Shown piece after piece: positions 1 to 64,000 of a stretch of 64,000 bases of DNA (positions are counted from its first letter, which is position 1; each line of letters starts with the position of its first letter). The position numbers and the translations under genes are program-made. Origin of the DNA: Hymenobacter oligotrophus (GTDB lineage Bacteria > Bacteroidota > Bacteroidia > Cytophagales > Hymenobacteraceae); assembly GCF_003574965.1 (NCBI RefSeq), contig NZ_CP032317.1:2108001-2172000 (forward strand). Reading direction: 5' to 3'. The notes under the pieces were generated by a model. That model was not told where the DNA came from, did no database searches, and saw only the letters and a program-made list of their open reading frames with translations.

Positions 1-2
1 CC

Positions 3-1019
3 GAAAAGCAATTTCGTTCGCTGCGCCGCCGCTACCCCAACCACCCCATGCCCTACTTCCTCCTCGGCCTCAGCCAGTGGTGGAAGATCATGCCCACTAA
101 CATCCAGACTACGCTTCACGACCGGCCGTTTTTCGCCTACATGGACACGGCCATCGTGAAGGCCGAAAAACTTTACGAGCAGGACAACCGCAATTACGAG
201 GCTTGCTTTTTCCTGGCGGCCTCTTACGGATTCGATGCCCGCCTGAACGCCGAGCGCGCCAACTGGCGCAAGGCCACGGTATCCAGTAAACGCTCCTTGA
301 AGTATCTCGAACTAAGCAAGGAAGCCAACGGCCTGAGCCCTGAGTTTCTATTCGGTCAGGCCTTGTTTAACTATTACGCCGTCTGGATTCCGGATAATTA
401 CCCGCTGCTCAAACCCGTGCTGCTGCTTTTTCCGAAAGGCAACAAGCAGCTGGGCCTGCAACAGCTCCGCAACGTGGCCGACAACGGCGTGTACGTGGGC
501 CCGGAGGCCAAAGTGTTTCTGATGCGCATCCTCAACAACGAGGAGAACAACCCCACGGCCGCCATGCCGATTGCGCGCTCGTTGGCCTCCAATTACCCTG
601 ACAACGGGTATTTTCAGCGCTTCTACGCCTTGCTGTGCTTCAACGAAGGCGAGTTCAGGGAATGCGAACGAGTTAGCCGCGAAATCCTCGACAAAATCAA
701 TCGGGGGTTTCCGGGGTATGAGGGCATCAGCGGCCGCTATGCCACCTACTTCCTAGGTTGGCTGATGCAGAACAAGTACAAGGACATCAACAAGGCCAAA
801 GAGTACTACCAACGCTGCATCGTATTTGCCGAAAGCACCAACGAAACCAGCGGCGGATTTTACCTCTACGCCAACCTTAACCTTGCCCGCATCGCCGATA
901 AGGCAAAGGAAGTAAAAGCGGCCCTGCGGTACTACGCCGTAGTTCGCGACAAAGCCGACCGCAAAAGCGAGCAGTACCGCGAGGCCAAGGCTTACCTGAA
1001 GAAGTACAAGAAGGGCTGA
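3..1019 (+). CDS. TPR-like repeat protein, 5' end outside window
   Basis: The reading frame is open from the left edge of the window, so the true start is upstream and at least 338 residues are present; an in-frame ATG at 48 is unlikely to be the start because the upstream codons continue without a stop. The protein is soluble and helical, with repeated A/L/Y/F spacing typical of tetratricopeptide repeats (for example around KAKEYYQRC and AALRYYAVVRD near the C-terminus). No enzyme motif is visible. It ends 25 bases before the polytopic membrane protein on the same strand, so the two are probably co-transcribed. A scaffold or assembly role in envelope biogenesis is an inference from repeat type and neighbours only. 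Confidence 0.75.
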   Translation, partial: EKQFRSLRRRYPNHPMPYFLLGLSQWWKIMPTNIQTTLHDRPFFAYMDTAIVKAEKLYEQDNRNYEACFFLAASYGFDARLNAERANWRKATVSSKRSLKYLELSKEANGLSPEFLFGQALFNYYAVWIPDNYPLLKPVLLLFPKGNKQLGLQQLRNVADNGVYVGPEAKVFLMRILNNEENNPTAAMPIARSLASNYPDNGYFQRFYALLCFNEGEFRECERVSREILDKINRGFPGYEGISGRYATYFLGWLMQNKYKDINKAKEYYQRCIVFAESTNETSGGFYLYANLNLARIADKAKEVKAALRYYAVVRDKADRKSEQYREAKAYLKKYKKG

Positions 1020-1044
1020 TTGCCGGCCGCTCACCTAGGGAACC

Positions 1045-2421
1045 ATGGAGCTGAAAGACCTTTTTTTGACGCCGCTGTACCTAGGCATTTTGTACGGCAT
1101 TGCTTTCGCTCTTCGCAAGCGTTACACCAACGCACTTACACGCCGCTACTTTATTCCGGCCCTAACGGTCAAGTTTATCGGCGCCATCGGCCTGGGCCTA
1201 ATTTACCAATTTTACTACGGCGGCGGCGACACCTTCAACTACTTTTCGCACGTGAAGGTGGTGCACGAAGCCTTTGGCAATTCATTCGGTACCGGGCTTA
1301 AGCTCTTGATGGCTCAAACCCCACCCGATGGCGACATGCTGCGCTACACTATGCGCATGTACTGGTATGAAGCTCCTACCGAGTACTTCATTGTACAGAT
1401 AGCCTCGGTATTTTCGTTGCTGTGCTTTAATAGCTATGCCGTTATCGCGCTTTGCTTTGCCTTCGTAAGCTTTTGCGGCATGTGGGCGATGTACGTTACC
1501 TTCCTGAGAATTTATCCGCTAGCTTACAAAAAGCTAGCTATTGCCGTGTTCTTCTTGCCGTCCGTGTTCTTCTGGGGTTCGGGCCTCATGAAAGATTCGC
1601 TGTGTATCGGCGCTCTAGGCTGGACGTTCTACGGATTCTACCACTTCTTTATTGCCAAGAAGAATCTAACCACGGCAGCTCTGCTCGGCGCCCTAGGTGC
1701 ATACATCCTTATCTCTGTTAAGGTGTATATCCTGCTGTCTTTTCTGCCGGCGGCCCTTATTTGGGTGTTCACCGAAAACAACCGGCGTATTAAGTCTGCT
1801 GCATTGCGCACGTTGCTTAAACCGCTGTTTTTGGGGCTAGGCGTGGCCGCGGGTTATTTTGGGGCTACCAACCTTACCGCCGGCGATGAAAAATACGACG
1901 TAGACAAGTTAGGTGAAAGGGCTAAAATCACCCGTGATTACTTAACCACGTACGTAGCCAGCGGCTCGGTTTATAACATTGGTGAGTTCGATGGCTCGTT
2001 GGGTTCTACCCTAAAAGTAGCCCCGCAGGCCATCGTAGTATCAATATTTCGCCCTTTTCTGTTTGAAGTGCGCAACCCTGTAATGCTCCTGTCAGCATTG
2101 GAGGCGACTATGTTTATCTGGCTTACTCTTTCATTGTTCTACCGCGCGGGCTTCCTGAAAGGATTAAGCACCATCATCGGCACTCCAATTCTTTCGTTTA
2201 GCTTCTTGTTCGCGCTTGTGTTTGCCATCGGTGTAGGCATCAATAGCGGCAACTTTGGCACACTGGTGCGCTATAAAATTCCGCTAATGCCCTTTTACTT
2301 AAGCGCGCTTTATATCATGCAACACATGCAAATAGCTAAGGCTGGCTCGCGGCGTGGCACTACGCGAGCTGCTCAGCTAAACAAGGCCAGGAAATTGGGG
2401 CGGTTGGCCATTACCGAATAA
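1045..2421 (+). CDS. Polytopic membrane protein, possible Wzy-like polysaccharide polymerase
   Basis: 458 residues with roughly ten hydrophobic segments spread over the whole length. The motif YYGGGDTFNYF lies in the first periplasmic loop region, FWGSGLMKDSL in the middle, and LVRYKIPLMPF near the last helix; Arg-rich short motifs before the last helices are common in Wzy polymerases and O-antigen ligases. I do not recognise a named family with certainty. The gene begins the sugar locus, follows the TPR gene by 25 bases, and overlaps the end of the convergent GT4 gene by 49 bases. The locus otherwise lacks an obvious polymerase, which makes this the best candidate, but that is inference. Confidence 0.7.
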   Translation: MELKDLFLTPLYLGILYGIAFALRKRYTNALTRRYFIPALTVKFIGAIGLGLIYQFYYGGGDTFNYFSHVKVVHEAFGNSFGTGLKLLMAQTPPDGDMLRYTMRMYWYEAPTEYFIVQIASVFSLLCFNSYAVIALCFAFVSFCGMWAMYVTFLRIYPLAYKKLAIAVFFLPSVFFWGSGLMKDSLCIGALGWTFYGFYHFFIAKKNLTTAALLGALGAYILISVKVYILLSFLPAALIWVFTENNRRIKSAALRTLLKPLFLGLGVAAGYFGATNLTAGDEKYDVDKLGERAKITRDYLTTYVASGSVYNIGEFDGSLGSTLKVAPQAIVVSIFRPFLFEVRNPVMLLSALEATMFIWLTLSLFYRAGFLKGLSTIIGTPILSFSFLFALVFAIGVGINSGNFGTLVRYKIPLMPFYLSALYIMQHMQIAKAGSRRGTTRAAQLNKARKLGRLAITE

Positions 2422-3458
2422 CGCTCTTCAATAGTGCGCCGGGCGTTCTTGCCTAGGTTGGTTCGCAGGTTGTCATCTTGCAACACCTGCAACAGAGCGG
2501 CTTCCCATTCCTGCGGGGTGGTGCATACGTACCCATTTTCGTCGTTTTGCACCACTTCGGTGTTCATGCCAACCGGCGAGACTAGGGCTGGCATACCTAG
2601 GGCCATGTACTGCAGAGCTTTGAAGGCACATTTGCCTTTTGCCCACAAATCGTCTTCCAAGGGCATAAGCCCTAGGTGAAAACCAAGCAGGTCTGCAATT
2701 TCAGTATCCTTCTGCCAGGGTTGAAAAACCAAACTGCGCAAAGGCAACTGAGGCGGCTGGTTGGAGATTACCCGAAACTCAAAATTCAGTTCCGGCCGCT
2801 GCTCCAACCGCTGTAGCACCGGCACTACTTGGTCAAGGTACTTCAATGTGGAGTGGGTGCCCGTCCACCCTATCACCACCCGGCCATCGGCAGTACGTTC
2901 GCCTTGCACCTTTATTTGATTGTGCAGGTTTTCGGTGTCGATGGTGGTAGGATTGACGATAGCGTTGGCGTTGAACTGCCGGGCATAATCGCGGAGATAA
3001 GCATTGCCACAGCTCACCTTGTAAGCCCAGCGGCAAATGCTGCCAACCTTGTGGTGCCACTTTATTCCGGCTACAATCTTGTTGGCCTCGGAGGTATTCG
3101 GAATCCAGATGGCATCGTCAAAGTCGTAGACAACACGCTTGCCTAGTACTTTCGCAATCAGCCACTCAAAAACCGGTGGCCCGATGGGCGAAGCCTCGCG
3201 GTGAATAAATACGAAATCTGCTTGGGGCACCTGCGTAAATAACGCAACAATGCGCCTCCAAAACCCGCCCAGGATACCTAGCACCTTCGCCACGGTGTGC
3301 CCCGGCTTGTACAGGATGGCCCACGTGCTATCCGAAACAAAGGATTCCAAGTGCCAAGTATGGCCTTGTGCAGTAAGGAATTCGAGGTACTGCTCGAAGC
3401 GAAATCGTTGAGACGGAGCCTTGCCGATCGGATACGGCACTAAAAACAAGATGCGCAT
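2373..3458 (-). CDS. Glycosyltransferase family 4 (GT-B fold)
   Basis: 361 residues starting MRILFLVPYPIG, a typical GT4 first beta strand and loop. An upstream in-frame start would add 27 residues with no GT-like character and would run over the -7 promoter element at 3498-3505, so the ATG at 3458 is preferred. The donor-binding half has the expected shape (GWTGTHSTL, then ALQYMALGMPALVSPVGMN), but the usual EX7E motif is altered: the first Glu position reads K in KGKCAFKALQYM. Probably adds a sugar to a lipid-linked glycan on the cytoplasmic face. Convergent with the membrane protein gene, 49-base overlap at the 3' ends. Confidence 0.85.
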   Translation of the reverse strand: MRILFLVPYPIGKAPSQRFRFEQYLEFLTAQGHTWHLESFVSDSTWAILYKPGHTVAKVLGILGGFWRRIVALFTQVPQADFVFIHREASPIGPPVFEWLIAKVLGKRVVYDFDDAIWIPNTSEANKIVAGIKWHHKVGSICRWAYKVSCGNAYLRDYARQFNANAIVNPTTIDTENLHNQIKVQGERTADGRVVIGWTGTHSTLKYLDQVVPVLQRLEQRPELNFEFRVISNQPPQLPLRSLVFQPWQKDTEIADLLGFHLGLMPLEDDLWAKGKCAFKALQYMALGMPALVSPVGMNTEVVQNDENGYVCTTPQEWEAALLQVLQDDNLRTNLGKNARRTIEERYSVMANRPNFLALFS

Positions 3459-3497
3459 AATATGAACTTGCCGCGCTTGCGGCTGCACTACAGCTTG

Positions 3498-3505
3498 CAA
3501 AGGTA
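3498..3505 (-). promoter_or_regulatory. Bacteroidota-type -7 box (TACCTTTG) for the GT4 gene
   Basis: On the minus strand the bases read TACCTTTG, an exact match to TAnnTTTG, 40 bases before the chosen ATG. No clear TTTG -33 element is seen at the usual distance, so strength is uncertain. Confidence 0.45.
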
Positions 3506-3630
3506 CGGCAAGCCTTAGGATTGTTGCTTGTAACTGCACAAGAGAGCCCTAGGTTGCTCGGCGAGTTGCAAGCAACAACACCCATTGGCAGCTAAACAGA
3601 TGCTGTTGGGTTGCAAGTACCCGGCTCTTC

Positions 3631-3638
3631 TATCTTTG
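3631..3638 (+). promoter_or_regulatory. Bacteroidota-type -7 box (TATCTTTG) for the GT2/WecE pair
   Basis: TATCTTTG matches TAnnTTTG; TTG triplets at 3606 and 3611 could serve as -33 element (spacing 22 or 17). The site lies inside a possible longer reading frame that begins at 3585, so it argues for the downstream start at 3672. Confidence 0.55.
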
Positions 3639-3671
3639 AGCCTTCTTAGGTGCTACTCCTGCGTGCAAGCA

Positions 3672-4640
3672 ATGACAAATGAACAAGAACGTCCTTTCAT
3701 CTCGGTTGTCAGCCCGGTATACCAAGCCGCTGCTGTCCTACCCGAGTTGGTAGAGCGCCTTGTAGCGGAGCTGCATCGTATTTCAAGCGAATTCGAAATC
3801 ATTCTCGTGGATGATGGTAGCACCGATGCGAGTTGGGCCTGCATTGCCGAGTTGGCAACCGCAGAGCAGCGCATCCGGGGCTTGCGCCTCAGCAGGAACT
3901 TCGGTCAGCATCATGCCATTACGGCTGGACTGGACATAGCCCGGGGCACGTGGGTTGTTGTACTGGACTGTGACCTGCAAGACCGACCGGAGGAAATATC
4001 TGCGCTGTACCTAAAAGCCCAAGACGGCTACGACGTGGTACTAGCCGCGCGCCAGCACCGGCAAGATGGCTGGATGAAACGCATCAGCTCGCGCTGGTTC
4101 TACGGCGCGTTATCTTATCTAAGCGGCGTAAAACAAAACCCGGACGTTGCCAATTTTGGCATCTATCATCACCGCGTTATCGCCACGGTGCAGCAATTGC
4201 GCGAGAGTATTCGCTACTTCCCCACAATGGTGCGTTGGGCTGGCTTTCGCCAATGCACGTTGCCCGTGCAGCATCTGGAAAGCAAGCGTCCCACTACGTA
4301 CAATATAGGCCGTAGGCTGCGCCTGGCTACCGACATCATGCTTGCGTACTCCGATAAACCGCTGCGTCTCACGGTTTATACCGGTTTACTGATTTCGGCT
4401 TTGGCGTTTATGCTCGGCACCGTCACGTTGATTCGGTTTGCCCTAGGTCAGATTACCGTACCCGGCTATGCCAGCTTGTTTATCCTGATGAGTTTCTTTT
4501 CAGGGTTAATCATCCTGGTGCTTGGCATCGTAGGCCTTTACGTGGGTAAAACTTTCGAAGGCGTGCGCAACCGGCCGCTGTATGTTGTAGCTGCCATCAC
4601 CCCGCGTAATCCGCATGAAGCCGACGCACATACCCTTTAA
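3672..4640 (+). CDS. Polyprenyl-phosphate glycosyltransferase, GT2 (GtrB/DPM1-like)
   Basis: 322 residues. The N-terminal GT-A domain has the nucleotide-binding VDDGSTD motif and the metal-binding DCDLQDRPE motif, a very close match to the DADLQDPPE of dolichyl-phosphate mannose synthase-like enzymes. Two C-terminal membrane helices follow (about residues 233-296), the architecture of GtrB/ArnC-type enzymes that load a sugar on undecaprenyl phosphate for later transfer across the membrane. A frame from 3585 would add a Cys-rich, non-conserved leader; the promoter box at 3631 and the family alignment favour 3672. The stop overlaps the start of the next gene by 26 bases, a coupled pair. Confidence 0.88.
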   Translation: MTNEQERPFISVVSPVYQAAAVLPELVERLVAELHRISSEFEIILVDDGSTDASWACIAELATAEQRIRGLRLSRNFGQHHAITAGLDIARGTWVVVLDCDLQDRPEEISALYLKAQDGYDVVLAARQHRQDGWMKRISSRWFYGALSYLSGVKQNPDVANFGIYHHRVIATVQQLRESIRYFPTMVRWAGFRQCTLPVQHLESKRPTTYNIGRRLRLATDIMLAYSDKPLRLTVYTGLLISALAFMLGTVTLIRFALGQITVPGYASLFILMSFFSGLIILVLGIVGLYVGKTFEGVRNRPLYVVAAITPRNPHEADAHTL

Positions 4641-5772
4641 CAAACCTTATCTGTCGGGCCACGAGCTTCTGTACATTCAAGAGGCCATACAGGCAGGGCA
4701 TTTATCCGGGAATGGGCAGTTCACTAAACGTTGTCAGCACTACTTCGAGCAAAACTACCACATCCACAAAGCGCTGCTGACCACCAGCGCCACGGCAGCC
4801 CTGGAAATGGCAGCCCTGCTCCTACGCTTGCAGCCGGGCGACGAGGTCATCATTCCGTCGTTCACGTTTACCTCCACGGCAAACGCATTTGTGCTGCGGG
4901 GTGCCCGCATCGTATTTGCCGACAGTTCACCTGAGCATCCCAACATTGATGTTTCGCAGCTCGAATCGTTGATCACGCCACGCACCCGGGCCATTGTGCC
5001 CGTTCATTACGCCGGCGTATCCTGCGACATGGGAGCCATTGTCAGTTTGGCCGAGCGCTTCAATTTGGCAGTAATTGAGGATGCCGCTCAGGCAATCGAG
5101 AGTTTTTACCAAGGAAGGCCCCTCGGTAGCCTAGGGCAGTTGGCCGCCTTCTCCTTTCACGAAACGAAAAATCTGATTGCCGGCGAAGGTGGACTGCTGG
5201 CAATCAACAACCTTGAATTTGCACCTAGGGCCGAAATCATTTGGGAAAAGGGCACTAATCGAGCAGCCTTTTTCCGAGGCGAAGCTGCTAAGTATCAGTG
5301 GGTCGACGTAGGATCGTCGTTTTTACCCTCCGAACTCAACGCTGCCTACCTATGGGCACAACTAGAGCAAAAGCAGCGTATCCTCGAGCAAAGACGCCAG
5401 CAGTGGCAACGCTACTACAAAGCCTTCGAAGAAATTGCTGCAAGAGGTTTTGTCGAGCTGCCATACATCCCAAGCTATGCCCAGCCTAACTGGCACATCT
5501 TCTACCTAGTGTGCCGCAACCTTCAGGAGCGCCAACAATTAATACAGCACCTAGCAGAACAGAATATCTTGGCTGTCTTCCATTACCAGACGCTACACGG
5601 CAGCCCGTTCTACCAACCTCATCACGACGGCCGCATCCTTCCCAACGCACACAAGTATGCTACACGCTTGGTTCGGCTGCCCCTGTACTTTGAGCTTTCG
5701 GAAGATGATCAATTGCGCGTAATTGGAGTAGTGCTCGACTACTTCACGCGCTTGCGCAAAACCTCGTCGTAA
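4615..5772 (+). CDS. wecE: dTDP-4-amino-4,6-dideoxygalactose transaminase (WecE/RffA type)
   Basis: 385 residues of the DegT/DnrJ/EryC1/StrS aminotransferase family, PLP-dependent. The motif SFHETKN with Lys185 as the PLP-binding lysine, followed by GEGG, is the signature of RffA/WecE, which converts dTDP-4-keto-6-deoxyglucose to dTDP-4-amino-4,6-dideoxygalactose (dTDP-Fuc4N). VIEDAAQA supplies the Asp that contacts the PLP ring nitrogen. Translationally coupled to the upstream GT2 gene by a 26-base overlap; a 34-base overlap with the convergent GT4 gene at the 3' end. The first steps (RmlA, RmlB) are not in the window. Confidence 0.88.
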   Translation: MKPTHIPFNKPYLSGHELLYIQEAIQAGHLSGNGQFTKRCQHYFEQNYHIHKALLTTSATAALEMAALLLRLQPGDEVIIPSFTFTSTANAFVLRGARIVFADSSPEHPNIDVSQLESLITPRTRAIVPVHYAGVSCDMGAIVSLAERFNLAVIEDAAQAIESFYQGRPLGSLGQLAAFSFHETKNLIAGEGGLLAINNLEFAPRAEIIWEKGTNRAAFFRGEAAKYQWVDVGSSFLPSELNAAYLWAQLEQKQRILEQRRQQWQRYYKAFEEIAARGFVELPYIPSYAQPNWHIFYLVCRNLQERQQLIQHLAEQNILAVFHYQTLHGSPFYQPHHDGRILPNAHKYATRLVRLPLYFELSEDDQLRVIGVVLDYFTRLRKTSS

Positions 5773-6911
5773 AGCTCGCCCAAACGCAAATACGTCGCTT
5801 CAGGGCTAAACTTATTCCTCACAAAAGCCCGTCCGGCTTCGGCAAATTGCTGCCGCAGGGGCAGGTCGGCAGCGAGACGAAGCATGGCACTAGCCATTGC
5901 AGGTACATCGCGGTTGGGTACTAAAAACCCAGAACGCCCGTGCTCAAATAGCTCCGCCGGTCCGCCGCAGTCAGAGGCAATTAGTGGAGTGCCGAAAAAC
6001 AGCGCATCCAGGCAAGTAAGGGAAAAGGACTCTGACTCTGAGAAGTTGAGCACGATGTCGGCTTGCTTGATTACGGCTTCCACATCGGCCTCAAAGCCTC
6101 CAAACGTTACCACTTCGCCTAATCCGGCATCTGCCACAGCGGCTGCAAGCTGCGCTTTAAAATCGCGGTTCTTTTCCAGGCCCATATCGCCTCCCATAAA
6201 GCGGAGCCGCAGCCTTGAGTCTTGAGCATAAGCAGCCTTGAATGCTTCTAGGGCAAAGTTCTGGCCTTTCCCGGGTATGTAATTGCTTAGGTACAGCATC
6301 CGCACAGTGCCATCGGCCCTAGGTGCTAAGTTGGCGGGCGGGTATTTCTCCTGTTCAGGTATTGGGTCGGCAATTACCCGCACGCGCGGCAACGGACTAA
6401 AATATCCGTAAACAGCCTGCGATACACACACAACCCGCTGTGCTACATGCTCGGCCAGCCAACGCCAGGTACGCGCCAAAGGCTGCACTTGCGTTTGCGG
6501 CAAAAAGCGCACGTGCGTAATCAACGGTAGCGCCGTTAAAGCCCGCGCGACCACGCCCGTGAGGTTATAGAAGTCATTCATGTGCAGCGCACTGGCCTCT
6601 TCGCGGCGGGCAATTCGCGCCAAGCGCCAGCCGTTCAGCAGCAACATAAACGGATACAGCACTAAGTTGCGCACCCGCTTGCTTATCTCAACGAAAGGCA
6701 CTTGGTACACTTTGTAGCCTGCGGCCTCAAGCAAAGCAACGCCCTTGCTGCCACTGGGCAGAACGTACACAAACTCAAAGCGCGGCCGCAAACGGTCTGT
6801 AGCGCTCCGCATAGCATTTAAAGCGCCTGTCACGGCCGTCGAGTTGTCCGCAATCAGGATGACCGGCTTTTCAAAACCTAAGTGAGCAGCGTTCGCAACA
6901 AGCTCTTCCAT
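5739..6911 (-). CDS. Glycosyltransferase family 4
   Basis: 390 residues, GT-B fold. The donor-binding C-terminal half shows LYLSNYIPGKGQ and SESESFSLTCLDALFFGTPLIASDCGG, the GT4 pattern with a Glu/Asp pair in place of EX7E. Starts with MEELVANAAHLGF, overlapping the 3' end of the upstream GT4 gene by 34 bases, so both are translated from one message. It is the last gene of the long leftward transcript and overlaps the convergent wecE stop region by 34 bases. Acceptor and donor cannot be told from sequence. Confidence 0.85.
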   Translation of the reverse strand: MEELVANAAHLGFEKPVILIADNSTAVTGALNAMRSATDRLRPRFEFVYVLPSGSKGVALLEAAGYKVYQVPFVEISKRVRNLVLYPFMLLLNGWRLARIARREEASALHMNDFYNLTGVVARALTALPLITHVRFLPQTQVQPLARTWRWLAEHVAQRVVCVSQAVYGYFSPLPRVRVIADPIPEQEKYPPANLAPRADGTVRMLYLSNYIPGKGQNFALEAFKAAYAQDSRLRLRFMGGDMGLEKNRDFKAQLAAAVADAGLGEVVTFGGFEADVEAVIKQADIVLNFSESESFSLTCLDALFFGTPLIASDCGGPAELFEHGRSGFLVPNRDVPAMASAMLRLAADLPLRQQFAEAGRAFVRNKFSPEATYLRLGELYDEVLRKRVK

Positions 6912-8131
6912 TGATCAAAAATACGGTCGCGCGTAAAATCCTGCATGCGGTGTTGAGCAGCCACAGCCAATTGCGTGCGCTTATCGGAATTGTTTAGCAG
7001 CTCTGCTAATGTCTCTACCCAAACTTTTTGGTCGTCTGATACGGATTCGGGTTGGTTAAGCAACGGCAACAATACTCCGGTATTGGTCCACTCTGCCATC
7101 CGGATGCTTCCTACTGGCACATCTGAATCAGGAGCAAGGATTTCGCGTGGACCGGTGGGGCAATCGGCGGCGGCCACCACGGTACCGCATATCATGGCCT
7201 CCCCCATAGCCATCGGAAAGCCTTCGTTGCGCGATGGAAGTACAAACACGCTTGAGCGCGCTACGAACTTGTATGGGTTGGTTTGAAAACCAGCAAATAA
7301 TACATCTGCCTCAAAGGCTTCCTCCGGAGCTTGCTCGGGCACGTGGGTTCGCAACCCCAACTCGGTACTGCGAGCCAGTAAGGCATCGTACATTTCCCCA
7401 TGCCCTACAAGCAATAATTTACAGCGGGCAACTTTCTGGCGCAGCTGCGCAAAAATCTCGAGCAGCGGAAGCAGATTCTTCTCAGGAGCAAACCTGCCTG
7501 CAGTAACCAGCACAGGAAAAGCATCCAGCATCCGTGCGTAGGGCTCTTGCAGCGGTTCTTGTGCGCGCTCCTGCACGCCCTCCACATCAAAGAAATTATT
7601 AATGACGCTTACCTTGGCCCTAGGCAGCCCCAATTGTTGCACCAGCTCCTCGCGTATGCCCCGGCTGACGGTTACGATGTGGTTAGCTCTACGATACAAA
7701 AGCGGAATCAGCACATAACGACGTATCCACCCTACAATCCCGCGGATGTTTTGATCGTGCATTTTGGACCCATGGATGCACAAAATACGCTTCTCACCCG
7801 CGCCACTAAGCACGTTGGCGTAATCTGCCCCTTCTAGGTGGCTGATGGAAACGGCTATCCGCTGGCGGCGCTTGATATCGCGCAGTTTGCTACAACGGGC
7901 CGCGAAGTTGCGCAACTTTTGAACGCTACTTCCCCCGCCAGCTACGTCCAAGCTCACTAATTGGTTGGTGGTATGGTAATCGTGAGCTTGGTCAAGGTTG
8001 AACACGCATTCGGTTACCTCAAACGGCTCAGCCAAGGCTTGCGCTTGGTCGCGAAACACGCGTTGCGCTCCTCCCAGACCCAGGTTGGGAATGAGCAGTA
8101 AAATCCGGGGTTTGGACGACGTTGCAGCCAA
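6878..8131 (-). CDS. Glycosyltransferase family 4
   Basis: 417 residues. Begins with a short polar leader and PRILLLIPNLGLGGAQR, the glycine-rich loop of GT4 enzymes. The C-terminal half contains SRNEGFPMAMGEAMICGTVVAAADCPTGP, a full EX7E motif that contacts the nucleotide-sugar. Four bases separate it from the upstream GT2 gene, and it overlaps the next GT4 gene downstream. Part of an uninterrupted chain of leftward transferase genes. Confidence 0.87.
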   Translation of the reverse strand: MAATSSKPRILLLIPNLGLGGAQRVFRDQAQALAEPFEVTECVFNLDQAHDYHTTNQLVSLDVAGGGSSVQKLRNFAARCSKLRDIKRRQRIAVSISHLEGADYANVLSGAGEKRILCIHGSKMHDQNIRGIVGWIRRYVLIPLLYRRANHIVTVSRGIREELVQQLGLPRAKVSVINNFFDVEGVQERAQEPLQEPYARMLDAFPVLVTAGRFAPEKNLLPLLEIFAQLRQKVARCKLLLVGHGEMYDALLARSTELGLRTHVPEQAPEEAFEADVLFAGFQTNPYKFVARSSVFVLPSRNEGFPMAMGEAMICGTVVAAADCPTGPREILAPDSDVPVGSIRMAEWTNTGVLLPLLNQPESVSDDQKVWVETLAELLNNSDKRTQLAVAAQHRMQDFTRDRIFDQWKSLLRTLLT

Positions 8132-8135
8132 TAGA

Positions 8136-9023
8136 CTAAAGCAAGTGTTTGACGGAAGCGAGGAAACGACGACGCCATAGCACGGTGGGATCAGCCTGAA
8201 GGGCCTTCCACAAATAGCGCAAGGTTTCTTTCTTCCGATTTTTGGCCAATGCCAAAATCAACGTGATGAACGTGTAACGATTGGCAACAAAGTACTGCAC
8301 GTGCTGGGGGTAGCGTTGGCGAAACGCCGGATTGTTACGCATCAGCTGCGCAAACAATTCATCGCGCGCCTTTACCGCATCCGGTGCTATGGTATTGAGA
8401 CTACGGCCTTCGTGCTCGCGCAAACAAAATGTTTTGGCCGGAATGCTGTGGAAGCGGTACTTGCTAGCCAAACGAAGCCACAGCTCCCAATCTTCGGCCG
8501 ATGCCAAGGCTCGGTCCTCCACAAACGGATTGTTCAATGCCACGTCTCGTCGCACGAACACGGTGTTGCACGCCAGAAAATTGTTGTGAATTAGCGCCTC
8601 ATTGGTACTCGCCCTGAAATCGCATACTTCCTGCACCAACCGGTCGTGCTCGTCAAGAATTTCGTAGCCCGTATGCACAAGCTCTACCGGTCCGTTTGCA
8701 TCCAGATAATCTTTAACTACCCGTAGGTGGTTGGGATACATTTCGTCGTCCGAGTCGAAGAAATTGATGTACTGCCCCCCTGCCTGCCGGGCACCAAAGT
8801 TACGGGCTGCACCTCTCTCGCCGTTGGTTTTACCAAACGGACGGATTCGAGGATCGGTGGCAGCAAGCTCGTGCATAACCGCCAGTGTAGTATCGCGGCT
8901 ACCGTCGTCGACCAGAATTAATTCAAAGTCCTGGTAATCTTGGCGCAGGATGGCCTGCACAACTTTCGGAAGAATGTCGGCGCGGTTGTAGCACGGGACT
9001 ACAATAGAAAAAAATGGGCTCAT
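8136..9023 (-). CDS. Glycosyltransferase family 2
   Basis: 295 residues. GT-A domain with FSIVVPCYNRA at the N-terminus, VDDGSRDTT, and the metal-binding FDSDDEMYP motif; AEDWELWLRL is the acceptor-side/catalytic base region. No membrane helix. Ten bases from the upstream GT2 gene and four from the downstream GT4 gene. Likely transfers one sugar of the repeat unit in the cytoplasm; specificity is unknown. Confidence 0.88.
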   Translation of the reverse strand: MSPFFSIVVPCYNRADILPKVVQAILRQDYQDFELILVDDGSRDTTLAVMHELAATDPRIRPFGKTNGERGAARNFGARQAGGQYINFFDSDDEMYPNHLRVVKDYLDANGPVELVHTGYEILDEHDRLVQEVCDFRASTNEALIHNNFLACNTVFVRRDVALNNPFVEDRALASAEDWELWLRLASKYRFHSIPAKTFCLREHEGRSLNTIAPDAVKARDELFAQLMRNNPAFRQRYPQHVQYFVANRYTFITLILALAKNRKKETLRYLWKALQADPTVLWRRRFLASVKHLL

Positions 9024-9033
9024 GCGGCAGATA

Positions 9034-9936
9034 CTACAACGGGCGACCTAGCAATAAACGGCTGTATTGGCGGGCCAAGTGCCGGTTGGTTTCGGCACCG
9101 CCTCGTGCGGTTAGCAGGTTCAGCATCTTCACTAAGTAATACGATTTGGCACCCCACCAACCGTACGCTTGACGCATAAATGCATCTTCGTTCCGCAGAA
9201 TCATACCCAGCTGATTCAGCTTTTTTTCCTTGCGGGTGCTCTGCGAGAAATGGTGCAGAATATGTGCTTCGGGCACGTACTTAATATCGTAGCCAAGCTT
9301 GCGAATGGCATAACTCCATTGCAGATCTTCGGCATACATAAAGAAGTCGTCGGGCAATTTTTGCCCCGGCAACTTAGTCAGTACTTCACGTTTAAAGTGA
9401 AAATATGTGCCCCATACCCAATCGGGGTAAAGCGGCTTGTCGTGAGCGAAAAATCCACCCTGCAGGATTTCGCCTCGTCGGGCGGGGCTTAGTAATTTTT
9501 GAACGCGCAGCAACTCCAGTAACTGCAACCCCGCCGACGGAAAGCGGCCGCATTGGTACTGCAACTTGCCGTCCGGGAACTCGAGCCGCCCAGTGACCAC
9601 GCCTACTTTGGGCTCGGCTTGCAATGCCCGATAGGTTAAGCTCAGGGCGTCGTTTAAACAGGCCGCGTCGCTGTTGAACAGCAAGATGGTTTCACCCGTT
9701 GCGTGCTGAATACCTAGGTTGTTACCTTTTGCAAAGCCCGAATTGTCGGGGTTACGAACGAGTTTGATCGTTGGGAAGCGTTGGGTAAACAAGCCTGGAT
9801 CGCATTCTGATGATGCATTATCTACTAAGATAATTTCGTGAGTAACTCCTTGTGTATAGCGTTGAATGGATTCAATAGCTTCGCTGGTAAGCTTAAAAGT
9901 ATTGTAGTTGATGATTATAACAGAAACTTGAACCAT
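9034..9936 (-). CDS. Glycosyltransferase family 2, rhamnosyltransferase-like (WbbL type)
   Basis: 300 residues from the ATG at 9936 (MVQVSVIIINYNT). A longer frame to 9993 would overlap the upstream GT4 gene by 45 bases and adds a basic leader, so the shorter start is preferred; it leaves an 11-base gap. Motifs: VDNASSE, NSGFAKGNNLGI, LLFNSDAA, and DDFFMYAEDLQWSYAIRKLGY, all typical of the WbbL/RfbF group of inverting GT2 enzymes, many of which transfer rhamnose. The substrate assignment is family-level only. Confidence 0.86.
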   Translation of the reverse strand: MVQVSVIIINYNTFKLTSEAIESIQRYTQGVTHEIILVDNASSECDPGLFTQRFPTIKLVRNPDNSGFAKGNNLGIQHATGETILLFNSDAACLNDALSLTYRALQAEPKVGVVTGRLEFPDGKLQYQCGRFPSAGLQLLELLRVQKLLSPARRGEILQGGFFAHDKPLYPDWVWGTYFHFKREVLTKLPGQKLPDDFFMYAEDLQWSYAIRKLGYDIKYVPEAHILHHFSQSTRKEKKLNQLGMILRNEDAFMRQAYGWWGAKSYYLVKMLNLLTARGGAETNRHLARQYSRLLLGRPL

Positions 9937-9947
9937 GAGCAGAGAAA

Positions 9948-11246
9948 CTACGAAGTCAGTTCGCGAAAAAGTTTTTCGTATGCTGTTGCGCACTGCTCCA
10001 TGTTGAAGCGCGCACGGATACGAGCGGAATTACGAGCGTGTTCATCCCGAAGGTCTTTGTTGATCGCGTAGGCATGCATAGCGTGCACCAATGCCTTCAT
10101 GTTAGGTGTGCCATTAGGCTCTATCGGTACCAGCAACCCACCGGGTGCTAGGTCGATAGGCTCAATAAGTTCAGGAATTCCTCCTAAAGAGCTTGCAATT
10201 ACAGGCACCTGATGTTCAAAAAATTCAATAATGGAAAGGGGTAACCCTTCCGAAAAGCACGATGGCATTAACCCAACGTCGCAAAGAGGCATGTACTGGT
10301 GTGGGTTGTCAACATTGCCTAGAAATACAATGTCCGACTGATCGGCAGACGTTTGTTGACGCAATTCTTGTATCACGGGCCCATCGCCCATGCACAGCAG
10401 CGTAAATGGTTGATCGGGCAGTAATTGCTTCAGATGCTGGTAAGCGGCGTAGGCATAGCGCCACCCTTTTTGTTCGGTACCGCGCCCAATCATTCCAAAA
10501 ACCAAACTTTCGTTTTGAATGCTGAAGGTAGAACGATCTATTGCTTGAGTAGGAAGCGTACCAGCTGTACTTGCGACTCCGTTGTAAATGGTAGTGATGG
10601 GAGTAGTAAGCGGTAAGCGCGTATTTGTTCGCGATGCGTTCAAGCTATTGAATTCGGCTTGATAGTCAGTAGCTAAGATATGAGCTCCCAACTGACGCAG
10701 CTCTGATGGGTTTTCTTCTGCAACCTCGCCGCGTAATAGCCGCGCCGAATACTCAGATACTGCTACTATGCTTTGTCCCATGTTGGCGTAGGGCACAAAG
10801 GACCAGTCGCCCATCTTAATTAGCATGGAGTATCCTCCGTGATCCGTCACTGCGATGGGCACCGACGACCATTGCCTTAGCTTCACCAGCCGAGACTTTT
10901 CGACCAACACCTCATGCCCATGCACAATATCGATGCGATGATGCCAGATTGTGTAGAAGAGCAGCAGGGTCTTACACCATTCGTGGAAAGACCAATTTAC
11001 CCCGAGCTTCTTCACCAAAGCGTTTATCTTCCAGCATATCTTATTGATAAGCGGAAATCTGTCCATGGCTACAACCTGCACCCGGGGGCTTAAATATTGC
11101 TCCACCATGCCAGCATCCACTAGTTGTTCGCCTTGGTTGTAAAGAAACACATGGTGCCCTTGCGCAGCCATAGCAGAAGCCAGGGATAGCGCCAGTACGT
11201 GCGACCCGGCTTTTTCTAAGCACAGGGTCGATACGAGGATTCTCAT
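9948..11246 (-). CDS. Glycosyltransferase family 4 (paralogue of the next gene)
   Basis: 432 residues from the ATG that gives MRILVSTLCLEKAGSH; an alternative ATG six codons upstream would overlap the neighbouring stop. The C-terminal half contains FSEGLPLSIIEFFEHQVPVIASSLGG, an EX7E motif. The start aligns residue for residue with the next gene upstream (MRILISTWSLQVGGGE), and both share N-terminal features such as NQ-(G/R)-(E/A)-x-L-(V/I)-D, indicating an old tandem duplication. Base composition is lower in GC than the genes after 25 kb, and no CCTAGG site is present. Confidence 0.86.
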   Translation of the reverse strand: MRILVSTLCLEKAGSHVLALSLASAMAAQGHHVFLYNQGEQLVDAGMVEQYLSPRVQVVAMDRFPLINKICWKINALVKKLGVNWSFHEWCKTLLLFYTIWHHRIDIVHGHEVLVEKSRLVKLRQWSSVPIAVTDHGGYSMLIKMGDWSFVPYANMGQSIVAVSEYSARLLRGEVAEENPSELRQLGAHILATDYQAEFNSLNASRTNTRLPLTTPITTIYNGVASTAGTLPTQAIDRSTFSIQNESLVFGMIGRGTEQKGWRYAYAAYQHLKQLLPDQPFTLLCMGDGPVIQELRQQTSADQSDIVFLGNVDNPHQYMPLCDVGLMPSCFSEGLPLSIIEFFEHQVPVIASSLGGIPELIEPIDLAPGGLLVPIEPNGTPNMKALVHAMHAYAINKDLRDEHARNSARIRARFNMEQCATAYEKLFRELTS

Positions 11247-11256
11247 CGGCCCCTGA

Positions 11257-12444
11257 TTACGCATGCTGAATTTTGTGTTGATTGAATACTTGTTCGTAAT
11301 GGTTGGCGCATGTAACCATTCCTAATCGAGCTCCTACCCGACGGGCATTCTGCGAATGTTTCTCGTAAAGTTGCGTATCGAGGTAGTAGCGCTGTACCGC
11401 TGCATGCAAGTCTTCTACCCGGGGTTGACCAAGCGTTAGGTCCAATTCAATCAACTGACCGGCAGTTTCGAAGGAAGTAAGCAGTTCCGGCACACCCCCC
11501 ACCCGAGTAGCCACCGTGGGTACGCCAAAGGCCATGTACTCGATAATAACCAATGGCAGCGCCTCAGCGGGAAAATACGTGGGCAACAGCCCTACGTCGA
11601 AGCCCGCTACATAAAAATCCGGATTAGGAACTCGTCCCGTAAATATTATATCTGCCTCGCCGGCATATTGCTGCTGTAGGTTTTTGAGATAGTCGCTTCC
11701 ACCCACCAGCACAAGTCGCAGCGGACGATGCTGCGGTTGCTGACGCAGCATCCGGAAGGCATCAATAGCTTGTTGCCAGCCTTTGTCGGCCCGTCCGCGA
11801 GCCACCATTCCTACTACAAAAGCATCAGCTGGCAGCCCCATGTGCTGCCGCATGCCGGCGCGAGTGTGGCTAGCGTTGGTTACCACCCCGTTGTAAATAG
11901 TATGTACTGGTGGCAGGCTTGGGAAAACTTGCTGCAGATTATTTCGGCAATAATCCGACACTGTAATAATCTGCCTGGCAGCCTTAAGCGTGGACTCGAA
12001 GTCTCGCCTGCCTTCCAACAAAAACTGAGTGTACTCACCGTGCTCGGTAATGTACAAAGGAATACCGGCGGCAGTGGTTACGCTAGCGCACAACCGATCT
12101 GAATACGTAGCGTGGCTACTCACTAAGTCGATCTGATAGCGGCGTAAGCATTCAGCCAAGTAGGCCTGTTGTTGCTTTTCGTAAAAAGTAGCTGCAAGAC
12201 CGAGCCGGCGCTGCACAGCGTTTACCTTATAGGCCCAAAAGCTCCGCCGAGGACGGTCCTGCATCGAAAGCACTGTCACTTGGGGCGGCAACAATCGCTT
12301 TACCAAGTCATGGTCTATAAGTTCAGCGCGCTGATTAAACACAAATAACTCGTGCCCTCGACGCGCTAACTCGGAGGCAAGGTTCATGGCCAGAACTTCC
12401 CCGCCTCCTACCTGCAAAGACCAGGTTGAAATCAGTATTCGCAT
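11257..12444 (-). CDS. Glycosyltransferase family 4 (paralogue of the previous gene)
   Basis: 395 residues. MRILISTWSLQVGGGEVLAM begins the GT-B fold with the glycine-rich acceptor loop; the C-terminal half has VARGRADKGWQQ and FPAEALPLVIIEYMAFGVPTVATRVGG, the EX7E motif. Adjacent genes are 5 to 10 bases away, so it is inside the operon. Together with its downstream paralogue it probably adds consecutive, perhaps similar, residues of one glycan. Confidence 0.87.
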   Translation of the reverse strand: MRILISTWSLQVGGGEVLAMNLASELARRGHELFVFNQRAELIDHDLVKRLLPPQVTVLSMQDRPRRSFWAYKVNAVQRRLGLAATFYEKQQQAYLAECLRRYQIDLVSSHATYSDRLCASVTTAAGIPLYITEHGEYTQFLLEGRRDFESTLKAARQIITVSDYCRNNLQQVFPSLPPVHTIYNGVVTNASHTRAGMRQHMGLPADAFVVGMVARGRADKGWQQAIDAFRMLRQQPQHRPLRLVLVGGSDYLKNLQQQYAGEADIIFTGRVPNPDFYVAGFDVGLLPTYFPAEALPLVIIEYMAFGVPTVATRVGGVPELLTSFETAGQLIELDLTLGQPRVEDLHAAVQRYYLDTQLYEKHSQNARRVGARLGMVTCANHYEQVFNQHKIQHA

Positions 12445-12449
12445 AAGTG

Positions 12450-13403
12450 CTAGGCGTTACGGAAACGGCGCATAAACCAATACAGCCCGTTTACGATGAA
12501 GAATTGGTAACTCTTCCACCGTGCCATCCTAGCTATCAATCCTTTCACTCCAATCCAGAAATTGCCTTGGTACAGGTGCAAAAAATCGTCCTTAGCCAGC
12601 AATGCTAGCAGGTCGTGGGTATTGGCAATACGGATATCCTTATTATTTGTCACAGCTGGCAGCGTATTTACTTTCAACCGCATCAAAATCCGGGCTTGTA
12701 GCATCCGATTGGACTCGTTGATCATGCTAATAGGGTGGGCTCGTACCAATGCAGCCACTTCATTGGAGTCATCGTAAGTGAACCGCCCTCCCTCAGCAGC
12801 GCAGCGAATCCAGTAATGCCAATCTTCGCAAGCTCTTAATTCCTCGTCAAAGTCACCTACACGCTTTATTAATTCCCTGCGTAACATAGGGGCATTCACC
12901 ACCATTATGTTCTCGCGAATCAGCTCCTTCAGCACCTCTACCCCTTTGCCAGAAACGCACGGCATCCAAGGTTGATTCTGCATGTCAACAGAGCAGCTGA
13001 AAACACCAAACTGACCATGTACGAAATAGCGCACCTTTCCGTACACGACATCCACGTCCGGGTGAGCCTCGAGGAAAGCTACATTCAACTCCAGCTTGCA
13101 CTTTGACAACAAATCGTCAGCATCTAATAGCTGCACATACTTGCCTTGTACCGCCCTCAGCCCCGTATTGCGGGCACTTGAAAGTCCCGCGTTGTCTTGA
13201 TAAATATACCGAACCCTGTTATCGGTTTTGCAAAGCGCGGCGCTCACTTCGCGGGTATTATCCTTCGATCCGTCGTCTACGATGATGCACTCCCAGTTGA
13301 CGTAACTCTGCTGTTGCAGGCTAGCCACCGTTTCAGGCAGAAAATGTGCGTAGTTGTAACACGGTACTATGACGGAAACCAGAGGCAGTGTGGATGTGGA
13401 CAT
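12450..13403 (-). CDS. Glycosyltransferase family 2
   Basis: 317 residues from ATG (MSTSTLPLVSVIVPCYNYA); a GTG three codons upstream is possible but less likely. GT-A motifs: VDDGSKDNT, the metal site LLDADDLLS, NAGLSSARNTGL, and the catalytic-side motif ACEDWHYWIRC. Five bases before the GT4 gene downstream and 42 bases after the ABC transporter stop, so it follows the exporter in the same transcript. Confidence 0.88.
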   Translation of the reverse strand: MSTSTLPLVSVIVPCYNYAHFLPETVASLQQQSYVNWECIIVDDGSKDNTREVSAALCKTDNRVRYIYQDNAGLSSARNTGLRAVQGKYVQLLDADDLLSKCKLELNVAFLEAHPDVDVVYGKVRYFVHGQFGVFSCSVDMQNQPWMPCVSGKGVEVLKELIRENIMVVNAPMLRRELIKRVGDFDEELRACEDWHYWIRCAAEGGRFTYDDSNEVAALVRAHPISMINESNRMLQARILMRLKVNTLPAVTNNKDIRIANTHDLLALLAKDDFLHLYQGNFWIGVKGLIARMARWKSYQFFIVNGLYWFMRRFRNA

Positions 13404-13445
13404 GCGAACCACAGTGTAAGCAGAAATGGCGGCAGCTTAGCGGGC

Positions 13446-15218
13446 CTAAACGTGTTTGGCAATCAGTTCCTCATACGAGTACACAGCCGCAATTTGGCCG
13501 TTCTTCAACTCGTAGATACGGTCACACTGACGCAGCGTTGTAATGCGGTGAGCAATGATCAGAATGGTTATATCCGTACCAGATAGCTTATTAATTGCCT
13601 CGTTTACTTCGCGCTCGGTTTGGTTATCTAGGGCACTGGTGGCTTCGTCCATTACAAGCACTTGGGTACGCTTATAAAGGGCACGGGCAATACCAATACG
13701 CTGCCGTTGGCCTCCGGAAAGCCGGGCGCCTCGCTCTCCAGAAACAGTGTCTACCCCGTTGGGCAGTGTGCGGACAAAATCAGCCAAAGAAGCTTGTTCC
13801 AAGGCATATTGCAGGCGTTGCTCGTCTGGCTGCTCCTCGCCCAAGGTTATGTTATCGCGAATAGAGGCTTCCATTAAGAAGGTATCCTGCTTTACATACC
13901 CCACTAGTTGGTGCCAAGCAGAGGTATATTCTGGGGTCAGAGTCACCCCGTCAACTTTAATTTGGCCCTGTTGCTGCTCATAAAAGCGCAGCAACAAGTT
14001 CATTAGGGTAGTCTTGCCTGATCCCGAACTGCCAATGAATCCGATCTTCTCGCCTTTGCGCACACTGAAGCTCACATCGTTCAGTACTGGATGGTCGCCG
14101 CCAGGAAAGGCAAAACTCACACGGTCGAAATCTATTTGCCGCTCGAAATTTAAATTCGGTTGTTGCTTCACGTGATGAGACTGCCATTCACGCTCTCGGA
14201 ACAATGCCAACGACTCAAACGTGTAAATGTGCTGCTTAATGGTAACCAGCGACGTCAAGATTCGATTGACAGAAGGCATGAGGCGGTATGCCGCTGCCGC
14301 AAATAAACCAACTATAGTCACCAAGCTAGTTGTGTCCTTGGCAAACAGCAACGAATACAGGAATATGGTGACTACAGCCAAAATCGCAACCATCTCAATG
14401 ATGCGCAAGGGCAGCAAATTGTAGAGATAGGACTTCGCTTCGAGCCCCTGCAGATAGCCTTGGTTTTCGTATACCCGATTGCGGAAACGCGACAATTTAT
14501 TGGCCAGCTTCAACTCCACAAAGCCTGCGAAGGTATCGATAACCATGCCATAGGCTTTGGGCCTGTTGGCATCAATTTGCTGTCCTACTTGCTGTGATCG
14601 GTTCTTCAGAGCTCTGTAGGTAAGCAACGTGGTGGGCACTAACGTGACTAGCAGAATGACAAACAGAGCAGGCTGGTACAGAAGTATACCCAGTACAACT
14701 ACAAAAACAATTATAATCTCAGATAGAAAAATAAATAACTGCCGAATTACTCCATTTAGATAAGAGTTAGGCATTACCAGGGCGTCATTTACCATGCGCG
14801 CCGTGCCCATTTCCTGAAATTTCCAGAAAGGAAGTCCCGTGTATTTCTGAAATTGATTATCTACGATTTTGAGAGCCACGTAGGCCGTGAACCGTACTTG
14901 TTTGTAGTTAATCCAGCTGGTAAAGACGTTTTTAACGAGAAAGAATACAAAAATGGCTATAATTAAAAAAATCAAAAACGACTTTTCTGATTCAAAATTC
15001 ATTTGATTGTAGAGCCACGCCGACCAGCGCGTTTTCTCTACTGAGCCCGGGGCCGAGGCCAACATAACCACCGGCACCAAGGAGGCAAGACCAAACACAT
15101 CCAACAAGGATGCGATGATCAGGAACAAGAACATGATGGCTGCCTGACGCTTGTCAGCAGGCGCCAGATAATACAACAGGCTCCGCAGAGCCTGTCCAAT
15201 TACATTTTCTTTGAACAT
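13446..15218 (-). CDS. ABC transporter, fused permease and ATPase (PglK/MsbA-like flippase)
   Basis: 590 residues: an N-terminal transmembrane domain with about six helices (residues 1-320), then an ATPase domain with Walker A GSSGSGKTT, signature LSGGQRQRIGIARAL, Walker B VLVMDEATSALD and the switch His in IIAHR. Half-size exporter, works as a dimer. No Wzx-type flippase is visible in the window, so flipping of the lipid-linked oligosaccharide, as done by PglK, is the likely job. It heads the run of transferase genes down to 5739, with a -7 promoter box at 15294-15301. Confidence 0.87.
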   Translation of the reverse strand: MFKENVIGQALRSLLYYLAPADKRQAAIMFLFLIIASLLDVFGLASLVPVVMLASAPGSVEKTRWSAWLYNQMNFESEKSFLIFLIIAIFVFFLVKNVFTSWINYKQVRFTAYVALKIVDNQFQKYTGLPFWKFQEMGTARMVNDALVMPNSYLNGVIRQLFIFLSEIIIVFVVVLGILLYQPALFVILLVTLVPTTLLTYRALKNRSQQVGQQIDANRPKAYGMVIDTFAGFVELKLANKLSRFRNRVYENQGYLQGLEAKSYLYNLLPLRIIEMVAILAVVTIFLYSLLFAKDTTSLVTIVGLFAAAAYRLMPSVNRILTSLVTIKQHIYTFESLALFREREWQSHHVKQQPNLNFERQIDFDRVSFAFPGGDHPVLNDVSFSVRKGEKIGFIGSSGSGKTTLMNLLLRFYEQQQGQIKVDGVTLTPEYTSAWHQLVGYVKQDTFLMEASIRDNITLGEEQPDEQRLQYALEQASLADFVRTLPNGVDTVSGERGARLSGGQRQRIGIARALYKRTQVLVMDEATSALDNQTEREVNEAINKLSGTDITILIIAHRITTLRQCDRIYELKNGQIAAVYSYEELIAKHV

Positions 15219-15293
15219 GTATTCTTAGTGTCCACTATTGCTAACACTCTGTGCGAATACCCCTTGCATTGAGGCAAATAGCATTCGAAGCCA

Positions 15294-15301
15294 CAAAGGT
15301 A
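15294..15301 (-). promoter_or_regulatory. Bacteroidota-type -7 box (TACCTTTG) upstream of the ABC exporter
   Basis: Reads TACCTTTG on the minus strand in the 113-base gap between the AT-rich GT2 gene and the ABC exporter, giving a leader of about 70 bases. The -33 element is poor. It would let the exporter/transferase genes be expressed apart from the AT-rich block. Confidence 0.45.
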
Positions 15302-15331
15302 GCGAACCCTAGTCAAACCGTAGTGCGTTGT

Positions 15332-16267
15332 TTAGCCGCGAGCCCTGCGCAGCCGATCGAACACAGAATAAGGCAACCCAACAGCAGACATACAGTACAA
15401 CAGGCCTAGCGACGGTACCTTATAATACTTCCAAGCCTCCTTTAAGTATTTCGTAGCAGATTTGGCTCCTTTCCTATATAATAGCTCGGCTTGTTCGCGT
15501 ATGTGCCTATAGATAATCGCGTCTCCTTCCGGACTAAAGCCAAGATGTTTCTTTAACAACAAAATTGTAGATTCATAAAATTTATGTGAACGAGTGTTCC
15601 ACATTGATGTGCTCACTATTCTGTATTTAGAAGGGATATAATTAGAGAAAAACACTTTATAATTGCGCGATAATCGGAGCCACATATCCCAGTCCTCATA
15701 GAACAAGTTTTCATCAAAACCTCCTAATTTCTTAAGCGCCTCGGTTCTAACCATGGTGCTTATTCCAGGTATGAAGTTTTTATTTAACAAAGAAATAAAA
15801 ACATCGCCATAAGTTTTAACAAAATCAGGATCACGACTATTCATCAATGTATCAGATTTTAGCTGACTATCTTCGTCAATTATATAAACGTCTCCATACA
15901 ACAAAGCATATTCGTCGCTCAAATTTTCAAATTCTGCAACTTGCTCCTCTATCTTACGCGGCATAAATACGTCATCAGAAGCAATTATTGACATATATTT
16001 TCCGCGCGAGTTTAATAACATGTCATTAGCAACTCTACACACACCCTCGTTTACGTTGTGTTTAATAAATTTAAATTTTATACTATTATTCAATAACCAT
16101 GCATCAATTATCTCAACTGAATTGTCTTTCGAACAGTCATCGACAACAATTAATTCGATATTATTATACGTTTGAGCTTTAATACTTTCAAGCGCCTCCA
16201 CTACAAACCTAGCATTGTTGTATGAGGACATGCAAACACTTACTAATGGCGTATCAGAGTTTATCAT
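15332..16267 (-). CDS. Glycosyltransferase family 2, AT-rich gene
   Basis: 311 residues. GT-A domain: VSVCMSSYNNARF, VDDCSKDNS, ASDDVFMPRK as the metal site, and FYEDWDMWLRLSRNY. The codons are clearly richer in A and T than those of the exporter gene next door (many AAA, ATA, TTA), like the four genes upstream of it, which suggests acquisition with that block. Nine bases separate it from the acyltransferase gene. Confidence 0.87.
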   Translation of the reverse strand: MINSDTPLVSVCMSSYNNARFVVEALESIKAQTYNNIELIVVDDCSKDNSVEIIDAWLLNNSIKFKFIKHNVNEGVCRVANDMLLNSRGKYMSIIASDDVFMPRKIEEQVAEFENLSDEYALLYGDVYIIDEDSQLKSDTLMNSRDPDFVKTYGDVFISLLNKNFIPGISTMVRTEALKKLGGFDENLFYEDWDMWLRLSRNYKVFFSNYIPSKYRIVSTSMWNTRSHKFYESTILLLKKHLGFSPEGDAIIYRHIREQAELLYRKGAKSATKYLKEAWKYYKVPSLGLLYCMSAVGLPYSVFDRLRRARG

Positions 16268-16276
16268 GACTGTTTT

Positions 16277-16768
16277 TTAAAGACTCACAATTTCAGGGTC
16301 CAACTTCTTGATTAGCCTTGCAGGATTTCCTCCCACAACAGAAAAGTCATCAAAGCAATTGTTTACAAAGCTATTGGCAGCAACAACACAAAATTTACCT
16401 AAAATTACCCCTGGCATAATCACTGCATTTGCTCCAATCCATGAATGATCACCAATCTTCACGTTTTTTTTAACAATAGGAAAATATTTCTGCATCAATG
16501 GGCTTGCATTAGGACCTGAGCTACTCATAATATTTACATGTTGCGCTATACTTACAAAATTTCCTATCTCAATTGCGGCCGCATAACCTTGAATAAATGA
16601 ATGAGGCCCTATGTAAGTACTTTCCCCTACATGCAATATAAATTCAGCCGAACCAAATACACTACAACCTTTTGCTATTTTAACATTATTGCCAATTTTA
16701 ATATTATTAATTGAACTCGAAGGATCAACAACAACACCAGCCCCCAAATTAATATTTTCGGTCAGCAT
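16277..16768 (-). CDS. Hexapeptide-repeat acyltransferase (LbH family)
   Basis: 163 residues of left-handed beta-helix repeats: IKIGNNVKIAKGC, IEIGNFVSIAQHV, VKIGDHSWIGANAVIMPGVILGKF, ending in GGNPARLIKK, the usual tail of the serine acetyltransferase/maltose acetyltransferase class. The frame could begin 20 codons earlier, but that would run through the upstream aminotransferase stop; the ATG at 16768 follows that stop with one base between. Likely an O- or N-acetyltransferase acting on a sugar or nucleotide-sugar, possibly in the FdtC role of acetylating an amino-sugar. The acceptor is not shown by sequence. Confidence 0.85.
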   Translation of the reverse strand: MLTENINLGAGVVVDPSSSINNIKIGNNVKIAKGCSVFGSAEFILHVGESTYIGPHSFIQGYAAAIEIGNFVSIAQHVNIMSSSGPNASPLMQKYFPIVKKNVKIGDHSWIGANAVIMPGVILGKFCVVAANSFVNNCFDDFSVVGGNPARLIKKLDPEIVSL

Positions 16769-16769
16769 T

Positions 16770-17723
16770 TTATTTGCAATAAATAAATTGACGTATGCAC
16801 TCGTAGAAGTAGGCGAAATCCACCTCATTCAATTTTTGATGAAGAGGTATAAAAAAAGCTTTCTCACCATAAAAAACACTACACTGAATGCCCTTTTTCC
16901 AAAGATAGGACTTCAGCGCTTGTAAATCTACCTCGCATTCTACCTTGAACATGTACACTCCAGGAACTTCTCCTGATTTCAATTCGAATCTAGGCGACAA
17001 AGCAAGCGGCGCTAGTTTATCAGACAACAACTTATAGTTATATAAACGCTTTTCTGATATAGAGTTGATTTCTTTAAGATAAAACGACATTACTTTCTGA
17101 ATATATAATTTACTATCTTCAGTAATTAAATTATAATTAAGCTCATATTTATTATTAGCAACAACAATACCACCGAATTGAATAGAAAAAAACTTTGCAA
17201 AGCTATAAATAACAAAATCACCCACCTGACTAATTTCACCGAAGCTATTAGTAGAATTAAACGCATAGCAGCAATCCTCTATTATTGGAACTCCATATTT
17301 CTTCAGACGAGCAAGATTTGGAAATGGAATGCCAAATTCATGGTTTACAAATATAGCTTTCGTGTTAACCTCAATTTTCATTGACCACTGACACACCTTC
17401 TCTATCTCCCTAGTAACACATCCACTTATATAAGTATTACCGGTACTTGTGAGGATAGTAATACAATCGTCAGGTTTTAATTTAAGCAATTTAAGTACCT
17501 CTGATATACCATGTGAGCCACTAGCGGTGTATTGCCATGTTTTGCCCGCAAAACGTTGATCAAAGTAATCATCAATGTCAGTGGCGTGCTTTAAGCTATG
17601 ATGCACAGCTAAATCATAAGCAGTGAAAGAGTTTATCCTATAATCAGGCAGCAGATCATCGTGGCTATTGAATACAAAGCCATTTGACACTGATGGGTAC
17701 ACTGTATTACAATTGTTTTTCAT
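16770..17723 (-). CDS. DegT-family PLP aminotransferase, short and divergent
   Basis: 317 residues, shorter than the usual 370-400. Family features remain: IIEDCCYAF with the PLP-contacting Asp, and YSFAKFFSIQFGG where Lys is the Schiff-base candidate followed by the Gly pair. The ATG at 17723 is preferred over a TTG ten codons upstream; it gives a 17-base overlap with the upstream gene. The C-terminal half is poorly conserved. It may make an amino-sugar or be specialised for another keto-sugar. AT-rich like its neighbours. Confidence 0.75.
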   Translation of the reverse strand: MKNNCNTVYPSVSNGFVFNSHDDLLPDYRINSFTAYDLAVHHSLKHATDIDDYFDQRFAGKTWQYTASGSHGISEVLKLLKLKPDDCITILTSTGNTYISGCVTREIEKVCQWSMKIEVNTKAIFVNHEFGIPFPNLARLKKYGVPIIEDCCYAFNSTNSFGEISQVGDFVIYSFAKFFSIQFGGIVVANNKYELNYNLITEDSKLYIQKVMSFYLKEINSISEKRLYNYKLLSDKLAPLALSPRFELKSGEVPGVYMFKVECEVDLQALKSYLWKKGIQCSVFYGEKAFFIPLHQKLNEVDFAYFYECIRQFIYCK

Positions 17724-18684
17724 AGATGTGCATGAGTTCAATAACTGACCCAAAATCTTCCTTTTGCGAGAGCAAGCCGTAATTTATTTCGCTGTTTACT
17801 GTAGAGATACCAAATGAGAATTTACGAATACCTTTTTTCTGAGCATACATCGCAGCAGTAACAACCATCGCATCGATTGCACGTATTTCCCTGCCTTCTT
17901 CATTTGCATGCGTATACTGACTATGTACAAAGCCCTTGGATTCATCCATGAATAACAAGGTACCTCCAACTATCTTGTCTCCTACGGACGCAGTAAAAAG
18001 AATAATGTTATTAGGATTAGACTGGTGTAGCAATAACAGTTCTTCTGCAGTATGAACTGGTCTTACCCCGTGCGTCTTCATGAGGCTACTGGCCATGATA
18101 GCCCAGAAATCATGGAAATTAACACTTTGTTCAATGCGTAAACCGCTCGCGTCAGCCTTTTTTAGATTTTTCTTTCTAGCCCTAGTGAGGCTCAAGGCTT
18201 TAGTTAAGTCAATTACGGAATTAATCTCCTGTGAAATAATTGAAAACCCATATTTGTAAAAATAAAACTCATGCGCTTCCGAGTATTCAGAAGAAAAAAC
18301 GCGCGAAACTGGTTTTACGATCAATTTTGTAAAACCGTCGTGTTTAAGCTGCATTAGTATTAAATTATAAATCTTTTCAAACTTATAATATTTTAAACCC
18401 GATTTGTGGACCAACCCACCATACGTTAGCCCTGGATGAGCTACAACAACGCTCTTGTCGGTGGTCGTTCTTGCTGATCCTGCCACAAATAAAGCCACAA
18501 GGGAACCTTCATCCCAAATCAAGTATGAATGGTCTTCAAATCGGTCTTTATGGTAGTCCATATATGACCGTTTAAATAAAAAAGTCCCATTAGCGCTTTT
18601 ACCCACAAATTCATTCCATACGTCTATGTCCTGAGGGGTGTACTTGCGAATGGAGTAAATAGTGGTTTCAACGACTTCTTTCAT
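17707..18684 (-). CDS. GNAT/FemAB-like N-acyltransferase
   Basis: 325 residues. The C-terminal half (about 165-320) matches the GNAT fold seen in FemAB-like proteins: RARKKNLKKA as a basic segment that recurs in this group, then VGDKIVGGTLLFMDESKGFVHSQYTHAN, and IRKFSFGIST. The N-terminal half looks like a second degenerate GNAT unit. Such proteins occur in polysaccharide loci and are thought to acylate sugars, but the substrate is not established. Its start overlaps the ketoisomerase stop in an ATGA arrangement (18681-18684). Confidence 0.7.
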   Translation of the reverse strand: MKEVVETTIYSIRKYTPQDIDVWNEFVGKSANGTFLFKRSYMDYHKDRFEDHSYLIWDEGSLVALFVAGSARTTTDKSVVVAHPGLTYGGLVHKSGLKYYKFEKIYNLILMQLKHDGFTKLIVKPVSRVFSSEYSEAHEFYFYKYGFSIISQEINSVIDLTKALSLTRARKKNLKKADASGLRIEQSVNFHDFWAIMASSLMKTHGVRPVHTAEELLLLHQSNPNNIILFTASVGDKIVGGTLLFMDESKGFVHSQYTHANEEGREIRAIDAMVVTAAMYAQKKGIRKFSFGISTVNSEINYGLLSQKEDFGSVIELMHIYEKQL

Positions 18685-19091
18685 ACTAAATGATTTATTT
18701 TTAATTGCTGAAACGACTCATAGCTTCGAATGTAGTCATCCTCAGTATATTCGGCTGATGCCAAACATAGCAATACAGCATTGTGCGAGAACTTTATGGT
18801 ACGCCAAAATAGTTTTGGAATATACAGCCCTACATTCGGCTCATCAAGTGTAAATTCGTGAACAGTATTATCTAGGCCTTCTAGTGTGAATACAATTTTA
18901 CCGCTGGTAGCAAAAATAATTTGCTCCAAATCGTGATGAGCATGATGCCCCCGTACTACAGAGTCAGGCGTAAAATAAGTCCAATAAACCCGCTTGATCT
19001 CGAAGGGCAACTCGCTATTCTGCACCACTGAGATGTATCCCAGCATTGAAGAGCCAATCTTGGAAAATTCAATCAGAAAAGGGTCGGCCAT
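18681..19091 (-). CDS. FdtA/QdtA-like dTDP-sugar 3,4-ketoisomerase (first copy)
   Basis: 136 residues, a single cupin barrel of the WxcM-like family. RGHHAHHDLEQII carries the His pair used by FdtA/QdtA to isomerise dTDP-4-keto-6-deoxyglucose to a 3-keto sugar; LYIPKLFWRTIKF and EDDYIRSYESF are also family marks. A second copy lies at 20989-21399, clearly homologous but diverged and GC-richer. This one heads the AT-rich block and is coupled to the acyltransferase gene. No exact -7 box is seen upstream. Confidence 0.85.
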   Translation of the reverse strand: MADPFLIEFSKIGSSMLGYISVVQNSELPFEIKRVYWTYFTPDSVVRGHHAHHDLEQIIFATSGKIVFTLEGLDNTVHEFTLDEPNVGLYIPKLFWRTIKFSHNAVLLCLASAEYTEDDYIRSYESFQQLKINHLV

Positions 19092-19627
19092 ACAGCAGTA
19101 TTGTCTTAAGAAGTAGATGAGCGTGATGGCTACTTAATTTCAGCTACCAAATGCTTGAGCTTACGTGATTATTTTGCTTGGTTTAAATCAAGCCTGAAGT
19201 CACATGAAGTTGATAGGCTCGTGCTCGCGTAAAAATACTAAAACCTATTATAGTACTGCTGGCAGAAATCACGACCTGCTCCATCTGCACACCGCAACAT
19301 AGGCTTTCCTGGGGATGAACAGTATTCTTACCTTGAGAAGCACACAGTACCATATTTTAGGAGTTGCGTCAACAAATTGCTCAAGGCAAACACGGGTTTG
19401 TGGTCATTTTTTGCTCTGCAAAGAAATTCGTTTAAGCATCTAATCGAAGGCCTAAGCCTCTTCCGCTTCACCGGCCAGCTGTGGCGTGGCGTAATGATTT
19501 TAGGGCAAGTACCTAAGCGGCGACATAGGCACGCCTACCGTGCGTAATAGAGCTTAGCCACGTTCCGCTCGAAAAGTTGTCAGCTAAGGCACTCACAGGT
19601 TTGGGCAGTTAGCCAGCCTATCGAGAG
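19092..19627. other. Long gap without an intact gene
   Basis: 536 bases. No complete gene is visible. A plus-strand frame without ATG, open from about 19251 to the TAA at 19545-19547, encodes about 98 codons with protein-like content (for example FRFTGQLWRGVMILG) but no family I recognise; it may be a relic of an insertion sequence or a displaced gene. The gap marks the change from AT-rich to GC-richer DNA. No clear inverted repeats at its edges were found by eye. Confidence 0.4.
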
Positions 19628-20725
19628 TTAGGCCCGCCGGATGGCTTGCGCCACCTCGGCTACTTGATCTTCCGTCATGCCTGGCCACAAAGGCAGACTC
19701 AAGGAGGTTCGGGCTAGTTTTTCAGCTATGGGCAACGAACCGGCTCCGAACTGCATCGGAGCATATGCCTGCTGCAGATGCGGAGGTACTGGGTAATGAA
19801 TCATGGTGCCGATGCCTTGTTCTGTCAGGCGCCGCTGCAAAGCATCGCGTTCGTGGGTGCTCACTACGTACAGGTGATACACGTGGGTAGCCCCCGGAGC
19901 GGTTTGGGGTAACACCAAGCCTGCAATGCCGGCTAGGTGTTGGTTGTACCAAGCAGCTACCTGTTGGCGCTGGCCCGTCCAAACCGCCAAGGATTGCAAT
20001 TTTACTCGCAGCACAGCAGCCTGTAGCTCGTCGAGGCGCGAGTTATAGCCCACGACTTCGTTGTAATACTTTTGTTGCGAACCGTAGTTGCGCAGCACGC
20101 GCACACGCTGGTCAAGTGCCGCGTCGTCAGTCGTTATAGCGCCGGCATCCCCAAGGGCGCCGAGATTTTTGCCGGGGTAAAAACTGGTGGCATTGATGTG
20201 GCCGAACGAACCCGTGAGTTGCCCGCCGAAGCTGGCGCCCTGGGCCTGCGCATTGTCTTCGACTACGGAGAGACCATACTGCAGTGCCACCGTCATAATT
20301 TCCTTCATGCGGCAGGCTTGGCCATAGAGGTGTACCGGCATAATGGCTCGCGTGCGGGAAGTGATGGCCGCTGCTAACTGCGCCGGGTCGAGGTTGCTCG
20401 TGTCGGGGTCGGGCTCCACAGGCACGGGGGTAGCACCTACCTGCGTAACAGCCAGCCAAGTGGCAATGTAAGTATTGGATGGTACGATTACCTCGTCACC
20501 CTCACCCACACCCAGAGCCCGTAAGGCCAGCACCAGCGCATCTAGTCCGTTGGCCACGCCTACAGCATGCTGCGTGCCGGAAAAGGCTGCGTACTCGGCC
20601 TCAAAGTGCTTTACTTCTTCACCCAATACATACCATTGCGAATCGTAAACACGGGCCATGGCGGCCAGTACCTGTTCGCGAATTGGCTCGTGCTGTGCTT
20701 GAAATGAGAGAAAAGGAATTGCCAT
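19628..20725 (-). CDS. fdtB: dTDP-3-amino-3,6-dideoxy-sugar transaminase (FdtB/QdtB type)
   Basis: 365 residues from the ATG giving MAIPFLSFQAQHEPI, the standard start of FdtB/QdtB/EryC1 enzymes; longer in-frame starts up to 20824 add unconserved sequence. Motifs: VEDNAQAQGA with the PLP-contacting Asp and SFYPGKNLGALGDAG with the Schiff-base Lys. FdtB aminates dTDP-3-keto-6-deoxy-galactose (QdtB the gluco epimer) made by the ketoisomerase, and an FdtA-type gene is next upstream, 263 bases away. Has its own -7 box. Confidence 0.85.
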   Translation of the reverse strand: MAIPFLSFQAQHEPIREQVLAAMARVYDSQWYVLGEEVKHFEAEYAAFSGTQHAVGVANGLDALVLALRALGVGEGDEVIVPSNTYIATWLAVTQVGATPVPVEPDPDTSNLDPAQLAAAITSRTRAIMPVHLYGQACRMKEIMTVALQYGLSVVEDNAQAQGASFGGQLTGSFGHINATSFYPGKNLGALGDAGAITTDDAALDQRVRVLRNYGSQQKYYNEVVGYNSRLDELQAAVLRVKLQSLAVWTGQRQQVAAWYNQHLAGIAGLVLPQTAPGATHVYHLYVVSTHERDALQRRLTEQGIGTMIHYPVPPHLQQAYAPMQFGAGSLPIAEKLARTSLSLPLWPGMTEDQVAEVAQAIRRA

Positions 20726-20840
20726 TGAATCCATGTATGAGAGGAAAATGGTGCGGTAGGAGTTAACGCGATTGCCTGAACGCCGCCTAACTGCGGTCAT
20801 GTGCCCACATGCCAGACTGTGCAAGCAGTACGTGAGTCCG

Positions 20841-20848
20841 CAAAGATA
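20841..20848 (-). promoter_or_regulatory. Bacteroidota-type -7 box (TATCTTTG) for fdtB
   Basis: Minus strand reads TATCTTTG, downstream of the terminator of the preceding operon, leaving a leader of about 110 bases before the chosen fdtB start. Confidence 0.45.
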
Positions 20849-20923
20849 GCAGTACCGGCAGAAGCAGCATTTTTGGCTTTGGTCTGGCTTTACTGATCAG
20901 AGCCACTCAATCACTGCTTTATG

Positions 20924-20960
20924 ACAAAACGCCCCGCGAACCGGGTGTCGCAGGGCGTTA
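20924..20960 (-). terminator. Rho-independent terminator after the ketoisomerase gene
   Basis: A 12-bp stem (AACGCCCTGCGA / TCGCGGGGCGTT on the minus strand, one G-T pair) closed by an eight-base loop and followed by TTTTGTC. It ends the asnB-ugd-uxs-fdtA transcript. Confidence 0.75.
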
Positions 20961-20988
20961 TAAATGCTGGTGCTCAATGGCGAAATTC

Positions 20989-21399
20989 TCAGAGGGCCGT
21001 CCGCCAAACCTGCCGAAACTCATCCCGACTTCGGATGTAGTCTTTTTCGTCGTACGGATGCGAGGCAAATGCCAACTGAACAGCACAATCGGAGTATTGC
21101 ATAGTGTGCCACACGTGTGGCGGCACGTACAATCCTACCGATGGGTCTTCCAACCGAAAAAATTGAATGTCGCCGCGTACGTTTTCGGTGGTGACAATAA
21201 TGCGACCCGCAGCAGCAACCAGCACCTGCTCGGTGCGGTAATGCGCGTGGCGGCCACGCACAATATATTCAGGTGTTTTGTAGGTCCAGAATGTTCGCTT
21301 GACCTCAAACGGAATGTACTGCAGCTGCTCAGCCACGGAAATGTAGCCGAAGGCTTCATCGCCTAGCTTGGGAAAGCTAATGAGATACGGCTCCGGCAC
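20989..21399 (-). CDS. fdtA: FdtA/QdtA-like dTDP-sugar 3,4-ketoisomerase (second copy)
   Basis: 136 residues, same length as the copy at 18681. RGRHAHYRTEQVLVAAAG carries the active-site His residues; LYVPPHVWHTMQY and EKDYIRSRDEF are conserved. It supplies the 3-keto sugar for the FdtB-type aminotransferase encoded just downstream. Six bases after the uxs stop, last gene before the terminator at 20924. The fdtA name is by family; QdtA-type product stereochemistry cannot be excluded. Confidence 0.85.
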   Translation of the reverse strand: MPEPYLISFPKLGDEAFGYISVAEQLQYIPFEVKRTFWTYKTPEYIVRGRHAHYRTEQVLVAAAGRIIVTTENVRGDIQFFRLEDPSVGLYVPPHVWHTMQYSDCAVQLAFASHPYDEKDYIRSRDEFRQVWRTAL

Positions 21400-21405
21400 T
21401 ACCTC

Positions 21406-22347
21406 TTATTTTACGCGCTCTTGGAAATACTCCAACGTGCGACGAAGCCCCTCGGCCCGGTCTACTTTTGGTTCCCAACCCAGCACCTCTTTAGCCTTAC
21501 TGATATCGGGGCGACGCTTCATGGGGTCGTTTTCGGGCAAGGGTTTGTAGTCGGGTTTGAACTCCACACCGGTGAGGCGGGCAATTTCCTCCCCAAACTC
21601 CTTGATAGTTATCTCCGACGGGTTGCCAATGTTTACGGGCAAGTGATAGTCGCTGAGCAACAGGCGGTAGATGCCTTCAATCAGGTCATCGACGTAGCAG
21701 AAGGAACGAGTTTGCGAACCGTCGCCGAATACTGTCAGGTTTTCGCCGCGCAGGGCTTGAGACAGGAAGGCAGGCAGCACACGGCCGTCGTTAAGGCGCA
21801 TGCGCGGGCCATAAGTATTGAAGATGCGCACGATACGCGTCTCCAAGCCGTGGTGATTGTGGTAAGCCATGGTAATGGCTTCCTGGAAGCGCTTGGCCTC
21901 ATCGTAGCAGCCGCGAGGCCCCACTGGGTTTACGTTGCCGAAATATTCTTCCACCTGAGGGTGAATTTCCGGGTCTCCGTACACCTCCGAAGTGCTGGCA
22001 ATCAGCATGCGTGCGCCTTTCACGCGGGCCAAGCCCAGCAGGTTGTGGGTACCTAAAGAACCAACTTTTAGGGTTTGGATAGGAATCTTGAGGTAATCGA
22101 TAGGGGAAGCCGGCGAGGCGAAGTGTAGAATGTAATCTAGTTTGCCGGGCACAAACACAAACTTCGACACATCGTGATGGTGAAACTCGAAGTCCTTTTT
22201 GCCGAACAAGTGTTGAATATTTTCCAAGTCGCCCGTCACGAGGTTATCCATGGCAATTACATGGTAACCCTCGGCCAAGAACCTGTCGCAGAGGTGGGAG
22301 CCCAAAAAGCCTGCACCACCCGTAATTAGTACGCGTTTCTTTTCCAT
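21406..22347 (-). CDS. uxs: UDP-glucuronate decarboxylase (UDP-xylose synthase)
   Basis: 313 residues, extended short-chain dehydrogenase. NAD-binding loop [10 protein letters not shown], catalytic STSEVYGDP and YDEAKR (Tyr-xxx-Lys), and [10 protein letters not shown]. Close to bacterial and plant UXS, which oxidise, decarboxylate and reduce UDP-glucuronate to UDP-xylose. The UDP-glucose dehydrogenase gene lies 7 bases upstream and provides the substrate, which supports the assignment over UDP-glucuronate epimerase. Confidence 0.92.
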
Positions 22348-22354
22348 CTAGAGG

Positions 22355-23707
22355 TTATGCGGTTTGGTGGGAAGCAGGTTCGCGATGTTTCGTACGAATG
22401 CCAATGCAGTGATAAGCAAAACCCGCTTTTTCCATTTCGTCGGCATCGTAAATGTTGCGTCCGTCGAATACCACACGCTGTTTTAACAATCGACCCATTA
22501 CCTCGAAGTTAGGCGAGCGAAACTCCGGCCATTCAGTTACCACTAGCAACGCATCGGCGTCGATTAAGGCCGAGAGTTGGTCTTTGGCGTAGGTGATACG
22601 CTCACCGAGGCTATGCTGCGCCTCCTTCATCGCAACGGGGTCGTAAGCAGTTACAGTGCAACCTGCGTCGAGCAGTTTGTCAATAATCACCAACGAGGGG
22701 GCTTCGCGCATGTCATCGGTTTTGGGCTTAAATGAAAGCCCCCACACCGCAATGTGCTTGCCAGCTAGGTCGCTGCCGAAATGCTGTTGCACTTTGCTGA
22801 ACAGCACCGATTTCTGGTTTTCGTTAACGCTTTCAACGGCTTTCAACACCTGCATCTGGTAGCCGTTTTCGGCAGCCGTTTTGATGAGGGCCTTCACGTC
22901 TTTGGGGAAACACGAGCCGCCGTAGCCAATACCGGGGTAAATGAACTTGTTGCCGATGCGCGCATCGGAGCCAATACCTAGGCGCACCTTGTTTACATCG
23001 GCACCCATGATTTCGCATAGGTTGGCAATGTCGTTCATGAACGAAATCTTCGTAGCCAACATAGAGTTGGCAGCGTATTTCGTCATCTCGGCCGACGGAA
23101 TATCCATGAAGATAATGGGATGACCGTTTAGCAGAAATGGCTTATAAAGGCGGCGCATTACTTCTTCGGCGCGTTCCGAAGCTACTCCTACAACAATGCG
23201 GTCAGGCTTCAAGAAGTCATCAATTGCAGCGCCTTCCTTTAGGAACTCGGGGTTCGAAGCGACATCAAAATCGATGTCGGCGCCGCGCTTGGCTAAAGCA
23301 TCTTCTATTTCCTTACGCACTTTGGCCGCGGTGCCTACCGGCACTGTGCTCTTCGTGACGATTACGCCATAACTGTTCATGTTCTCGCCAATGCCGCGAG
23401 CTACAGCCAACACGTACTTCAAATCGGCAGATCCATCTTCGCCGGGAGGTGTACCTACGGCGATAAACGCTACATCGGCATCTCGAATACTTTCGGCCAA
23501 CGAAGTTGAAAAATGCAGACGACCGGCCGCTACGTTGCGAGTTACCATTTCTTCGAGCCCGGGCTCGTAGATAGGTAGGATGCCTTGCTTGAGGTTATCG
23601 ATTTTACGTTGATCGATGTCGATGCACGTAACATCAATGCCGACCTCGGCAAAGCAAGTGCCGGTGACCAAGCCTACATAGCCTGTGCCTACTACTGCAA
23701 TTTTCAT
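22355..23707 (-). CDS. ugd: UDP-glucose 6-dehydrogenase
   Basis: 450 residues. N-terminal Rossmann fold GTGYVGLVTG, TKSTVPVGT, NPEFLKEG, catalytic Cys in YGGSCFPKD, and the C-terminal UDP-binding domain with GLSFKPKTDDMREAPS. Oxidises UDP-glucose to UDP-glucuronate with two NAD. Twenty-nine bases downstream of asnB and 7 upstream of uxs, so the three form one transcript delivering UDP-glucuronate and UDP-xylose for the glycan. Confidence 0.95.
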   Translation of the reverse strand: MKIAVVGTGYVGLVTGTCFAEVGIDVTCIDIDQRKIDNLKQGILPIYEPGLEEMVTRNVAAGRLHFSTSLAESIRDADVAFIAVGTPPGEDGSADLKYVLAVARGIGENMNSYGVIVTKSTVPVGTAAKVRKEIEDALAKRGADIDFDVASNPEFLKEGAAIDDFLKPDRIVVGVASERAEEVMRRLYKPFLLNGHPIIFMDIPSAEMTKYAANSMLATKISFMNDIANLCEIMGADVNKVRLGIGSDARIGNKFIYPGIGYGGSCFPKDVKALIKTAAENGYQMQVLKAVESVNENQKSVLFSKVQQHFGSDLAGKHIAVWGLSFKPKTDDMREAPSLVIIDKLLDAGCTVTAYDPVAMKEAQHSLGERITYAKDQLSALIDADALLVVTEWPEFRSPNFEVMGRLLKQRVVFDGRNIYDADEMEKAGFAYHCIGIRTKHREPASHQTA

Positions 23708-23736
23708 AAGAGAATGGAAATAATTGCTTTCAGAGC

Positions 23737-25698
23737 TTAGGATTGGGAAGCGGAGGTAGCCAAGGAAGTGCGTGCTTCAGCGGCAGCGCCGGGCATCATG
23801 TACCGCTTCCACCAGTGCTGGAACACGATGAGCGCCCAAATACGAGCGTGCACGTCGCCAGGGTTACGTGAGAACAGCTGTTGCTTGAGTTCACGCACGG
23901 AGTCGACTGAGAACAAGCCTTGCGCTTCAATGAACTCATCTTTGAGCAAGTCGTCTTCGATGAGCGGACGCAACTCGTTGCGGAACCACTTGAGCAGCGG
24001 CACCTCGAAGCCGTGCTTGGGGCGTTTGTACAGCTCTTCGGGCAGCATCGGTCGGAAGGCATCCTGCACGATCTTCTTCTTCATCCTCGCGTCGATTTTG
24101 CTTTCGACGGGCAACGAGAAAGCGAAGTTGACCACTTTGTAGTCGAGGAACGGACTGCGCACCTCCAGCGAGTTGGCCATGCTCATCAGGTCGACCTTGG
24201 TGTTCATATCGTACGGCAGCACCAACTTCATATCGGTGAGCAGCACTTCGTTCAGGTCGCCGTCGGCGTGGATGTGCTCCAGGATGTCGCGGCGGCGTTT
24301 GTCGGCTAGTTTTTTGCTGACTTTGCGGCGCGAATCGGGGCTGAGCAAATTGCGAGCATCTTTTTCGCTCACAAAGGTGGCCCAATCCCAATACCGATCC
24401 TTCGGGCCGGCTAGCATGCCCCGCGAGAAGCGCTGGAACTGCCGCACCTTGTTGCCTAGGTATGAATTGCGCGACTTCGGCAAGACATCCCACAGCAGGT
24501 TGAGCCCGGTTACGGCTTCGGCCTTCCAGTCGGGATTGCGCACCTGCCACTCGCCCATGTGCTTGTTGTAGCCGGCGAACATTTCGTCGGCGCCGTCGCC
24601 GGAAAGCGCTACGGTTACTTTTTCGCGGGTGCGCTGGCTCAAGATAGAAACAGCCAGTGCCGACGAATCGGCAAAGGGTTCGTCGATGTAATCAAGCACG
24701 TGGTAAAGGTGCTCGTACATGTCGTTGTTGGTGAGCGAGAAGACCGTATGATTGGTCTTGTGCATTTTGGCCACGAGGTTGGCGTACTTCGTTTCGTCGA
24801 AGAACGGCTCGTCGGCAAAGCCTACGCTAAAGGTGTTGAGGTGGGGCGTATGTTTGGCTGCCAGCGCAGTAACCACCGACGAATCGATGCCGCCGCTCAA
24901 GAATGCCCCCAGAGGCACATCGGCCACAAGGCGGCGCGCAACAGCCGCATCAAGCAGCTCTACCAATTTGGCTTGCTGCTGCTCGTAGCTGAGGCGGTTT
25001 TTGGCTACCTTTTTAGGGTCGTACGGAATTTTGTACCAGCGCTTGCGCACCACCTTGCCATCGGGGCGGATGAACATGTAGTGGCCAGGCAACAGCTTTT
25101 TTACACCCTTGAAGATGGTGGCCGGGCCCGGAATGTAGTTCAGCTGCAGGTAGTGCGAGAGGGCCACGTAGTCGAGCTTGCGTGGCACACCTAGGGCCAG
25201 CAGCGACTTCATTTCGGAGGCGAACATCAGCTTGTCCTCGTCGCGGTACACGAGCAGGGGCTTCACCCCCATCCGGTCGCGGGCAATGAACAGGGTGTTC
25301 TCCTCTTTGTCGTAGATGGCCAGGCCGAAAAAGCCGTTCAGTTTCTTCAGAAAGCCCCGGCCTTCGGTGATGTACAGCTTCAGGATTACCTCCGTGTCGG
25401 TGTGCGACTTGAAGGTGTAGCCCTTGCGCTGCAGCTTGGCACGTAGCTCGCGGAAATTGAAAATCTCTCCGTTGAAGACAATGGTATAGCGACCCGATTC
25501 GTCCGTCATCGGCTGGTTGCCGCACGGCGAAAGGTCGAGAATAGCGAGGCGGCGGAAACCCAGCCCCACGGCATCGTACACGTAGTGGCCCTGCGAATCG
25601 GGGCCGCGGCTCACGATGGCATCGGTAGCGGCCTGCAGGCCAGCCAGCGACGACCGACCGGAGTCAGTAAAGGCGAAAAGTCCGGTTATTCCACACAT
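23737..25698 (-). CDS. asnB: Asparagine synthase, glutamine-hydrolysing (AsnB family)
   Basis: 653 residues. Cys2 (MCGITGLF) is the glutaminase nucleophile, followed by SRGPDSQGHY, FNGEIFNFRELR and HTDTEVILKLY; the synthetase half has the ATP pyrophosphatase loop LSGGIDSS and SGDGADEMFAGY. Complete and full length. In polysaccharide loci AsnB paralogues often amidate sugar carboxylates rather than aspartate; being transcribed with UDP-glucuronate-making enzymes allows that idea here, but it is inference. First gene of its operon with a promoter box at 25709. Confidence 0.9.
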   Translation of the reverse strand: MCGITGLFAFTDSGRSSLAGLQAATDAIVSRGPDSQGHYVYDAVGLGFRRLAILDLSPCGNQPMTDESGRYTIVFNGEIFNFRELRAKLQRKGYTFKSHTDTEVILKLYITEGRGFLKKLNGFFGLAIYDKEENTLFIARDRMGVKPLLVYRDEDKLMFASEMKSLLALGVPRKLDYVALSHYLQLNYIPGPATIFKGVKKLLPGHYMFIRPDGKVVRKRWYKIPYDPKKVAKNRLSYEQQQAKLVELLDAAVARRLVADVPLGAFLSGGIDSSVVTALAAKHTPHLNTFSVGFADEPFFDETKYANLVAKMHKTNHTVFSLTNNDMYEHLYHVLDYIDEPFADSSALAVSILSQRTREKVTVALSGDGADEMFAGYNKHMGEWQVRNPDWKAEAVTGLNLLWDVLPKSRNSYLGNKVRQFQRFSRGMLAGPKDRYWDWATFVSEKDARNLLSPDSRRKVSKKLADKRRRDILEHIHADGDLNEVLLTDMKLVLPYDMNTKVDLMSMANSLEVRSPFLDYKVVNFAFSLPVESKIDARMKKKIVQDAFRPMLPEELYKRPKHGFEVPLLKWFRNELRPLIEDDLLKDEFIEAQGLFSVDSVRELKQQLFSRNPGDVHARIWALIVFQHWWKRYMMPGAAAEARTSLATSASQS

Positions 25699-25708
25699 AT
25701 CTGGTAGG

Positions 25709-25716
25709 CAAAGGTA
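25709..25716 (-). promoter_or_regulatory. Bacteroidota-type -7 box (TACCTTTG) for asnB-ugd-uxs-fdtA
   Basis: Minus strand reads TACCTTTG 11 bases before the asnB ATG, which would give a leader of only a few bases. -33 element not clear. Confidence 0.45.
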
Positions 25717-25844
25717 CGAAGCTTCAGGATTTGAGGCTTGCTTTTACGACAACCAGGCCAATGCAACCAAAGCCAAGCAGTGGCAGTACATCCGAAGGCC
25801 GCAAGTTTTTGAGGCGGCGTACCAACTGCCAAACACCGCGACCC

Positions 25845-26372
25845 ATGAATCTGCAAAATCAAATGGACCTGCAGCAGCAGTTCGAAGCTGCCGTTTCCCA
25901 AGTGAATAATTTGCCCGGCGACCAAGCCGCGGCCCATATGACGGAGCTGTACGGCTTGTATAAGCAAGCCACCGAGGGCGACCACGACACCGAGAAGGAT
26001 GTGGTAGGCGACGACACCCCCGCCAACCCCGACGGACCTAAGGGCATGTCGCAGGGACAGTGGGAAGCCTGGAGCAAGTTTAAGGGCATGAGCGAAGACG
26101 AGGCCAAGCGCCAGTACGTGCAGCGCGTGCAGGAAATTGCCGGCCCCGCTGCCGAAGCAGCCACGACTATTACCGGCATTGGGCAACCTGCCACCGCCTC
26201 GCAGCTTGACGCCGGCAGCCGACCCGCTACCAACCCCAACGAAGCCAACGCCCCCGGCACCGCCAAAGCGCCTTTTGAGAACGAAGGCGGCGTATCGACT
26301 GGCGGTTTACGCGGCGACATCAACGACGGCGCCCCGTACGGCGGCGAAGACCGATTGAAAACGCAGCAGTAA
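25845..26372 (+). CDS. Acyl-CoA-binding protein with disordered tail
   Basis: 175 residues from the ATG at 25845 (a second ATG at 25863 is equally possible). Residues about 7-95 are an ACBP domain: FEAAVSQVNNLPG, LYGLYKQATEGD with the Tyr and Lys that hold the CoA adenine, then WEAWSKFKGMSEDEAKRQYVQRV, a close match to the eukaryotic four-helix ACBP. The last 75-80 residues are rich in Ala, Pro, Asn, Gly and Thr without structure signals. Soluble, binds long-chain acyl-CoA esters in the cytoplasm. Convergent with the flavoprotein gene across a shared terminator. Confidence 0.87.
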   Translation: MNLQNQMDLQQQFEAAVSQVNNLPGDQAAAHMTELYGLYKQATEGDHDTEKDVVGDDTPANPDGPKGMSQGQWEAWSKFKGMSEDEAKRQYVQRVQEIAGPAAEAATTITGIGQPATASQLDAGSRPATNPNEANAPGTAKAPFENEGGVSTGGLRGDINDGAPYGGEDRLKTQQ

Positions 26373-26398
26373 TAAGCTAATGGTTTGCCCGCTGGCAA

Positions 26399-26474
26399 CC
26401 AACCCTAGGTGCCAAAACCAACAGGCCGCTCCCGTACCCGGAAGCGGCCTGTTGGTTTTGGCACCTAGGGTTGG
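26399..26474. terminator. Bidirectional terminator, 32-bp perfect stem
   Basis: Arms 26399-26430 and 26443-26474 are perfectly complementary around a 12-base loop. Each arm starts at its base with CCAACCCTAGGTGCC and an A/T run, so it can end transcripts from both convergent genes. CCTAGG occurs in both arms. Confidence 0.9.
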
Positions 26475-26498
26475 CTGATTGATGCTGTACCTATTAGC

Positions 26499-27929
<1,431 letters not shown>

Positions 27930-27934
27930 TCGCG

Positions 27935-27942
27935 TATCTTTG
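27935..27942 (+). promoter_or_regulatory. Bacteroidota-type -7 box (TATCTTTG) for the NlpC/P60 gene
   Basis: TATCTTTG ends six bases before the ATG at 27948, so transcription would begin at or within a base or two of the start codon: a candidate leaderless message. Confidence 0.5.
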
Positions 27943-27947
27943 TATCG

Positions 27948-28637
27948 ATGCGGAAAACGTTCCCAAAGGTACGGCATTCGTTTCGGCCGGTCGGCCGGTT
28001 GTCGTACCTGCTCCTACCCATCCTTCTGCTTCTTGCTAGTTGCCAAGGTACCAAGAAGTTAAACCACCGCAACGGCCGCTATTACTCGGCTCAGGAGATT
28101 GCGCGCATGAAAGCCGCAGAGCGGCGCGGCCGGCCTGTGGCTGGCGCCGTCAGCAAAACCAAAATCAAGTCTAGCTCGCGCATGAGCAGCGGCGGGCGCA
28201 AAATCGTCGCGCACGGGCCCAAGCGCACGAGCAGTCCGGCTTCCGTGGATAGGCAATTGGGCACTGTTATCGAAGCGGCCCGCTCTTACCGCGGCACCCC
28301 TTACAAGTTTGGCGGCACCACCCGCCTAGGGCTCGATTGCTCGGGCCTGCTGAACGTATCTTTCGGCGCGGCTGGCATACAAATTCCGCGTTCGTCAAAC
28401 GAACAGGCTGCCTGGGGCGACCCTATCCGTCCGCAGGATTTGCAGGCCGGCGATTTGGTATTTTTTGGAGGCTCACCTGGCAGCGGCAGCATCACGCACG
28501 TTGGTCTCGTCACCGAAGTAAGCGAAGAAGGCGTTCAGTTCATCCACTCTTCCACGTCGTTAGGTGTTGTGGAGAATGCTCTCGAAAGCGACTATTATTT
28601 GAGTCGCTTTATTAAAGCAGTAAGGCCGAAGTTGTGA
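27948..28637 (+). CDS. NlpC/P60 peptidoglycan endopeptidase, lipoprotein
   Basis: 229 residues. A basic N-terminus and hydrophobic stretch end in the lipobox LLASC (Cys32), so the protein is exported and lipid-anchored. After a basic linker, the C-terminal C40 domain has Cys131 in LDCSGLL, His184 in ITHVGLV and His200 in FIHSS, the full catalytic triad of NlpC/P60 enzymes that cut gamma-D-Glu to diamino-acid bonds in peptidoglycan. Role: cell-wall turnover or daughter-cell separation. Divergent from glcD with closely packed promoters. Confidence 0.92.
   Translation: MRKTFPKVRHSFRPVGRLSYLLLPILLLLASCQGTKKLNHRNGRYYSAQEIARMKAAERRGRPVAGAVSKTKIKSSSRMSSGGRKIVAHGPKRTSSPASVDRQLGTVIEAARSYRGTPYKFGGTTRLGLDCSGLLNVSFGAAGIQIPRSSNEQAAWGDPIRPQDLQAGDLVFFGGSPGSGSITHVGLVTEVSEEGVQFIHSSTSLGVVENALESDYYLSRFIKAVRPKL
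27964..27971 (-). promoter_or_regulatory. Bacteroidota-type -7 box (TACCTTTG) for glcD
   Basis: Minus strand reads TACCTTTG, 34 bases before the glcD ATG. It lies inside the first codons of the divergent NlpC/P60 gene, so the two promoters face each other across about 30 bases. Confidence 0.45.
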
Positions 28638-28647
28638 AATTCCATCG

Positions 28648-28655
28648 TAGCTTTG
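28648..28655 (+). promoter_or_regulatory. Possible -7 box (TAGCTTTG) upstream of the first Oar-like receptor
   Basis: TAGCTTTG matches TAnnTTTG and would give a leader of about 210 bases before 28874. No closer exact match was found; the rest of the 236-base gap shows no supported gene. Confidence 0.3.
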
Positions 28656-28873
28656 CGGCGAATTTCATTCTGTGCATGAAGTCTCAACTAACCGCTTGCC
28701 CTGCGCCACTAGTTTACAGACACCCCGCTGCCTGCTGCGCAGCACTCGTGCGCCCATGCGCGCCCCACTACCTGGGCCGCCTCCCCTTTGATGTTTCTGC
28801 CGCGGCAACCGGCTGATTTACCAGCCCTGCCCTTCCGGAAAATAGCTTAGCTCACCGTTTCTCACACCCACAC

Positions 28874-31800
28874 ATGACAAACAAATTTATTCACCATCTC
28901 TTAGCACCCACTCTGGTTGTTGTGGCCGCTGTTCCTAGCTGGGGGCAAGGCGCTACAACATCGGCAATGGGTGGTACGATTACCGACAAAGCTGGTGAAG
29001 GGCTACCAGGTGCCACGGTAATTGCCGTGCACACTCCTACCGGTACGCAGTACGTGGCCCCCACCAACTCGGAAGGCCGCTACAACATTCAGAACATGCG
29101 TGTGGGCGGCCCTTACACTATCCGTGTAACGTTTGTGGGCTACCAAGAAGCCGTGCGCGAGGGCATCTTCCTGACGTTGGGCCAAACCCAGCGCCTCGAC
29201 GTAAACCTGAGCGAGCAGACGCAGACGCTGCAAGGCGTTGAAATTGCTGGCCGCCGCGACCCGGTTATCAACGCCGGTCGTACGGGTGCCGCTACCTCCG
29301 TACAGCGCGAGCAGATTGAACGCCTGCCTACCCTAAACCGTAACCTGCAGGATTTTATCCGGGTATCGCCGCAAGCCAACGGCGGCGGTAGCAGCTCGAT
29401 TGGCGGTGCCAACAATCGCTACAACAACATCACCATCGACGGTGCTGTAAACAACGACGTATTCGGCCTATCGGGCAGCGGTACTCCTGGTGGCAACGCC
29501 GGCACCCAGCCCATTTCGCTTGATGCTGTACAGGAACTTCAAATCGTTGTTGCTCCGTACGACGTAACGTTGGGTAACTTCACCGGCGGCGGCATTAACG
29601 CCGTTACGCGCTCGGGCACCAACGACCTGTCGGCTTCGATCTATGGCTTTGGCCGCAACCAAGACGTTGTTGGTAAGAGCGTAACCGAGCCCCGAACCAA
29701 AGCGGCCGAGTTTTACAACTACCAAACGGGTGCACGCGTAGGCGGTGCCATCGTGAAGAACAAAGTGTTCTTCTTCGTAAATGGTGAAATCAGCCGCCGC
29801 AATGAGCCTCTAGGTTTCGTTCCTGGCAATTCCGACTCGCGCCTTGAACTAAGCGTGATCAACCAGATTCGGGATCGAGCCGCTTCGCGCTACGGCTATG
29901 ATGTTGGTGAGTTCCTGAACATCAACCGCCGCACCGAGAACAACCGTCTGTTCGGCCGTTTGGACTTCAACATCTCGGAAAACCACCAATTGACGGTCCG
30001 CCACAACTATGTTGAGGCGTTCGATGACAACATCTCGCGTGGTTCGACGACTCTGCGTTTTGGCAACAACGTTTTCCAAAACAACAACACCACCAACAGC
30101 TCGGTAGCTGAATTGAACAGCCGCCTAGGTGGTTTCTCGAACAAGCTACTAGTAAGCTACACGCGCATCCGCGACAACCGCACTACGCCGGAGCGTCTGT
30201 TCCCCACTTTTGAAATCAACCAAGGTGGCAACCGCTACACCTTCGGCACCGAGCGTAGCTCGGGCTTTAACGAGCTCGATCAGGACATCTTCGAACTGAC
30301 TGACAACGTTACGCGCGCCGTAGGCAAGCACACCTTCACGCTGGGTACCCACAACGAGTTCTTTAAGTTCCGCAACCTGTTTATCAACAACGGGGTTGGC
30401 TACTACCAGTTCAACACGCTGGATGACTTTTTGAACGAGCGTCCCAACCGTTTGCAGGCTGCTTACCCCACTGCTAACAACGGCGAAGCTACCTTCAGCG
30501 CAATGCAAGCTGGCGTGTACGCGCAGGACGAATACTCGCCGATCGAGAACCTGCGTCTGACGCTGGGTGTTCGTTTGGACGTACCGTTCTTCTTCGACAA
30601 GCCAGGCTTTAACGCACCGGTCACCGAGCGTTTTGGTAGCAACATCAACACGCAAAACACCCCCAACGGGCAGTTGCTGTGGGCTCCGCGCCTAGGCTTC
30701 AACTGGGACGTGAACAACGATGCCAAAGTGCAGGTACGCGGTGGTACTGGTGTATTTACCGGCCGTGTTCCCTTCGTGTGGATTTCGAACGGCTTCACCA
30801 ACAGCGGTCTGATCCAGGGAGCTATCGACCGACGTCCGACTGGCTCCGGTGCTAACACCCAGTACCCTGCTGTTGTAACTGATCCTGCTCTGTTCCCTTC
30901 GACTTTCGCTTCGACTGGCACTTCCGAGATCAACGTCATTGATAAGAACTTCAAGCTGCCGCAAGTATGGCGCTCGAACTTGGCCGTTGACTTCCGCCTG
31001 CCCGGCGACATCGTAGCTACCGTTGAAGGTATTTACTCGAAAACTCTGAACGACATCTACTACAAGAACATTAATCTTGTAGCGCCCAACGGTCGTTTGG
31101 CTGGCCCCGATAACCGCCCGGTTTACCCCTCGGCTCGTCAGCGCTTCACGAACTATACCAACGTTCTGCAGCTCGACAACACCAACAAAGGTTACCGCTA
31201 CAACGCAACGGCCCAGTTGCAGAAGAACTTCACCAACGGCCTGAACACGAGTGTAGCCTACACTTATGGCATGTCGAAGGAAGTGAACAGCGGCGCAAGC
31301 AGCACGGCGCTTTCGAACTGGCAGTTCAACCAAGTACAAGCCGATCCGAACAACCCAGAGCTAGGTTTCTCGGCTAACGACCGCCGTCACCGCGTACTGG
31401 CAACGGGTGGTTACACCCTGCGCTACGCTGGCGACAAGCTAGCTACTAACTTCTCGGTTATATATGAAGGTCTGTCGGGCTCGCCTATCGCCTACGTGTA
31501 CGGCCAGGGTGGTCGCGACTTGAACAACGACGGTGCGTTCTCGAACGACCTCATCTACATCCCGCGTGATGCTCGTGATGCAAACGAAATTGACATCGTA
31601 AAATCGCCGACTTCGGGCGGTGTAGCTGATCCGCGCTCGATTGACGAAATCCGCAACCAGCTGGAGACCTTTATTCAGAAAGATCCGTACCTGCGCAGCC
31701 GCCGTGGCCAGTACGCCGAGCGCTTTGCTGCTCGCACGCCTTGGACGCACCAAGTGGACATCCGCGTAGCTCAGGACTTCAACTTCATGGCTGGCGGTAA

Positions 31801-32053
31801 GCGCAACACCCTACAGGTGACCTTCGATATCCAGAATGTGGGCAACCTGTTGAACAACGAGTGGGGTCGTCAGTACTTCGTAGCCAACAACGCTGTTGAG
31901 CTGCTGCGTCCTGAAACCACCGGTTCGCCCAACGTACGTCCGCAGTTCTCCTTCCCGGCAACCTTTGCCAACAACGGTTACCGTCCGTATGACTTCTCGG
32001 CCTTCGCTTCGCGTTGGCAGGGTCAGTTGGGCGTGCGTTACACGTTCAACTAA
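28874..32053 (+). CDS. Oar-like TonB-dependent outer-membrane receptor (first copy)
   Basis: 1059 residues. Signal peptide to about residue 25 (ends SWGQG), then a carboxypeptidase-regulatory-like beta domain (about 27-115: GEGLPGATVIAVHTPTG, RVTFVGYQE), a plug domain (GAATSVQREQIERLPTLNR, NNITIDGAVNND) and a long C-terminal beta-barrel ending in LGVRYTFN with a terminal aromatic-rich strand. This order is that of the Oar subfamily, not SusC: no SusD gene is adjacent. Substrate unknown. A paralogue follows directly; the N-terminal region is nearly the same, the barrel much less so. Ends at a strong terminator. Confidence 0.9.
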   Translation: MTNKFIHHLLAPTLVVVAAVPSWGQGATTSAMGGTITDKAGEGLPGATVIAVHTPTGTQYVAPTNSEGRYNIQNMRVGGPYTIRVTFVGYQEAVREGIFLTLGQTQRLDVNLSEQTQTLQGVEIAGRRDPVINAGRTGAATSVQREQIERLPTLNRNLQDFIRVSPQANGGGSSSIGGANNRYNNITIDGAVNNDVFGLSGSGTPGGNAGTQPISLDAVQELQIVVAPYDVTLGNFTGGGINAVTRSGTNDLSASIYGFGRNQDVVGKSVTEPRTKAAEFYNYQTGARVGGAIVKNKVFFFVNGEISRRNEPLGFVPGNSDSRLELSVINQIRDRAASRYGYDVGEFLNINRRTENNRLFGRLDFNISENHQLTVRHNYVEAFDDNISRGSTTLRFGNNVFQNNNTTNSSVAELNSRLGGFSNKLLVSYTRIRDNRTTPERLFPTFEINQGGNRYTFGTERSSGFNELDQDIFELTDNVTRAVGKHTFTLGTHNEFFKFRNLFINNGVGYYQFNTLDDFLNERPNRLQAAYPTANNGEATFSAMQAGVYAQDEYSPIENLRLTLGVRLDVPFFFDKPGFNAPVTERFGSNINTQNTPNGQLLWAPRLGFNWDVNNDAKVQVRGGTGVFTGRVPFVWISNGFTNSGLIQGAIDRRPTGSGANTQYPAVVTDPALFPSTFASTGTSEINVIDKNFKLPQVWRSNLAVDFRLPGDIVATVEGIYSKTLNDIYYKNINLVAPNGRLAGPDNRPVYPSARQRFTNYTNVLQLDNTNKGYRYNATAQLQKNFTNGLNTSVAYTYGMSKEVNSGASSTALSNWQFNQVQADPNNPELGFSANDRRHRVLATGGYTLRYAGDKLATNFSVIYEGLSGSPIAYVYGQGGRDLNNDGAFSNDLIYIPRDARDANEIDIVKSPTSGGVADPRSIDEIRNQLETFIQKDPYLRSRRGQYAERFAARTPWTHQVDIRVAQDFNFMAGGKRNTLQVTFDIQNVGNLLNNEWGRQYFVANNAVELLRPETTGSPNVRPQFSFPATFANNGYRPYDFSAFASRWQGQLGVRYTFN

Positions 32054-32075
32054 ACTATCCCAGGTTTAAATTGCC

Positions 32076-32109
32076 AAAAGGGCGGAGAGAGTTCTCTCCG
32101 CCCTTTTTT
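32076..32109 (+). terminator. Rho-independent terminator after the first receptor
   Basis: Perfect 15-bp stem (arm AAAAGGGCGGAGAGA and its complement) followed by TTTTTTG. Confidence 0.92.
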
Positions 32110-32229
32110 GTTTTTTACACAACAGATTTATATTAAAAATATTCAATGTTATATTCGCCAGAACGCAATGATTTATCGGTGCGTCCCGTTAATTAACAAT
32201 TCGGTAAAGTTACGCCGACGCCCGGGAGC

Positions 32230-32237
32230 TAATTTTG
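32230..32237 (+). promoter_or_regulatory. Bacteroidota-type -7 box (TAATTTTG) for the second receptor
   Basis: TAATTTTG gives a leader of roughly 18 bases before the ATG at 32262 and shows that the second receptor is transcribed separately after the terminator. Confidence 0.5.
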
Positions 32238-32261
32238 TGGCCGGTTTCCAAAATAGCTCTT

Positions 32262-35200
32262 ATGAAACACAAATTTGTTCACCACCTATTGGCTCCCACG
32301 CTGCTGGTAGCTACTGCTTCGCAAGGTTGGGGGCAAGGCGTAACCACCTCCGCTATGAGCGGGGTTATCACCGATAAAACGGGTCAGGGTTTGCCTGGGG
32401 CCACGGTAATTGCCGTGCACACTCCTACCGGTACGCAGTACGTAGCTCCTACCAACTCGGAAGGGCGCTACAACTTGCAGAACATGCGCGTGGGTGGTCC
32501 CTATGTCATCCGCGTGACCTTTGTGGGCTATCAGGAAACCACTCGTGAGGGCATCTTCCTGACCCTAGGTCAGACGCAACGCCTCGACGTGAACCTGAGC
32601 GAAGCCACCACAGAGCTGGCTGGCGTAACGGTAACGGGCACCCAGAACCCGGTTATCAACGCGGGCCGTACGGGCGCAGCCACCACCATTCAGCGCGAGC
32701 AGATTGAGCGTTTGCCCACCCTGAACCGCTCGTTTAACGACATGACGCGCCTGACGCCGCAAGCCAACGGCCAGAGCTTCGCGGGTCGAAACGGCGGTTA
32801 CAACAACATCACCATCGACGGCGCTATTTTCAACAACTCGTTCGGCCTTTCCCCGACGGTTGGCGGCCAAGCCGGTGCGCAGCCCATCTCGCTCGACGCC
32901 ATCGACCAGATTCAGGTAAGCATTGCGCCGTACGACGTGCGCCAGGGCTCTTTCACGGGGGCTGGCATCAACGCCGTTACGCGCTCGGGCACCAACAAAA
33001 TTCAAGCTTCGGTGTACGGCTTCTACCGCGACCAGAAGTTTGTGGGCAGCAAGGTGGGCGACGTAACCCAGGACTACCCCAACTTTAACCTGAAGAACTA
33101 CGGCTTCCGGGTGGGCGGCCCGGTTATCAAGGACAAGTTGTTCTTCTTCCTGAACGCCGAGTCGGAGCGCCGCAACGACCCGCCGTCGGGTAACTTCGTG
33201 GCCAACCGCCCTGGCCAAACGCCGGCCCCGGGTGGCAACTCGCAAACCTCGCGGGCTCTGGCTTCGGACCTCGATGTGCTGAGCAACTTCCTGCAGCAGA
33301 AGTACGGCTACAACCCCGGCGCTTACGAGGGCTTCGAACAGCGTTCGAACAGCGACAAGGCTACCGCTCGCCTCGACTGGAACATCTCGGATGCGCATCG
33401 CCTGAACGTGAAGTACAACTTCCTGCGTTCGTACGCCGATATTTCGCCCAGTAGCTCGAACGCCATTGGCAACAGCCGTTCGCAAACACAATTCGGCTTG
33501 CCGTTCTTCTCGTCGTACTACACGATCAACAACAACCTCGATTCGTGGATTGCCGAGTTGAACAGCACCTTCGGCAGCCGTTTCTCGAACAACTTCACGG
33601 CAGGTTACTCGCGCTTCCGCGACTTCCGTGAAAGCCCGGCAGGCACTATCTTCCCGCTGGTTGATATCGGCAACTCGACGGGCCTGAGCACTGGCGCCAA
33701 CCTGAACAACATTACGGCCACCAACACGCTGACCACGTTTGGTTACGAGCCTTTCTCGGCCTTTAACATCCTCGATTCGGATGTTTACCAAGCCGGCAAC
33801 AACTTTACGGCTTACCTAGGCAAACACAACGTAACCCTGGGCACCTACAACGAGGCGTACCGCTTCCGCAACGGCTTCGCCCCGAACTACTACGGCTCGT
33901 ACCAGTACAACTCGCTCGACGACTTCTACGCTTCGGCAGTAACGCAGGAGGCACCGTACGGCTACGTGCGCGACGCCAACGGCGTACCGCAAATCAACAA
34001 CAACCCGGCGCTGGCGCGCGGTGCGCAGCGCTACCAGTTGCAGTACTCGGCCCTGCCCGACGGCTCGTTCCCGTACGCCGAAACCAAAGCCGCTCAGTTT
34101 GGCCTGTACATTCAGGACGAATTTTCGGTGCGCAACAACCTGAAGGTAACCTACGGCGTGCGTGGCGACTTGCCGATTATCTACTCGGACATTGCGCGCA
34201 ACAGCAACGCGGCTAACCTGACCTTCCGCGAAGGCGTGAAGCTCGAAACCGACCAGCTGCCGAAGGCACGGGTACTGTTTTCGCCGCGCGTGGGGGTAAA
34301 CTGGGACGTATTCGACGATAAGAAAACCCAAGTGCGCGGCGGTACGGGCATCTTCACCGGCCGCGTGCCCTTCGTGTGGATTTCGAACCAAGCCAGCAAC
34401 AACGGCGTGCAGTTCGGCTCCTACGATTTGCGCGGTGCCAACGCCATCAACCCCACTACCCGCCCGGCGGGCCAGACCACGGGTGGCACGCCTTCGTATT
34501 TCAATCCCGACGTGAACAAGTACCGCCCGGTAGGTGCTGCTGCCAACACGCAGTACAACCTGGCCGTGACGGACCGCGAATTTAAATTCCCGCAGGTGTG
34601 GCGTACCAACGCCGCCATCGACCAGGAGCTGCCCGGTGGCCTCATCGGTACGCTGGAAGGTATTTACACCCAAGACCTGAACGGGGTATACCACCAGAAC
34701 GTGAACTTGCCGCAGCCGGTACGCAATGCCAACGGCGCCGATAACCGCCCGATCTTCTACACGCTGAGCGGCTCGGAAAGCAACGGTGTGGTAACCACTA
34801 CTCCCGTTAACCGCATCTACGGCGGTCAGGGCGGCGTTTCGCCCACGAACCCCAACATCACGGATGCCATCCTGATGAAGAACACCAACAAGGGGTACTC
34901 GTACGCCGTAACCGGCCAGTTGCAGAAGACTTTCAGCAACGGTTTCTACGCCAGCGCGGCCTACACCTACTCCGATTCGAAGTCGGTGAACGACGGCGGC
35001 TCGATTGCGCAGTCGATCTGGCGCGACCGTGCTGTATCGGGCGACCCGAACGCCAACGTATTGGCTTACTCGAACTTCCTGCAGCAGCACCGCGTGGTGG
35101 CCTCGGCCTCTTACCGCCGCGAGTACCTAGGGCACCTAGGCACCACCATTTCGCTGTTCTACGAAGCTGCGCCGGCCGGCCGCTTCTCGTACACCTACGC

Positions 35201-35783
35201 CGGCGACATGAACGGCGACGGCACGGGCGGCAACAACGACCTGATGTACGTGCCGCGCAGCCGCGACGAGATTGTGTTGCGCAACATCACCTTCTTCTCG
35301 GGCACGCCGCAGCAGCAGGTGTACACCGCCGATCAGCAGTGGGCCGACTTGGATGCGTACATCAACCAGGATAAATACCTGAGCACCCGCCGCGGCCAGT
35401 ACGCCGAGCGCAACGGTGCCGTACGCCCCTGGCAGAACCGTCTCGACTTCCGCTTGCTCCAGGACGTATTCACGAACCTGGGCGACAACAAAAATACCCT
35501 GCAGCTGAGCGTCGACGTGTTCAACATTGGCAACATGATCAACTCCGATTGGGGTGTGTTCCAGACGGCCAACCGCACCACCCCGCTCAACTGGGTAGGT
35601 TACAACGCCCAAGGCCAGCCGGTGTTTGAGTACCGCTACCTTACCAACCCCACCCGCACGGTATCGGGCAGCGATGTAACAGTAACGCCGGGCCAAGCGC
35701 TGAACACCACCTTCCGTAACGACACGGGCGGTATTGGTTCGCGCTGGCAGATGCAAATTGGCTTGCGCTACATCTTCAACTAA
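32262..35783 (+). CDS. Oar-like TonB-dependent outer-membrane receptor (second copy)
   Basis: 1173 residues from MKHKFVHHLLAPTLLVA; a start nine codons earlier would overlap the -7 box. Same domain order as the previous gene: signal peptide ending QGWGQG, regulatory-like beta domain, plug (TTIQREQIERLPTLNR, NNITIDGAIFNNS), long barrel ending GLRYIFN. About 115 residues longer in the barrel. A 44-base run at 32400-32443 is identical to 29012-29055 in the first copy. The barrel sequences differ widely, so the two probably take up different ligands. Confidence 0.9.
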   Translation: MKHKFVHHLLAPTLLVATASQGWGQGVTTSAMSGVITDKTGQGLPGATVIAVHTPTGTQYVAPTNSEGRYNLQNMRVGGPYVIRVTFVGYQETTREGIFLTLGQTQRLDVNLSEATTELAGVTVTGTQNPVINAGRTGAATTIQREQIERLPTLNRSFNDMTRLTPQANGQSFAGRNGGYNNITIDGAIFNNSFGLSPTVGGQAGAQPISLDAIDQIQVSIAPYDVRQGSFTGAGINAVTRSGTNKIQASVYGFYRDQKFVGSKVGDVTQDYPNFNLKNYGFRVGGPVIKDKLFFFLNAESERRNDPPSGNFVANRPGQTPAPGGNSQTSRALASDLDVLSNFLQQKYGYNPGAYEGFEQRSNSDKATARLDWNISDAHRLNVKYNFLRSYADISPSSSNAIGNSRSQTQFGLPFFSSYYTINNNLDSWIAELNSTFGSRFSNNFTAGYSRFRDFRESPAGTIFPLVDIGNSTGLSTGANLNNITATNTLTTFGYEPFSAFNILDSDVYQAGNNFTAYLGKHNVTLGTYNEAYRFRNGFAPNYYGSYQYNSLDDFYASAVTQEAPYGYVRDANGVPQINNNPALARGAQRYQLQYSALPDGSFPYAETKAAQFGLYIQDEFSVRNNLKVTYGVRGDLPIIYSDIARNSNAANLTFREGVKLETDQLPKARVLFSPRVGVNWDVFDDKKTQVRGGTGIFTGRVPFVWISNQASNNGVQFGSYDLRGANAINPTTRPAGQTTGGTPSYFNPDVNKYRPVGAAANTQYNLAVTDREFKFPQVWRTNAAIDQELPGGLIGTLEGIYTQDLNGVYHQNVNLPQPVRNANGADNRPIFYTLSGSESNGVVTTTPVNRIYGGQGGVSPTNPNITDAILMKNTNKGYSYAVTGQLQKTFSNGFYASAAYTYSDSKSVNDGGSIAQSIWRDRAVSGDPNANVLAYSNFLQQHRVVASASYRREYLGHLGTTISLFYEAAPAGRFSYTYAGDMNGDGTGGNNDLMYVPRSRDEIVLRNITFFSGTPQQQVYTADQQWADLDAYINQDKYLSTRRGQYAERNGAVRPWQNRLDFRLLQDVFTNLGDNKNTLQLSVDVFNIGNMINSDWGVFQTANRTTPLNWVGYNAQGQPVFEYRYLTNPTRTVSGSDVTVTPGQALNTTFRNDTGGIGSRWQMQIGLRYIFN

Positions 35784-35802
35784 CAATCAGCAGGTTACAG
35801 CT

Positions 35803-35845
35803 AAAAACCCGGTCTGGAGCGTTCCAGGCCGGGTTTTTCTTTTTT
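35803..35845 (+). terminator. Rho-independent terminator after the second receptor
   Basis: Stem AAAAACCCGGTCTGGA paired with TCCAGGCCGGGTTTTT (one G-T pair), four-base loop, then a T-rich run. Confidence 0.9.
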
Positions 35846-35896
35846 GAAATGCATAATTTTTTTTCGGCAGACGCTTGCGTTTACCAAAACCGGGTA

Positions 35897-35904
35897 TACC
35901 TTTG
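35897..35904 (+). promoter_or_regulatory. Bacteroidota-type promoter of tRNA-Ala (TACCTTTG)
   Basis: TACCTTTG with a TTG at 35875-35877, spacing 19 bases, the best -33/-7 pair in the window. The tRNA begins 41 bases further on. Confidence 0.6.
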
Positions 35905-35945
35905 CACCACAATTCCACGGTAGATGACCGCGGAACACTACACAA

Positions 35946-36019
<74 letters not shown>

Positions 36020-36044
36020 CTCCTGTTTTTATTTTAGCCCCAAG

Positions 36045-36075
36045 AAGCCCAGCCCTCAAAGCTGGGTTTTTTGTT
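36045..36075 (+). terminator. Terminator downstream of tRNA-Ala
   Basis: Stem AAGCCCAGC/GCTGGGTTT with a seven-base loop, followed by a T-rich run. Confidence 0.8.
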
Positions 36076-36122
36076 TTCGACGGATTGCGGTTCGGTTATG
36101 CTGCCTCGCACTTTGCAACGTA

Positions 36123-36171
36123 CCTAGGTACCAAAACCACGGGGCCCCGGCTGCAGCAGCCGGGGCCCCGT
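36123..36171 (-). terminator. Terminator after cysK
   Basis: Perfect 15-bp GC-rich stem (36139-36153 and 36157-36171) with a CAG loop; on the minus strand it is followed by GGTTTTGGTACCTAGG. The A/T run and CCTAGG sit at the base as in the terminators at 26399 and 41775. Confidence 0.8.
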
Positions 36172-36214
36172 AGGCAGGTGCTGGGCCGCGCGTGGGGCGG
36201 CGGTACCTAGGGCA

Positions 36215-37138
36215 TTACACAAATAAGCCGTCGACGGACAGGTAACGTTCGCCGGTGTCGTAGCAGAAGGTGAGCACGCGGCCACCTTGCGGCACTTCGG
36301 CCAGCTTTTTGGCCACGGCCGCCAGCGAAGCCCCCGACGACACGCCCACAAACAAACCCTCTTCGCGGGCAGCGCGGCGCGCCATTTCGAATGCTTCGGC
36401 TTGGCTGATTTGCACGGTGCCGTCGAGCACGTTGGTGTGCAGGTTGTTCGGGATGAACCCCGCGCCGATGCCCTGAATGGGGTGCGGCCCAGGCTGGCCG
36501 CCGCTGATAACCGGCGAGAGTTCGGGCTCCACGGCAAACACTTTCATGTGCGGAAATTGCGGCTTAAGCACCTCGGCTACGGCCGTGATGTGGCCACCGG
36601 TGCCCACCCCCGTGATGTAGAAATCGAAGCCCTCGGGGGCATCGCGCAGAATTTCCTTAGCTGTGGTATCGGCGTGTACCTGAATGTTGGCCGGGTTGTC
36701 GAACTGCATCGGAATCCAGGCGCCGGGCGTTTCGCGCACAATTTCGTGGGCCCGCTCGATGGCGCCCTTCATGCCTTTTTCGCGCGGCGTCAGCTCGAGT
36801 TGGGCGCCGTAAGCCGCCATCAGGCGGCGGCGTTCGATGGACATCGACTCGGGCATGACGAGCGTAAGGCGGTAGCCTTTGACGGCGGCCACCATGGCCA
36901 AGCCCACACCGGTGTTGCCTGAGGTAGGCTCCACAATCAGGCTATCGGGCGTGAGGATGCCGTCTTTCTCGGCCTGTTCGATCATCGATAGGGCAATGCG
37001 GTCTTTGATGCTGCCGCCGGGGTTGGCGCGTTCCAACTTCATCCACACCTCCACATCGGGGCGGATGTCTTTGAACAAGCGGTTGATGCGCAGCAGCGGG
37101 GTGTTGCCAATGGTATCGAGAATGGTTTGGGCTTTCAT
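36215..37138 (-). CDS. cysK: Cysteine synthase (O-acetylserine sulfhydrylase)
   Basis: 307 residues, PLP fold type [13 protein letters not shown] holds the PLP Lys; SGNTGVGLA binds the substrate carboxylate; [14 protein letters not shown] binds the PLP phosphate; SSGASLAA is near the C-terminus. Makes cysteine from O-acetylserine and sulfide. The serine acetyltransferase gene lies 108 bases upstream on the same strand and makes its substrate. CysM-type preference is possible but the motifs fit CysK. Confidence 0.93.
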
Positions 37139-37246
37139 GAGGTCAGAGACGAGTAAAGCAAATCCAGGAATTGATGAACCGGCAAATTGTTAGGCAAGCG
37201 CCGTAAATCATAACTCGGCGGCAAAAAGGCTTCCGGTAGGCGCACC

Positions 37247-38080
37247 CTAAATGGAAAAGGTAAGGTCGGCCGTGGGGTCTTCGGCGCGGGTAACGTAAAG
37301 CTGCGCCCGGTGATACACGCGCGAGTGCGACGGCACGCTCTCGGTTAGCCACACATTGCCCCCGATGATGCTGTGCCGCCCCACAACCGTGCTGCCACCT
37401 AGGATGGTGGCACCGGCGTAAATCACCACGTTGTCTTCGATGGTAGGGTGGCGCTTTTGGTTGGCCAGGTCCTTGGCTACACTCAGGGCACCTAGGGTTA
37501 CGCCCTGAAACAGGCGCACGTGGTCGCCCAGCACGGCCGTTTCGCCGATAACAATGCCCGTACCATGATCGATGCTGCACGAGCGGCCGATGCGGGCGCC
37601 CGGGTGAATATCAATGCCGGTGCGCTGGTGGGCGTATTCGCTGAGCAGGCGCGGCAGCAACGGCACGCGGCGCTGGTAAAACGCATGCGCCAGCCGGTGC
37701 AGGGCCAAGGCATAAAAACCCGGGTACGTGCTGATAACTTCGGCCATGTCCTGCGCTGCCGGGTCGGCGGCCAGGATGGCGCGCGCATCGAGCACCAACA
37801 ACTCGTGCAGCAAGGGCAGTTGCCCAAACAAATCGGCGGCCAACGCGGCCGGACCCACCGGCAACCCCGACACCGACTCGAGCAGCTGCGCAACGCGGGT
37901 TTGCAGATCGGTGAGCACGCGACTTACCGTTTCGGGGCTGCTGAGGCGCTGCTCGGTGCGCTCCGGAAACAGCAGCGCCAGCAGGCTATCGGCCAGCTGG
38001 CACAGCTGGGGGCCGGGCAGCGGTGGCGGGGCGGCGCGGTGGGTATCGGCCAGCGCGGTTATAAAAGCGTCGCGTATCAT
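37247..38080 (-). CDS. epsC: Serine O-acetyltransferase (EpsC/CysE type)
   Basis: 277 residues: an N-terminal helical domain of about 150 residues, then a left-handed beta-helix with IHPGARIG, the catalytic SIDHGTGIVIGETAVLG, and VVIYAGATILGGSTVVG. Acetylates serine with acetyl-CoA, the first step to cysteine. Length and helical domain match the EpsC-type long form. Upstream of cysK in one likely operon. No exact -7 box upstream; divergent from the cupin gene. Confidence 0.9.
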   Translation of the reverse strand: MIRDAFITALADTHRAAPPPLPGPQLCQLADSLLALLFPERTEQRLSSPETVSRVLTDLQTRVAQLLESVSGLPVGPAALAADLFGQLPLLHELLVLDARAILAADPAAQDMAEVISTYPGFYALALHRLAHAFYQRRVPLLPRLLSEYAHQRTGIDIHPGARIGRSCSIDHGTGIVIGETAVLGDHVRLFQGVTLGALSVAKDLANQKRHPTIEDNVVIYAGATILGGSTVVGRHSIIGGNVWLTESVPSHSRVYHRAQLYVTRAEDPTADLTFSI

Positions 38081-38255
38081 GAATACAGAAAAACAGGTTG
38101 CTGAAGGTGTTTGCCTGGCCCGCGGGGTGGCTTGGTCGGCTCAACCAGCACCTAGGGGCATGGGTTGGCCGGCTAATATTAGGCAACCGCCGGGGTTTTG
38201 CCTGCGTTACCTGAGCTTACATCCTCATCTGTTCAACCTCCAAAACACCGCTATC

Positions 38256-38594
38256 ATGCAGGATACCACTGTCACTAAAATTGATTCGCGCCATTCGCCC
38301 AAAGGCCCCGAGGGCCAGAAATACCTTGCTTCCGGCATCAATGTATCGATGCGCCTGTGGGAAAACGAGCAACCCAGCGACGCCAAAGAGCTGGTAAGCC
38401 GCGACTACGAAACCGTGGGCTTTGTGATTGAGGGCCGCGCCGAGCTGCACCTCGAAGGCCAAATGGTGGTGCTCGAGCCCGGCAACTCGTGGGTGGTGCC
38501 CAAGGGCGCGCAGCATACCTATCGGATTCTGGAGCCATTTACGGCCGTAGAGGCCACCACGCCCCCGGCACAAGCGCACAACCGCGACGCATAA
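38256..38594 (+). CDS. Small cupin-domain protein
   Basis: 112 residues from ATG (MQDTTVTKIDS). One cupin barrel: YETVGFVIEGRAELHLEG and VVLEPGNSWVVPKGAQHTYRI, matching the two cupin motifs with Glu and His metal ligands mostly present. Function unknown; such proteins are often mis-annotated. A longer frame running back to 37728 lies antisense to the acetyltransferase and is not believed. Followed by a strong terminator. Confidence 0.85.
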   Translation: MQDTTVTKIDSRHSPKGPEGQKYLASGINVSMRLWENEQPSDAKELVSRDYETVGFVIEGRAELHLEGQMVVLEPGNSWVVPKGAQHTYRILEPFTAVEATTPPAQAHNRDA

Positions 38595-38603
38595 TTAAGC
38601 CCT

Positions 38604-38636
38604 GCTGCCAGAACAAAAGTTCTGGCAGCTTTTTTT
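38604..38636 (+). terminator. Rho-independent terminator after the cupin gene
   Basis: Perfect 11-bp stem GCTGCCAGAAC/GTTCTGGCAGC, AAAA loop, seven T. Confidence 0.95.
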
Positions 38637-38723
38637 ATAAGCACACCGAATTAACAACTATATTACTATGGCATCATTATAAAATACCAATGTAGCTTCA
38701 TTATTTCCTTGCTGCTCTCCGTT

Positions 38724-38778
38724 GCTCGCCAAGCCAAAGGCGAGCGGGCAGCCACGGCAACTTCGGTTGCCGGGCTGC
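38724..38778 (+). promoter_or_regulatory. Two tandem hairpins in the leader of the beta-helix gene
   Basis: First hairpin GCTCGCC (38724-38730) with GGCGAGC (38739-38745); second, 13 pairs from GCAGCC at 38748 to GCTGC ending at 38778, one bulged A and a TTCG tetraloop. No T run follows, so these are not a plain terminator. They end 49 bases before the ATG at 38827. Could be a structured leader or simply stable DNA repeats. Confidence 0.45.
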
Positions 38779-38826
38779 GATACCAAGCTGCGCTGCCTCG
38801 CTTACTGATCCCATTCCACCTACTCC

Positions 38827-41766
38827 ATGAAAACAACCTTACGCTTGACTTTAGTGGCGCTGCTTTCGGGCGCGGCTTTGCAGGCCGCCCGGGCGCAAAC
38901 CACCGTGTATGTAAACGATGCCGTTACCGCGGGCGACGTGTACACCTCGGCGCCCGGCAGCGATGCCCTTGGCACCGGCACGGCCGCCGCGCCCTACCGC
39001 ACCGTCGCGCGGGCCTTGCAGGAATTACCCGAGGGCAGTACCGTACGCATCGATGCGGGCACGTACACCGAACAGGTGGTGCTCGGCAGCAACGTATCGT
39101 TGCGGGGCGCGGGCACGGCGGCAGGCGGCACGGCCTCGGCTACCGTGCTCGAGGGCCAACTGCTCACGGCGCCAGATGGTACCACGGGCATTCTGATAAC
39201 CACCAGCGGCGGCACGCCCGCGGCACCGGTTACCATTGCCAACCTCACGCTGCGCAACTACGACTTTGGCATTCAGACCAACAACGGCAACGGCAAACAC
39301 GATTTTCTAATTGAAGACGTGGAAGTGGCCAGCAACCGCCGCCAGGGTGTGTTTTGGAACGCGGTAGGCAACAACCCCGTGGGCTCGGAGCGCATCACGT
39401 TTCGGCGCTTGCGGGCTACGGGCACAGCGTTTTCGGGAGGCACAGGCGGTGGGGCCAACGGCGCCGGGCGGGGCTTGCTAATTCAAAGCGGGCACAAGCA
39501 TGCTTTTCTGATTGAAAACAGCGTGTTCGAGCAAAACCGCCGGGCAGGCATTGATGTAAACGACGGCAGCGTGAGCGGCCTCATTATTCGCAACTGCCAG
39601 TTTGGGCTGAACGGCGGCGCGGCCATGTCGATCCTAGGTGCTACGGGCCGATTGACGGCCGGGGGCCCCAACACCACGTTTGCGGCCCTGATCGAGAACA
39701 ACGTTATCCGCAATAACGCTTCCAACGGCCTGGAGCTGAAATCGTGCGCGGGCACGGGGCGCAGCACAGGGCCGGGCAGCTTTGTTATCCGCAACAATTT
39801 TGTGTTGCGCGCCATTCAGGCCCTGCCCGCCGAACCGCAGTTCGACAACGCCGGCATTGCCTTCATCGACCGCGACCGGAGCGCAACCCTTGAAAACCCA
39901 ACAGGCGGCTTTGCCAGCGACTTAACCACCGGCGGCGCTTGGATTGAAGGCAATGTGGTACGCGGCTACCTGCCGGGCAACCTAGCTGGGTTTGGGGTGA
40001 ATGCGTTCGGCATGGTGCTCGAGGGCTCGAATAACAAGGTGCTGCGCAACGTGGTGTCGCAGTGCGAATACGGCATTCAGATACAAGATCGGCCCGCTGG
40101 CAGCAGCAGCGCCATAGGTGCGTACTACGGCGCCGGCGGCAACACCTTGCTTGTTTCGGCCGGCGACAGCATCAACCAAAACCGCATCGATAGTTGCAGC
40201 GTGTTTCCCTTGCGGGCCATCAATCTGACGAACGTAGTGAATGCCAGCCTGAACTGGTTAGGCGGCACCGATGCCGTAGCCATGATGGGTGCCAGCGGCA
40301 CCGGCGGGCTGGTACGCACGCTCAACGGCAGCTTTGCTACGCAAAACTCCACAGGCACCACGGGCCGCCTCGACATCAGCCCCTACCTGAACAGCGGCAC
40401 CGACACCTCGCCCGCGGCCGGCTTTCAGCCCGATTTCAGCTACCTGAACGTGGCGGCCAGCAGCCCATCGGCGGCGGGCACCTTGGGCAACCTGCAGGAG
40501 GCTGTGCTGATGCTTACCGACGGCGGCACCATTGATGCCGCACCGGGCAGCTACCTCGAAAGCTTGGTAATTGATAAAAACGTGTTTTTGCCGCAGGAAG
40601 GCGCCCCCGTGAGCGTGCGCGACCTGACTATGAACGGAGTTGGCAAAACGCTTACGCTGCGCGCGCCGCTCACCATCGACAACAGCCTGACGCTTACCAG
40701 CGGCCTTATCAGCAGCACCAGCACCGATTTGCTTACCCTGGCCGACAATGCCACCGCCAGTGGCGGCAACGCGGGCAGCTACGTGCAGGGCCCGCTGCGC
40801 AAGCTCGGCAACGATGCCTTTGTGTTTCCGGTGGGCCAGAGCGGCGTGCTGGGTCGCTTAGGTATTTCGGCGCCCAACACCACAAGCAGCGCCTTTACGG
40901 CGGAGTACCGTGCGCAAGGAGCGGGCGTTGCGGCCGTGCAGCCGCCGCTTAGCAACGCCAGCAGCGTAGAGCACTGGCTGCTGGAGCGCAGCGCCGGCAA
41001 TGCCAACGTGCAGGTGCAGCTGTTTTGGGAAGACGGCGCCCGCAGCGGGGTGGTGTCGTTGCCGGAGCTGCGCGTGGCCCGGCTTAGCGGCAGCGCGTGG
41101 GTAAACGAAGGCAACACCGGCACTACCGGCGCGGCGGCGAGCGGCTCGGTTACGTCCGGCACCGTCAACAGTTTTGGGGTATTCAGTTTGGCCTCGGTAA
41201 GCCCCATCAACCCGCTGCCCGTCGAGCTGACGGCTTTCCGGGCCGAGGCCGTGGGCGACGGCAGCGTTCGGCTGCACTGGACCACGGCCCAGGAAAAAAA
41301 CAACCGCGGCTTTGAAGTAGAGCGCGCCCGCAACGGCGAAAAGTGGCAGTACGTGGGCTTTGTGCGGGGGGCCGGCACCAGCTCGCAGCCGCAGCACTAC
41401 ACCCTGCTCGATGCCTCCGGGCTTACCGACGTGGTGTACTACCGCCTGCGGCAGCTCGATACCGACGGCAAAGCCACTTACTCGCCCATTGCGGCCGTGC
41501 GCCTGCTGGCAGCCCCAGGTACGCTGGCGCTGTTCCCGAACCCGGCCTCGCGCGAGTTGAACCTACGGCTGCCCAGCCCAACTACCGGCGCAGTTACCGT
41601 GCGCGTGCTTGATGCCGCGGGCCGCGTGGCCTGGAGCACCCAAGTGCCTGCCAACGGCCAAACCGTGCAGCTCGACCTAGGCAACCGCCTGAAACCGGGC
41701 CTGTACCTGGTGCGCGTGAGCGGCCCCGGCCTCGACGAAGCCGCCCAGCAACTGCTGGTGCAATAG
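38827..41766 (+). CDS. Secreted right-handed beta-helix protein with type IX secretion tail
   Basis: 979 residues. Signal peptide MKTTLRLTLVALLSG to AARAQ; residues about 30-500 hold repeated short beta-strand units of a pectate-lyase-like parallel beta-helix (IENSVFEQNRRAGIDVNDG, IENNVIRNNASNGLEL). Then a linker region and the type IX C-terminal part: LPVELTAFRAEAVGDGSVRLHW with NNRGFEVERA, and the sorting domain LALFPNPASRELNLRL ending in GLYLVRVSG. Exported across the outer membrane by the T9SS, surface-attached or released. No catalytic motif is sure; may bind or cut polysaccharide. Confidence 0.88.
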   Translation: MKTTLRLTLVALLSGAALQAARAQTTVYVNDAVTAGDVYTSAPGSDALGTGTAAAPYRTVARALQELPEGSTVRIDAGTYTEQVVLGSNVSLRGAGTAAGGTASATVLEGQLLTAPDGTTGILITTSGGTPAAPVTIANLTLRNYDFGIQTNNGNGKHDFLIEDVEVASNRRQGVFWNAVGNNPVGSERITFRRLRATGTAFSGGTGGGANGAGRGLLIQSGHKHAFLIENSVFEQNRRAGIDVNDGSVSGLIIRNCQFGLNGGAAMSILGATGRLTAGGPNTTFAALIENNVIRNNASNGLELKSCAGTGRSTGPGSFVIRNNFVLRAIQALPAEPQFDNAGIAFIDRDRSATLENPTGGFASDLTTGGAWIEGNVVRGYLPGNLAGFGVNAFGMVLEGSNNKVLRNVVSQCEYGIQIQDRPAGSSSAIGAYYGAGGNTLLVSAGDSINQNRIDSCSVFPLRAINLTNVVNASLNWLGGTDAVAMMGASGTGGLVRTLNGSFATQNSTGTTGRLDISPYLNSGTDTSPAAGFQPDFSYLNVAASSPSAAGTLGNLQEAVLMLTDGGTIDAAPGSYLESLVIDKNVFLPQEGAPVSVRDLTMNGVGKTLTLRAPLTIDNSLTLTSGLISSTSTDLLTLADNATASGGNAGSYVQGPLRKLGNDAFVFPVGQSGVLGRLGISAPNTTSSAFTAEYRAQGAGVAAVQPPLSNASSVEHWLLERSAGNANVQVQLFWEDGARSGVVSLPELRVARLSGSAWVNEGNTGTTGAAASGSVTSGTVNSFGVFSLASVSPINPLPVELTAFRAEAVGDGSVRLHWTTAQEKNNRGFEVERARNGEKWQYVGFVRGAGTSSQPQHYTLLDASGLTDVVYYRLRQLDTDGKATYSPIAAVRLLAAPGTLALFPNPASRELNLRLPSPTTGAVTVRVLDAAGRVAWSTQVPANGQTVQLDLGNRLKPGLYLVRVSGPGLDEAAQQLLVQ

Positions 41767-41774
41767 CTCCGTTA

Positions 41775-41846
41775 AAACGCCCCCGCAAGCACCAAGGCCC
41801 GCCGGATCAGCCGATCCGGCGGGCCTTGGTGCTTGCGGGGGCGTTT
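41775..41846. terminator. Bidirectional terminator, 34-bp perfect stem
   Basis: Arms 41775-41808 and 41813-41846 are perfectly complementary with loop AGCC, flanked by A/T at the base. Serves the two convergent genes. CCTAGG at 41851 lies just outside the right arm and contains the stop codon of the leftward gene. Confidence 0.9.
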
Positions 41847-41851
41847 GGCAC

Positions 41852-43825
41852 CTAGGGCTTTTGCAGCTCTACGCTCCGGATTTGGTCGCCGATGTCGATG
41901 CGGTGCACCACCTCCATGCCGCGCTCCACCACGGCAAAAATGGTGTAGCGGCCATCGAGGTGCGGCGTGGGGCTGTGCGTAATAAACCACTGGCAGCTTT
42001 CGGTGTCTTTGCCGGCCGAGGCCAGGCCCACAGCGCCCTCAGCGTACTGACGGTCGGCAAACTCCGAGCGCAGGGTGTAATCGGTGCCGCCCCACCCGTC
42101 GCCGCGGGGGCAGCCGCCCTGGGCCACAAAGTTGGGCACCACCCGGTGAAAGTTTTTGCCGTTGTAAAAGCCTTGGTGCACCAGCTGCACAAAACTGGCT
42201 ACCGAGCCCGGGGCCTCCTCCACCAACAAGCGCAGCACCACATCGCCCTTGGAGGTGTGCACCACCGCGCGTTGCCCGGCCGGTATGCCCGCTACCAGCT
42301 TCCAGTCGATGGGGTGTTGGGCAGCGGCGCTGGGTGTAGGCGTGGGCGTAGCTTTGCTTTCGAGGAAATCGAGGGCTTGCTGCAGGGCCTGCCAGGCTTC
42401 CACGTCGCGGGGCAGCACAATGCGCTGCTGCGCCTGCCGGAGCAAATCGAGGTTGCGGTACTCGTTGCGCAGGTTAAGCTTGGCGTCGTGTAGGGCGCCG
42501 GCAGCGGTACCAATCAGGGCCACGTCGTTGCTGGCTATGGCTTTTTCGAGGGTTTGAATGAACAGCGGCTGCTGCCCCGCCGGAAACGCCGGGTTGTTGC
42601 GCAGCGCCACCAAGGCCTCTATGCCGTAGGTGCTTACCACGGCGGGTTGCTTCGGCGCAAACGTTGCTTGTTCAATGAACGCATACGCGCCCGGGTCCTC
42701 GCCCAGCGCCTTCAGCAAAAACGCCTGCTCGTAGGGGTTGGCCGCAGCGCCGGCGTAGCGCTGCTGAATGGCCTTGCGGATGGGCTCTTTTTCCTCGGCC
42801 GAAGCGTGCTTGAGCGCGGCAGCAAACAGCACCGAACGTGCCCGCCACGAGTTCATGCGCTCGGCTTTATCCCGGAACAGCTGGCCCGTTTCGCCCGAAG
42901 CGTGGTTGAGGAAGAACTCGGCAGCCGTAACGGCCACTTGCGCGTTGGCATCGTCGAGGGCGGCCCACGCGGCCTCCTTCACGGGCACGTACATCGAGGC
43001 GTTCATGGCGCGCAACGCGGCTACGCGCACCCGGTAATCAGTGTCGCGGCGCAAGATGCTGGCCAGCGTGGCGGCCAGGCCGGGGGTTTTGACTTTACCT
43101 AGGGCAGCGGTGGCTCCGGCCCGCACGGCGTAGCTGGGGTCGGAGGTAGCGGCGGTGGCAACGGGGGCTTCGTAGGCCGTTAGGTCGAGGCGAGGTGTGC
43201 GGGCCAGCGTTTGGGCGGCCGCCAGTCGGGCTTCCAGCGGCTGTTGCCGGGCGAGCAGGCTCACGGCCCGGCGCACGCTGGTTTCGGAGGTGATGCCGCG
43301 CAGCCCGGCCCGGTACAAGCCCCAAGCCTGCCCGATGGTAGCCAGCGTATCGGCGCCGGGGTTGGCGGGAACGCGCAACAGCAAGGCCACCGAACCTTTA
43401 CCCACGCATTTGCCAAGGGCCTCCAGCTGGGTGCGCCGCACGCGGGCATCGGTTTCCGTATTGATTTGGTTGGCCAACGGAGCCGCCGCCGCGCTATCGG
43501 CTGTTTGACCTAGGGCAAACGCCGCCGCCTGGCGCACCTCGGGCGCAGCATCCGACAAAGCACCTAGTAAATCGGGCAGCGCGGCTTTGTCCTGCACCGA
43601 GCCAAACGCCGAGGCCGCGGCCTGCCGGTAACGCACCTTGGGGCTTTGCAGAAACGGCCGCAGCGCAGCGGTTTGGCGCTGATCTTGCGCCGTGGCAATG
43701 CGCCGCAGGGTGGTATCGGCCGCAAACTGATTGAGCGCGGCCGCGTTTTGGGGCACGCGGGCGGTGGTGCAGGCTGCCAGCAGCGCGGGCAGGGCAAGCG
43801 GAAGGAGGGCGGAGGGGCGCATCAT
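41852..43825 (-). CDS. HEAT-repeat lipoprotein with C-terminal cyclophilin peptidyl-prolyl isomerase
   Basis: 657 residues from the ATG giving MMRPSALLPLALPALLAAC, a lipoprotein signal with lipobox LLAAC. Residues about 45-450 are HEAT-like helical repeats (RQAAASAFGSVQD, VRQAAAFALGQTA, VRAGATAALGKV). The last 150 residues are a cyclophilin domain: TSKGDVVLRLLVEEAPGSVASF, FHRVVPNFVAQGG and SCQWFITHSPTPHLDGRYTIF hold the usual Arg, Phe, Gln and Trp/His pocket. Probably folds or scaffolds envelope proteins in the periplasm. The stop is TAG inside CCTAGG. Confidence 0.88.
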   Translation of the reverse strand: MMRPSALLPLALPALLAACTTARVPQNAAALNQFAADTTLRRIATAQDQRQTAALRPFLQSPKVRYRQAAASAFGSVQDKAALPDLLGALSDAAPEVRQAAAFALGQTADSAAAAPLANQINTETDARVRRTQLEALGKCVGKGSVALLLRVPANPGADTLATIGQAWGLYRAGLRGITSETSVRRAVSLLARQQPLEARLAAAQTLARTPRLDLTAYEAPVATAATSDPSYAVRAGATAALGKVKTPGLAATLASILRRDTDYRVRVAALRAMNASMYVPVKEAAWAALDDANAQVAVTAAEFFLNHASGETGQLFRDKAERMNSWRARSVLFAAALKHASAEEKEPIRKAIQQRYAGAAANPYEQAFLLKALGEDPGAYAFIEQATFAPKQPAVVSTYGIEALVALRNNPAFPAGQQPLFIQTLEKAIASNDVALIGTAAGALHDAKLNLRNEYRNLDLLRQAQQRIVLPRDVEAWQALQQALDFLESKATPTPTPSAAAQHPIDWKLVAGIPAGQRAVVHTSKGDVVLRLLVEEAPGSVASFVQLVHQGFYNGKNFHRVVPNFVAQGGCPRGDGWGGTDYTLRSEFADRQYAEGAVGLASAGKDTESCQWFITHSPTPHLDGRYTIFAVVERGMEVVHRIDIGDQIRSVELQKP

Positions 43826-43907
43826 AGCGCCGGAAATTAGGAAAAGCCGGGCGCATCGGCTACGCCAGTGGCAAAGTAGGCGGCAGCCGTAAGCCAACTG
43901 CAGCCAG

Positions 43908-45623
43908 CTACTTGCCTGTGGGTACTGGCAATCTTGTTCGGAAGCCGTCGGCTAAGGTAGCTCCGCGGAGCTCCAAACCTTCCTCCACGCAGTGCGTGCA
44001 CGGCAGCTCGGCGCCCCAGCACTGGGTGCCGCTACGCGGCACCCGCACACGCAGGTTGGGCGCGATAGGCAGCAACACGGTAGGCGGTACGGGGGCCAAC
44101 TCGGGCTGCGCAATGCGTAGTACAAACTGGTAGGGCTGCGTGCGTACGTAGTACAGTTGGTCGCGCAAGTTGTGGATAACCCACACCGTGAGCAGGGCCC
44201 AGGGCAAGTACGCCATTAGCCCGCGTTGCGCGGGGCCTGGCCAGCGGGGCCCTGCCCAAGGCCAGATAGCGGCCACCACCAGAAAACCCGCCCCAAAACG
44301 AAAATCGGGCCCAGCCACAAACCAAAACATGCACCCCAACCAGGCCACTAGCCAGGCTCCGGCCCAACCTTCCTCGGCGGGGGTGCGCGGGCGGCGCCAC
44401 CGCCAAGCCGCCACCAGCGGCGAACCTAGTGCCAGTACTACCATAGTTCCCCAATAGCCTTGCATCGGTGCCCACCAATTGGGTAGCCACTCCCACAGCG
44501 TTTGGTGCGGCGGAGCGTAAGGGCTCTGGGCTGAGTTGCGCGCTAAGTTCACCACCATGCTGTGCTCCATGCGGGCGTACTCGTAGGGCAGCTTCCAGTC
44601 CACGTCAAACAAATCAACCGCGGGCAGCGGGTAGATGAGGTAGCCGGTAAGCAACATGTTGCGCGTAAGCCAGGGCAGGCCCAGCAGCAAACCCAGCCCA
44701 AGGGGCAGCAGCCAGGTGCGCGGCCAGCGGTGCGCGGCCCGGTGCACCCAAGTAGCATACAGCGGCAGCAGCAAAACGGGCGCTGCCGAAAGCTTGAACG
44801 TAACCGCCAAGGCAGCTAACACCAGCAGCACCAAACGCTCGGCCTCGGTGGCGCTGGCCGGTGGGTGTTGGCTATACCACAGCAGCGTAAGCGCCAGCAA
44901 CGCTGCCGTGGTGCAATCGGCCGTGACGGACGACAACCACACCTGAAAGTTGTACATCAGCAGCAGAAACAAGAGCATCGGCACCCACACCCTGCGGGCA
45001 TCGGCTTCGGGGTTGCGCATGGCCGCAACCAGCGCCCGTACCACCACCACGGCCATCAGCGGATACAAATAGCTGCTTAGGCCGTAGGCCGGACCATAGG
45101 CTGTGGGCCAGCGCAGCAAGGCCATGGGCAGGTACAAGCTGGAGTTGAAAGCCAGCCGGCCGTGCAAATTGCCTAGGCCTAGCACCACGGGGTAGCGCTC
45201 CGTCCACTGCAAGGTTTGCAGCTGGTACAGGCCCACATCGAAATTGGTGGGGCGCTGGGTGCCAAACATTAGCAGCCAACCCAACAGCAGCAGCAGCAAC
45301 AAACCGCCGGCCTTGGCGGGGGCATCCCAACGGGCGGGCCACTGCGCTTGCCAGAGCGCGCGCACCTGTTGCCGTTGGAGTATCAGCAAAGTTCCAACGC
45401 CTAGGGCCACCACGGCCTGCGCCCACGCATCCACAGCCGCCACCAACGACCAAAGTTGCAGCAGCGCCGTAAGCAGGGCCAGTCCTACCAGGCTCAGCCA
45501 CTCGGGCGCGGGTAAGCGGCTGGCTCCGCCCACGCCGCACCGCTGCGCCAAGCGAAAAGCGGCAACGCCAAGGGTGGTTGTAACAACGGCCGTTATCAGC
45601 CAGATTAAAAGTACCGTAAGCAT
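43908..45623 (-). CDS. Large polytopic membrane protein (LIC_10190-like)
   Basis: 571 residues from ATG (MLTVLLIWLITAVV); the longer frame to 45689 adds a basic leader and overlaps a near match to a -7 box (CACCTTTG, 45632-45639). About a dozen hydrophobic segments, with a large non-membrane end. The segment MFGTQRPTNFDVGLYQLQTLQW and a C-terminal stretch with Cys and Arg resemble the LIC_10190-type or GT-C-like membrane proteins; I am not certain of the family. A role in moving or using a lipid-linked sugar is inference. Confidence 0.7.
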   Translation of the reverse strand: MLTVLLIWLITAVVTTTLGVAAFRLAQRCGVGGASRLPAPEWLSLVGLALLTALLQLWSLVAAVDAWAQAVVALGVGTLLILQRQQVRALWQAQWPARWDAPAKAGGLLLLLLLGWLLMFGTQRPTNFDVGLYQLQTLQWTERYPVVLGLGNLHGRLAFNSSLYLPMALLRWPTAYGPAYGLSSYLYPLMAVVVVRALVAAMRNPEADARRVWVPMLLFLLLMYNFQVWLSSVTADCTTAALLALTLLWYSQHPPASATEAERLVLLVLAALAVTFKLSAAPVLLLPLYATWVHRAAHRWPRTWLLPLGLGLLLGLPWLTRNMLLTGYLIYPLPAVDLFDVDWKLPYEYARMEHSMVVNLARNSAQSPYAPPHQTLWEWLPNWWAPMQGYWGTMVVLALGSPLVAAWRWRRPRTPAEEGWAGAWLVAWLGCMFWFVAGPDFRFGAGFLVVAAIWPWAGPRWPGPAQRGLMAYLPWALLTVWVIHNLRDQLYYVRTQPYQFVLRIAQPELAPVPPTVLLPIAPNLRVRVPRSGTQCWGAELPCTHCVEEGLELRGATLADGFRTRLPVPTGK

Positions 45624-45734
45624 GCGGAGCGCAAAGGTGGGCAAAACCCGCCGGCGCACCAATCCACAACGCGGCCCGATTTTTGGCAACCGCCTACTAT
45701 TACCCGCACTTTTGCTACCCTAACGCCGAAGCCC

Positions 45735-46655
45735 ATGCTGCACCTCTCCCCTACCCGCCTGCTGCCCGTACTGCTCCTGGCCGCCGCTGCTTGCAGCGCG
45801 CCGCGGGCCGTTATTCATTCCGGCAAAGTTACGCCCAAGGGCGAGTTCAAGATCGGCGGCGACTTCGTGATGAACGTTGGCAACGAGGCCCTTAGCCAGG
45901 CAACCGGCGCCGTAAAGGACTTGGCCGAAAAAGCCGCCACGCAGGACACGGTGAATTACCGCCCGGCCATTGATCGGGTGCAGGCCGCTGCCTTGGCCTA
46001 CGTGCTCGATCCGGTGCAGCTCGCGCCCGATTTGTACCTGCGCTACGGGGTGGCCAACCGCGTGGATGTCGGCTATAAATATTCGTTCGGGGCGCACAGC
46101 CTCGATGCCATGTACCAGTTCCTGGGCCCTACCGGCACGCCCGAGCGCCCCGGCGGGCAGGCCGGCGCTACCTACGCCAGCATCGGGCTGCAGCTGTCGG
46201 CGCAGCGGGCCAAGCTGCCCAGCATTCCCTTCCTCGACGACGCCGAGCAGCTACTGGGTTTCCGGGCCCGCCGTTACGACATTATGGTGCCGCTGGTGTT
46301 CAGCCAATCCCTAGGTGCCGAAGAGGAAATCGGCCACATTGCCTACGGCTTGGCCTACACCCGCTCGTTTCTGACGTACCGCTTCGAGCCCGGCCGGCTG
46401 TACACCGGGCCGGGCAGCGGACAGGTAAGCGAGCGGATTCCGGCAATAAAAGCCAGCCAGAGCTTTGGGGCCCTAGGTGGTTTCGTGAATGCGAAGTTCG
46501 GGTACCGTTACGTGTACGTGCTGCCTGCTTTGGCCGTGTATTATCAAAACTACGGCACGTACCAGTTGCTCAACAACCGTACGGCCCAGCTCAAGGGCTT
46601 CACGTTTATTCCGTCGTTGGGGCTGCAAATTCGCATACCCGGCAGCGGGCGGTAG
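45735..46655 (+). CDS. Outer-membrane-barrel-like lipoprotein of unknown function
   Basis: 306 residues. Lipoprotein signal MLHLSPTRLLPVLLLAAAAC. The body has alternating hydrophobic/polar stretches suggestive of a small beta-barrel (RVDVGYKYSFG, GFVNAKFGYRYVYVLP, FIPSLGLQIRI at the C-terminus). No enzyme motif. I do not recognise the family. Divergent from the membrane protein gene and convergent with the DUF4136 lipoprotein. Confidence 0.75.
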   Translation: MLHLSPTRLLPVLLLAAAACSAPRAVIHSGKVTPKGEFKIGGDFVMNVGNEALSQATGAVKDLAEKAATQDTVNYRPAIDRVQAAALAYVLDPVQLAPDLYLRYGVANRVDVGYKYSFGAHSLDAMYQFLGPTGTPERPGGQAGATYASIGLQLSAQRAKLPSIPFLDDAEQLLGFRARRYDIMVPLVFSQSLGAEEEIGHIAYGLAYTRSFLTYRFEPGRLYTGPGSGQVSERIPAIKASQSFGALGGFVNAKFGYRYVYVLPALAVYYQNYGTYQLLNNRTAQLKGFTFIPSLGLQIRIPGSGR

Positions 46656-46670
46656 GCGCTGCCCTAGGTG

Positions 46671-47273
46671 CTAGTGCTGGGCGGCGTTTTGCTGCATGTA
46701 GTCTTCCGACAGCACGCGGTAGCGGTCGAAGATGGAGCGCACTGCCCGGCGCATAACCATGGAGGCCTGGGCCGTGTTGGGAGCGGTTACGTTGGAGGCG
46801 TAGCCCTGCCACACGGCCCGGCCGTTTCGGTGGTCGATGAGGGTGATGAGCAGCGTGCCGTCGCTGAGCAGGTAGCGCACGCGGTCGTAGCCCTGGCGCT
46901 GATCCACGGGTAAGTCTTCGGTTTCCACTACATCTTGCTTAAGCCAGTGCATGAGGTCGGGCTGGTCGTAGCCGGTAAAGCGCATAGCCCCGTCGTACAC
47001 CCGAAACGAAACCAGCAAATCGGGGCGGCGCTGGTTGAGGCGGTACCCCTGCGAGCGAAGGTGCGTTTGGATGGCCTCGCGCACGGTTTTATCCACCGAA
47101 ATGGCCGTATCGGCCTCCAGGGTGGGCATGCTTTGCATGAATGCGAAGGTGCGGTAGTGGCGGAAGTTACCGGCATAGCTGTAATCCGACTCGATGCGGC
47201 TTTCGCGGGCGGTAAAACAGCCACTGAGCAACAAGCTTAACAAGGCGGCAGAAGCGGTAGCGGTGGGTTTCAT
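46671..47273 (-). CDS. DUF4136-family lipoprotein
   Basis: 200 residues from ATG (MKPTATASAALLSLLLSGC), a lipobox with Cys19. A frame starting 20 codons earlier exists but the lipobox fixes the start. YAGNFRHYRTFAF near the N-terminus, RRPDLLVSF in the middle and RAVWQGYASN towards the end are the three conserved strands of DUF4136. Function unknown in the family; periplasmic side of a membrane. Confidence 0.83.
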   Translation of the reverse strand: MKPTATASAALLSLLLSGCFTARESRIESDYSYAGNFRHYRTFAFMQSMPTLEADTAISVDKTVREAIQTHLRSQGYRLNQRRPDLLVSFRVYDGAMRFTGYDQPDLMHWLKQDVVETEDLPVDQRQGYDRVRYLLSDGTLLITLIDHRNGRAVWQGYASNVTAPNTAQASMVMRRAVRSIFDRYRVLSEDYMQQNAAQH

Positions 47274-47432
47274 AGGCTCGAAACGAAACGGTGGCAGTGA
47301 ATCCAGAAGGTACTTAAAAATCTCGCTACGCAAAAACTCTATACATTGATACTCAAATCATAAGCTGAACCGCAAACCAATGGCCTCCGGATTTGCTATA
47401 TTGCTTTTCCGGCCTTGTTTGGGGCTTTGCTT

Positions 47433-48896
47433 ATGCTTGAATTTTACCTCAACGACCAACTGGTGCGGCCCGCGCAACCCGCCGGCAGCACCCTGCTCGA
47501 TTTCATCCGGTATCAGCAGCACCTTACCGGCACCAAAATCGGGTGCCGCGAGGGCGACTGCGGCGCCTGTACCGTGCTGGTAGGCGAGTTGCAGCCCGAC
47601 GAGCAAACCGTGCGCTACCAGAGCATGACAAGCTGCCTCACGCCGCTGGGCAATGCGCACGGCCGCCACATCGTAACCGTCGAGGGCATCAGCCCCGCCG
47701 CAGACCGCGCCCTCACGCCAGTGCAGCACGCCGTAGTGGCCGAGGGCGGCACGCAGTGCGGCTTTTGCACGCCCGGTTTTGTGATGTCGCTGACGGGCCA
47801 CTGCCTAGGTGGCGCGGCTACCCCCGAGGCCACGCGGGCAGCCATGGACGGCAACATTTGCCGCTGCACGGGCTACAAGTCGTTGGAGCGCGCGGCCGAT
47901 AAGCTGGCAGCGCACTTGCTGGAGCGCGATGCGGCTCCGGCCCGCCTGGAGTGGCTGATTACCCAAGGCTTTGTGCCCAGCTACTTCGCCCAAATGCCCG
48001 CTAAGCTGGCCCAGGTGCGCGCTGCCACGGCGGCCGATGTGGCCGCCCAAACCGGCGGCCGCACGCCTGCTTCAGCCGAGCTACCGGCCAGCTGGCTGCT
48101 TGGCGGCGGCACCGATTTGCTGGTGCAGCGGCCCGACGAGGTGCTGGCCGCCGAGGTTAACCTGCTTTACGGCCACGCTACCCGCTGCTACGTGCGCGAG
48201 TTGCCCGCCGGGCAAGTGGCCCTAGGTGGCGCCACCACTGTGGAAGACCTGCGCCGCTCCGAGCTGATGCAGCGCCACTTTCCGCAGCTAGCGCGGCACC
48301 TCAAGTTGGTATCGAGCACCCCCATCCGCAACATGGCCACGGTGGCGGGCAACTTCGTGAATGCCTCGCCCATCGGCGACCTTACCATCTTCTTCCTGGC
48401 CCTGGGAGCCGAGCTGACGCTGCAAGATGCCGCCGGCCAGCAGCGCACCTTGCCGCTGCGCCAGCTGTACCGCGGCTACAAACAGCTCGACCGCCGCCCC
48501 GACGAGCAGATTGCCGAAATTCGCTTTCAGCCACCGGTTGCAGGCGAAGTGTTCAACTTCGAGAAAGTAAGCAAGCGCACGCACCTCGATATTGCCAGCG
48601 TAAACTCGGCCGCTCGGCTGCGCGTGGCCGACGGCGAGGTGCAGGAGGCGCACCTCTCGGCTGGCGGCGTGGGGCCCACGCCCTTGTACCTAGGGCAGGC
48701 ATCGGCTTACCTGATCGGTAAAGAACTTACGCCCGACACGCTACGCGGCCTCAACGAGGTCGCGCAGCAAGAAATCAGCCCGATTAGCGATGCGCGCGGC
48801 ACCGCCGAATACAAGCGCCTATTGCTGCGCCAGCTGCTGTACGCGCATTTTCTGGAGCATTTTCCGCAGCACGTTAGCCTGGCGGCGCTGGTGTAG
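47433..48896 (+). CDS. xdhA: Xanthine dehydrogenase small subunit (2Fe-2S and FAD)
   Basis: 487 residues from the ATG at 47433, since the N-terminus MLEFYLNDQLV is the first ferredoxin strand; six extra upstream codons are non-conserved. Two Fe-S clusters: GCREGDCGACTVL with a later Cys, and QCGFCTPGF/GNICRCTGY. FAD domain: WLLGGGTDLLVQ and STPIRNMATVAGNF; then the CO-dehydrogenase flavoprotein C-terminal domain. Carries electrons from the molybdenum site to FAD and NAD. Partner xdhB follows after 226 bases that hold a repeat element. Confidence 0.93.
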   Translation: MLEFYLNDQLVRPAQPAGSTLLDFIRYQQHLTGTKIGCREGDCGACTVLVGELQPDEQTVRYQSMTSCLTPLGNAHGRHIVTVEGISPAADRALTPVQHAVVAEGGTQCGFCTPGFVMSLTGHCLGGAATPEATRAAMDGNICRCTGYKSLERAADKLAAHLLERDAAPARLEWLITQGFVPSYFAQMPAKLAQVRAATAADVAAQTGGRTPASAELPASWLLGGGTDLLVQRPDEVLAAEVNLLYGHATRCYVRELPAGQVALGGATTVEDLRRSELMQRHFPQLARHLKLVSSTPIRNMATVAGNFVNASPIGDLTIFFLALGAELTLQDAAGQQRTLPLRQLYRGYKQLDRRPDEQIAEIRFQPPVAGEVFNFEKVSKRTHLDIASVNSAARLRVADGEVQEAHLSAGGVGPTPLYLGQASAYLIGKELTPDTLRGLNEVAQQEISPISDARGTAEYKRLLLRQLLYAHFLEHFPQHVSLAALV

Positions 48897-48908
48897 CCGA
48901 AGGCCTAA

Positions 48909-49099
48909 ACTCCCCTCCTTCTTTAAGGAGGGGACGCCGTGCCGAAGGCGCGGCTGGGGTGGTTAATCGTTGCTGATGTTAGGCAGCAACTTCAATCAAC
49001 CATACTCAATAAGCCCTAGGTCAACAACGCCAGCAACGCCCCAACCACCCCCGTTGCCGCTAAAGCGGCAACATCCCCTCCTCAGCTGAGGAGGGGAGT
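48909..49099. repeat. Inverted pair of REP-like units between xdhA and xdhB
   Basis: Two halves mirror each other. Left: hairpin CCCCTCCTT/AAGGAGGGG (48912-48933), a second GC hairpin, then GGGGTGGTT. Right: AACCACCCC, hairpin GTTGCCGC/GCGGCAAC (49053-49072), then the palindrome CCCCTCCTCAG/CTGAGGAGGGG (49075-49096). The outer ends ACTCCCCTCCT and AGGAGGGGAGT are complementary. The centre of about 80 bases is unstructured by eye and holds one CCTAGG. The layout is that of a REP doublet (REPIN). No transposase is encoded here. Confidence 0.7.
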
Positions 49100-49122
49100 T
49101 TTATTGCTTCGCATTCCCATCC

Positions 49123-51432
49123 ATGTACAACCTCGACGCTGCCGGCCACGTGCGCGGCGAATCGCAATACCTCGACGATATTCCGGTGCAGCGCGGCACC
49201 TTGCACGCGGCCGTGTACGCCTCGCCCCTAGCTCACGGTAAGCTGAACGGCCTGCGCCTGGAGGCTGCTTTGGCTGCGCCCGGCGTGGTACGCATCCTTA
49301 CGGCCGCCGACATACCCGGCGAAAACCAAATTGGTGGCATTGTACCCGACGAGCCGCTGCTGGCCGAAGGACATGTGCATTTCAGGGGGCAGCCGGTGGC
49401 GCTGGTGCTGGCCGAAACCGAACCACAAGCGCGCGCCGCCGCCAAGCTGATTGAGGCCGACATCGAGCCGCTGCCCGTGATAACTGACCCGCGGGTGGCC
49501 TATGCGCAAGGCGAGCTGATTGTGCCGCCCCGCACCTTCCGCCTCGGCGACCCAACCGCGGCGTGGGCCGAGTGCGCGCACATCATCGAGGGCACGGCCG
49601 AAAGCGGCGGGCAAGAACATTTGTACATCGAAACGCAGGGCGCCTACGCTTATCCCACCGAGCAAGGCGGGGTGCGCGTGCACTCATCAACCCAAGGCCC
49701 TACCGCCGCCCAACGCCACGCGGCGCGGGTGCTGGGCATTGGCATGCACCGCATCGAGGTGGATGTGGTGCGCCTGGGTGGCGGTTTTGGCGGCAAGGAA
49801 GACCAGGCTACCCCGTGGGCGGTGCTGGCGGCCCTAGGTGCCTACCTGCTCCGCAAGCCCGTGAAGCTGGTGCTGCCCCGCCACGACGACTTGCGCATGA
49901 CGGGCAAGCGCCACCCCTACTCCTCCGACTACAAACTGGGGCTTTCGGCCGACCTGAAGCTGCTGGCCTACGAAGTTACCTTCTACCAGAATGCCGGCGC
50001 CGCGGCCGATTTGTCGCCGGCGGTGCTCGAGCGTACGCTGTTCCATAGCACCAATACTTATTTCATTCCGAATGTGCAGGCCACGGCCTACAGCTGCCGC
50101 ACCAACCTGCCGCCCAACACGGCTTTCCGCGGGTTTGGCGGGCCGCAGGGCATGTTCGTGATTGAGTCGGCTATTGCCAAAGCGGCCGAGCAATTGGGCG
50201 TAACGGCCGCCGAAATTCAGCGGCGCAACCTGCTGCGCGAGGGCGACACGTTCCCGTTTGGGCAACCGGCCGAGCTGTGCAACGCCCATGCTTGCTGGCA
50301 CCGCGCCGAGCAAGCCTTCGGCCTAGGCAACTGGCAACAAGAGGTGGATGCCTTCAACCAAAGCAACACGCTGCGCAAGCGCGGATTGGCCATCATGCCC
50401 ATCTGCTTCGGCATTTCGTTTACCAAAACGGCCATGAACCAGGCCCGCGCCTTGGTGCACATATACACCGATGGCTCGGTGGGCATCAGCACCGGCGCCG
50501 TGGAAATGGGCCAGGGCGTGAACACCAAAATGGTGGAAGTGGCGGCACGCACCCTAGGTATCCGGAGCAACCGCATCCGCATCGAAACCACCAACACCAC
50601 GCGCGTAGCCAATACCTCGCCTTCGGCCGCCTCGGCCACCGCCGACCTTAATGGCAAGGCCGTGCAGCTGGCTTGCGAGCAGCTGCGCCAGCGCCTGCTG
50701 GCGCTGGCCGCCGAGGAGCTGTGCGTAGCCGAAGAAGGCCTGGAGATTTGCGACGAGCGGGTGCTCACAGCCGGGCACCCCATCGAGTCGGACTGGGAAA
50801 AGCTGGTGGCTGCGGCGTACTGGAAACGCATCAGCCTATCAGAAAACGCCCACTACGCCACGCCCGACTTGTGGTTTGATCAGAAAACCGAAAGCGGCTA
50901 CCCCTTTGCCTACCACGTGTACGGTACCGCCGCCGTGCAAGCCACCGTGGATGTGCTGCGCGGCACCTACGTGCTCGATGCCGTGCGCCTCGTGCACGAC
51001 TTTGGCCAGAGCATGGCCCCGGGCATCGACCGCGGCCAGGTGGAAGGCGGCTTGGTGCAAGGTTTGGGTTGGATGACCATGGAAGAGCTGCTGTACGACG
51101 AGCAAGGCCGCCTGCTCAGCAATACCCTCAGCACCTACAAAGTGCCCGATTTGTACTCGGTGCCCGCCGATGTGCAGATCGAGTTCCTGGAAACCGAAGG
51201 CCACCCCAGGGCCATTTTGCGCTCCAAAGCCGTAGGCGAGCCGCCGCTGATGTACGGCATCGGCGGCTACTTTGCCGTGCGCAACGCCATTCGGGCTGCC
51301 CGGCCCGATGTTGCGCCGGCGTTTTCGGCGCCCATCACGCCCGAGAAAGTGCTGATGGCGTTGTGCGCACCTAGGGCCGAAGCAAACACTTCGCCCACCG
51401 CGGCGGCAGCCCAAAGCGCCACCAAAGCCTAG
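49123..51432 (+). CDS. xdhB: Xanthine dehydrogenase molybdopterin-binding subunit
   Basis: 769 residues. MYNLDAAGHVRGESQYLDD starts the first molybdenum domain; GGGFGGKEDQ, FRGFGGPQG, and EMGQGVNTKMVEVAAR bind the molybdenum cofactor, and Glu706 in GEPPLMYGIGG is the likely catalytic base. Family: aldehyde oxidase/xanthine dehydrogenase. Hydroxylates hypoxanthine and xanthine. Stop codon is TAG inside CCTAGG; the next gene is in the same frame after 21 bases. Confidence 0.93.
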   Translation: MYNLDAAGHVRGESQYLDDIPVQRGTLHAAVYASPLAHGKLNGLRLEAALAAPGVVRILTAADIPGENQIGGIVPDEPLLAEGHVHFRGQPVALVLAETEPQARAAAKLIEADIEPLPVITDPRVAYAQGELIVPPRTFRLGDPTAAWAECAHIIEGTAESGGQEHLYIETQGAYAYPTEQGGVRVHSSTQGPTAAQRHAARVLGIGMHRIEVDVVRLGGGFGGKEDQATPWAVLAALGAYLLRKPVKLVLPRHDDLRMTGKRHPYSSDYKLGLSADLKLLAYEVTFYQNAGAAADLSPAVLERTLFHSTNTYFIPNVQATAYSCRTNLPPNTAFRGFGGPQGMFVIESAIAKAAEQLGVTAAEIQRRNLLREGDTFPFGQPAELCNAHACWHRAEQAFGLGNWQQEVDAFNQSNTLRKRGLAIMPICFGISFTKTAMNQARALVHIYTDGSVGISTGAVEMGQGVNTKMVEVAARTLGIRSNRIRIETTNTTRVANTSPSAASATADLNGKAVQLACEQLRQRLLALAAEELCVAEEGLEICDERVLTAGHPIESDWEKLVAAAYWKRISLSENAHYATPDLWFDQKTESGYPFAYHVYGTAAVQATVDVLRGTYVLDAVRLVHDFGQSMAPGIDRGQVEGGLVQGLGWMTMEELLYDEQGRLLSNTLSTYKVPDLYSVPADVQIEFLETEGHPRAILRSKAVGEPPLMYGIGGYFAVRNAIRAARPDVAPAFSAPITPEKVLMALCAPRAEANTSPTAAAAQSATKA

Positions 51433-51453
51433 GTTGGATTATTCGGAATTGCC

Positions 51454-52467
51454 TTGAGCTTGCTTACCGCTTCTCCATCCGTTCCGCGCGATTTGCCGGT
51501 GTGGCAGCACGCCGGCGCGTGCCTGCGCGCCGGCGTGCCCGTTGCGCTGCTGCTGGTGGTGAGCAGCAGCGGCTCGAGCCCCGGCCGGCAAGGCTTCAAG
51601 ATGACGGTTTCCGGGGGCAGCATGGCGGGCTCGGTGGGCGGCGGCATCATGGAGCACAAGTTTGTGGAGCTAGCGCGCAGCCGCATGGCCGAAGGCAACC
51701 ACGAATTGCTACTGCGCCAACAAATACACCGCAGCGAAGCCCCCCACCACCGCTCGGGCATGATTTGCTCGGGCGAGCAAACCTTGCTGCTGCTGCCGCT
51801 GCGCCCCGAGCATTTAGCTGCGCTCGATGCGATTGTAGCCATGCAGCAACGCGCCGCGAACGGCTGGCTGGCGGTGCACGCCGATGGCTCTTTGCACGTA
51901 GGCACCGGCGCGGTACCTAGGCCGCTGGGCTTCGCTCCCAAAACCACCCTAGGTGCCAACAACTGGCACTACACCGAGCACCTAGGCTTCCGCGACCAGC
52001 TCACCATCATTGGCGCTGGGCACGTGGCGCTGGCGTTGTCGCGCATTGTGGCCACGCTCGATTTTCACCTCTCGGTAATTGACGACCGGCCCGAGTTAAA
52101 TACCCTGCTCGACAACCCCTACGCCCACCAAAAACACTGCGTGCCCTACCACGAGCTGACCGACGCCGTACCCGCCGGCCCGCACCACTACGTGGTAATC
52201 ATGACGTTTGGCTACCGCTCCGATGCCGTTGCCCTGCGCCAGCTTATCGGCCACGAGCTGGCGTACCTAGGGCTGATGGGCAGCGAAGCTAAAATTGCCC
52301 AGCTGTTTGCCGAGCTACGACACGAGGGCTACACCGAGGCCCAGCTGAGCCGGGTGCAAGCGCCCGTGGGCGTGCCCATTGGCAGCCGCACCCCCGAAGA
52401 AATTGCCATCAGCGTAGCGGCGCAGCTTATTCAGCAGCGCAACGCCCCGCCGGCGGCGCGTACCTAG
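51454..52467 (+). CDS. xdhC: Xanthine dehydrogenase accessory factor XdhC
   Basis: 337 residues. VSSSGSSPGRQGFKM and GSMAGSVGGGIMEHKF form the XdhC N-terminal domain; LTIIGAGHVALALSRI begins the Rossmann-like C-terminal domain with IDDRPEL. XdhC-type proteins bind and sulfurate the molybdenum cofactor for XdhB. No in-frame ATG or GTG exists between the preceding TAG (51430) and the conserved core, so the start is most likely TTG at 51454 (or 51460). In the same frame as xdhB with 7 sense codons between, worth checking for readthrough. Stops at TAG inside CCTAGG. Confidence 0.87.
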   Translation: MSLLTASPSVPRDLPVWQHAGACLRAGVPVALLLVVSSSGSSPGRQGFKMTVSGGSMAGSVGGGIMEHKFVELARSRMAEGNHELLLRQQIHRSEAPHHRSGMICSGEQTLLLLPLRPEHLAALDAIVAMQQRAANGWLAVHADGSLHVGTGAVPRPLGFAPKTTLGANNWHYTEHLGFRDQLTIIGAGHVALALSRIVATLDFHLSVIDDRPELNTLLDNPYAHQKHCVPYHELTDAVPAGPHHYVVIMTFGYRSDAVALRQLIGHELAYLGLMGSEAKIAQLFAELRHEGYTEAQLSRVQAPVGVPIGSRTPEEIAISVAAQLIQQRNAPPAART

Positions 52468-52520
52468 GGCACGGCACACCAACGGGGCGTTGCAGGTAGT
52501 TTTTGGCAGTAGCCTATGAC

Positions 52521-53102
52521 CTAGCGCTTGGCGGCCAGGGCCTTTTGCGCGGCGGCCGTAGCCGGCGCGTAGGTCGGCTGAATCATGGCTAGCTCATCGA
52601 TGGAAAACCCCGACGACTTAATCCACCGCTGGAACTCCGGCGTGCGCACGTCCTCAATGCGGTCGTACTGGTGCTTGGCGGTGATTTGCTCGGCCAGGTC
52701 GCGGCCTGCGGTTTGCTCGATGATGTACGCTACGGCGCAGGGGCGGCCGGTGCGGTCGATAAAGCAGGGGCGGCGCTCGTGCGGGAAATCGTAGTTGGCG
52801 GGGTATTGTCCTGCCATCCAGTAATTGCGCAGCAGCTTGAGGGCGTGGTAGCGGTTGCGGCGTTGGCGGTTGGTAAGGGCACGGGTGCCTTTGCGTTGCA
52901 AAAGGGCCTCTACGTACTGAAAATGGGCGGTTACGCGCAGGTGTTCGTCGGTGGTGGAGGTAGGCTCGGTGCCAAACTTACGGACGTAGCTAACGTCGCC
53001 AAGAACCGCATTAACGGCCTCGGCTGAGGACGGTTTGCGCTGGCAGCATACACACAGCAATGCGCCCAGCAACAGGTGGGTGAAGATAAGCGGCAGTTTC
53101 AC
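52521..53102 (-). CDS. Lipoprotein of unknown function with a conserved FIDRTGRPCAVAY-type motif
   Basis: 193 residues. A hydrophobic start ends in LLCVCCQRK, a likely lipobox with two adjacent Cys. RRPCFIDRTGRPCAVAYIIEQTAGRDLAEQI in the middle is the only strongly protein-family-like segment; it has two Cys. The motif is split here for brevity; no enzyme match is known to me. The tail is Ala/Lys-rich. Upstream DNA (53103-53222) is AT-rich and could hold its promoter, but no exact -7 box is seen. Confidence 0.7.
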   Translation of the reverse strand: MKLPLIFTHLLLGALLCVCCQRKPSSAEAVNAVLGDVSYVRKFGTEPTSTTDEHLRVTAHFQYVEALLQRKGTRALTNRQRRNRYHALKLLRNYWMAGQYPANYDFPHERRPCFIDRTGRPCAVAYIIEQTAGRDLAEQITAKHQYDRIEDVRTPEFQRWIKSSGFSIDELAMIQPTYAPATAAAQKALAAKR

Positions 53103-53222
53103 GGTGGAGAGAAGTAATTGTATTCAATAAGCTGTATTTAAAGATGATTGTATTGCCTTGGCAGCGGCAAGTTATATACATGATCCTACAAAACATAAAA
53201 TAGTTGCAACAAAATAAAAATG

Positions 53223-55103
53223 TTATTGGTAGCCGGCGGCCTGCAGCCTGAACAGCTCGGCGTAGCGCCCGCCGCGGGCCAACAGCTCTTGGTGCGAGCC
53301 AATTTCGACGAACTGCCCGTGTTCGATTACCAGAATGCGGTCGGCCATGCGCACGGTGCTGAAACGGTGCGAGATAAGCACGGCCGTTTTGCCTTTGGTT
53401 AGCTCGGCAAAGCGCAAAAACACCTCGTGCTCGGCGCGGGCATCGAGGGCGGCGGTGGGCTCGTCGAGGATGAGCAACTGCGCATCGCGCATGTACGCCC
53501 GGCCCAGGGCAATCTTCTGCCACTCGCCGCCGCTCAGGTCGACACCGCCGGCAAAGCGCCGCCCAATCATCTGCTCGTAGCCACCGGGCAGCTTGCCAAT
53601 AACCGTGTCGGCGAGGCTGCGGCTGGCCGCGTCCGCGATGCGCGTTTGGTTTTGCCGCTCATCAATGCGGCCCACGGCAATGTTTTGGCCCGCAGGCAGC
53701 TGAAAGCGTACGAAGTCTTGGAAAATGACGCCGATTTCCTGCCGCAGCTCGGCTGGGTCGTAGGCGCGTAAATCGTGGCCGTCGAGCAAAATGCGGCCTT
53801 CGGTGGGGTCGTAGAGGCGGGCCAACAGCTTTACGAGGGTGGTTTTGCCGGCGCCGTTTTCGCCCACCAGCGCCAGCTTCTCGCCTGCGCGCAGCTCAAA
53901 GTTGAGGTGGCGCAAGGCCCACTTTTCGGCGTTGCGGTACTTAAAACCCACTTCCTCGAACCGGAAACCCTCGCGAATGGGCCGCGGAAACGGCAGGTAG
54001 GGCTGGCTGGCATCGCGCACAATGCGCGGCTTCATCTGGAAGAAATCAAAGAAATCCTGCAGGTACAGGGCGCCTTCGGCCAGCGAGCTGAAACGGCTGA
54101 GCACGCCTTCGAGCAAGCCCCGCAGGCGGGCAAACGAGCCGGCCAAAAACGTAAGCTGGCCAACCGTCATGCGCCCGTTCACGGCTTGCACAATCAGGTA
54201 CAAATAGGCGGCGTAGTAGCCCATGGTACCGATGGCGGCAAACACGGTGCCCCAGCTGGCGCGGCGTACGGCCAGCGTGCGGTTTTTCAGAAAAAACTCG
54301 GTGGACAGCGTCCGGAACCGCTCGATGAGAAAGCCCGACAGTCCGAAGATTTTCACCTCCTTGGCCGTGTCGTCGGAGGCGCCGGTTTGGCGCAGGTAGT
54401 CCAGCTCGCGGCGCTCGGGTGTCCAGCTATGCACCAAGGAGTAGCTGCGCTCGTTAAAGTGCGATTCGCCCAGAAAAGCCGGCACCACCGCCACGCCCAG
54501 CAACAGCAGCAGCCACGGGTTGTAAGCCACCAGGCCCGCGGCCAAAAAGCCCATGCTCAAAATATCCTGCGCCTGCCCCAGGAGCTGCGACATAAGCATG
54601 GTGCGCGACAGGGTTTGCCGCCGGGCGCGCTCGAGTTTGTCGTAAAAAGCAGCGTCCTCAAACTGGTCGAGGTCGAGTTCGGCGGCGTGCTCCATCAGCT
54701 TTACCGAGGAGTAGTTGGCCAGCAAGTCGCCCAGCAACGAATCGAGCAAAGCCACGGCCCGCCCCAGGGCATCGGAGAGCACCGCCAAGCCAAACTCCAG
54801 GGCCACCAGCGTGAGCACCGGCGTAAGCGGCACGGGGCCGCCGGCACTGCCTTGGTTTAGGCGCACCACCTCGTCGATAATCAGCCGACCGATGTAGAGC
54901 ATGGCCAGCGGCAGGCCAGCGCGCACCAGCCGCAGCAACGCGTTGAGCACAAACAACCTAGGGCTGGTTTGCCACACCAGGCGCATAAACGCGGGAATGT
55001 TGCGCAAGGCCGCCGCCCGCTCGCGCAGCGTAAGGGCAGGTTTGCCGTCGGGCCTAGGTCGTTTGGCCGATATGCGGCTGAAGAGGTTTGTCCAGAAGCT
55101 CAT
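53223..55103 (-). CDS. ABC exporter, fused permease and ATPase
   Basis: 626 residues from ATG (MSFWTNLFSRISAKRP); an open frame extends 155 codons further upstream but overlaps the divergent MFS gene and looks non-coding. Residues to about 370 are membrane-spanning, then the ATPase domain with Walker A GENGAGKTT, signature LSGGEWQKIALGRA, Walker B LLILDEPTAALD and the switch His in ISHRFS. Half-size exporter, forms a dimer; substrate unknown. Divergent from the MFS gene by 141 bases. Confidence 0.88.
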   Translation of the reverse strand: MSFWTNLFSRISAKRPRPDGKPALTLRERAAALRNIPAFMRLVWQTSPRLFVLNALLRLVRAGLPLAMLYIGRLIIDEVVRLNQGSAGGPVPLTPVLTLVALEFGLAVLSDALGRAVALLDSLLGDLLANYSSVKLMEHAAELDLDQFEDAAFYDKLERARRQTLSRTMLMSQLLGQAQDILSMGFLAAGLVAYNPWLLLLLGVAVVPAFLGESHFNERSYSLVHSWTPERRELDYLRQTGASDDTAKEVKIFGLSGFLIERFRTLSTEFFLKNRTLAVRRASWGTVFAAIGTMGYYAAYLYLIVQAVNGRMTVGQLTFLAGSFARLRGLLEGVLSRFSSLAEGALYLQDFFDFFQMKPRIVRDASQPYLPFPRPIREGFRFEEVGFKYRNAEKWALRHLNFELRAGEKLALVGENGAGKTTLVKLLARLYDPTEGRILLDGHDLRAYDPAELRQEIGVIFQDFVRFQLPAGQNIAVGRIDERQNQTRIADAASRSLADTVIGKLPGGYEQMIGRRFAGGVDLSGGEWQKIALGRAYMRDAQLLILDEPTAALDARAEHEVFLRFAELTKGKTAVLISHRFSTVRMADRILVIEHGQFVEIGSHQELLARGGRYAELFRLQAAGYQ

Positions 55104-55210
55104 AGGTAGTACGCGTGCATACGCTAAGGCATAACAAGCGGCTGCACGCTTTGGCCAAAAAGCTGCCAAACCAGGTGCGCAATCGGGCCCATTGGCCGTT
55201 GGCAGCGGCT

Positions 55211-55218
55211 TACCTTTG
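55211..55218 (+). promoter_or_regulatory. Bacteroidota-type -7 box (TACCTTTG) for the MFS gene
   Basis: TACCTTTG, 26 bases before the ATG at 55245; TTG at 55192-55194 could be -33 (spacing 16, a little short). Confidence 0.5.
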
Positions 55219-55244
55219 CCGCACCACGCGCGTACTACCTCGTT

Positions 55245-56426
55245 ATGCCTACTGCCCCCGCCCGGGTTTACACAGCCGGTTTCTGGCTGATGTGCCTTAG
55301 CTCGTTTCTGTTCTTTCTCTCCTTCAACCTGCTGATTCCAGAGCTGCCCGACCACCTCACGCGCCTGGGCGGCGGCGACTACAAAGGCTTTATCATTGCC
55401 TTGTTCACGCTCACGGCCGGGCTTTCGCGCCCGTTCAGTGGCAAGCTGGCCGATACGGTGGGGCGCATTCCGGTAATGGTGGTGGGCTCGTTGGTGTGCT
55501 TTATCTGCGGATTTTTCTACGTGTGGGCCACCACGGTTTTTAGCTTTTTGCTGCTGCGCCTGCTGCACGGTTTCAGCACGGGCTTTAAGCCCACGGGCAC
55601 GGCCGCGTTCATCGCCGACATTGTGCCCTTGGAGCGCCGCGGCGAGGCCATGGGCTACCTGGGCGTGGCGGGCTCATTGGGCATGGCGGCCGGGCCGGCG
55701 CTGGGCGGCTACCTCACCACCTACTTCCCACTGAACACGCTGTTCTACTTGTCGTCGGGGGCGGCGCTGCTTTCGGTGCTGGTGCAGGGCACCATGACGG
55801 AAACACTGCCCCGCGCCCAGCGGCAGCGCTTTCACCTAGGGCTGCTGAAGCTGCAGTGGCACGAGGTGCTCGATACGCAGGTGCTGGCGCCGGCCGTGGT
55901 TACGCTGCTGTGCCTGTTTCCGTACGGCGTAATGCTCACGGTAATACCCGACCAAAGCCGCACGTTGGGCATCGACAACAAAGGCCTGTTTTTTACTTGC
56001 TACACCTTGGCCTCGTTGCTGATCCGGCTGGTGGCCGGCCGCGCCTCCGACCGCTACGGCCGCGTGCCGGTGCTGCGCATCTCTACCATTATGCTGCTGG
56101 TGGCACTGGTAGTGCTGGCCCTGGCCCAAAGCAAGCTGATTTTCCTAGGTGCGGGAGTGCTGTTCGGGTTGGCAGCAGGCCTCAACTCACCCACCCTGTA
56201 CGCCTGGACGGTAGACCTCAGCGACCCGGAGCGCCGCGGCCGTGCCGTGGCTACCATGTACATCTTTCTGGAGGTGGGCATTGGTCTAGGTGCCCTGCTG
56301 GCCGGCTGGCTCTACAGCAACGAGCCCGTGCGCCTGCCGTGGGTGCATGGCCTAAGCGTGGCGTGCGTGGTGGCCGCTTTGGTATACCTGTACCGGCAGC
56401 CTACGCGCCAACTGGTGCGCGGCTAA
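55245..56426 (+). CDS. Major facilitator superfamily transporter
   Basis: 393 residues, twelve hydrophobic segments. GKLADTVGRIPVMVVG matches the loop 2-3 motif of MFS proteins, GRASDRYGRVPVLRI the repeat in the second half, and GVAGSLGMAAGPALGGYL resembles motif C of antiporters, which points to a drug- or metabolite-efflux type. Divergent from an ABC exporter. Substrate unknown. Confidence 0.88.
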   Translation: MPTAPARVYTAGFWLMCLSSFLFFLSFNLLIPELPDHLTRLGGGDYKGFIIALFTLTAGLSRPFSGKLADTVGRIPVMVVGSLVCFICGFFYVWATTVFSFLLLRLLHGFSTGFKPTGTAAFIADIVPLERRGEAMGYLGVAGSLGMAAGPALGGYLTTYFPLNTLFYLSSGAALLSVLVQGTMTETLPRAQRQRFHLGLLKLQWHEVLDTQVLAPAVVTLLCLFPYGVMLTVIPDQSRTLGIDNKGLFFTCYTLASLLIRLVAGRASDRYGRVPVLRISTIMLLVALVVLALAQSKLIFLGAGVLFGLAAGLNSPTLYAWTVDLSDPERRGRAVATMYIFLEVGIGLGALLAGWLYSNEPVRLPWVHGLSVACVVAALVYLYRQPTRQLVRG

Positions 56427-56558
56427 CCCAAGCGCTAAAAATATTCATACAATCTTCTTTTAGATATAAGCCAGCCGTGTACTTTTAGGCTACCAAAACT
56501 GCGTATCCCCTGCATTTAGCCGCGGCCACCCAGCTTTTAGGTGGACTTATCGCGCTAT

Positions 56559-58601
56559 ATGCTTTTGTTTTTACGGTACCTAGGCCTGGCGGCATTGCTG
56601 GGCGTTATTACTCACCCGGCAGCGGCTCAGGACGAGCCCGTTAAGTTCGGCAAGATTGAGCCCGACGTTTTTAAGCCCAATCAGTACAAAGGCGCCGACG
56701 CTGCGCCGGCCGTTGTGCTCTGCGATTTTGGCACCTCGCGCATTGTAGGTGCCCAAGACGGGTTTAAGGTGGTGTTCGAGCGGGTTACGCGCGTGCTGGT
56801 ACTCAACAAAGCCGGCTACGAGCAAGCCAACGTGGCCGTGCCGCTGTATCACCGCGAGGGCAAAAAGGAAGAGCTGCTAAACTTGCGTGGCTTTACCTAC
56901 AACCTCGTGGGCGACAAAATCGAGAAGCAGAAGCTCGACAGCAAGGCCACCTTCGAAGAAAAGCTCGACGACCGCCACACCCTACACAAGTTTTCGCTGC
57001 CGAGCGTGCGCGAGGGCAGCATCATCGAGTACGCCTACACCATCAAGTCCGACTTCCTGTTCAACCTGCAGGACTGGCAGTTTCAGCGCGACGTACCGGT
57101 GGCTTGGAGCGAGTACCGCACCGTTATTCCGGGGTACTTTCAGTACAAGGAAATTCCGCACGGCTACCTGCCCTACACCGCGCAGGGCCGCGATATTGTG
57201 GGCTACTCCACAGGCTACACCCAATCTACCTCCGACCATTATGGCACGCACAGCGCCGCCACGGGCTCGGGCCAGCAAATGCTGCTGTCGGGCAAGGCCG
57301 TGCGCAGCGTGTGGGTGATGAAAAACGTGCCGGCGTTCCGCGAGGAACCCTTCATGACCACTCGCAACGACTACCTGGCCGCCATCGATTTTGAGCTCGA
57401 CAAGGTGGTGTTCGATCCGCAACGGCCGCAGCAAGTAAGCTCTACTTGGGAGAAGATTGCCTCGGAATTGCTGCAGGAAGAAGACTTTGGCGTGCGCCTG
57501 CAGGGCCGCTCGCCGCTCCACAGCGCCGCCGAAGCCCTAAAAGCCCAGTACCCCGAGCCGAACGCGCGTGCTGCGGCGGTTGTGGCCTTGGTGCAAAACA
57601 AGGTGCGCTACAACGGCCAGGAGCGCCTGTACGCCACCAACCCGCTCCGGCGGGTAGCGGAGCAAGGCCAGGGCTCTGCGGCCGAAATGAACCTGCTGCT
57701 GGTGCAAACCTTGCGCGACGCCGGCCTGGAGGCCCAGCCCGTGCTGCTGAGCACGCGCAGCCACGGCTTGGTGCAAACCGAAGTGCCGCTGCTTAGCCAG
57801 TTCAACTACGTGGTGGCCGCCGTAACGGCGCCCAACCAACCCGATTTGCTGCTCGATGCCACCGAGCCCCTGGTAGCGGCTGGCACCTTGCCGGAGCGGT
57901 GCCTCAACGGCCAAGGCCGCCTTATTACCGCCTCCGGCGGCAAATGGGTGTCGTTGGCGCCCAAGCTGCGCCACGTGCAGCTTACCACCGCTCGCCTTGC
58001 CCTCGATGAGCAGGGCGCCCTGAAAGGTACGCTGCGCGAAGAGTACAGCGGCTACGCCGGCCTGGCCCAGCGCCACGCAGCGGCTGCCAGCGGCGCGCCG
58101 GCTTACTTAAAAGCCTTTGCCCAACAACACGCCGAGTGGCAACTAACCGATGCCAAAGTCCTGAACCTGGACAAGCCCGATCAGTCGCTGCTGCTCGAAA
58201 CCGGCCTGGCGGTGCCCAGTTCGGCGGGCGGCAATGAGCAGCGGTTGTACGTGCCGGTAATGCAGCTTTTTACCAATGCCAAAAACCCCTTCGAGCACGC
58301 CGAGCGCGCGTACCCCGTGGATTTTGGCACGCTGCAGGAGCTTGTTACCACCGTGCAGCTGGCCTTGCCGGCCAATTTGGCCGTGGAGGAGTTGCCCAAA
58401 CCCCTACAGCTAGAGCTGCCCAATGGCGTTGGGCGCTACAGCTACCAGGTAAGCCAAGAGGGCAACACCCTACACCTTACCAGCCGCATGCAGCTGCGCA
58501 AAACGCAGTATCTGCCCCACGAGTACGCCGCCCTGCGCGAGCTGTTTACCCGCTCGCTGGCCAAAAACGCCGAGCCGCTCGTGTTTCGCCGCACCAACTA
58601 G
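56559..58601 (+). CDS. DUF3857 protein, transglutaminase fold without catalytic residues (first)
   Basis: 680 residues from the ATG at 56559 (a GTG six codons before is possible). Signal peptide ends near PAAAQ. The N-terminal half is DUF3857 (FERVTRVLVLNKAGYE, SVREGSIIEYAYT); the C-terminal half is a transglutaminase-like fold. Aligned with the third gene, the catalytic Cys position is Ala374 (GQGSAAEMN) and the His position is Tyr417 (FNYVVAA). So it is probably a pseudoenzyme that binds or scaffolds. Predicted periplasmic. 90 bases before an equal-length paralogue. Confidence 0.88.
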   Translation: MLLFLRYLGLAALLGVITHPAAAQDEPVKFGKIEPDVFKPNQYKGADAAPAVVLCDFGTSRIVGAQDGFKVVFERVTRVLVLNKAGYEQANVAVPLYHREGKKEELLNLRGFTYNLVGDKIEKQKLDSKATFEEKLDDRHTLHKFSLPSVREGSIIEYAYTIKSDFLFNLQDWQFQRDVPVAWSEYRTVIPGYFQYKEIPHGYLPYTAQGRDIVGYSTGYTQSTSDHYGTHSAATGSGQQMLLSGKAVRSVWVMKNVPAFREEPFMTTRNDYLAAIDFELDKVVFDPQRPQQVSSTWEKIASELLQEEDFGVRLQGRSPLHSAAEALKAQYPEPNARAAAVVALVQNKVRYNGQERLYATNPLRRVAEQGQGSAAEMNLLLVQTLRDAGLEAQPVLLSTRSHGLVQTEVPLLSQFNYVVAAVTAPNQPDLLLDATEPLVAAGTLPERCLNGQGRLITASGGKWVSLAPKLRHVQLTTARLALDEQGALKGTLREEYSGYAGLAQRHAAAASGAPAYLKAFAQQHAEWQLTDAKVLNLDKPDQSLLLETGLAVPSSAGGNEQRLYVPVMQLFTNAKNPFEHAERAYPVDFGTLQELVTTVQLALPANLAVEELPKPLQLELPNGVGRYSYQVSQEGNTLHLTSRMQLRKTQYLPHEYAALRELFTRSLAKNAEPLVFRRTN

Positions 58602-58691
58602 CCCCCTGCCCGCGGGCCGTGCCCCAATCACCTAGGGCATCGGCTAGCTCGGCGGCCGTGCTAAGCACATACTTTCTTTAACCCATTATTT

Positions 58692-60734
58692 ATGAAGCAC
58701 TGTTTACCCTTGTTGCTGACGCTGGCTGGCACCCTTGGCAGCGCCGCTTTCATCCCGGCCCTAGGTCAGGCCGACCCTATCAAATTCGGCAAGATCGAGG
58801 CGAAAGAGTTTGACCCCGCTGCCTTTAAAGCCGACAGCGCCGCCAATGCCGTATTGCTCTGCGACTTCGGCCGCACGCGCTTCAACGTGGGCCCCAAAGG
58901 CAACTTTCAGTATGTATTTGAGCGCACTACCCGCATCAAGATCCTGAAAAAAGGCGGCTACGAGTGGGCCGACGTGCAAGTGCCGCTCTACCACAAAGGC
59001 GGCGACGAGGAAAAGCTGAGCGGCGTGCACGGCTACACCTACAACATGGGCGCCAACGGCCAGATTGAGAAAGTGAAGCTGGAAACCGGCAACGCTTTCA
59101 CCGAAAAGGCCTCCGCCAACGTTACGCTGCGCAAGTTTACCATGCCCGGCGTGCGCGAGGGCTCGGTTATCGAGTACACGTACACGCTTACTTCTGACTT
59201 CCTGTTTAACTTTCAGGACTGGCAATTTCAGCACAGCATTCCGGTGCGCTGGAGCGAGTACCGCGCCGCCATTCCGGAGTACTTCGACTACAAGCAGCTG
59301 TGGCAGGGCTACGAGCCGCTGGCCGTGCAGGAGCGCACCGAAGGCAACGGGCAGTACACCGTGCGTTGGTCGGCCGAAATCAACACCTACGGCCGCACCT
59401 CGGGAGGCAGCGCCACCGTTACACCTAGGGTAATGCACCACCGCTGGGCCATGCAAAACGTGCCGGCCCTGCGCGAGGAACCGTACATGACCACTACCCG
59501 CGACTACGTATCGCGCTTGGATTTTGAGCTGGCCGGCGTGCGCTGGCCCGACGAGCCCTACCGCGACATGAGCAGCTCGTGGCCCAAAATGCAGCAAGAG
59601 CTGCTCGAAAGCGAAAACTTTGGCATGCAGCTGCGCCGCGGTGGCTTCCTGAAAACGGAAATCGACGCCATCGTGCAGAAGTACCCGAACGCGGTGGAGC
59701 GCGCGGCGGCCGTGCACGACTTGGTGCGCCGCAACGTAAAGGCCAGCGGCACGGGCCTGTACGCCACGGGCTCTATCCGGAAAACCTGGGAGCAGCACCG
59801 CGGCTCGGCAGCCGATGCCAACCTGCTGCTGATTACGCTGCTGCGCGACGCCGGCCTGAAAGCCAACCCCGTGATTTTGAGCACGCGCGAGCACGGCTAC
59901 GTCAACACCTCGTTTCCGCTGCTGTCGCGCTTCAACTACGTGGTGGCGCACGTGCAGCTGCCCGATAGCCAGCAGGTGCTGGCCGATGCCACCGAGGAGC
60001 TAGCCCCCTTTGGGATGCTGCCGGCCTCGTGCCTTAACGGCCAGGGCCGCCTGATTACCAGCGCCAAAGAAGGTGCCTGGGTACCGCTGCAGTCGAAGTT
60101 CCGGTTTGTGCACTTCCGCTCGGCCGAGCTTACGCTCGATGAGCGCGGCAGCCTAGCGGGCAAAGTGCGCGACGAAGGCGCCGGCTACCTGGCCCTGGTG
60201 CAGCGCAACTCCCTGCGCGAGCAAGGCGAAAAGAAATACGTGGAGAGCCTGCTGAAAAACAACGGCGGCTGGAAGATCGACAAGTTTGCGTTCCAGAACG
60301 TGGATGCCCTGGCCAAGCCCCTGTCGCTGAACCTGGACGTGCGCGTGCCCGGCGAATCGGAGCAACCCCTAGGTACCATTTACCTGAACGTGCTGCAAAC
60401 CCTCAATCAGGCCAGCAACCCCTTTCTGCTCACCGAGCGCCGCTTCCCCGTTGATTTCGGCACGCTGCTGGAAGAAACCAACATGGTAACCCTCACCCTC
60501 CCCGACAACTACACCGTGGAGGAGATGCCCGCCAGCACCGCCATCGAGTTGCCCGAGGGCGGGGGACGGTTCTTGTTCAGCATTACGCCCCTGGGCAACA
60601 AGCTGCAGATTACCAGCCGCCTGACCCTGAGCCGTGCTTTGTACTTGAGCGAGGAATACCCTTCGTTGCGGGAGTTTTACACGCGCATGCTGGCCAAGCA
60701 AGCCGAAAAAATCGTGCTGAAGCGCAAGTCATGA
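58692..60734 (+). CDS. DUF3857 protein, transglutaminase fold without catalytic residues (second)
   Basis: 680 residues, exactly the length of the previous protein. Signal peptide to about residue 26 (IPALGQA). DUF3857 half with FERTTRIKILKKGGYE and GVREGSVIEYTYT, then the transglutaminase-like half. The Cys position is Ala373 (RGSAADAN) and the His position Tyr416 (FNYVVAH), the same double loss as in the first copy. Both keep the nearby Cys in CLNGQGRLI. The stop overlaps the start of the third gene by four bases, so these are translated together. Confidence 0.88.
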   Translation: MKHCLPLLLTLAGTLGSAAFIPALGQADPIKFGKIEAKEFDPAAFKADSAANAVLLCDFGRTRFNVGPKGNFQYVFERTTRIKILKKGGYEWADVQVPLYHKGGDEEKLSGVHGYTYNMGANGQIEKVKLETGNAFTEKASANVTLRKFTMPGVREGSVIEYTYTLTSDFLFNFQDWQFQHSIPVRWSEYRAAIPEYFDYKQLWQGYEPLAVQERTEGNGQYTVRWSAEINTYGRTSGGSATVTPRVMHHRWAMQNVPALREEPYMTTTRDYVSRLDFELAGVRWPDEPYRDMSSSWPKMQQELLESENFGMQLRRGGFLKTEIDAIVQKYPNAVERAAAVHDLVRRNVKASGTGLYATGSIRKTWEQHRGSAADANLLLITLLRDAGLKANPVILSTREHGYVNTSFPLLSRFNYVVAHVQLPDSQQVLADATEELAPFGMLPASCLNGQGRLITSAKEGAWVPLQSKFRFVHFRSAELTLDERGSLAGKVRDEGAGYLALVQRNSLREQGEKKYVESLLKNNGGWKIDKFAFQNVDALAKPLSLNLDVRVPGESEQPLGTIYLNVLQTLNQASNPFLLTERRFPVDFGTLLEETNMVTLTLPDNYTVEEMPASTAIELPEGGGRFLFSITPLGNKLQITSRLTLSRALYLSEEYPSLREFYTRMLAKQAEKIVLKRKS

Positions 60735-62680
60735 GCCCAGGTTGGAAATCCACTCTTAAGCAGTTGGCACTGGCCGGCGCCTTGGGCTTGGCGCCGCTGC
60801 TGGTCCAGGCCGGCCAGCCCCCGCAATGGCCCGTCAGCAGCATTGCAGCCCCGCTACGCCAGGGTGCGCATGCCGTAATTCGTCAGCAAGACGACGTGCT
60901 TGCGGTGAAGGCGGCTGGGCGCATGGTGCACACCGTGCGCCGCGTGGTAACCGTGCTCGATGAGCAGGGCGACAACTGGGGCGTGGCCGTGGTACCCTAC
61001 GATAAGCTAACGCAAGTAAGCTACCTGCGCGGCACCGTGTACGATGCCGAAGGCCAGGCGGTGCGCACCCTGCGCCCCGCCGACATCAAAGACTACAGCA
61101 ACGTAAGCGGCGCTAGCCTTTTCGAGGACAACCGCGTGCGCGTGGCCGACCTGCGCCAGCCCCGCTACCCCTACACCGCCGATTTTACCTACGAATACAC
61201 CTCCGATAATACGCTGAATTTCCCGACCTGGAGCCCCCAAGACGAGGAGCACGTAAGCCTGGAGCACGCCACCCTGCGCGTAACTACTCCGACCGAGCTG
61301 CCGCTGCGCTACCTCGAGGAGCGGCTGCCGCAGGGCGGTGCCGTCACCAAAAGTCAGCAGGGCAGCCAGCTGGTGTATGCCTGGCAGCTTACCAACCTGC
61401 CGCCGCTCGAGCGCGAGGCCTACAGCCCGCCCGTGGCCGAGCAGGTGCCTACCGTGTACACCGCCCCTACCGCTTTTGAGGTGCAGGGCCACCGCGGCGA
61501 CATGACCACCTGGCAAGGCCTGGGTAAGTGGGAGTACGACCTGAACCAGGACCGCGCCGAGCTGAGCCCCGAGGTAAAAGCCAAAGTAACGGCTTTGCTG
61601 AAGGACGTGACCGACCCGCGGCAGCGCGTGCGCAAGGTGTACGAGTACTTGCAAAACTCCACGCGCTACGTATCGGTGCAGCTGGGCATTGGGGGCTGGC
61701 AGGCGTTTCCGGCTAGCACGGTGGCCAGCACCGGCTACGGCGACTGCAAGGCTCTGTCGAACTACTGCATGGCCTTGCTGCGCGCCGCTGGCATCGAGAG
61801 TTACTGCGCCATTATTGGGGCGGGCGAGCAACGGGCGGCCATTCGCACGTCGTTTCCGAGCAACCAGTTCAACCACATGATTTTGTGCGTGCCCATGCCC
61901 AAGGATACCGTGTGGCTGGAGTGCACCTCGCAAACCGAAGCGTTTGGGTACCTAGGCTCGTTTACGGGCGGCCGCCACGCCCTGCTGCTCACACCGCAAG
62001 GCGGCAAGCTGGTACGCACGCCGGCCTACGCCGCCTCCGCCAACGGCCAGTTTCGCAACGCGCAAGTGGCAATCGACGACAAAGGGTTTGGCCGAGCCAC
62101 GGTGCGCACCGTATCGACGGGGCGGCAGCAAGACGAGCTGGCGCAGATGCTAAGCGCCCTGCCGCCCGACGAGCAACGCAAGCAGGCGTATGCCCGGCTG
62201 GGGTTGGCTGCCGTTACCATCGAGCAAAGCAACTGGCAGCGCAACCACCTAGGCGCATTGCCCGCGGTTACGGAGCGCCTCACGCTGGCTTTGCCCAGCT
62301 ACGCCTCGCTTACCGGACGGCGCCTGTTTCTGGTGCCTAACTTGCTCAACCGCTTGCCGCCACCGGCCTCGGCAGTAGGGGCACGCCAAACGCCCTTGGT
62401 GTTGCACCTGCCCTTTACCGATGCCGATACCGTGCGCTTTACGGTGCCGGCCGGCTACAAGCCCGAGTCGGTGCCGGCGCCGGTGCAGCTGCGCACCGCG
62501 TTTGGCAGCTACGACGCGCAGGTGCAGGTGCTTCCCGATGGCAGCATTCAGTACATACGCCGGCTGCAAATGCCCAATGGCCGCTTCGAGGCCGCGCAGT
62601 ACGAAGCATACGAAGCCTTCCGCCAGCGCATCAGCAAAGCCGACCGCATGCAGCTGGTGTTGGTGCGGCCCGAATCCTGA
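60731..62680 (+). CDS. DUF3857 protein with intact transglutaminase-like domain
   Basis: 649 residues. Signal peptide to about 28. DUF3857 half with TVRRVVTVLDEQG, then STGYGDCKALSNY with Cys339, FNHMIL with His382 and WLECTSQTE with Glu397, the expected catalytic Cys-His-acid set, followed by a beta-rich C-terminal domain. Could be a periplasmic amidase/protease or cross-linking enzyme; the substrate is unknown. Third and last of the DUF3857 genes, coupled to the second by a four-base overlap, followed by a terminator. Confidence 0.9.
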   Translation: MSPGWKSTLKQLALAGALGLAPLLVQAGQPPQWPVSSIAAPLRQGAHAVIRQQDDVLAVKAAGRMVHTVRRVVTVLDEQGDNWGVAVVPYDKLTQVSYLRGTVYDAEGQAVRTLRPADIKDYSNVSGASLFEDNRVRVADLRQPRYPYTADFTYEYTSDNTLNFPTWSPQDEEHVSLEHATLRVTTPTELPLRYLEERLPQGGAVTKSQQGSQLVYAWQLTNLPPLEREAYSPPVAEQVPTVYTAPTAFEVQGHRGDMTTWQGLGKWEYDLNQDRAELSPEVKAKVTALLKDVTDPRQRVRKVYEYLQNSTRYVSVQLGIGGWQAFPASTVASTGYGDCKALSNYCMALLRAAGIESYCAIIGAGEQRAAIRTSFPSNQFNHMILCVPMPKDTVWLECTSQTEAFGYLGSFTGGRHALLLTPQGGKLVRTPAYAASANGQFRNAQVAIDDKGFGRATVRTVSTGRQQDELAQMLSALPPDEQRKQAYARLGLAAVTIEQSNWQRNHLGALPAVTERLTLALPSYASLTGRRLFLVPNLLNRLPPPASAVGARQTPLVLHLPFTDADTVRFTVPAGYKPESVPAPVQLRTAFGSYDAQVQVLPDGSIQYIRRLQMPNGRFEAAQYEAYEAFRQRISKADRMQLVLVRPES

Positions 62681-62705
62681 TACCGACCTACTGCCACACT
62701 TTTCT

Positions 62706-62741
62706 CAACAGCCACTCCGCTTAGGGTGGCTGTTGTTTTTT
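62706..62741 (+). terminator. Rho-independent terminator after the DUF3857 genes
   Basis: Twelve-pair stem CAACAGCCACTC/GGGTGGCTGTTG with one G-T pair, then TTTTTT. Confidence 0.85.
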
Positions 62742-62950
62742 GCTCCTACCGGGGTTAGGCAGCAGCCGGCTATCCGTTCGCAACTAATTTGCCGGGCCGG
62801 GTGTGACAACCGGTGATGCTTGCCCGCAACTGTGGCCGGGCGGCTGCGTTGTGCCAAGTACCGCCAGCATTTGTTTAAGCTCATGAGTGGCCGCAAAAGC
62901 TGTAAATTGATCTTTCAAATCTCGAAGCCGCATTCGAACTACCACTGCCT

Positions 62951-64000
62951 ATGCGCATATTATTTACCCTGCCCGGTACAGCGTTGCGCGGCGCTGTGCT
63001 GCGTGGCCTGCTTGCCGCGGGCTTAGGCTTGCCGTTTTCGGCCAGCGCCCAACGGGTGCTTTGGGCCGATGCTGATAGCAAGCCCCTGCCTGCCGCTGCC
63101 CGCCGCACTGCCCAAGCCCTAGGTAGGTACCGGATGGTAACGGTGCAACTGGCCAACCTGCGCGCCGCACTGGCCCCGGCGGCCAACAGCAACAATGCGC
63201 GTAGCGCTGGCCCGGTGGTGTCGTTGCCGTTGCCCGATGGCAGCTCGGGCCGGTTCCGGGTTACCGAAACGCAGGTGATGGCGCCCGCACTGGCAGCCCG
63301 CTACCCCGCCATTAAAACGTACTCCGCCCAGGGCATCGACGACCCCACGGCCACCGCCTACCTCGATGTATCGAAGGCCGGGCTGCACGCCATGATTTTG
63401 TCGGCGGGCAATACGGTGTACGTGGACCCTGCCGCCGGCGGGCCGGAACACTTGGTGTTCTACAAGCGCGACATCAACGACGCGGCGTTGGCCCGGCGTG
63501 TGTGCCTTACCCAAACAACCTCGGTGCTTAGCCGGCGGCTTGGTCCGTTGCAAGGCGGCACCGCGGCCCGCAGCAACGGTACCCAGCTGCGCACCTACCG
63601 CCTGGCCATGGCCTGCACGGGCGAGTACGCAGCCAAAAAAGGCGGCACCACCGAGGGCGCGCTGGCCGGCATTGTGGCCTCGGTAAACCGCGTAAGCGGC
63701 GTGTACGAAAAGGAGCTGTCGATTCGGCTGCAGCTGATTGGCAACACCGACCAGCTGATTTTTCTCGACCCCGCCACCGACCCGTACACCAACGAAAGCA
63801 CCGAAGCCACCCTCAACACCAATCAGCAAGTAACCGACCAGCGCATTGGGCCGGCCAATTACGACATCGGCCACGTGTTTACGACCGATGGCGGCGGGCT
63901 GGCGGGCCTGGGCGTGGTGTGCATTGGCAACAACAAGGCACGCGCCACCACCGGCCTGCCCAACCCCATCGGCGACGCATTCGACATCGACTTTGTGGCG
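62951..64000 (+). CDS. Secreted reprolysin-like zinc metalloprotease, 3' end outside window
   Basis: 350 codons present, open to the window edge. Signal peptide MRILFTLPGTALRG up to SASAQ. A propeptide-like region, then YRLAMACTGEYAAKKGGT, SVNRVSGVYEKELSIRL, TDPYTN, and YDIGHVFTTDGGGLAGLGVVC, the start of the M12-type metalloprotease domain common in Bacteroidota. The zinc-binding HEXXHXXGXXH would be the next few residues after FDIDFVA, just beyond the window. A type IX tail is likely further on but not visible. The gene is separated from the DUF3857 set by a terminator. Confidence 0.85.
   Translation, partial: MRILFTLPGTALRGAVLRGLLAAGLGLPFSASAQRVLWADADSKPLPAAARRTAQALGRYRMVTVQLANLRAALAPAANSNNARSAGPVVSLPLPDGSSGRFRVTETQVMAPALAARYPAIKTYSAQGIDDPTATAYLDVSKAGLHAMILSAGNTVYVDPAAGGPEHLVFYKRDINDAALARRVCLTQTTSVLSRRLGPLQGGTAARSNGTQLRTYRLAMACTGEYAAKKGGTTEGALAGIVASVNRVSGVYEKELSIRLQLIGNTDQLIFLDPATDPYTNESTEATLNTNQQVTDQRIGPANYDIGHVFTTDGGGLAGLGVVCIGNNKARATTGLPNPIGDAFDIDFVA

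Follow-up and report, generated by a model that had tools for sequence, protein, structure and literature searches.

Three adjacent genes in the window, the stretch of 64,000 nucleotides of the Hymenobacter oligotrophus genome analysed here, encode DUF3857 proteins. In the first two, P0001 and P0002, the catalytic cysteine and histidine of the transglutaminase-like core are lost, and the third, P0003, has an intact site. The loss is conserved in relatives, and the arrangement of a live enzyme gene next to a dead paralogue recurs in other subfamilies of Bacteroidia. On balance, sequence and analogy favour a periplasmic cysteine enzyme in which P0003 would be the catalytic subunit and the inactive paralogues the non-catalytic ones, similar to the subunits of M16B peptidases.

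Three neighbouring genes and their catalytic residues

All three genes are located on the plus strand. P0001 (positions 56559 to 58601) and P0002 (58692 to 60734) each encode 680 residues with DUF3857, a transglutaminase-like core and DUF3858, and P0003 (60731 to 62680) encodes 649 residues with DUF3857, the transglutaminase-like core and a C-terminal DUF3858-like domain. The equal length of the first two proteins, pointed out in the original prediction, holds for the ATG start of P0001 but not for an alternative GTG start at 56541, which would yield 686 residues. The translations confirmed that the last two genes share four bases, an ATGA at 60731 to 60734 (plus strand) with the stop codon of P0002 and the start codon of P0003; translational coupling of the two genes is possible. 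The N-termini of the three proteins are hydrophobic as judged by eye and may represent signal peptides.

In the alignment, the three catalytic positions are occupied by Ala374, Tyr417 and Asp433 in P0001, by Ala373, Tyr416 and Asp432 in P0002 and by Cys339, His382 and Glu397 in P0003. The Ala374 codon of P0001 (gcg) is located at 57678 to 57680 on the plus strand (56559 + 3*373). The alignment with P0003 bears out the predicted replacement of Cys by Ala and of His by Tyr in the first two proteins as well as the intact site of the third. The triad Cys-His-Asp/Glu is complete in P0003; P0001 and P0002 fail to provide it and have only the acid left, the third position being acidic in all three proteins. 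The retention of Asp433 and Asp432 had not been mentioned in the original prediction. The section of PMC4866520 consulted names Cys-His-Asp/Glu as the usual triad, and among its references is a paper with a title on an arylamine N-acetyltransferase that is active with Cys-His-Glu, suggesting that a Cys-His-Glu site can be active.

Pfam models for DUF3857 (PF12969), Transglut_core (PF01841) and DUF3858 matched all three proteins, in some cases below the curated cut-offs of 24.6, 23 and 27 bits, respectively. For DUF3857 the protein scores were 23.1 (P0001, below the cut-off), 34.4 (P0002) and 92.0 bits (P0003), and P0001 reached 25.7 bits, above the cut-off, in a six-frame search of the genome. 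The Transglut_core model was passed by P0003 (29.3 bits) and just missed by P0001 (21.8) and P0002 (20.8); despite this, the modelled fold of P0002 matches transglutaminase-fold chains with Z 8-10. The DUF3858 score of P0003 was 16.8 bits against the cut-off of 27. In the P0003 model, the ten-residue blocks containing C339, H382 and E397 have a mean pLDDT of 77, 83 and 77. The whole-genome search returned these three proteins as the only DUF3857 matches, and since their residue pattern is also kept in relatives, the trio is more than a chance arrangement.

Conservation, selection and origin of the loss

The residues at the catalytic positions were surveyed in two sets of relatives. From the first, identical matches and those shorter than 400 residues were removed (288 reduced to 252), and the second excluded loci no longer than 7 kb, the slices of the window itself, four loci that duplicated named genomes and a single match shorter than 300 residues (259 reduced to 258). 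The loci were largely chosen for neighbouring hits, thus the counts describe residues and not the frequency of pairing. In the window's family, to which we assigned 21 named Hymenobacter and Solirubrum loci, Cys is present in 0 of 84 inactive copies (Ala in 45, Ser in 29, Val in 10), and Tyr at the His site and Asp at the acid site are found in all 84. Type-1 active proteins of this family have C-H-E in 49 of 50 cases, the remaining one being a fragment without the site. Among all 125 type-1 inactive copies, the Cys site is occupied by Ala (48), Ser (44), Val (17) or one of ten other residues (16), Asp is kept in 124, and the combination Ser-His-Asp occurs in seven. The 78 type-1 active rows contain Cys and His in 76, with Glu in 74 and Asp in two, and include two entries misfiled by the profiles, the fragment L066 and a divergent G162 protein with E-Q-S.

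Conservation of the double loss had been predicted, and Cys is indeed missing from all type-1 inactive copies except one. The expected Ala/Tyr pattern as such was found only in part: Tyr is constant in the window's family but the Cys site is Ala, Ser or Val, and outside this family the His site varies as well (H, T, K, R, N, S and others). What is conserved is the loss of Cys (124/125) together with the retention of Asp (124/125).

The 84 inactive copies of the window's family (640 scored columns, median identity 41%) have 28 invariant columns, ten of which are located between residues 377 and 433 of P0002. The invariant residues round the Cys site are, in P0002 numbering, N377, S397-T398-R399, G402, Y416, D432 and A433; the Cys site itself drifts and is ordinary (54%) among these copies. 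This pattern suggests that P0001 and P0002, which lost the catalytic residues, retained the pocket.

Purifying selection acts on each of the three genes, with dN/dS values against two sister genomes of 0.22 and 0.25 for P0001 and of 0.09 and 0.13 for both P0002 and P0003; dN of P0001 is about twice that of P0002. Purifying selection on the inactive copies (0.09-0.25) and the class-specific invariant residues round the old site agree with the selected role that had been proposed for them. P0001 and P0002 are mutual nearest kin in a tree of 89 rows (46% identical, 99% SH-aLRT) and Cys is absent from nearly all of the 125 type-1 inactive copies; thus the loss is most simply explained as old and inherited, and two independent losses are superfluous. 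The double loss in two paralogues is real but would therefore count as one event, not as two. For a single loss preceding the split of the subfamilies, a quick tree was favourable, separating all 52 inactive rows from the active ones (98% SH-aLRT), but an alternative tree with type-1 active and inactive proteins as one clade was equally good (log-likelihood 5.7 higher, p 0.587), and we give neither scenario preference.

Live and dead genes side by side in Bacteroidia

We searched 247 Bacteroidia genomes, in each of which the four or five top-ranking candidates were scored; the pairing counts refer to the matches listed. For type 1, limits were set by clean score gaps (461 versus 243 bits for active and 292 versus 145 bits for inactive genes). 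Here, 25 of the 26 active genes found adjoin an inactive paralogue on the same strand within 1 kb, the exception being G058:C11, and all 24 genomes in which an active gene was found also have an inactive one. In 21 of the 25 neighbouring pairs the ends of the two matches are at most 60 bases apart; the leading gene is the inactive one in 19, as in the window, and the active one in six. Seen from the inactive genes, 32 of 43 share a block with an active gene and 11 are located apart, and of the 26 genomes that have an inactive gene two gave no active one (G139 and G189).

In type 2, a second subfamily with a less clean score limit (lowest match counted G069, 454 bits), 43 of 50 active genes adjoin an inactive paralogue, with the active gene first in all 43. 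Ten of 53 inactive and seven of 50 active rows are non-adjacent; only a part of these lie at contig ends. Six of these seven active genes have an inactive gene on another contig; the seventh, in G069, the sole genome with an active gene only, belongs to a type-3 pair with an adjoining partner. Two genomes have the inactive gene only: in G260 a cut-off active match adjoins it at a contig end, and in G288 it sits at a contig end. Catalytic and non-catalytic paralogues are thus found side by side in both subfamilies, and the non-adjacent cases in both show that inactive copies can stand apart from the active gene, which argues against obligate pairing.

For the third pair type, a partner adjoins the active gene in nine of the 12 loci fetched, and these partners are related to the type-2 inactive proteins by profile (HHalign probability 100, E 7e-46). 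At the remaining loci, L174 had a weak partner match in another search, and none was found at L183 and L184 (near a contig end). A further pair, with an active gene followed by an inactive one with Asn at the His site, was read directly from the DNA of a Persicobacter plasmid, whose record carries no annotation at this locus. In two types of DUF3857 enzymes that have no match next to them, the Cys motif is intact, in 14 of 14 TPR-fused proteins and in nine of nine proteins of another single-gene type. A fusion of active and inactive protein in one chain was considered for 14 DUF3857 proteins of about 1260 residues and rejected for all: each has a single, C-terminal family match with the Cys motif, TPR repeats precede this match in the three scanned with Pfam, and the aligned N-halves of all 14 gave no match to the family profiles.

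Evolutionary distances of active and inactive proteins are coupled, with a partial r of 0.68-0.87 over five control sets, which may include paralogues, and a Mantel p of 0.0005 for each, the floor of 2000 permutations. The neighbouring MFS transporter, used as control, reached a partial r of 0.51-0.73 with the two proteins; since this is close, part of the coupling may stem from joint inheritance of the block. The coupled evolution fits partners and also a gene block that is inherited together.

A candidate heteromeric enzyme and its alternatives

The recurrence of live-plus-dead pairs in many related bacteria leads us to regard the dead copies as likely partners of the live enzyme, and from the sequences we infer export, catalysis by P0003, formation of a complex and a role for the pocket. 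The original prediction, in which the two dead proteins might present substrate to the intact enzyme, is supported in part. The block would encode a periplasmic papain-fold (transglutaminase-like) cysteine enzyme with P0003 and its Cys-His-Glu triad as catalytic subunit, and P0001 and P0002 would bind P0003 as non-catalytic paralogous subunits. The pocket retained in P0002 (Tyr416, Asp432, S397-T398-R399-x-x-G402 and Asn377) could keep a portion of the substrate in place or orient it, or it could complete the cavity of the enzyme, a role modelled on the inactive subunits of M16B peptidases. The M16B heterodimers TTHA1264/TTHA1265, SPH2681/SPH2682 and MPP alpha/beta likewise combine a catalytic with a homologous non-catalytic subunit. 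According to the portions of PMC12731061 and PMC11266112 consulted, the bacterial subunits come from a two-gene operon, and in MPP half of the cavity is contributed by the inactive subunit, which is indispensable. However, M16B peptidases have another fold and zinc chemistry, and the complex is proven for them, whereas for P0001-P0003 we infer it.

The inactive paralogues might instead be free-standing periplasmic binding proteins or chaperones for the same kind of ligand, which form no complex and are adjacent for co-expression only. We consider this unlikely: the 11 of 43 type-1 inactive genes located apart, the two genomes with inactive genes only and the conservation round the old site in the absence of a nucleophile would agree with it, but the 32 genes in a block with the active gene, the close match ends (60 bases or less in 21 of 25 neighbours) and the coupled distances count against it. 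Inhibitors or decoys, restraining the enzyme or sequestering its substrate, would agree with the shared fold and the retained pocket, and the inactive gene is placed first in the window and in 19 of 25 type-1 pairs; gene order is, however, lineage-dependent, with the active gene first in six of 25 type-1 and 43 of 43 type-2 pairs, and such a function seems rather improbable to us.

It would be more surprising still if the altered site were a new active site with other chemistry, in which Ser, Tyr or the S-T-R/Asp group acts as catalyst. The Asp in 124 of 125 type-1 inactive copies, the Ser that replaces Cys in 44 of them and the seven cases of Ser-His-Asp could be seen in this light, but a mixture of Ala (48), Ser (44), Val (17) and others (16) leaves the old Cys site with no conserved candidate for a nucleophile. 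Decay of P0001 and P0002 into functionless copies is hardly credible. Two catalytic residues are gone and P0001 has about twice the dN of P0002, but open frames, dN/dS values of 0.09-0.25, invariant residues in 84 copies and conservation across families contradict it, as far as sequence allows.

The best structural match of both the P0003 and the P0002 model in VIA-align is 3KD4 (BDI_1141 of Parabacteroides distasonis, deposited as 'putative protease'), which aligns with both models along almost their full length at 13-14% identity (P0003: Z 26.4, 489 residues, rmsd 5.2; P0002: Z 18.5, 482 residues, rmsd 5.8). With profiles A6 and A3, no PDB sequence other than 3KD4 was matched at E values up to 0.1. 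3KD4 has G-T-P-L-E where active enzymes have G-D-C-K-D and type-1 inactive ones G-N-S-A-E, and thus it too seems to lack the Cys, in profile alignments that are weak and end short of the His and Asp positions. Tentatively, the non-catalytic subunits proposed here may be part of a broader picture, in which the DUF3857 enzymes of Bacteroidia form a widespread heteromeric periplasmic class, with this arrangement in at least three subfamilies, the catalytic subunit relies on a dedicated dead paralogue with a retained and re-specialised pocket, and 3KD4 is a dead subunit and not a protease. If so, many uncharacterised secreted enzymes of Bacteroidia would need a dead partner and assays with one protein would be inadequate; it would explain why a solved relative named protease apparently has no nucleophile, and provide a simple genome-wide pattern for the search for substrates and for the question why pseudoenzymes persist.

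Erythrocyte protein 4.2 (EPB42), in which the catalytic Cys is replaced by Ala, has a fold that is among the structural matches of the P0003 and P0002 models (7uzs). It is a catalytically inactive Transglut_core member according to the part of PMC10318531 consulted, but differs in being eukaryotic and in its role in the membrane skeleton. A bacterial transglutaminase-fold domain is called inactive in the excerpt of PMC12239564, is predicted to face the periplasm and is encoded in an operon with a peptidase; this protein is, however, membrane-anchored and of other architecture, and the peptidase is aspartic and not its paralogue. The periplasmic LapG cysteine proteases resemble the P0003 model in the core domain only (4fgp, Z 10.7, 135 residues, rmsd 3.4), and the sections of the LapG literature consulted mention no inactive paralogous partner. 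A description of a live/dead pair was not found in the DUF3857 literature covered, which falls short of most subscription journals; DUF3857 is named in passing in one paper in the text available, and a paper on tandem genes of Flavobacterium collinsii contains neither 'transglutaminase' nor 'DUF' in its text.

Genes for an ABC transporter (27), a reprolysin-like protease (24), an MFS transporter (23) and a helix-hairpin-helix protein (22) recur next to the 74 type-1 active loci. Since these neighbours are confined to the window's family, with the exception of one ABC locus, we read their recurrence as synteny within this family and not as a hint to function. Between the gene block and the downstream protease gene, at 62706 to 62735 on the plus strand, a hairpin of 12 pairs (-20.5 kcal/mol, z -4.96) is followed by TTTTTT, resembling an intrinsic terminator at the end of the block. 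The terminator scan as a whole gave seven sites, where shuffled sequences averaged 7.8, but no other site has a stem as long as that of this hairpin or a run of six T.

Catalytic residues in the trio and its relatives

Translation and alignment bore out the reading frames, residues and four-base overlap given in the original prediction. The inactive paralogues P0001 (56559-58601) and P0002 (58692-60734), 680 residues each, carry Ala and Tyr at the positions of Cys339 and His382 of the intact enzyme P0003 (60731-62680, 649 residues), and the acidic third catalytic position is common to the trio (Asp433, Asp432 and Glu397, respectively). In Pfam, each of the proteins has matches to DUF3857, Transglut_core and DUF3858, some of them below the curated cut-off, and a whole-genome search found no further DUF3857 matches beyond the trio. 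In a protein search of named genomes, the closest relative of P0002, with 90% identity, came from Solirubrum puertoriconensis and the next ones from Hymenobacter species. A hairpin with six consecutive T (62706-62735) is the probable end of the block. Positions 62951-64000 hold the first part of a gene for a reprolysin-like metalloprotease, which continues past the window edge; homologues lie beside the block in 24 of 74 loci, and the only one scanned (L054) has a secretion-system C-terminal sorting domain. At 12001-20000 the G+C content, taken in 4-kb steps, drops to 0.47 and 0.40, compared with 0.51-0.66 elsewhere in the window, as in a foreign island.

Of the related loci, 21 were supplied by the protein search of named genomes. 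Others were fetched where neighbouring matches turned up when 58 relatives and 119 class members were searched for DUF3857, and later searches added more. Four profiles were used to sort 258 rows, and the 21 named loci were assigned to the window's family. Within this family, 49 of the 50 active rows of type 1, the subfamily of the trio's proteins, contain Cys-His-Glu, the other being a fragment. The conservation of Ala and Tyr that was to be checked held in part: all 84 type-1 inactive copies have Tyr at the His site, together with Asp, and none has Cys, but Ala replaces it in only 45, the others having Ser (29) or Val (10). Across all families, the 125 type-1 inactive copies show Asp in 124, Tyr in 99, His in nine and Cys in one (L137, Cys-Phe-Asp). 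The nine copies with His belong to other families (f22, f10) and read Ser-His-Asp (seven; L085, L112 with two, L113, L135, L136 and L140) or Gly-His-Asp (L134 and L141); as a guess, these could be intermediates. Inactive-type proteins keeping His or Cys, never both, have no active neighbour except at L085 and L113.

Pairing of active and inactive genes

The type-1 active (A2) and inactive (A3) profiles were searched against one set of 247 Bacteroidia genomes. A same-strand inactive neighbour within 1 kb was found at 25 of 26 active loci, with the inactive gene first in 19 pairs and the active gene first in six. Every one of the 24 genomes that carry an active gene has an inactive one as well, and two further genomes have the inactive gene alone; of the 43 inactive genes, 32 share a block with an active gene and 11 lie apart. 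In the second subfamily (type 2), the active triad is Cys-His-Asp (28/28 rows), 43 of 50 active loci adjoin an inactive one, active-first in every pair, and the inactive gene is present in 49 of the 50 genomes that have an active one; 10 of 53 inactive rows lack this adjacency. A third kind of pair (type 3) joins an active enzyme to a partner of 709-778 residues whose central transglutaminase region falls outside the family model. This partner was found at nine of 12 fetched loci (L175-L182, L185), and the aligned partners match the type-2 inactive profile across 594 columns. An active and then an inactive gene are also present on a plasmid of Persicobacter psychrovividus, which belongs to a different family of the order. 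Two types of DUF3857 enzyme with no second match nearby kept the Cys motif throughout (14/14 and 9/9). The finding extends from a single trio to a class-wide pattern with clear exceptions.

A separate architecture is that of fourteen proteins of 1246-1316 residues (L154-L167): their single DUF3857/transglutaminase unit, which has the Cys motif, stands at the chain end and is preceded by TPR repeats in all three that were scanned (L154, L158, L160). This architecture also occurs in the window's family (G021, G025).

Selection and history of the inactive copies

Against two sister genomes, dN/dS was 0.22 and 0.25 for P0001, and 0.09 and 0.13 for both P0002 and P0003. The 84 type-1 inactive copies of the window's family have a median pairwise identity of 41% (minimum 26%) and 28 invariant columns out of 640. 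Ten of these lie within 57 residues after the former Cys (N377, L384, P393, S397, T398, R399, G402, Y416, D432, A433), whereas the former Cys site is conserved at only 54%, and active relatives conserve mostly different residues in this stretch. Therefore, the surroundings of the site have been retained without the nucleophile. The P0002 model is confident (mean pLDDT 89.1; P0003 is weaker with 80.2) and places A373 as the first residue of a helix, where the catalytic Cys of this fold is expected; judging from the fold, the invariant residues around it would lie spatially close. That the inactive copies have a selected role, as originally suggested, is well supported by the conserved loss, dN/dS values of 0.09-0.25 and the kept site surroundings.

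P0001 and P0002 are mutual nearest kin among 89 rows (99% SH-aLRT), and the loss predates the radiation of the window's family. Active and inactive rows split to opposite sides of a quick 89-row tree, and an alternative tree with type-1 active and inactive rows as a single clade is equally good (p 0.587); therefore, one loss and several losses across subfamilies both fit. Distances between active proteins correlate with those between their nearest inactive neighbours (r 0.88-0.90 over 14 to 24 loci from the window's family). The partial correlation, controlled for flanking genes, is 0.68-0.87 in five control sets, each with a Mantel p of 0.0005; the strongest control, an MFS transporter gene, gives a partial r of 0.51-0.73. 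Such a correlation is expected for partners, and partly also for a block inherited together.

Proposed role and known relatives

The best reading is that the inactive paralogues would serve as non-catalytic subunits of a periplasmic cysteine enzyme; M16B metallopeptidases offer the parallel. According to two reports, bacterial M16B enzymes are encoded in a two-gene operon for a catalytic subunit and an inactive homologue, and the heterodimer is the active form (PMC12731061, PMC11266112). The Cys-His-Glu set of P0003 is compatible with catalysis (PMC4866520), and the inactive copies are likely partners of the enzyme.

Among the literature matches listed, no description of an active/inactive pair was found; one paper names DUF3857 in passing. 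The closest solved structure is 3KD4 (BDI_1141 of Parabacteroides distasonis), deposited as a putative protease. In weak profile alignments that stop short of the His, its G-T-P-L-E aligned to G-D-C-K-D of type-2 active enzymes and also to the equivalent stretch of type-1 inactive proteins, so 3KD4 seems to be without the catalytic Cys. The DUF3857 region (about residues 45-290) in the P0002 and P0003 models shows similarity to the N-terminal domain of M1 aminopeptidases and, in P0002, also to an oligosaccharyltransferase complex subunit.
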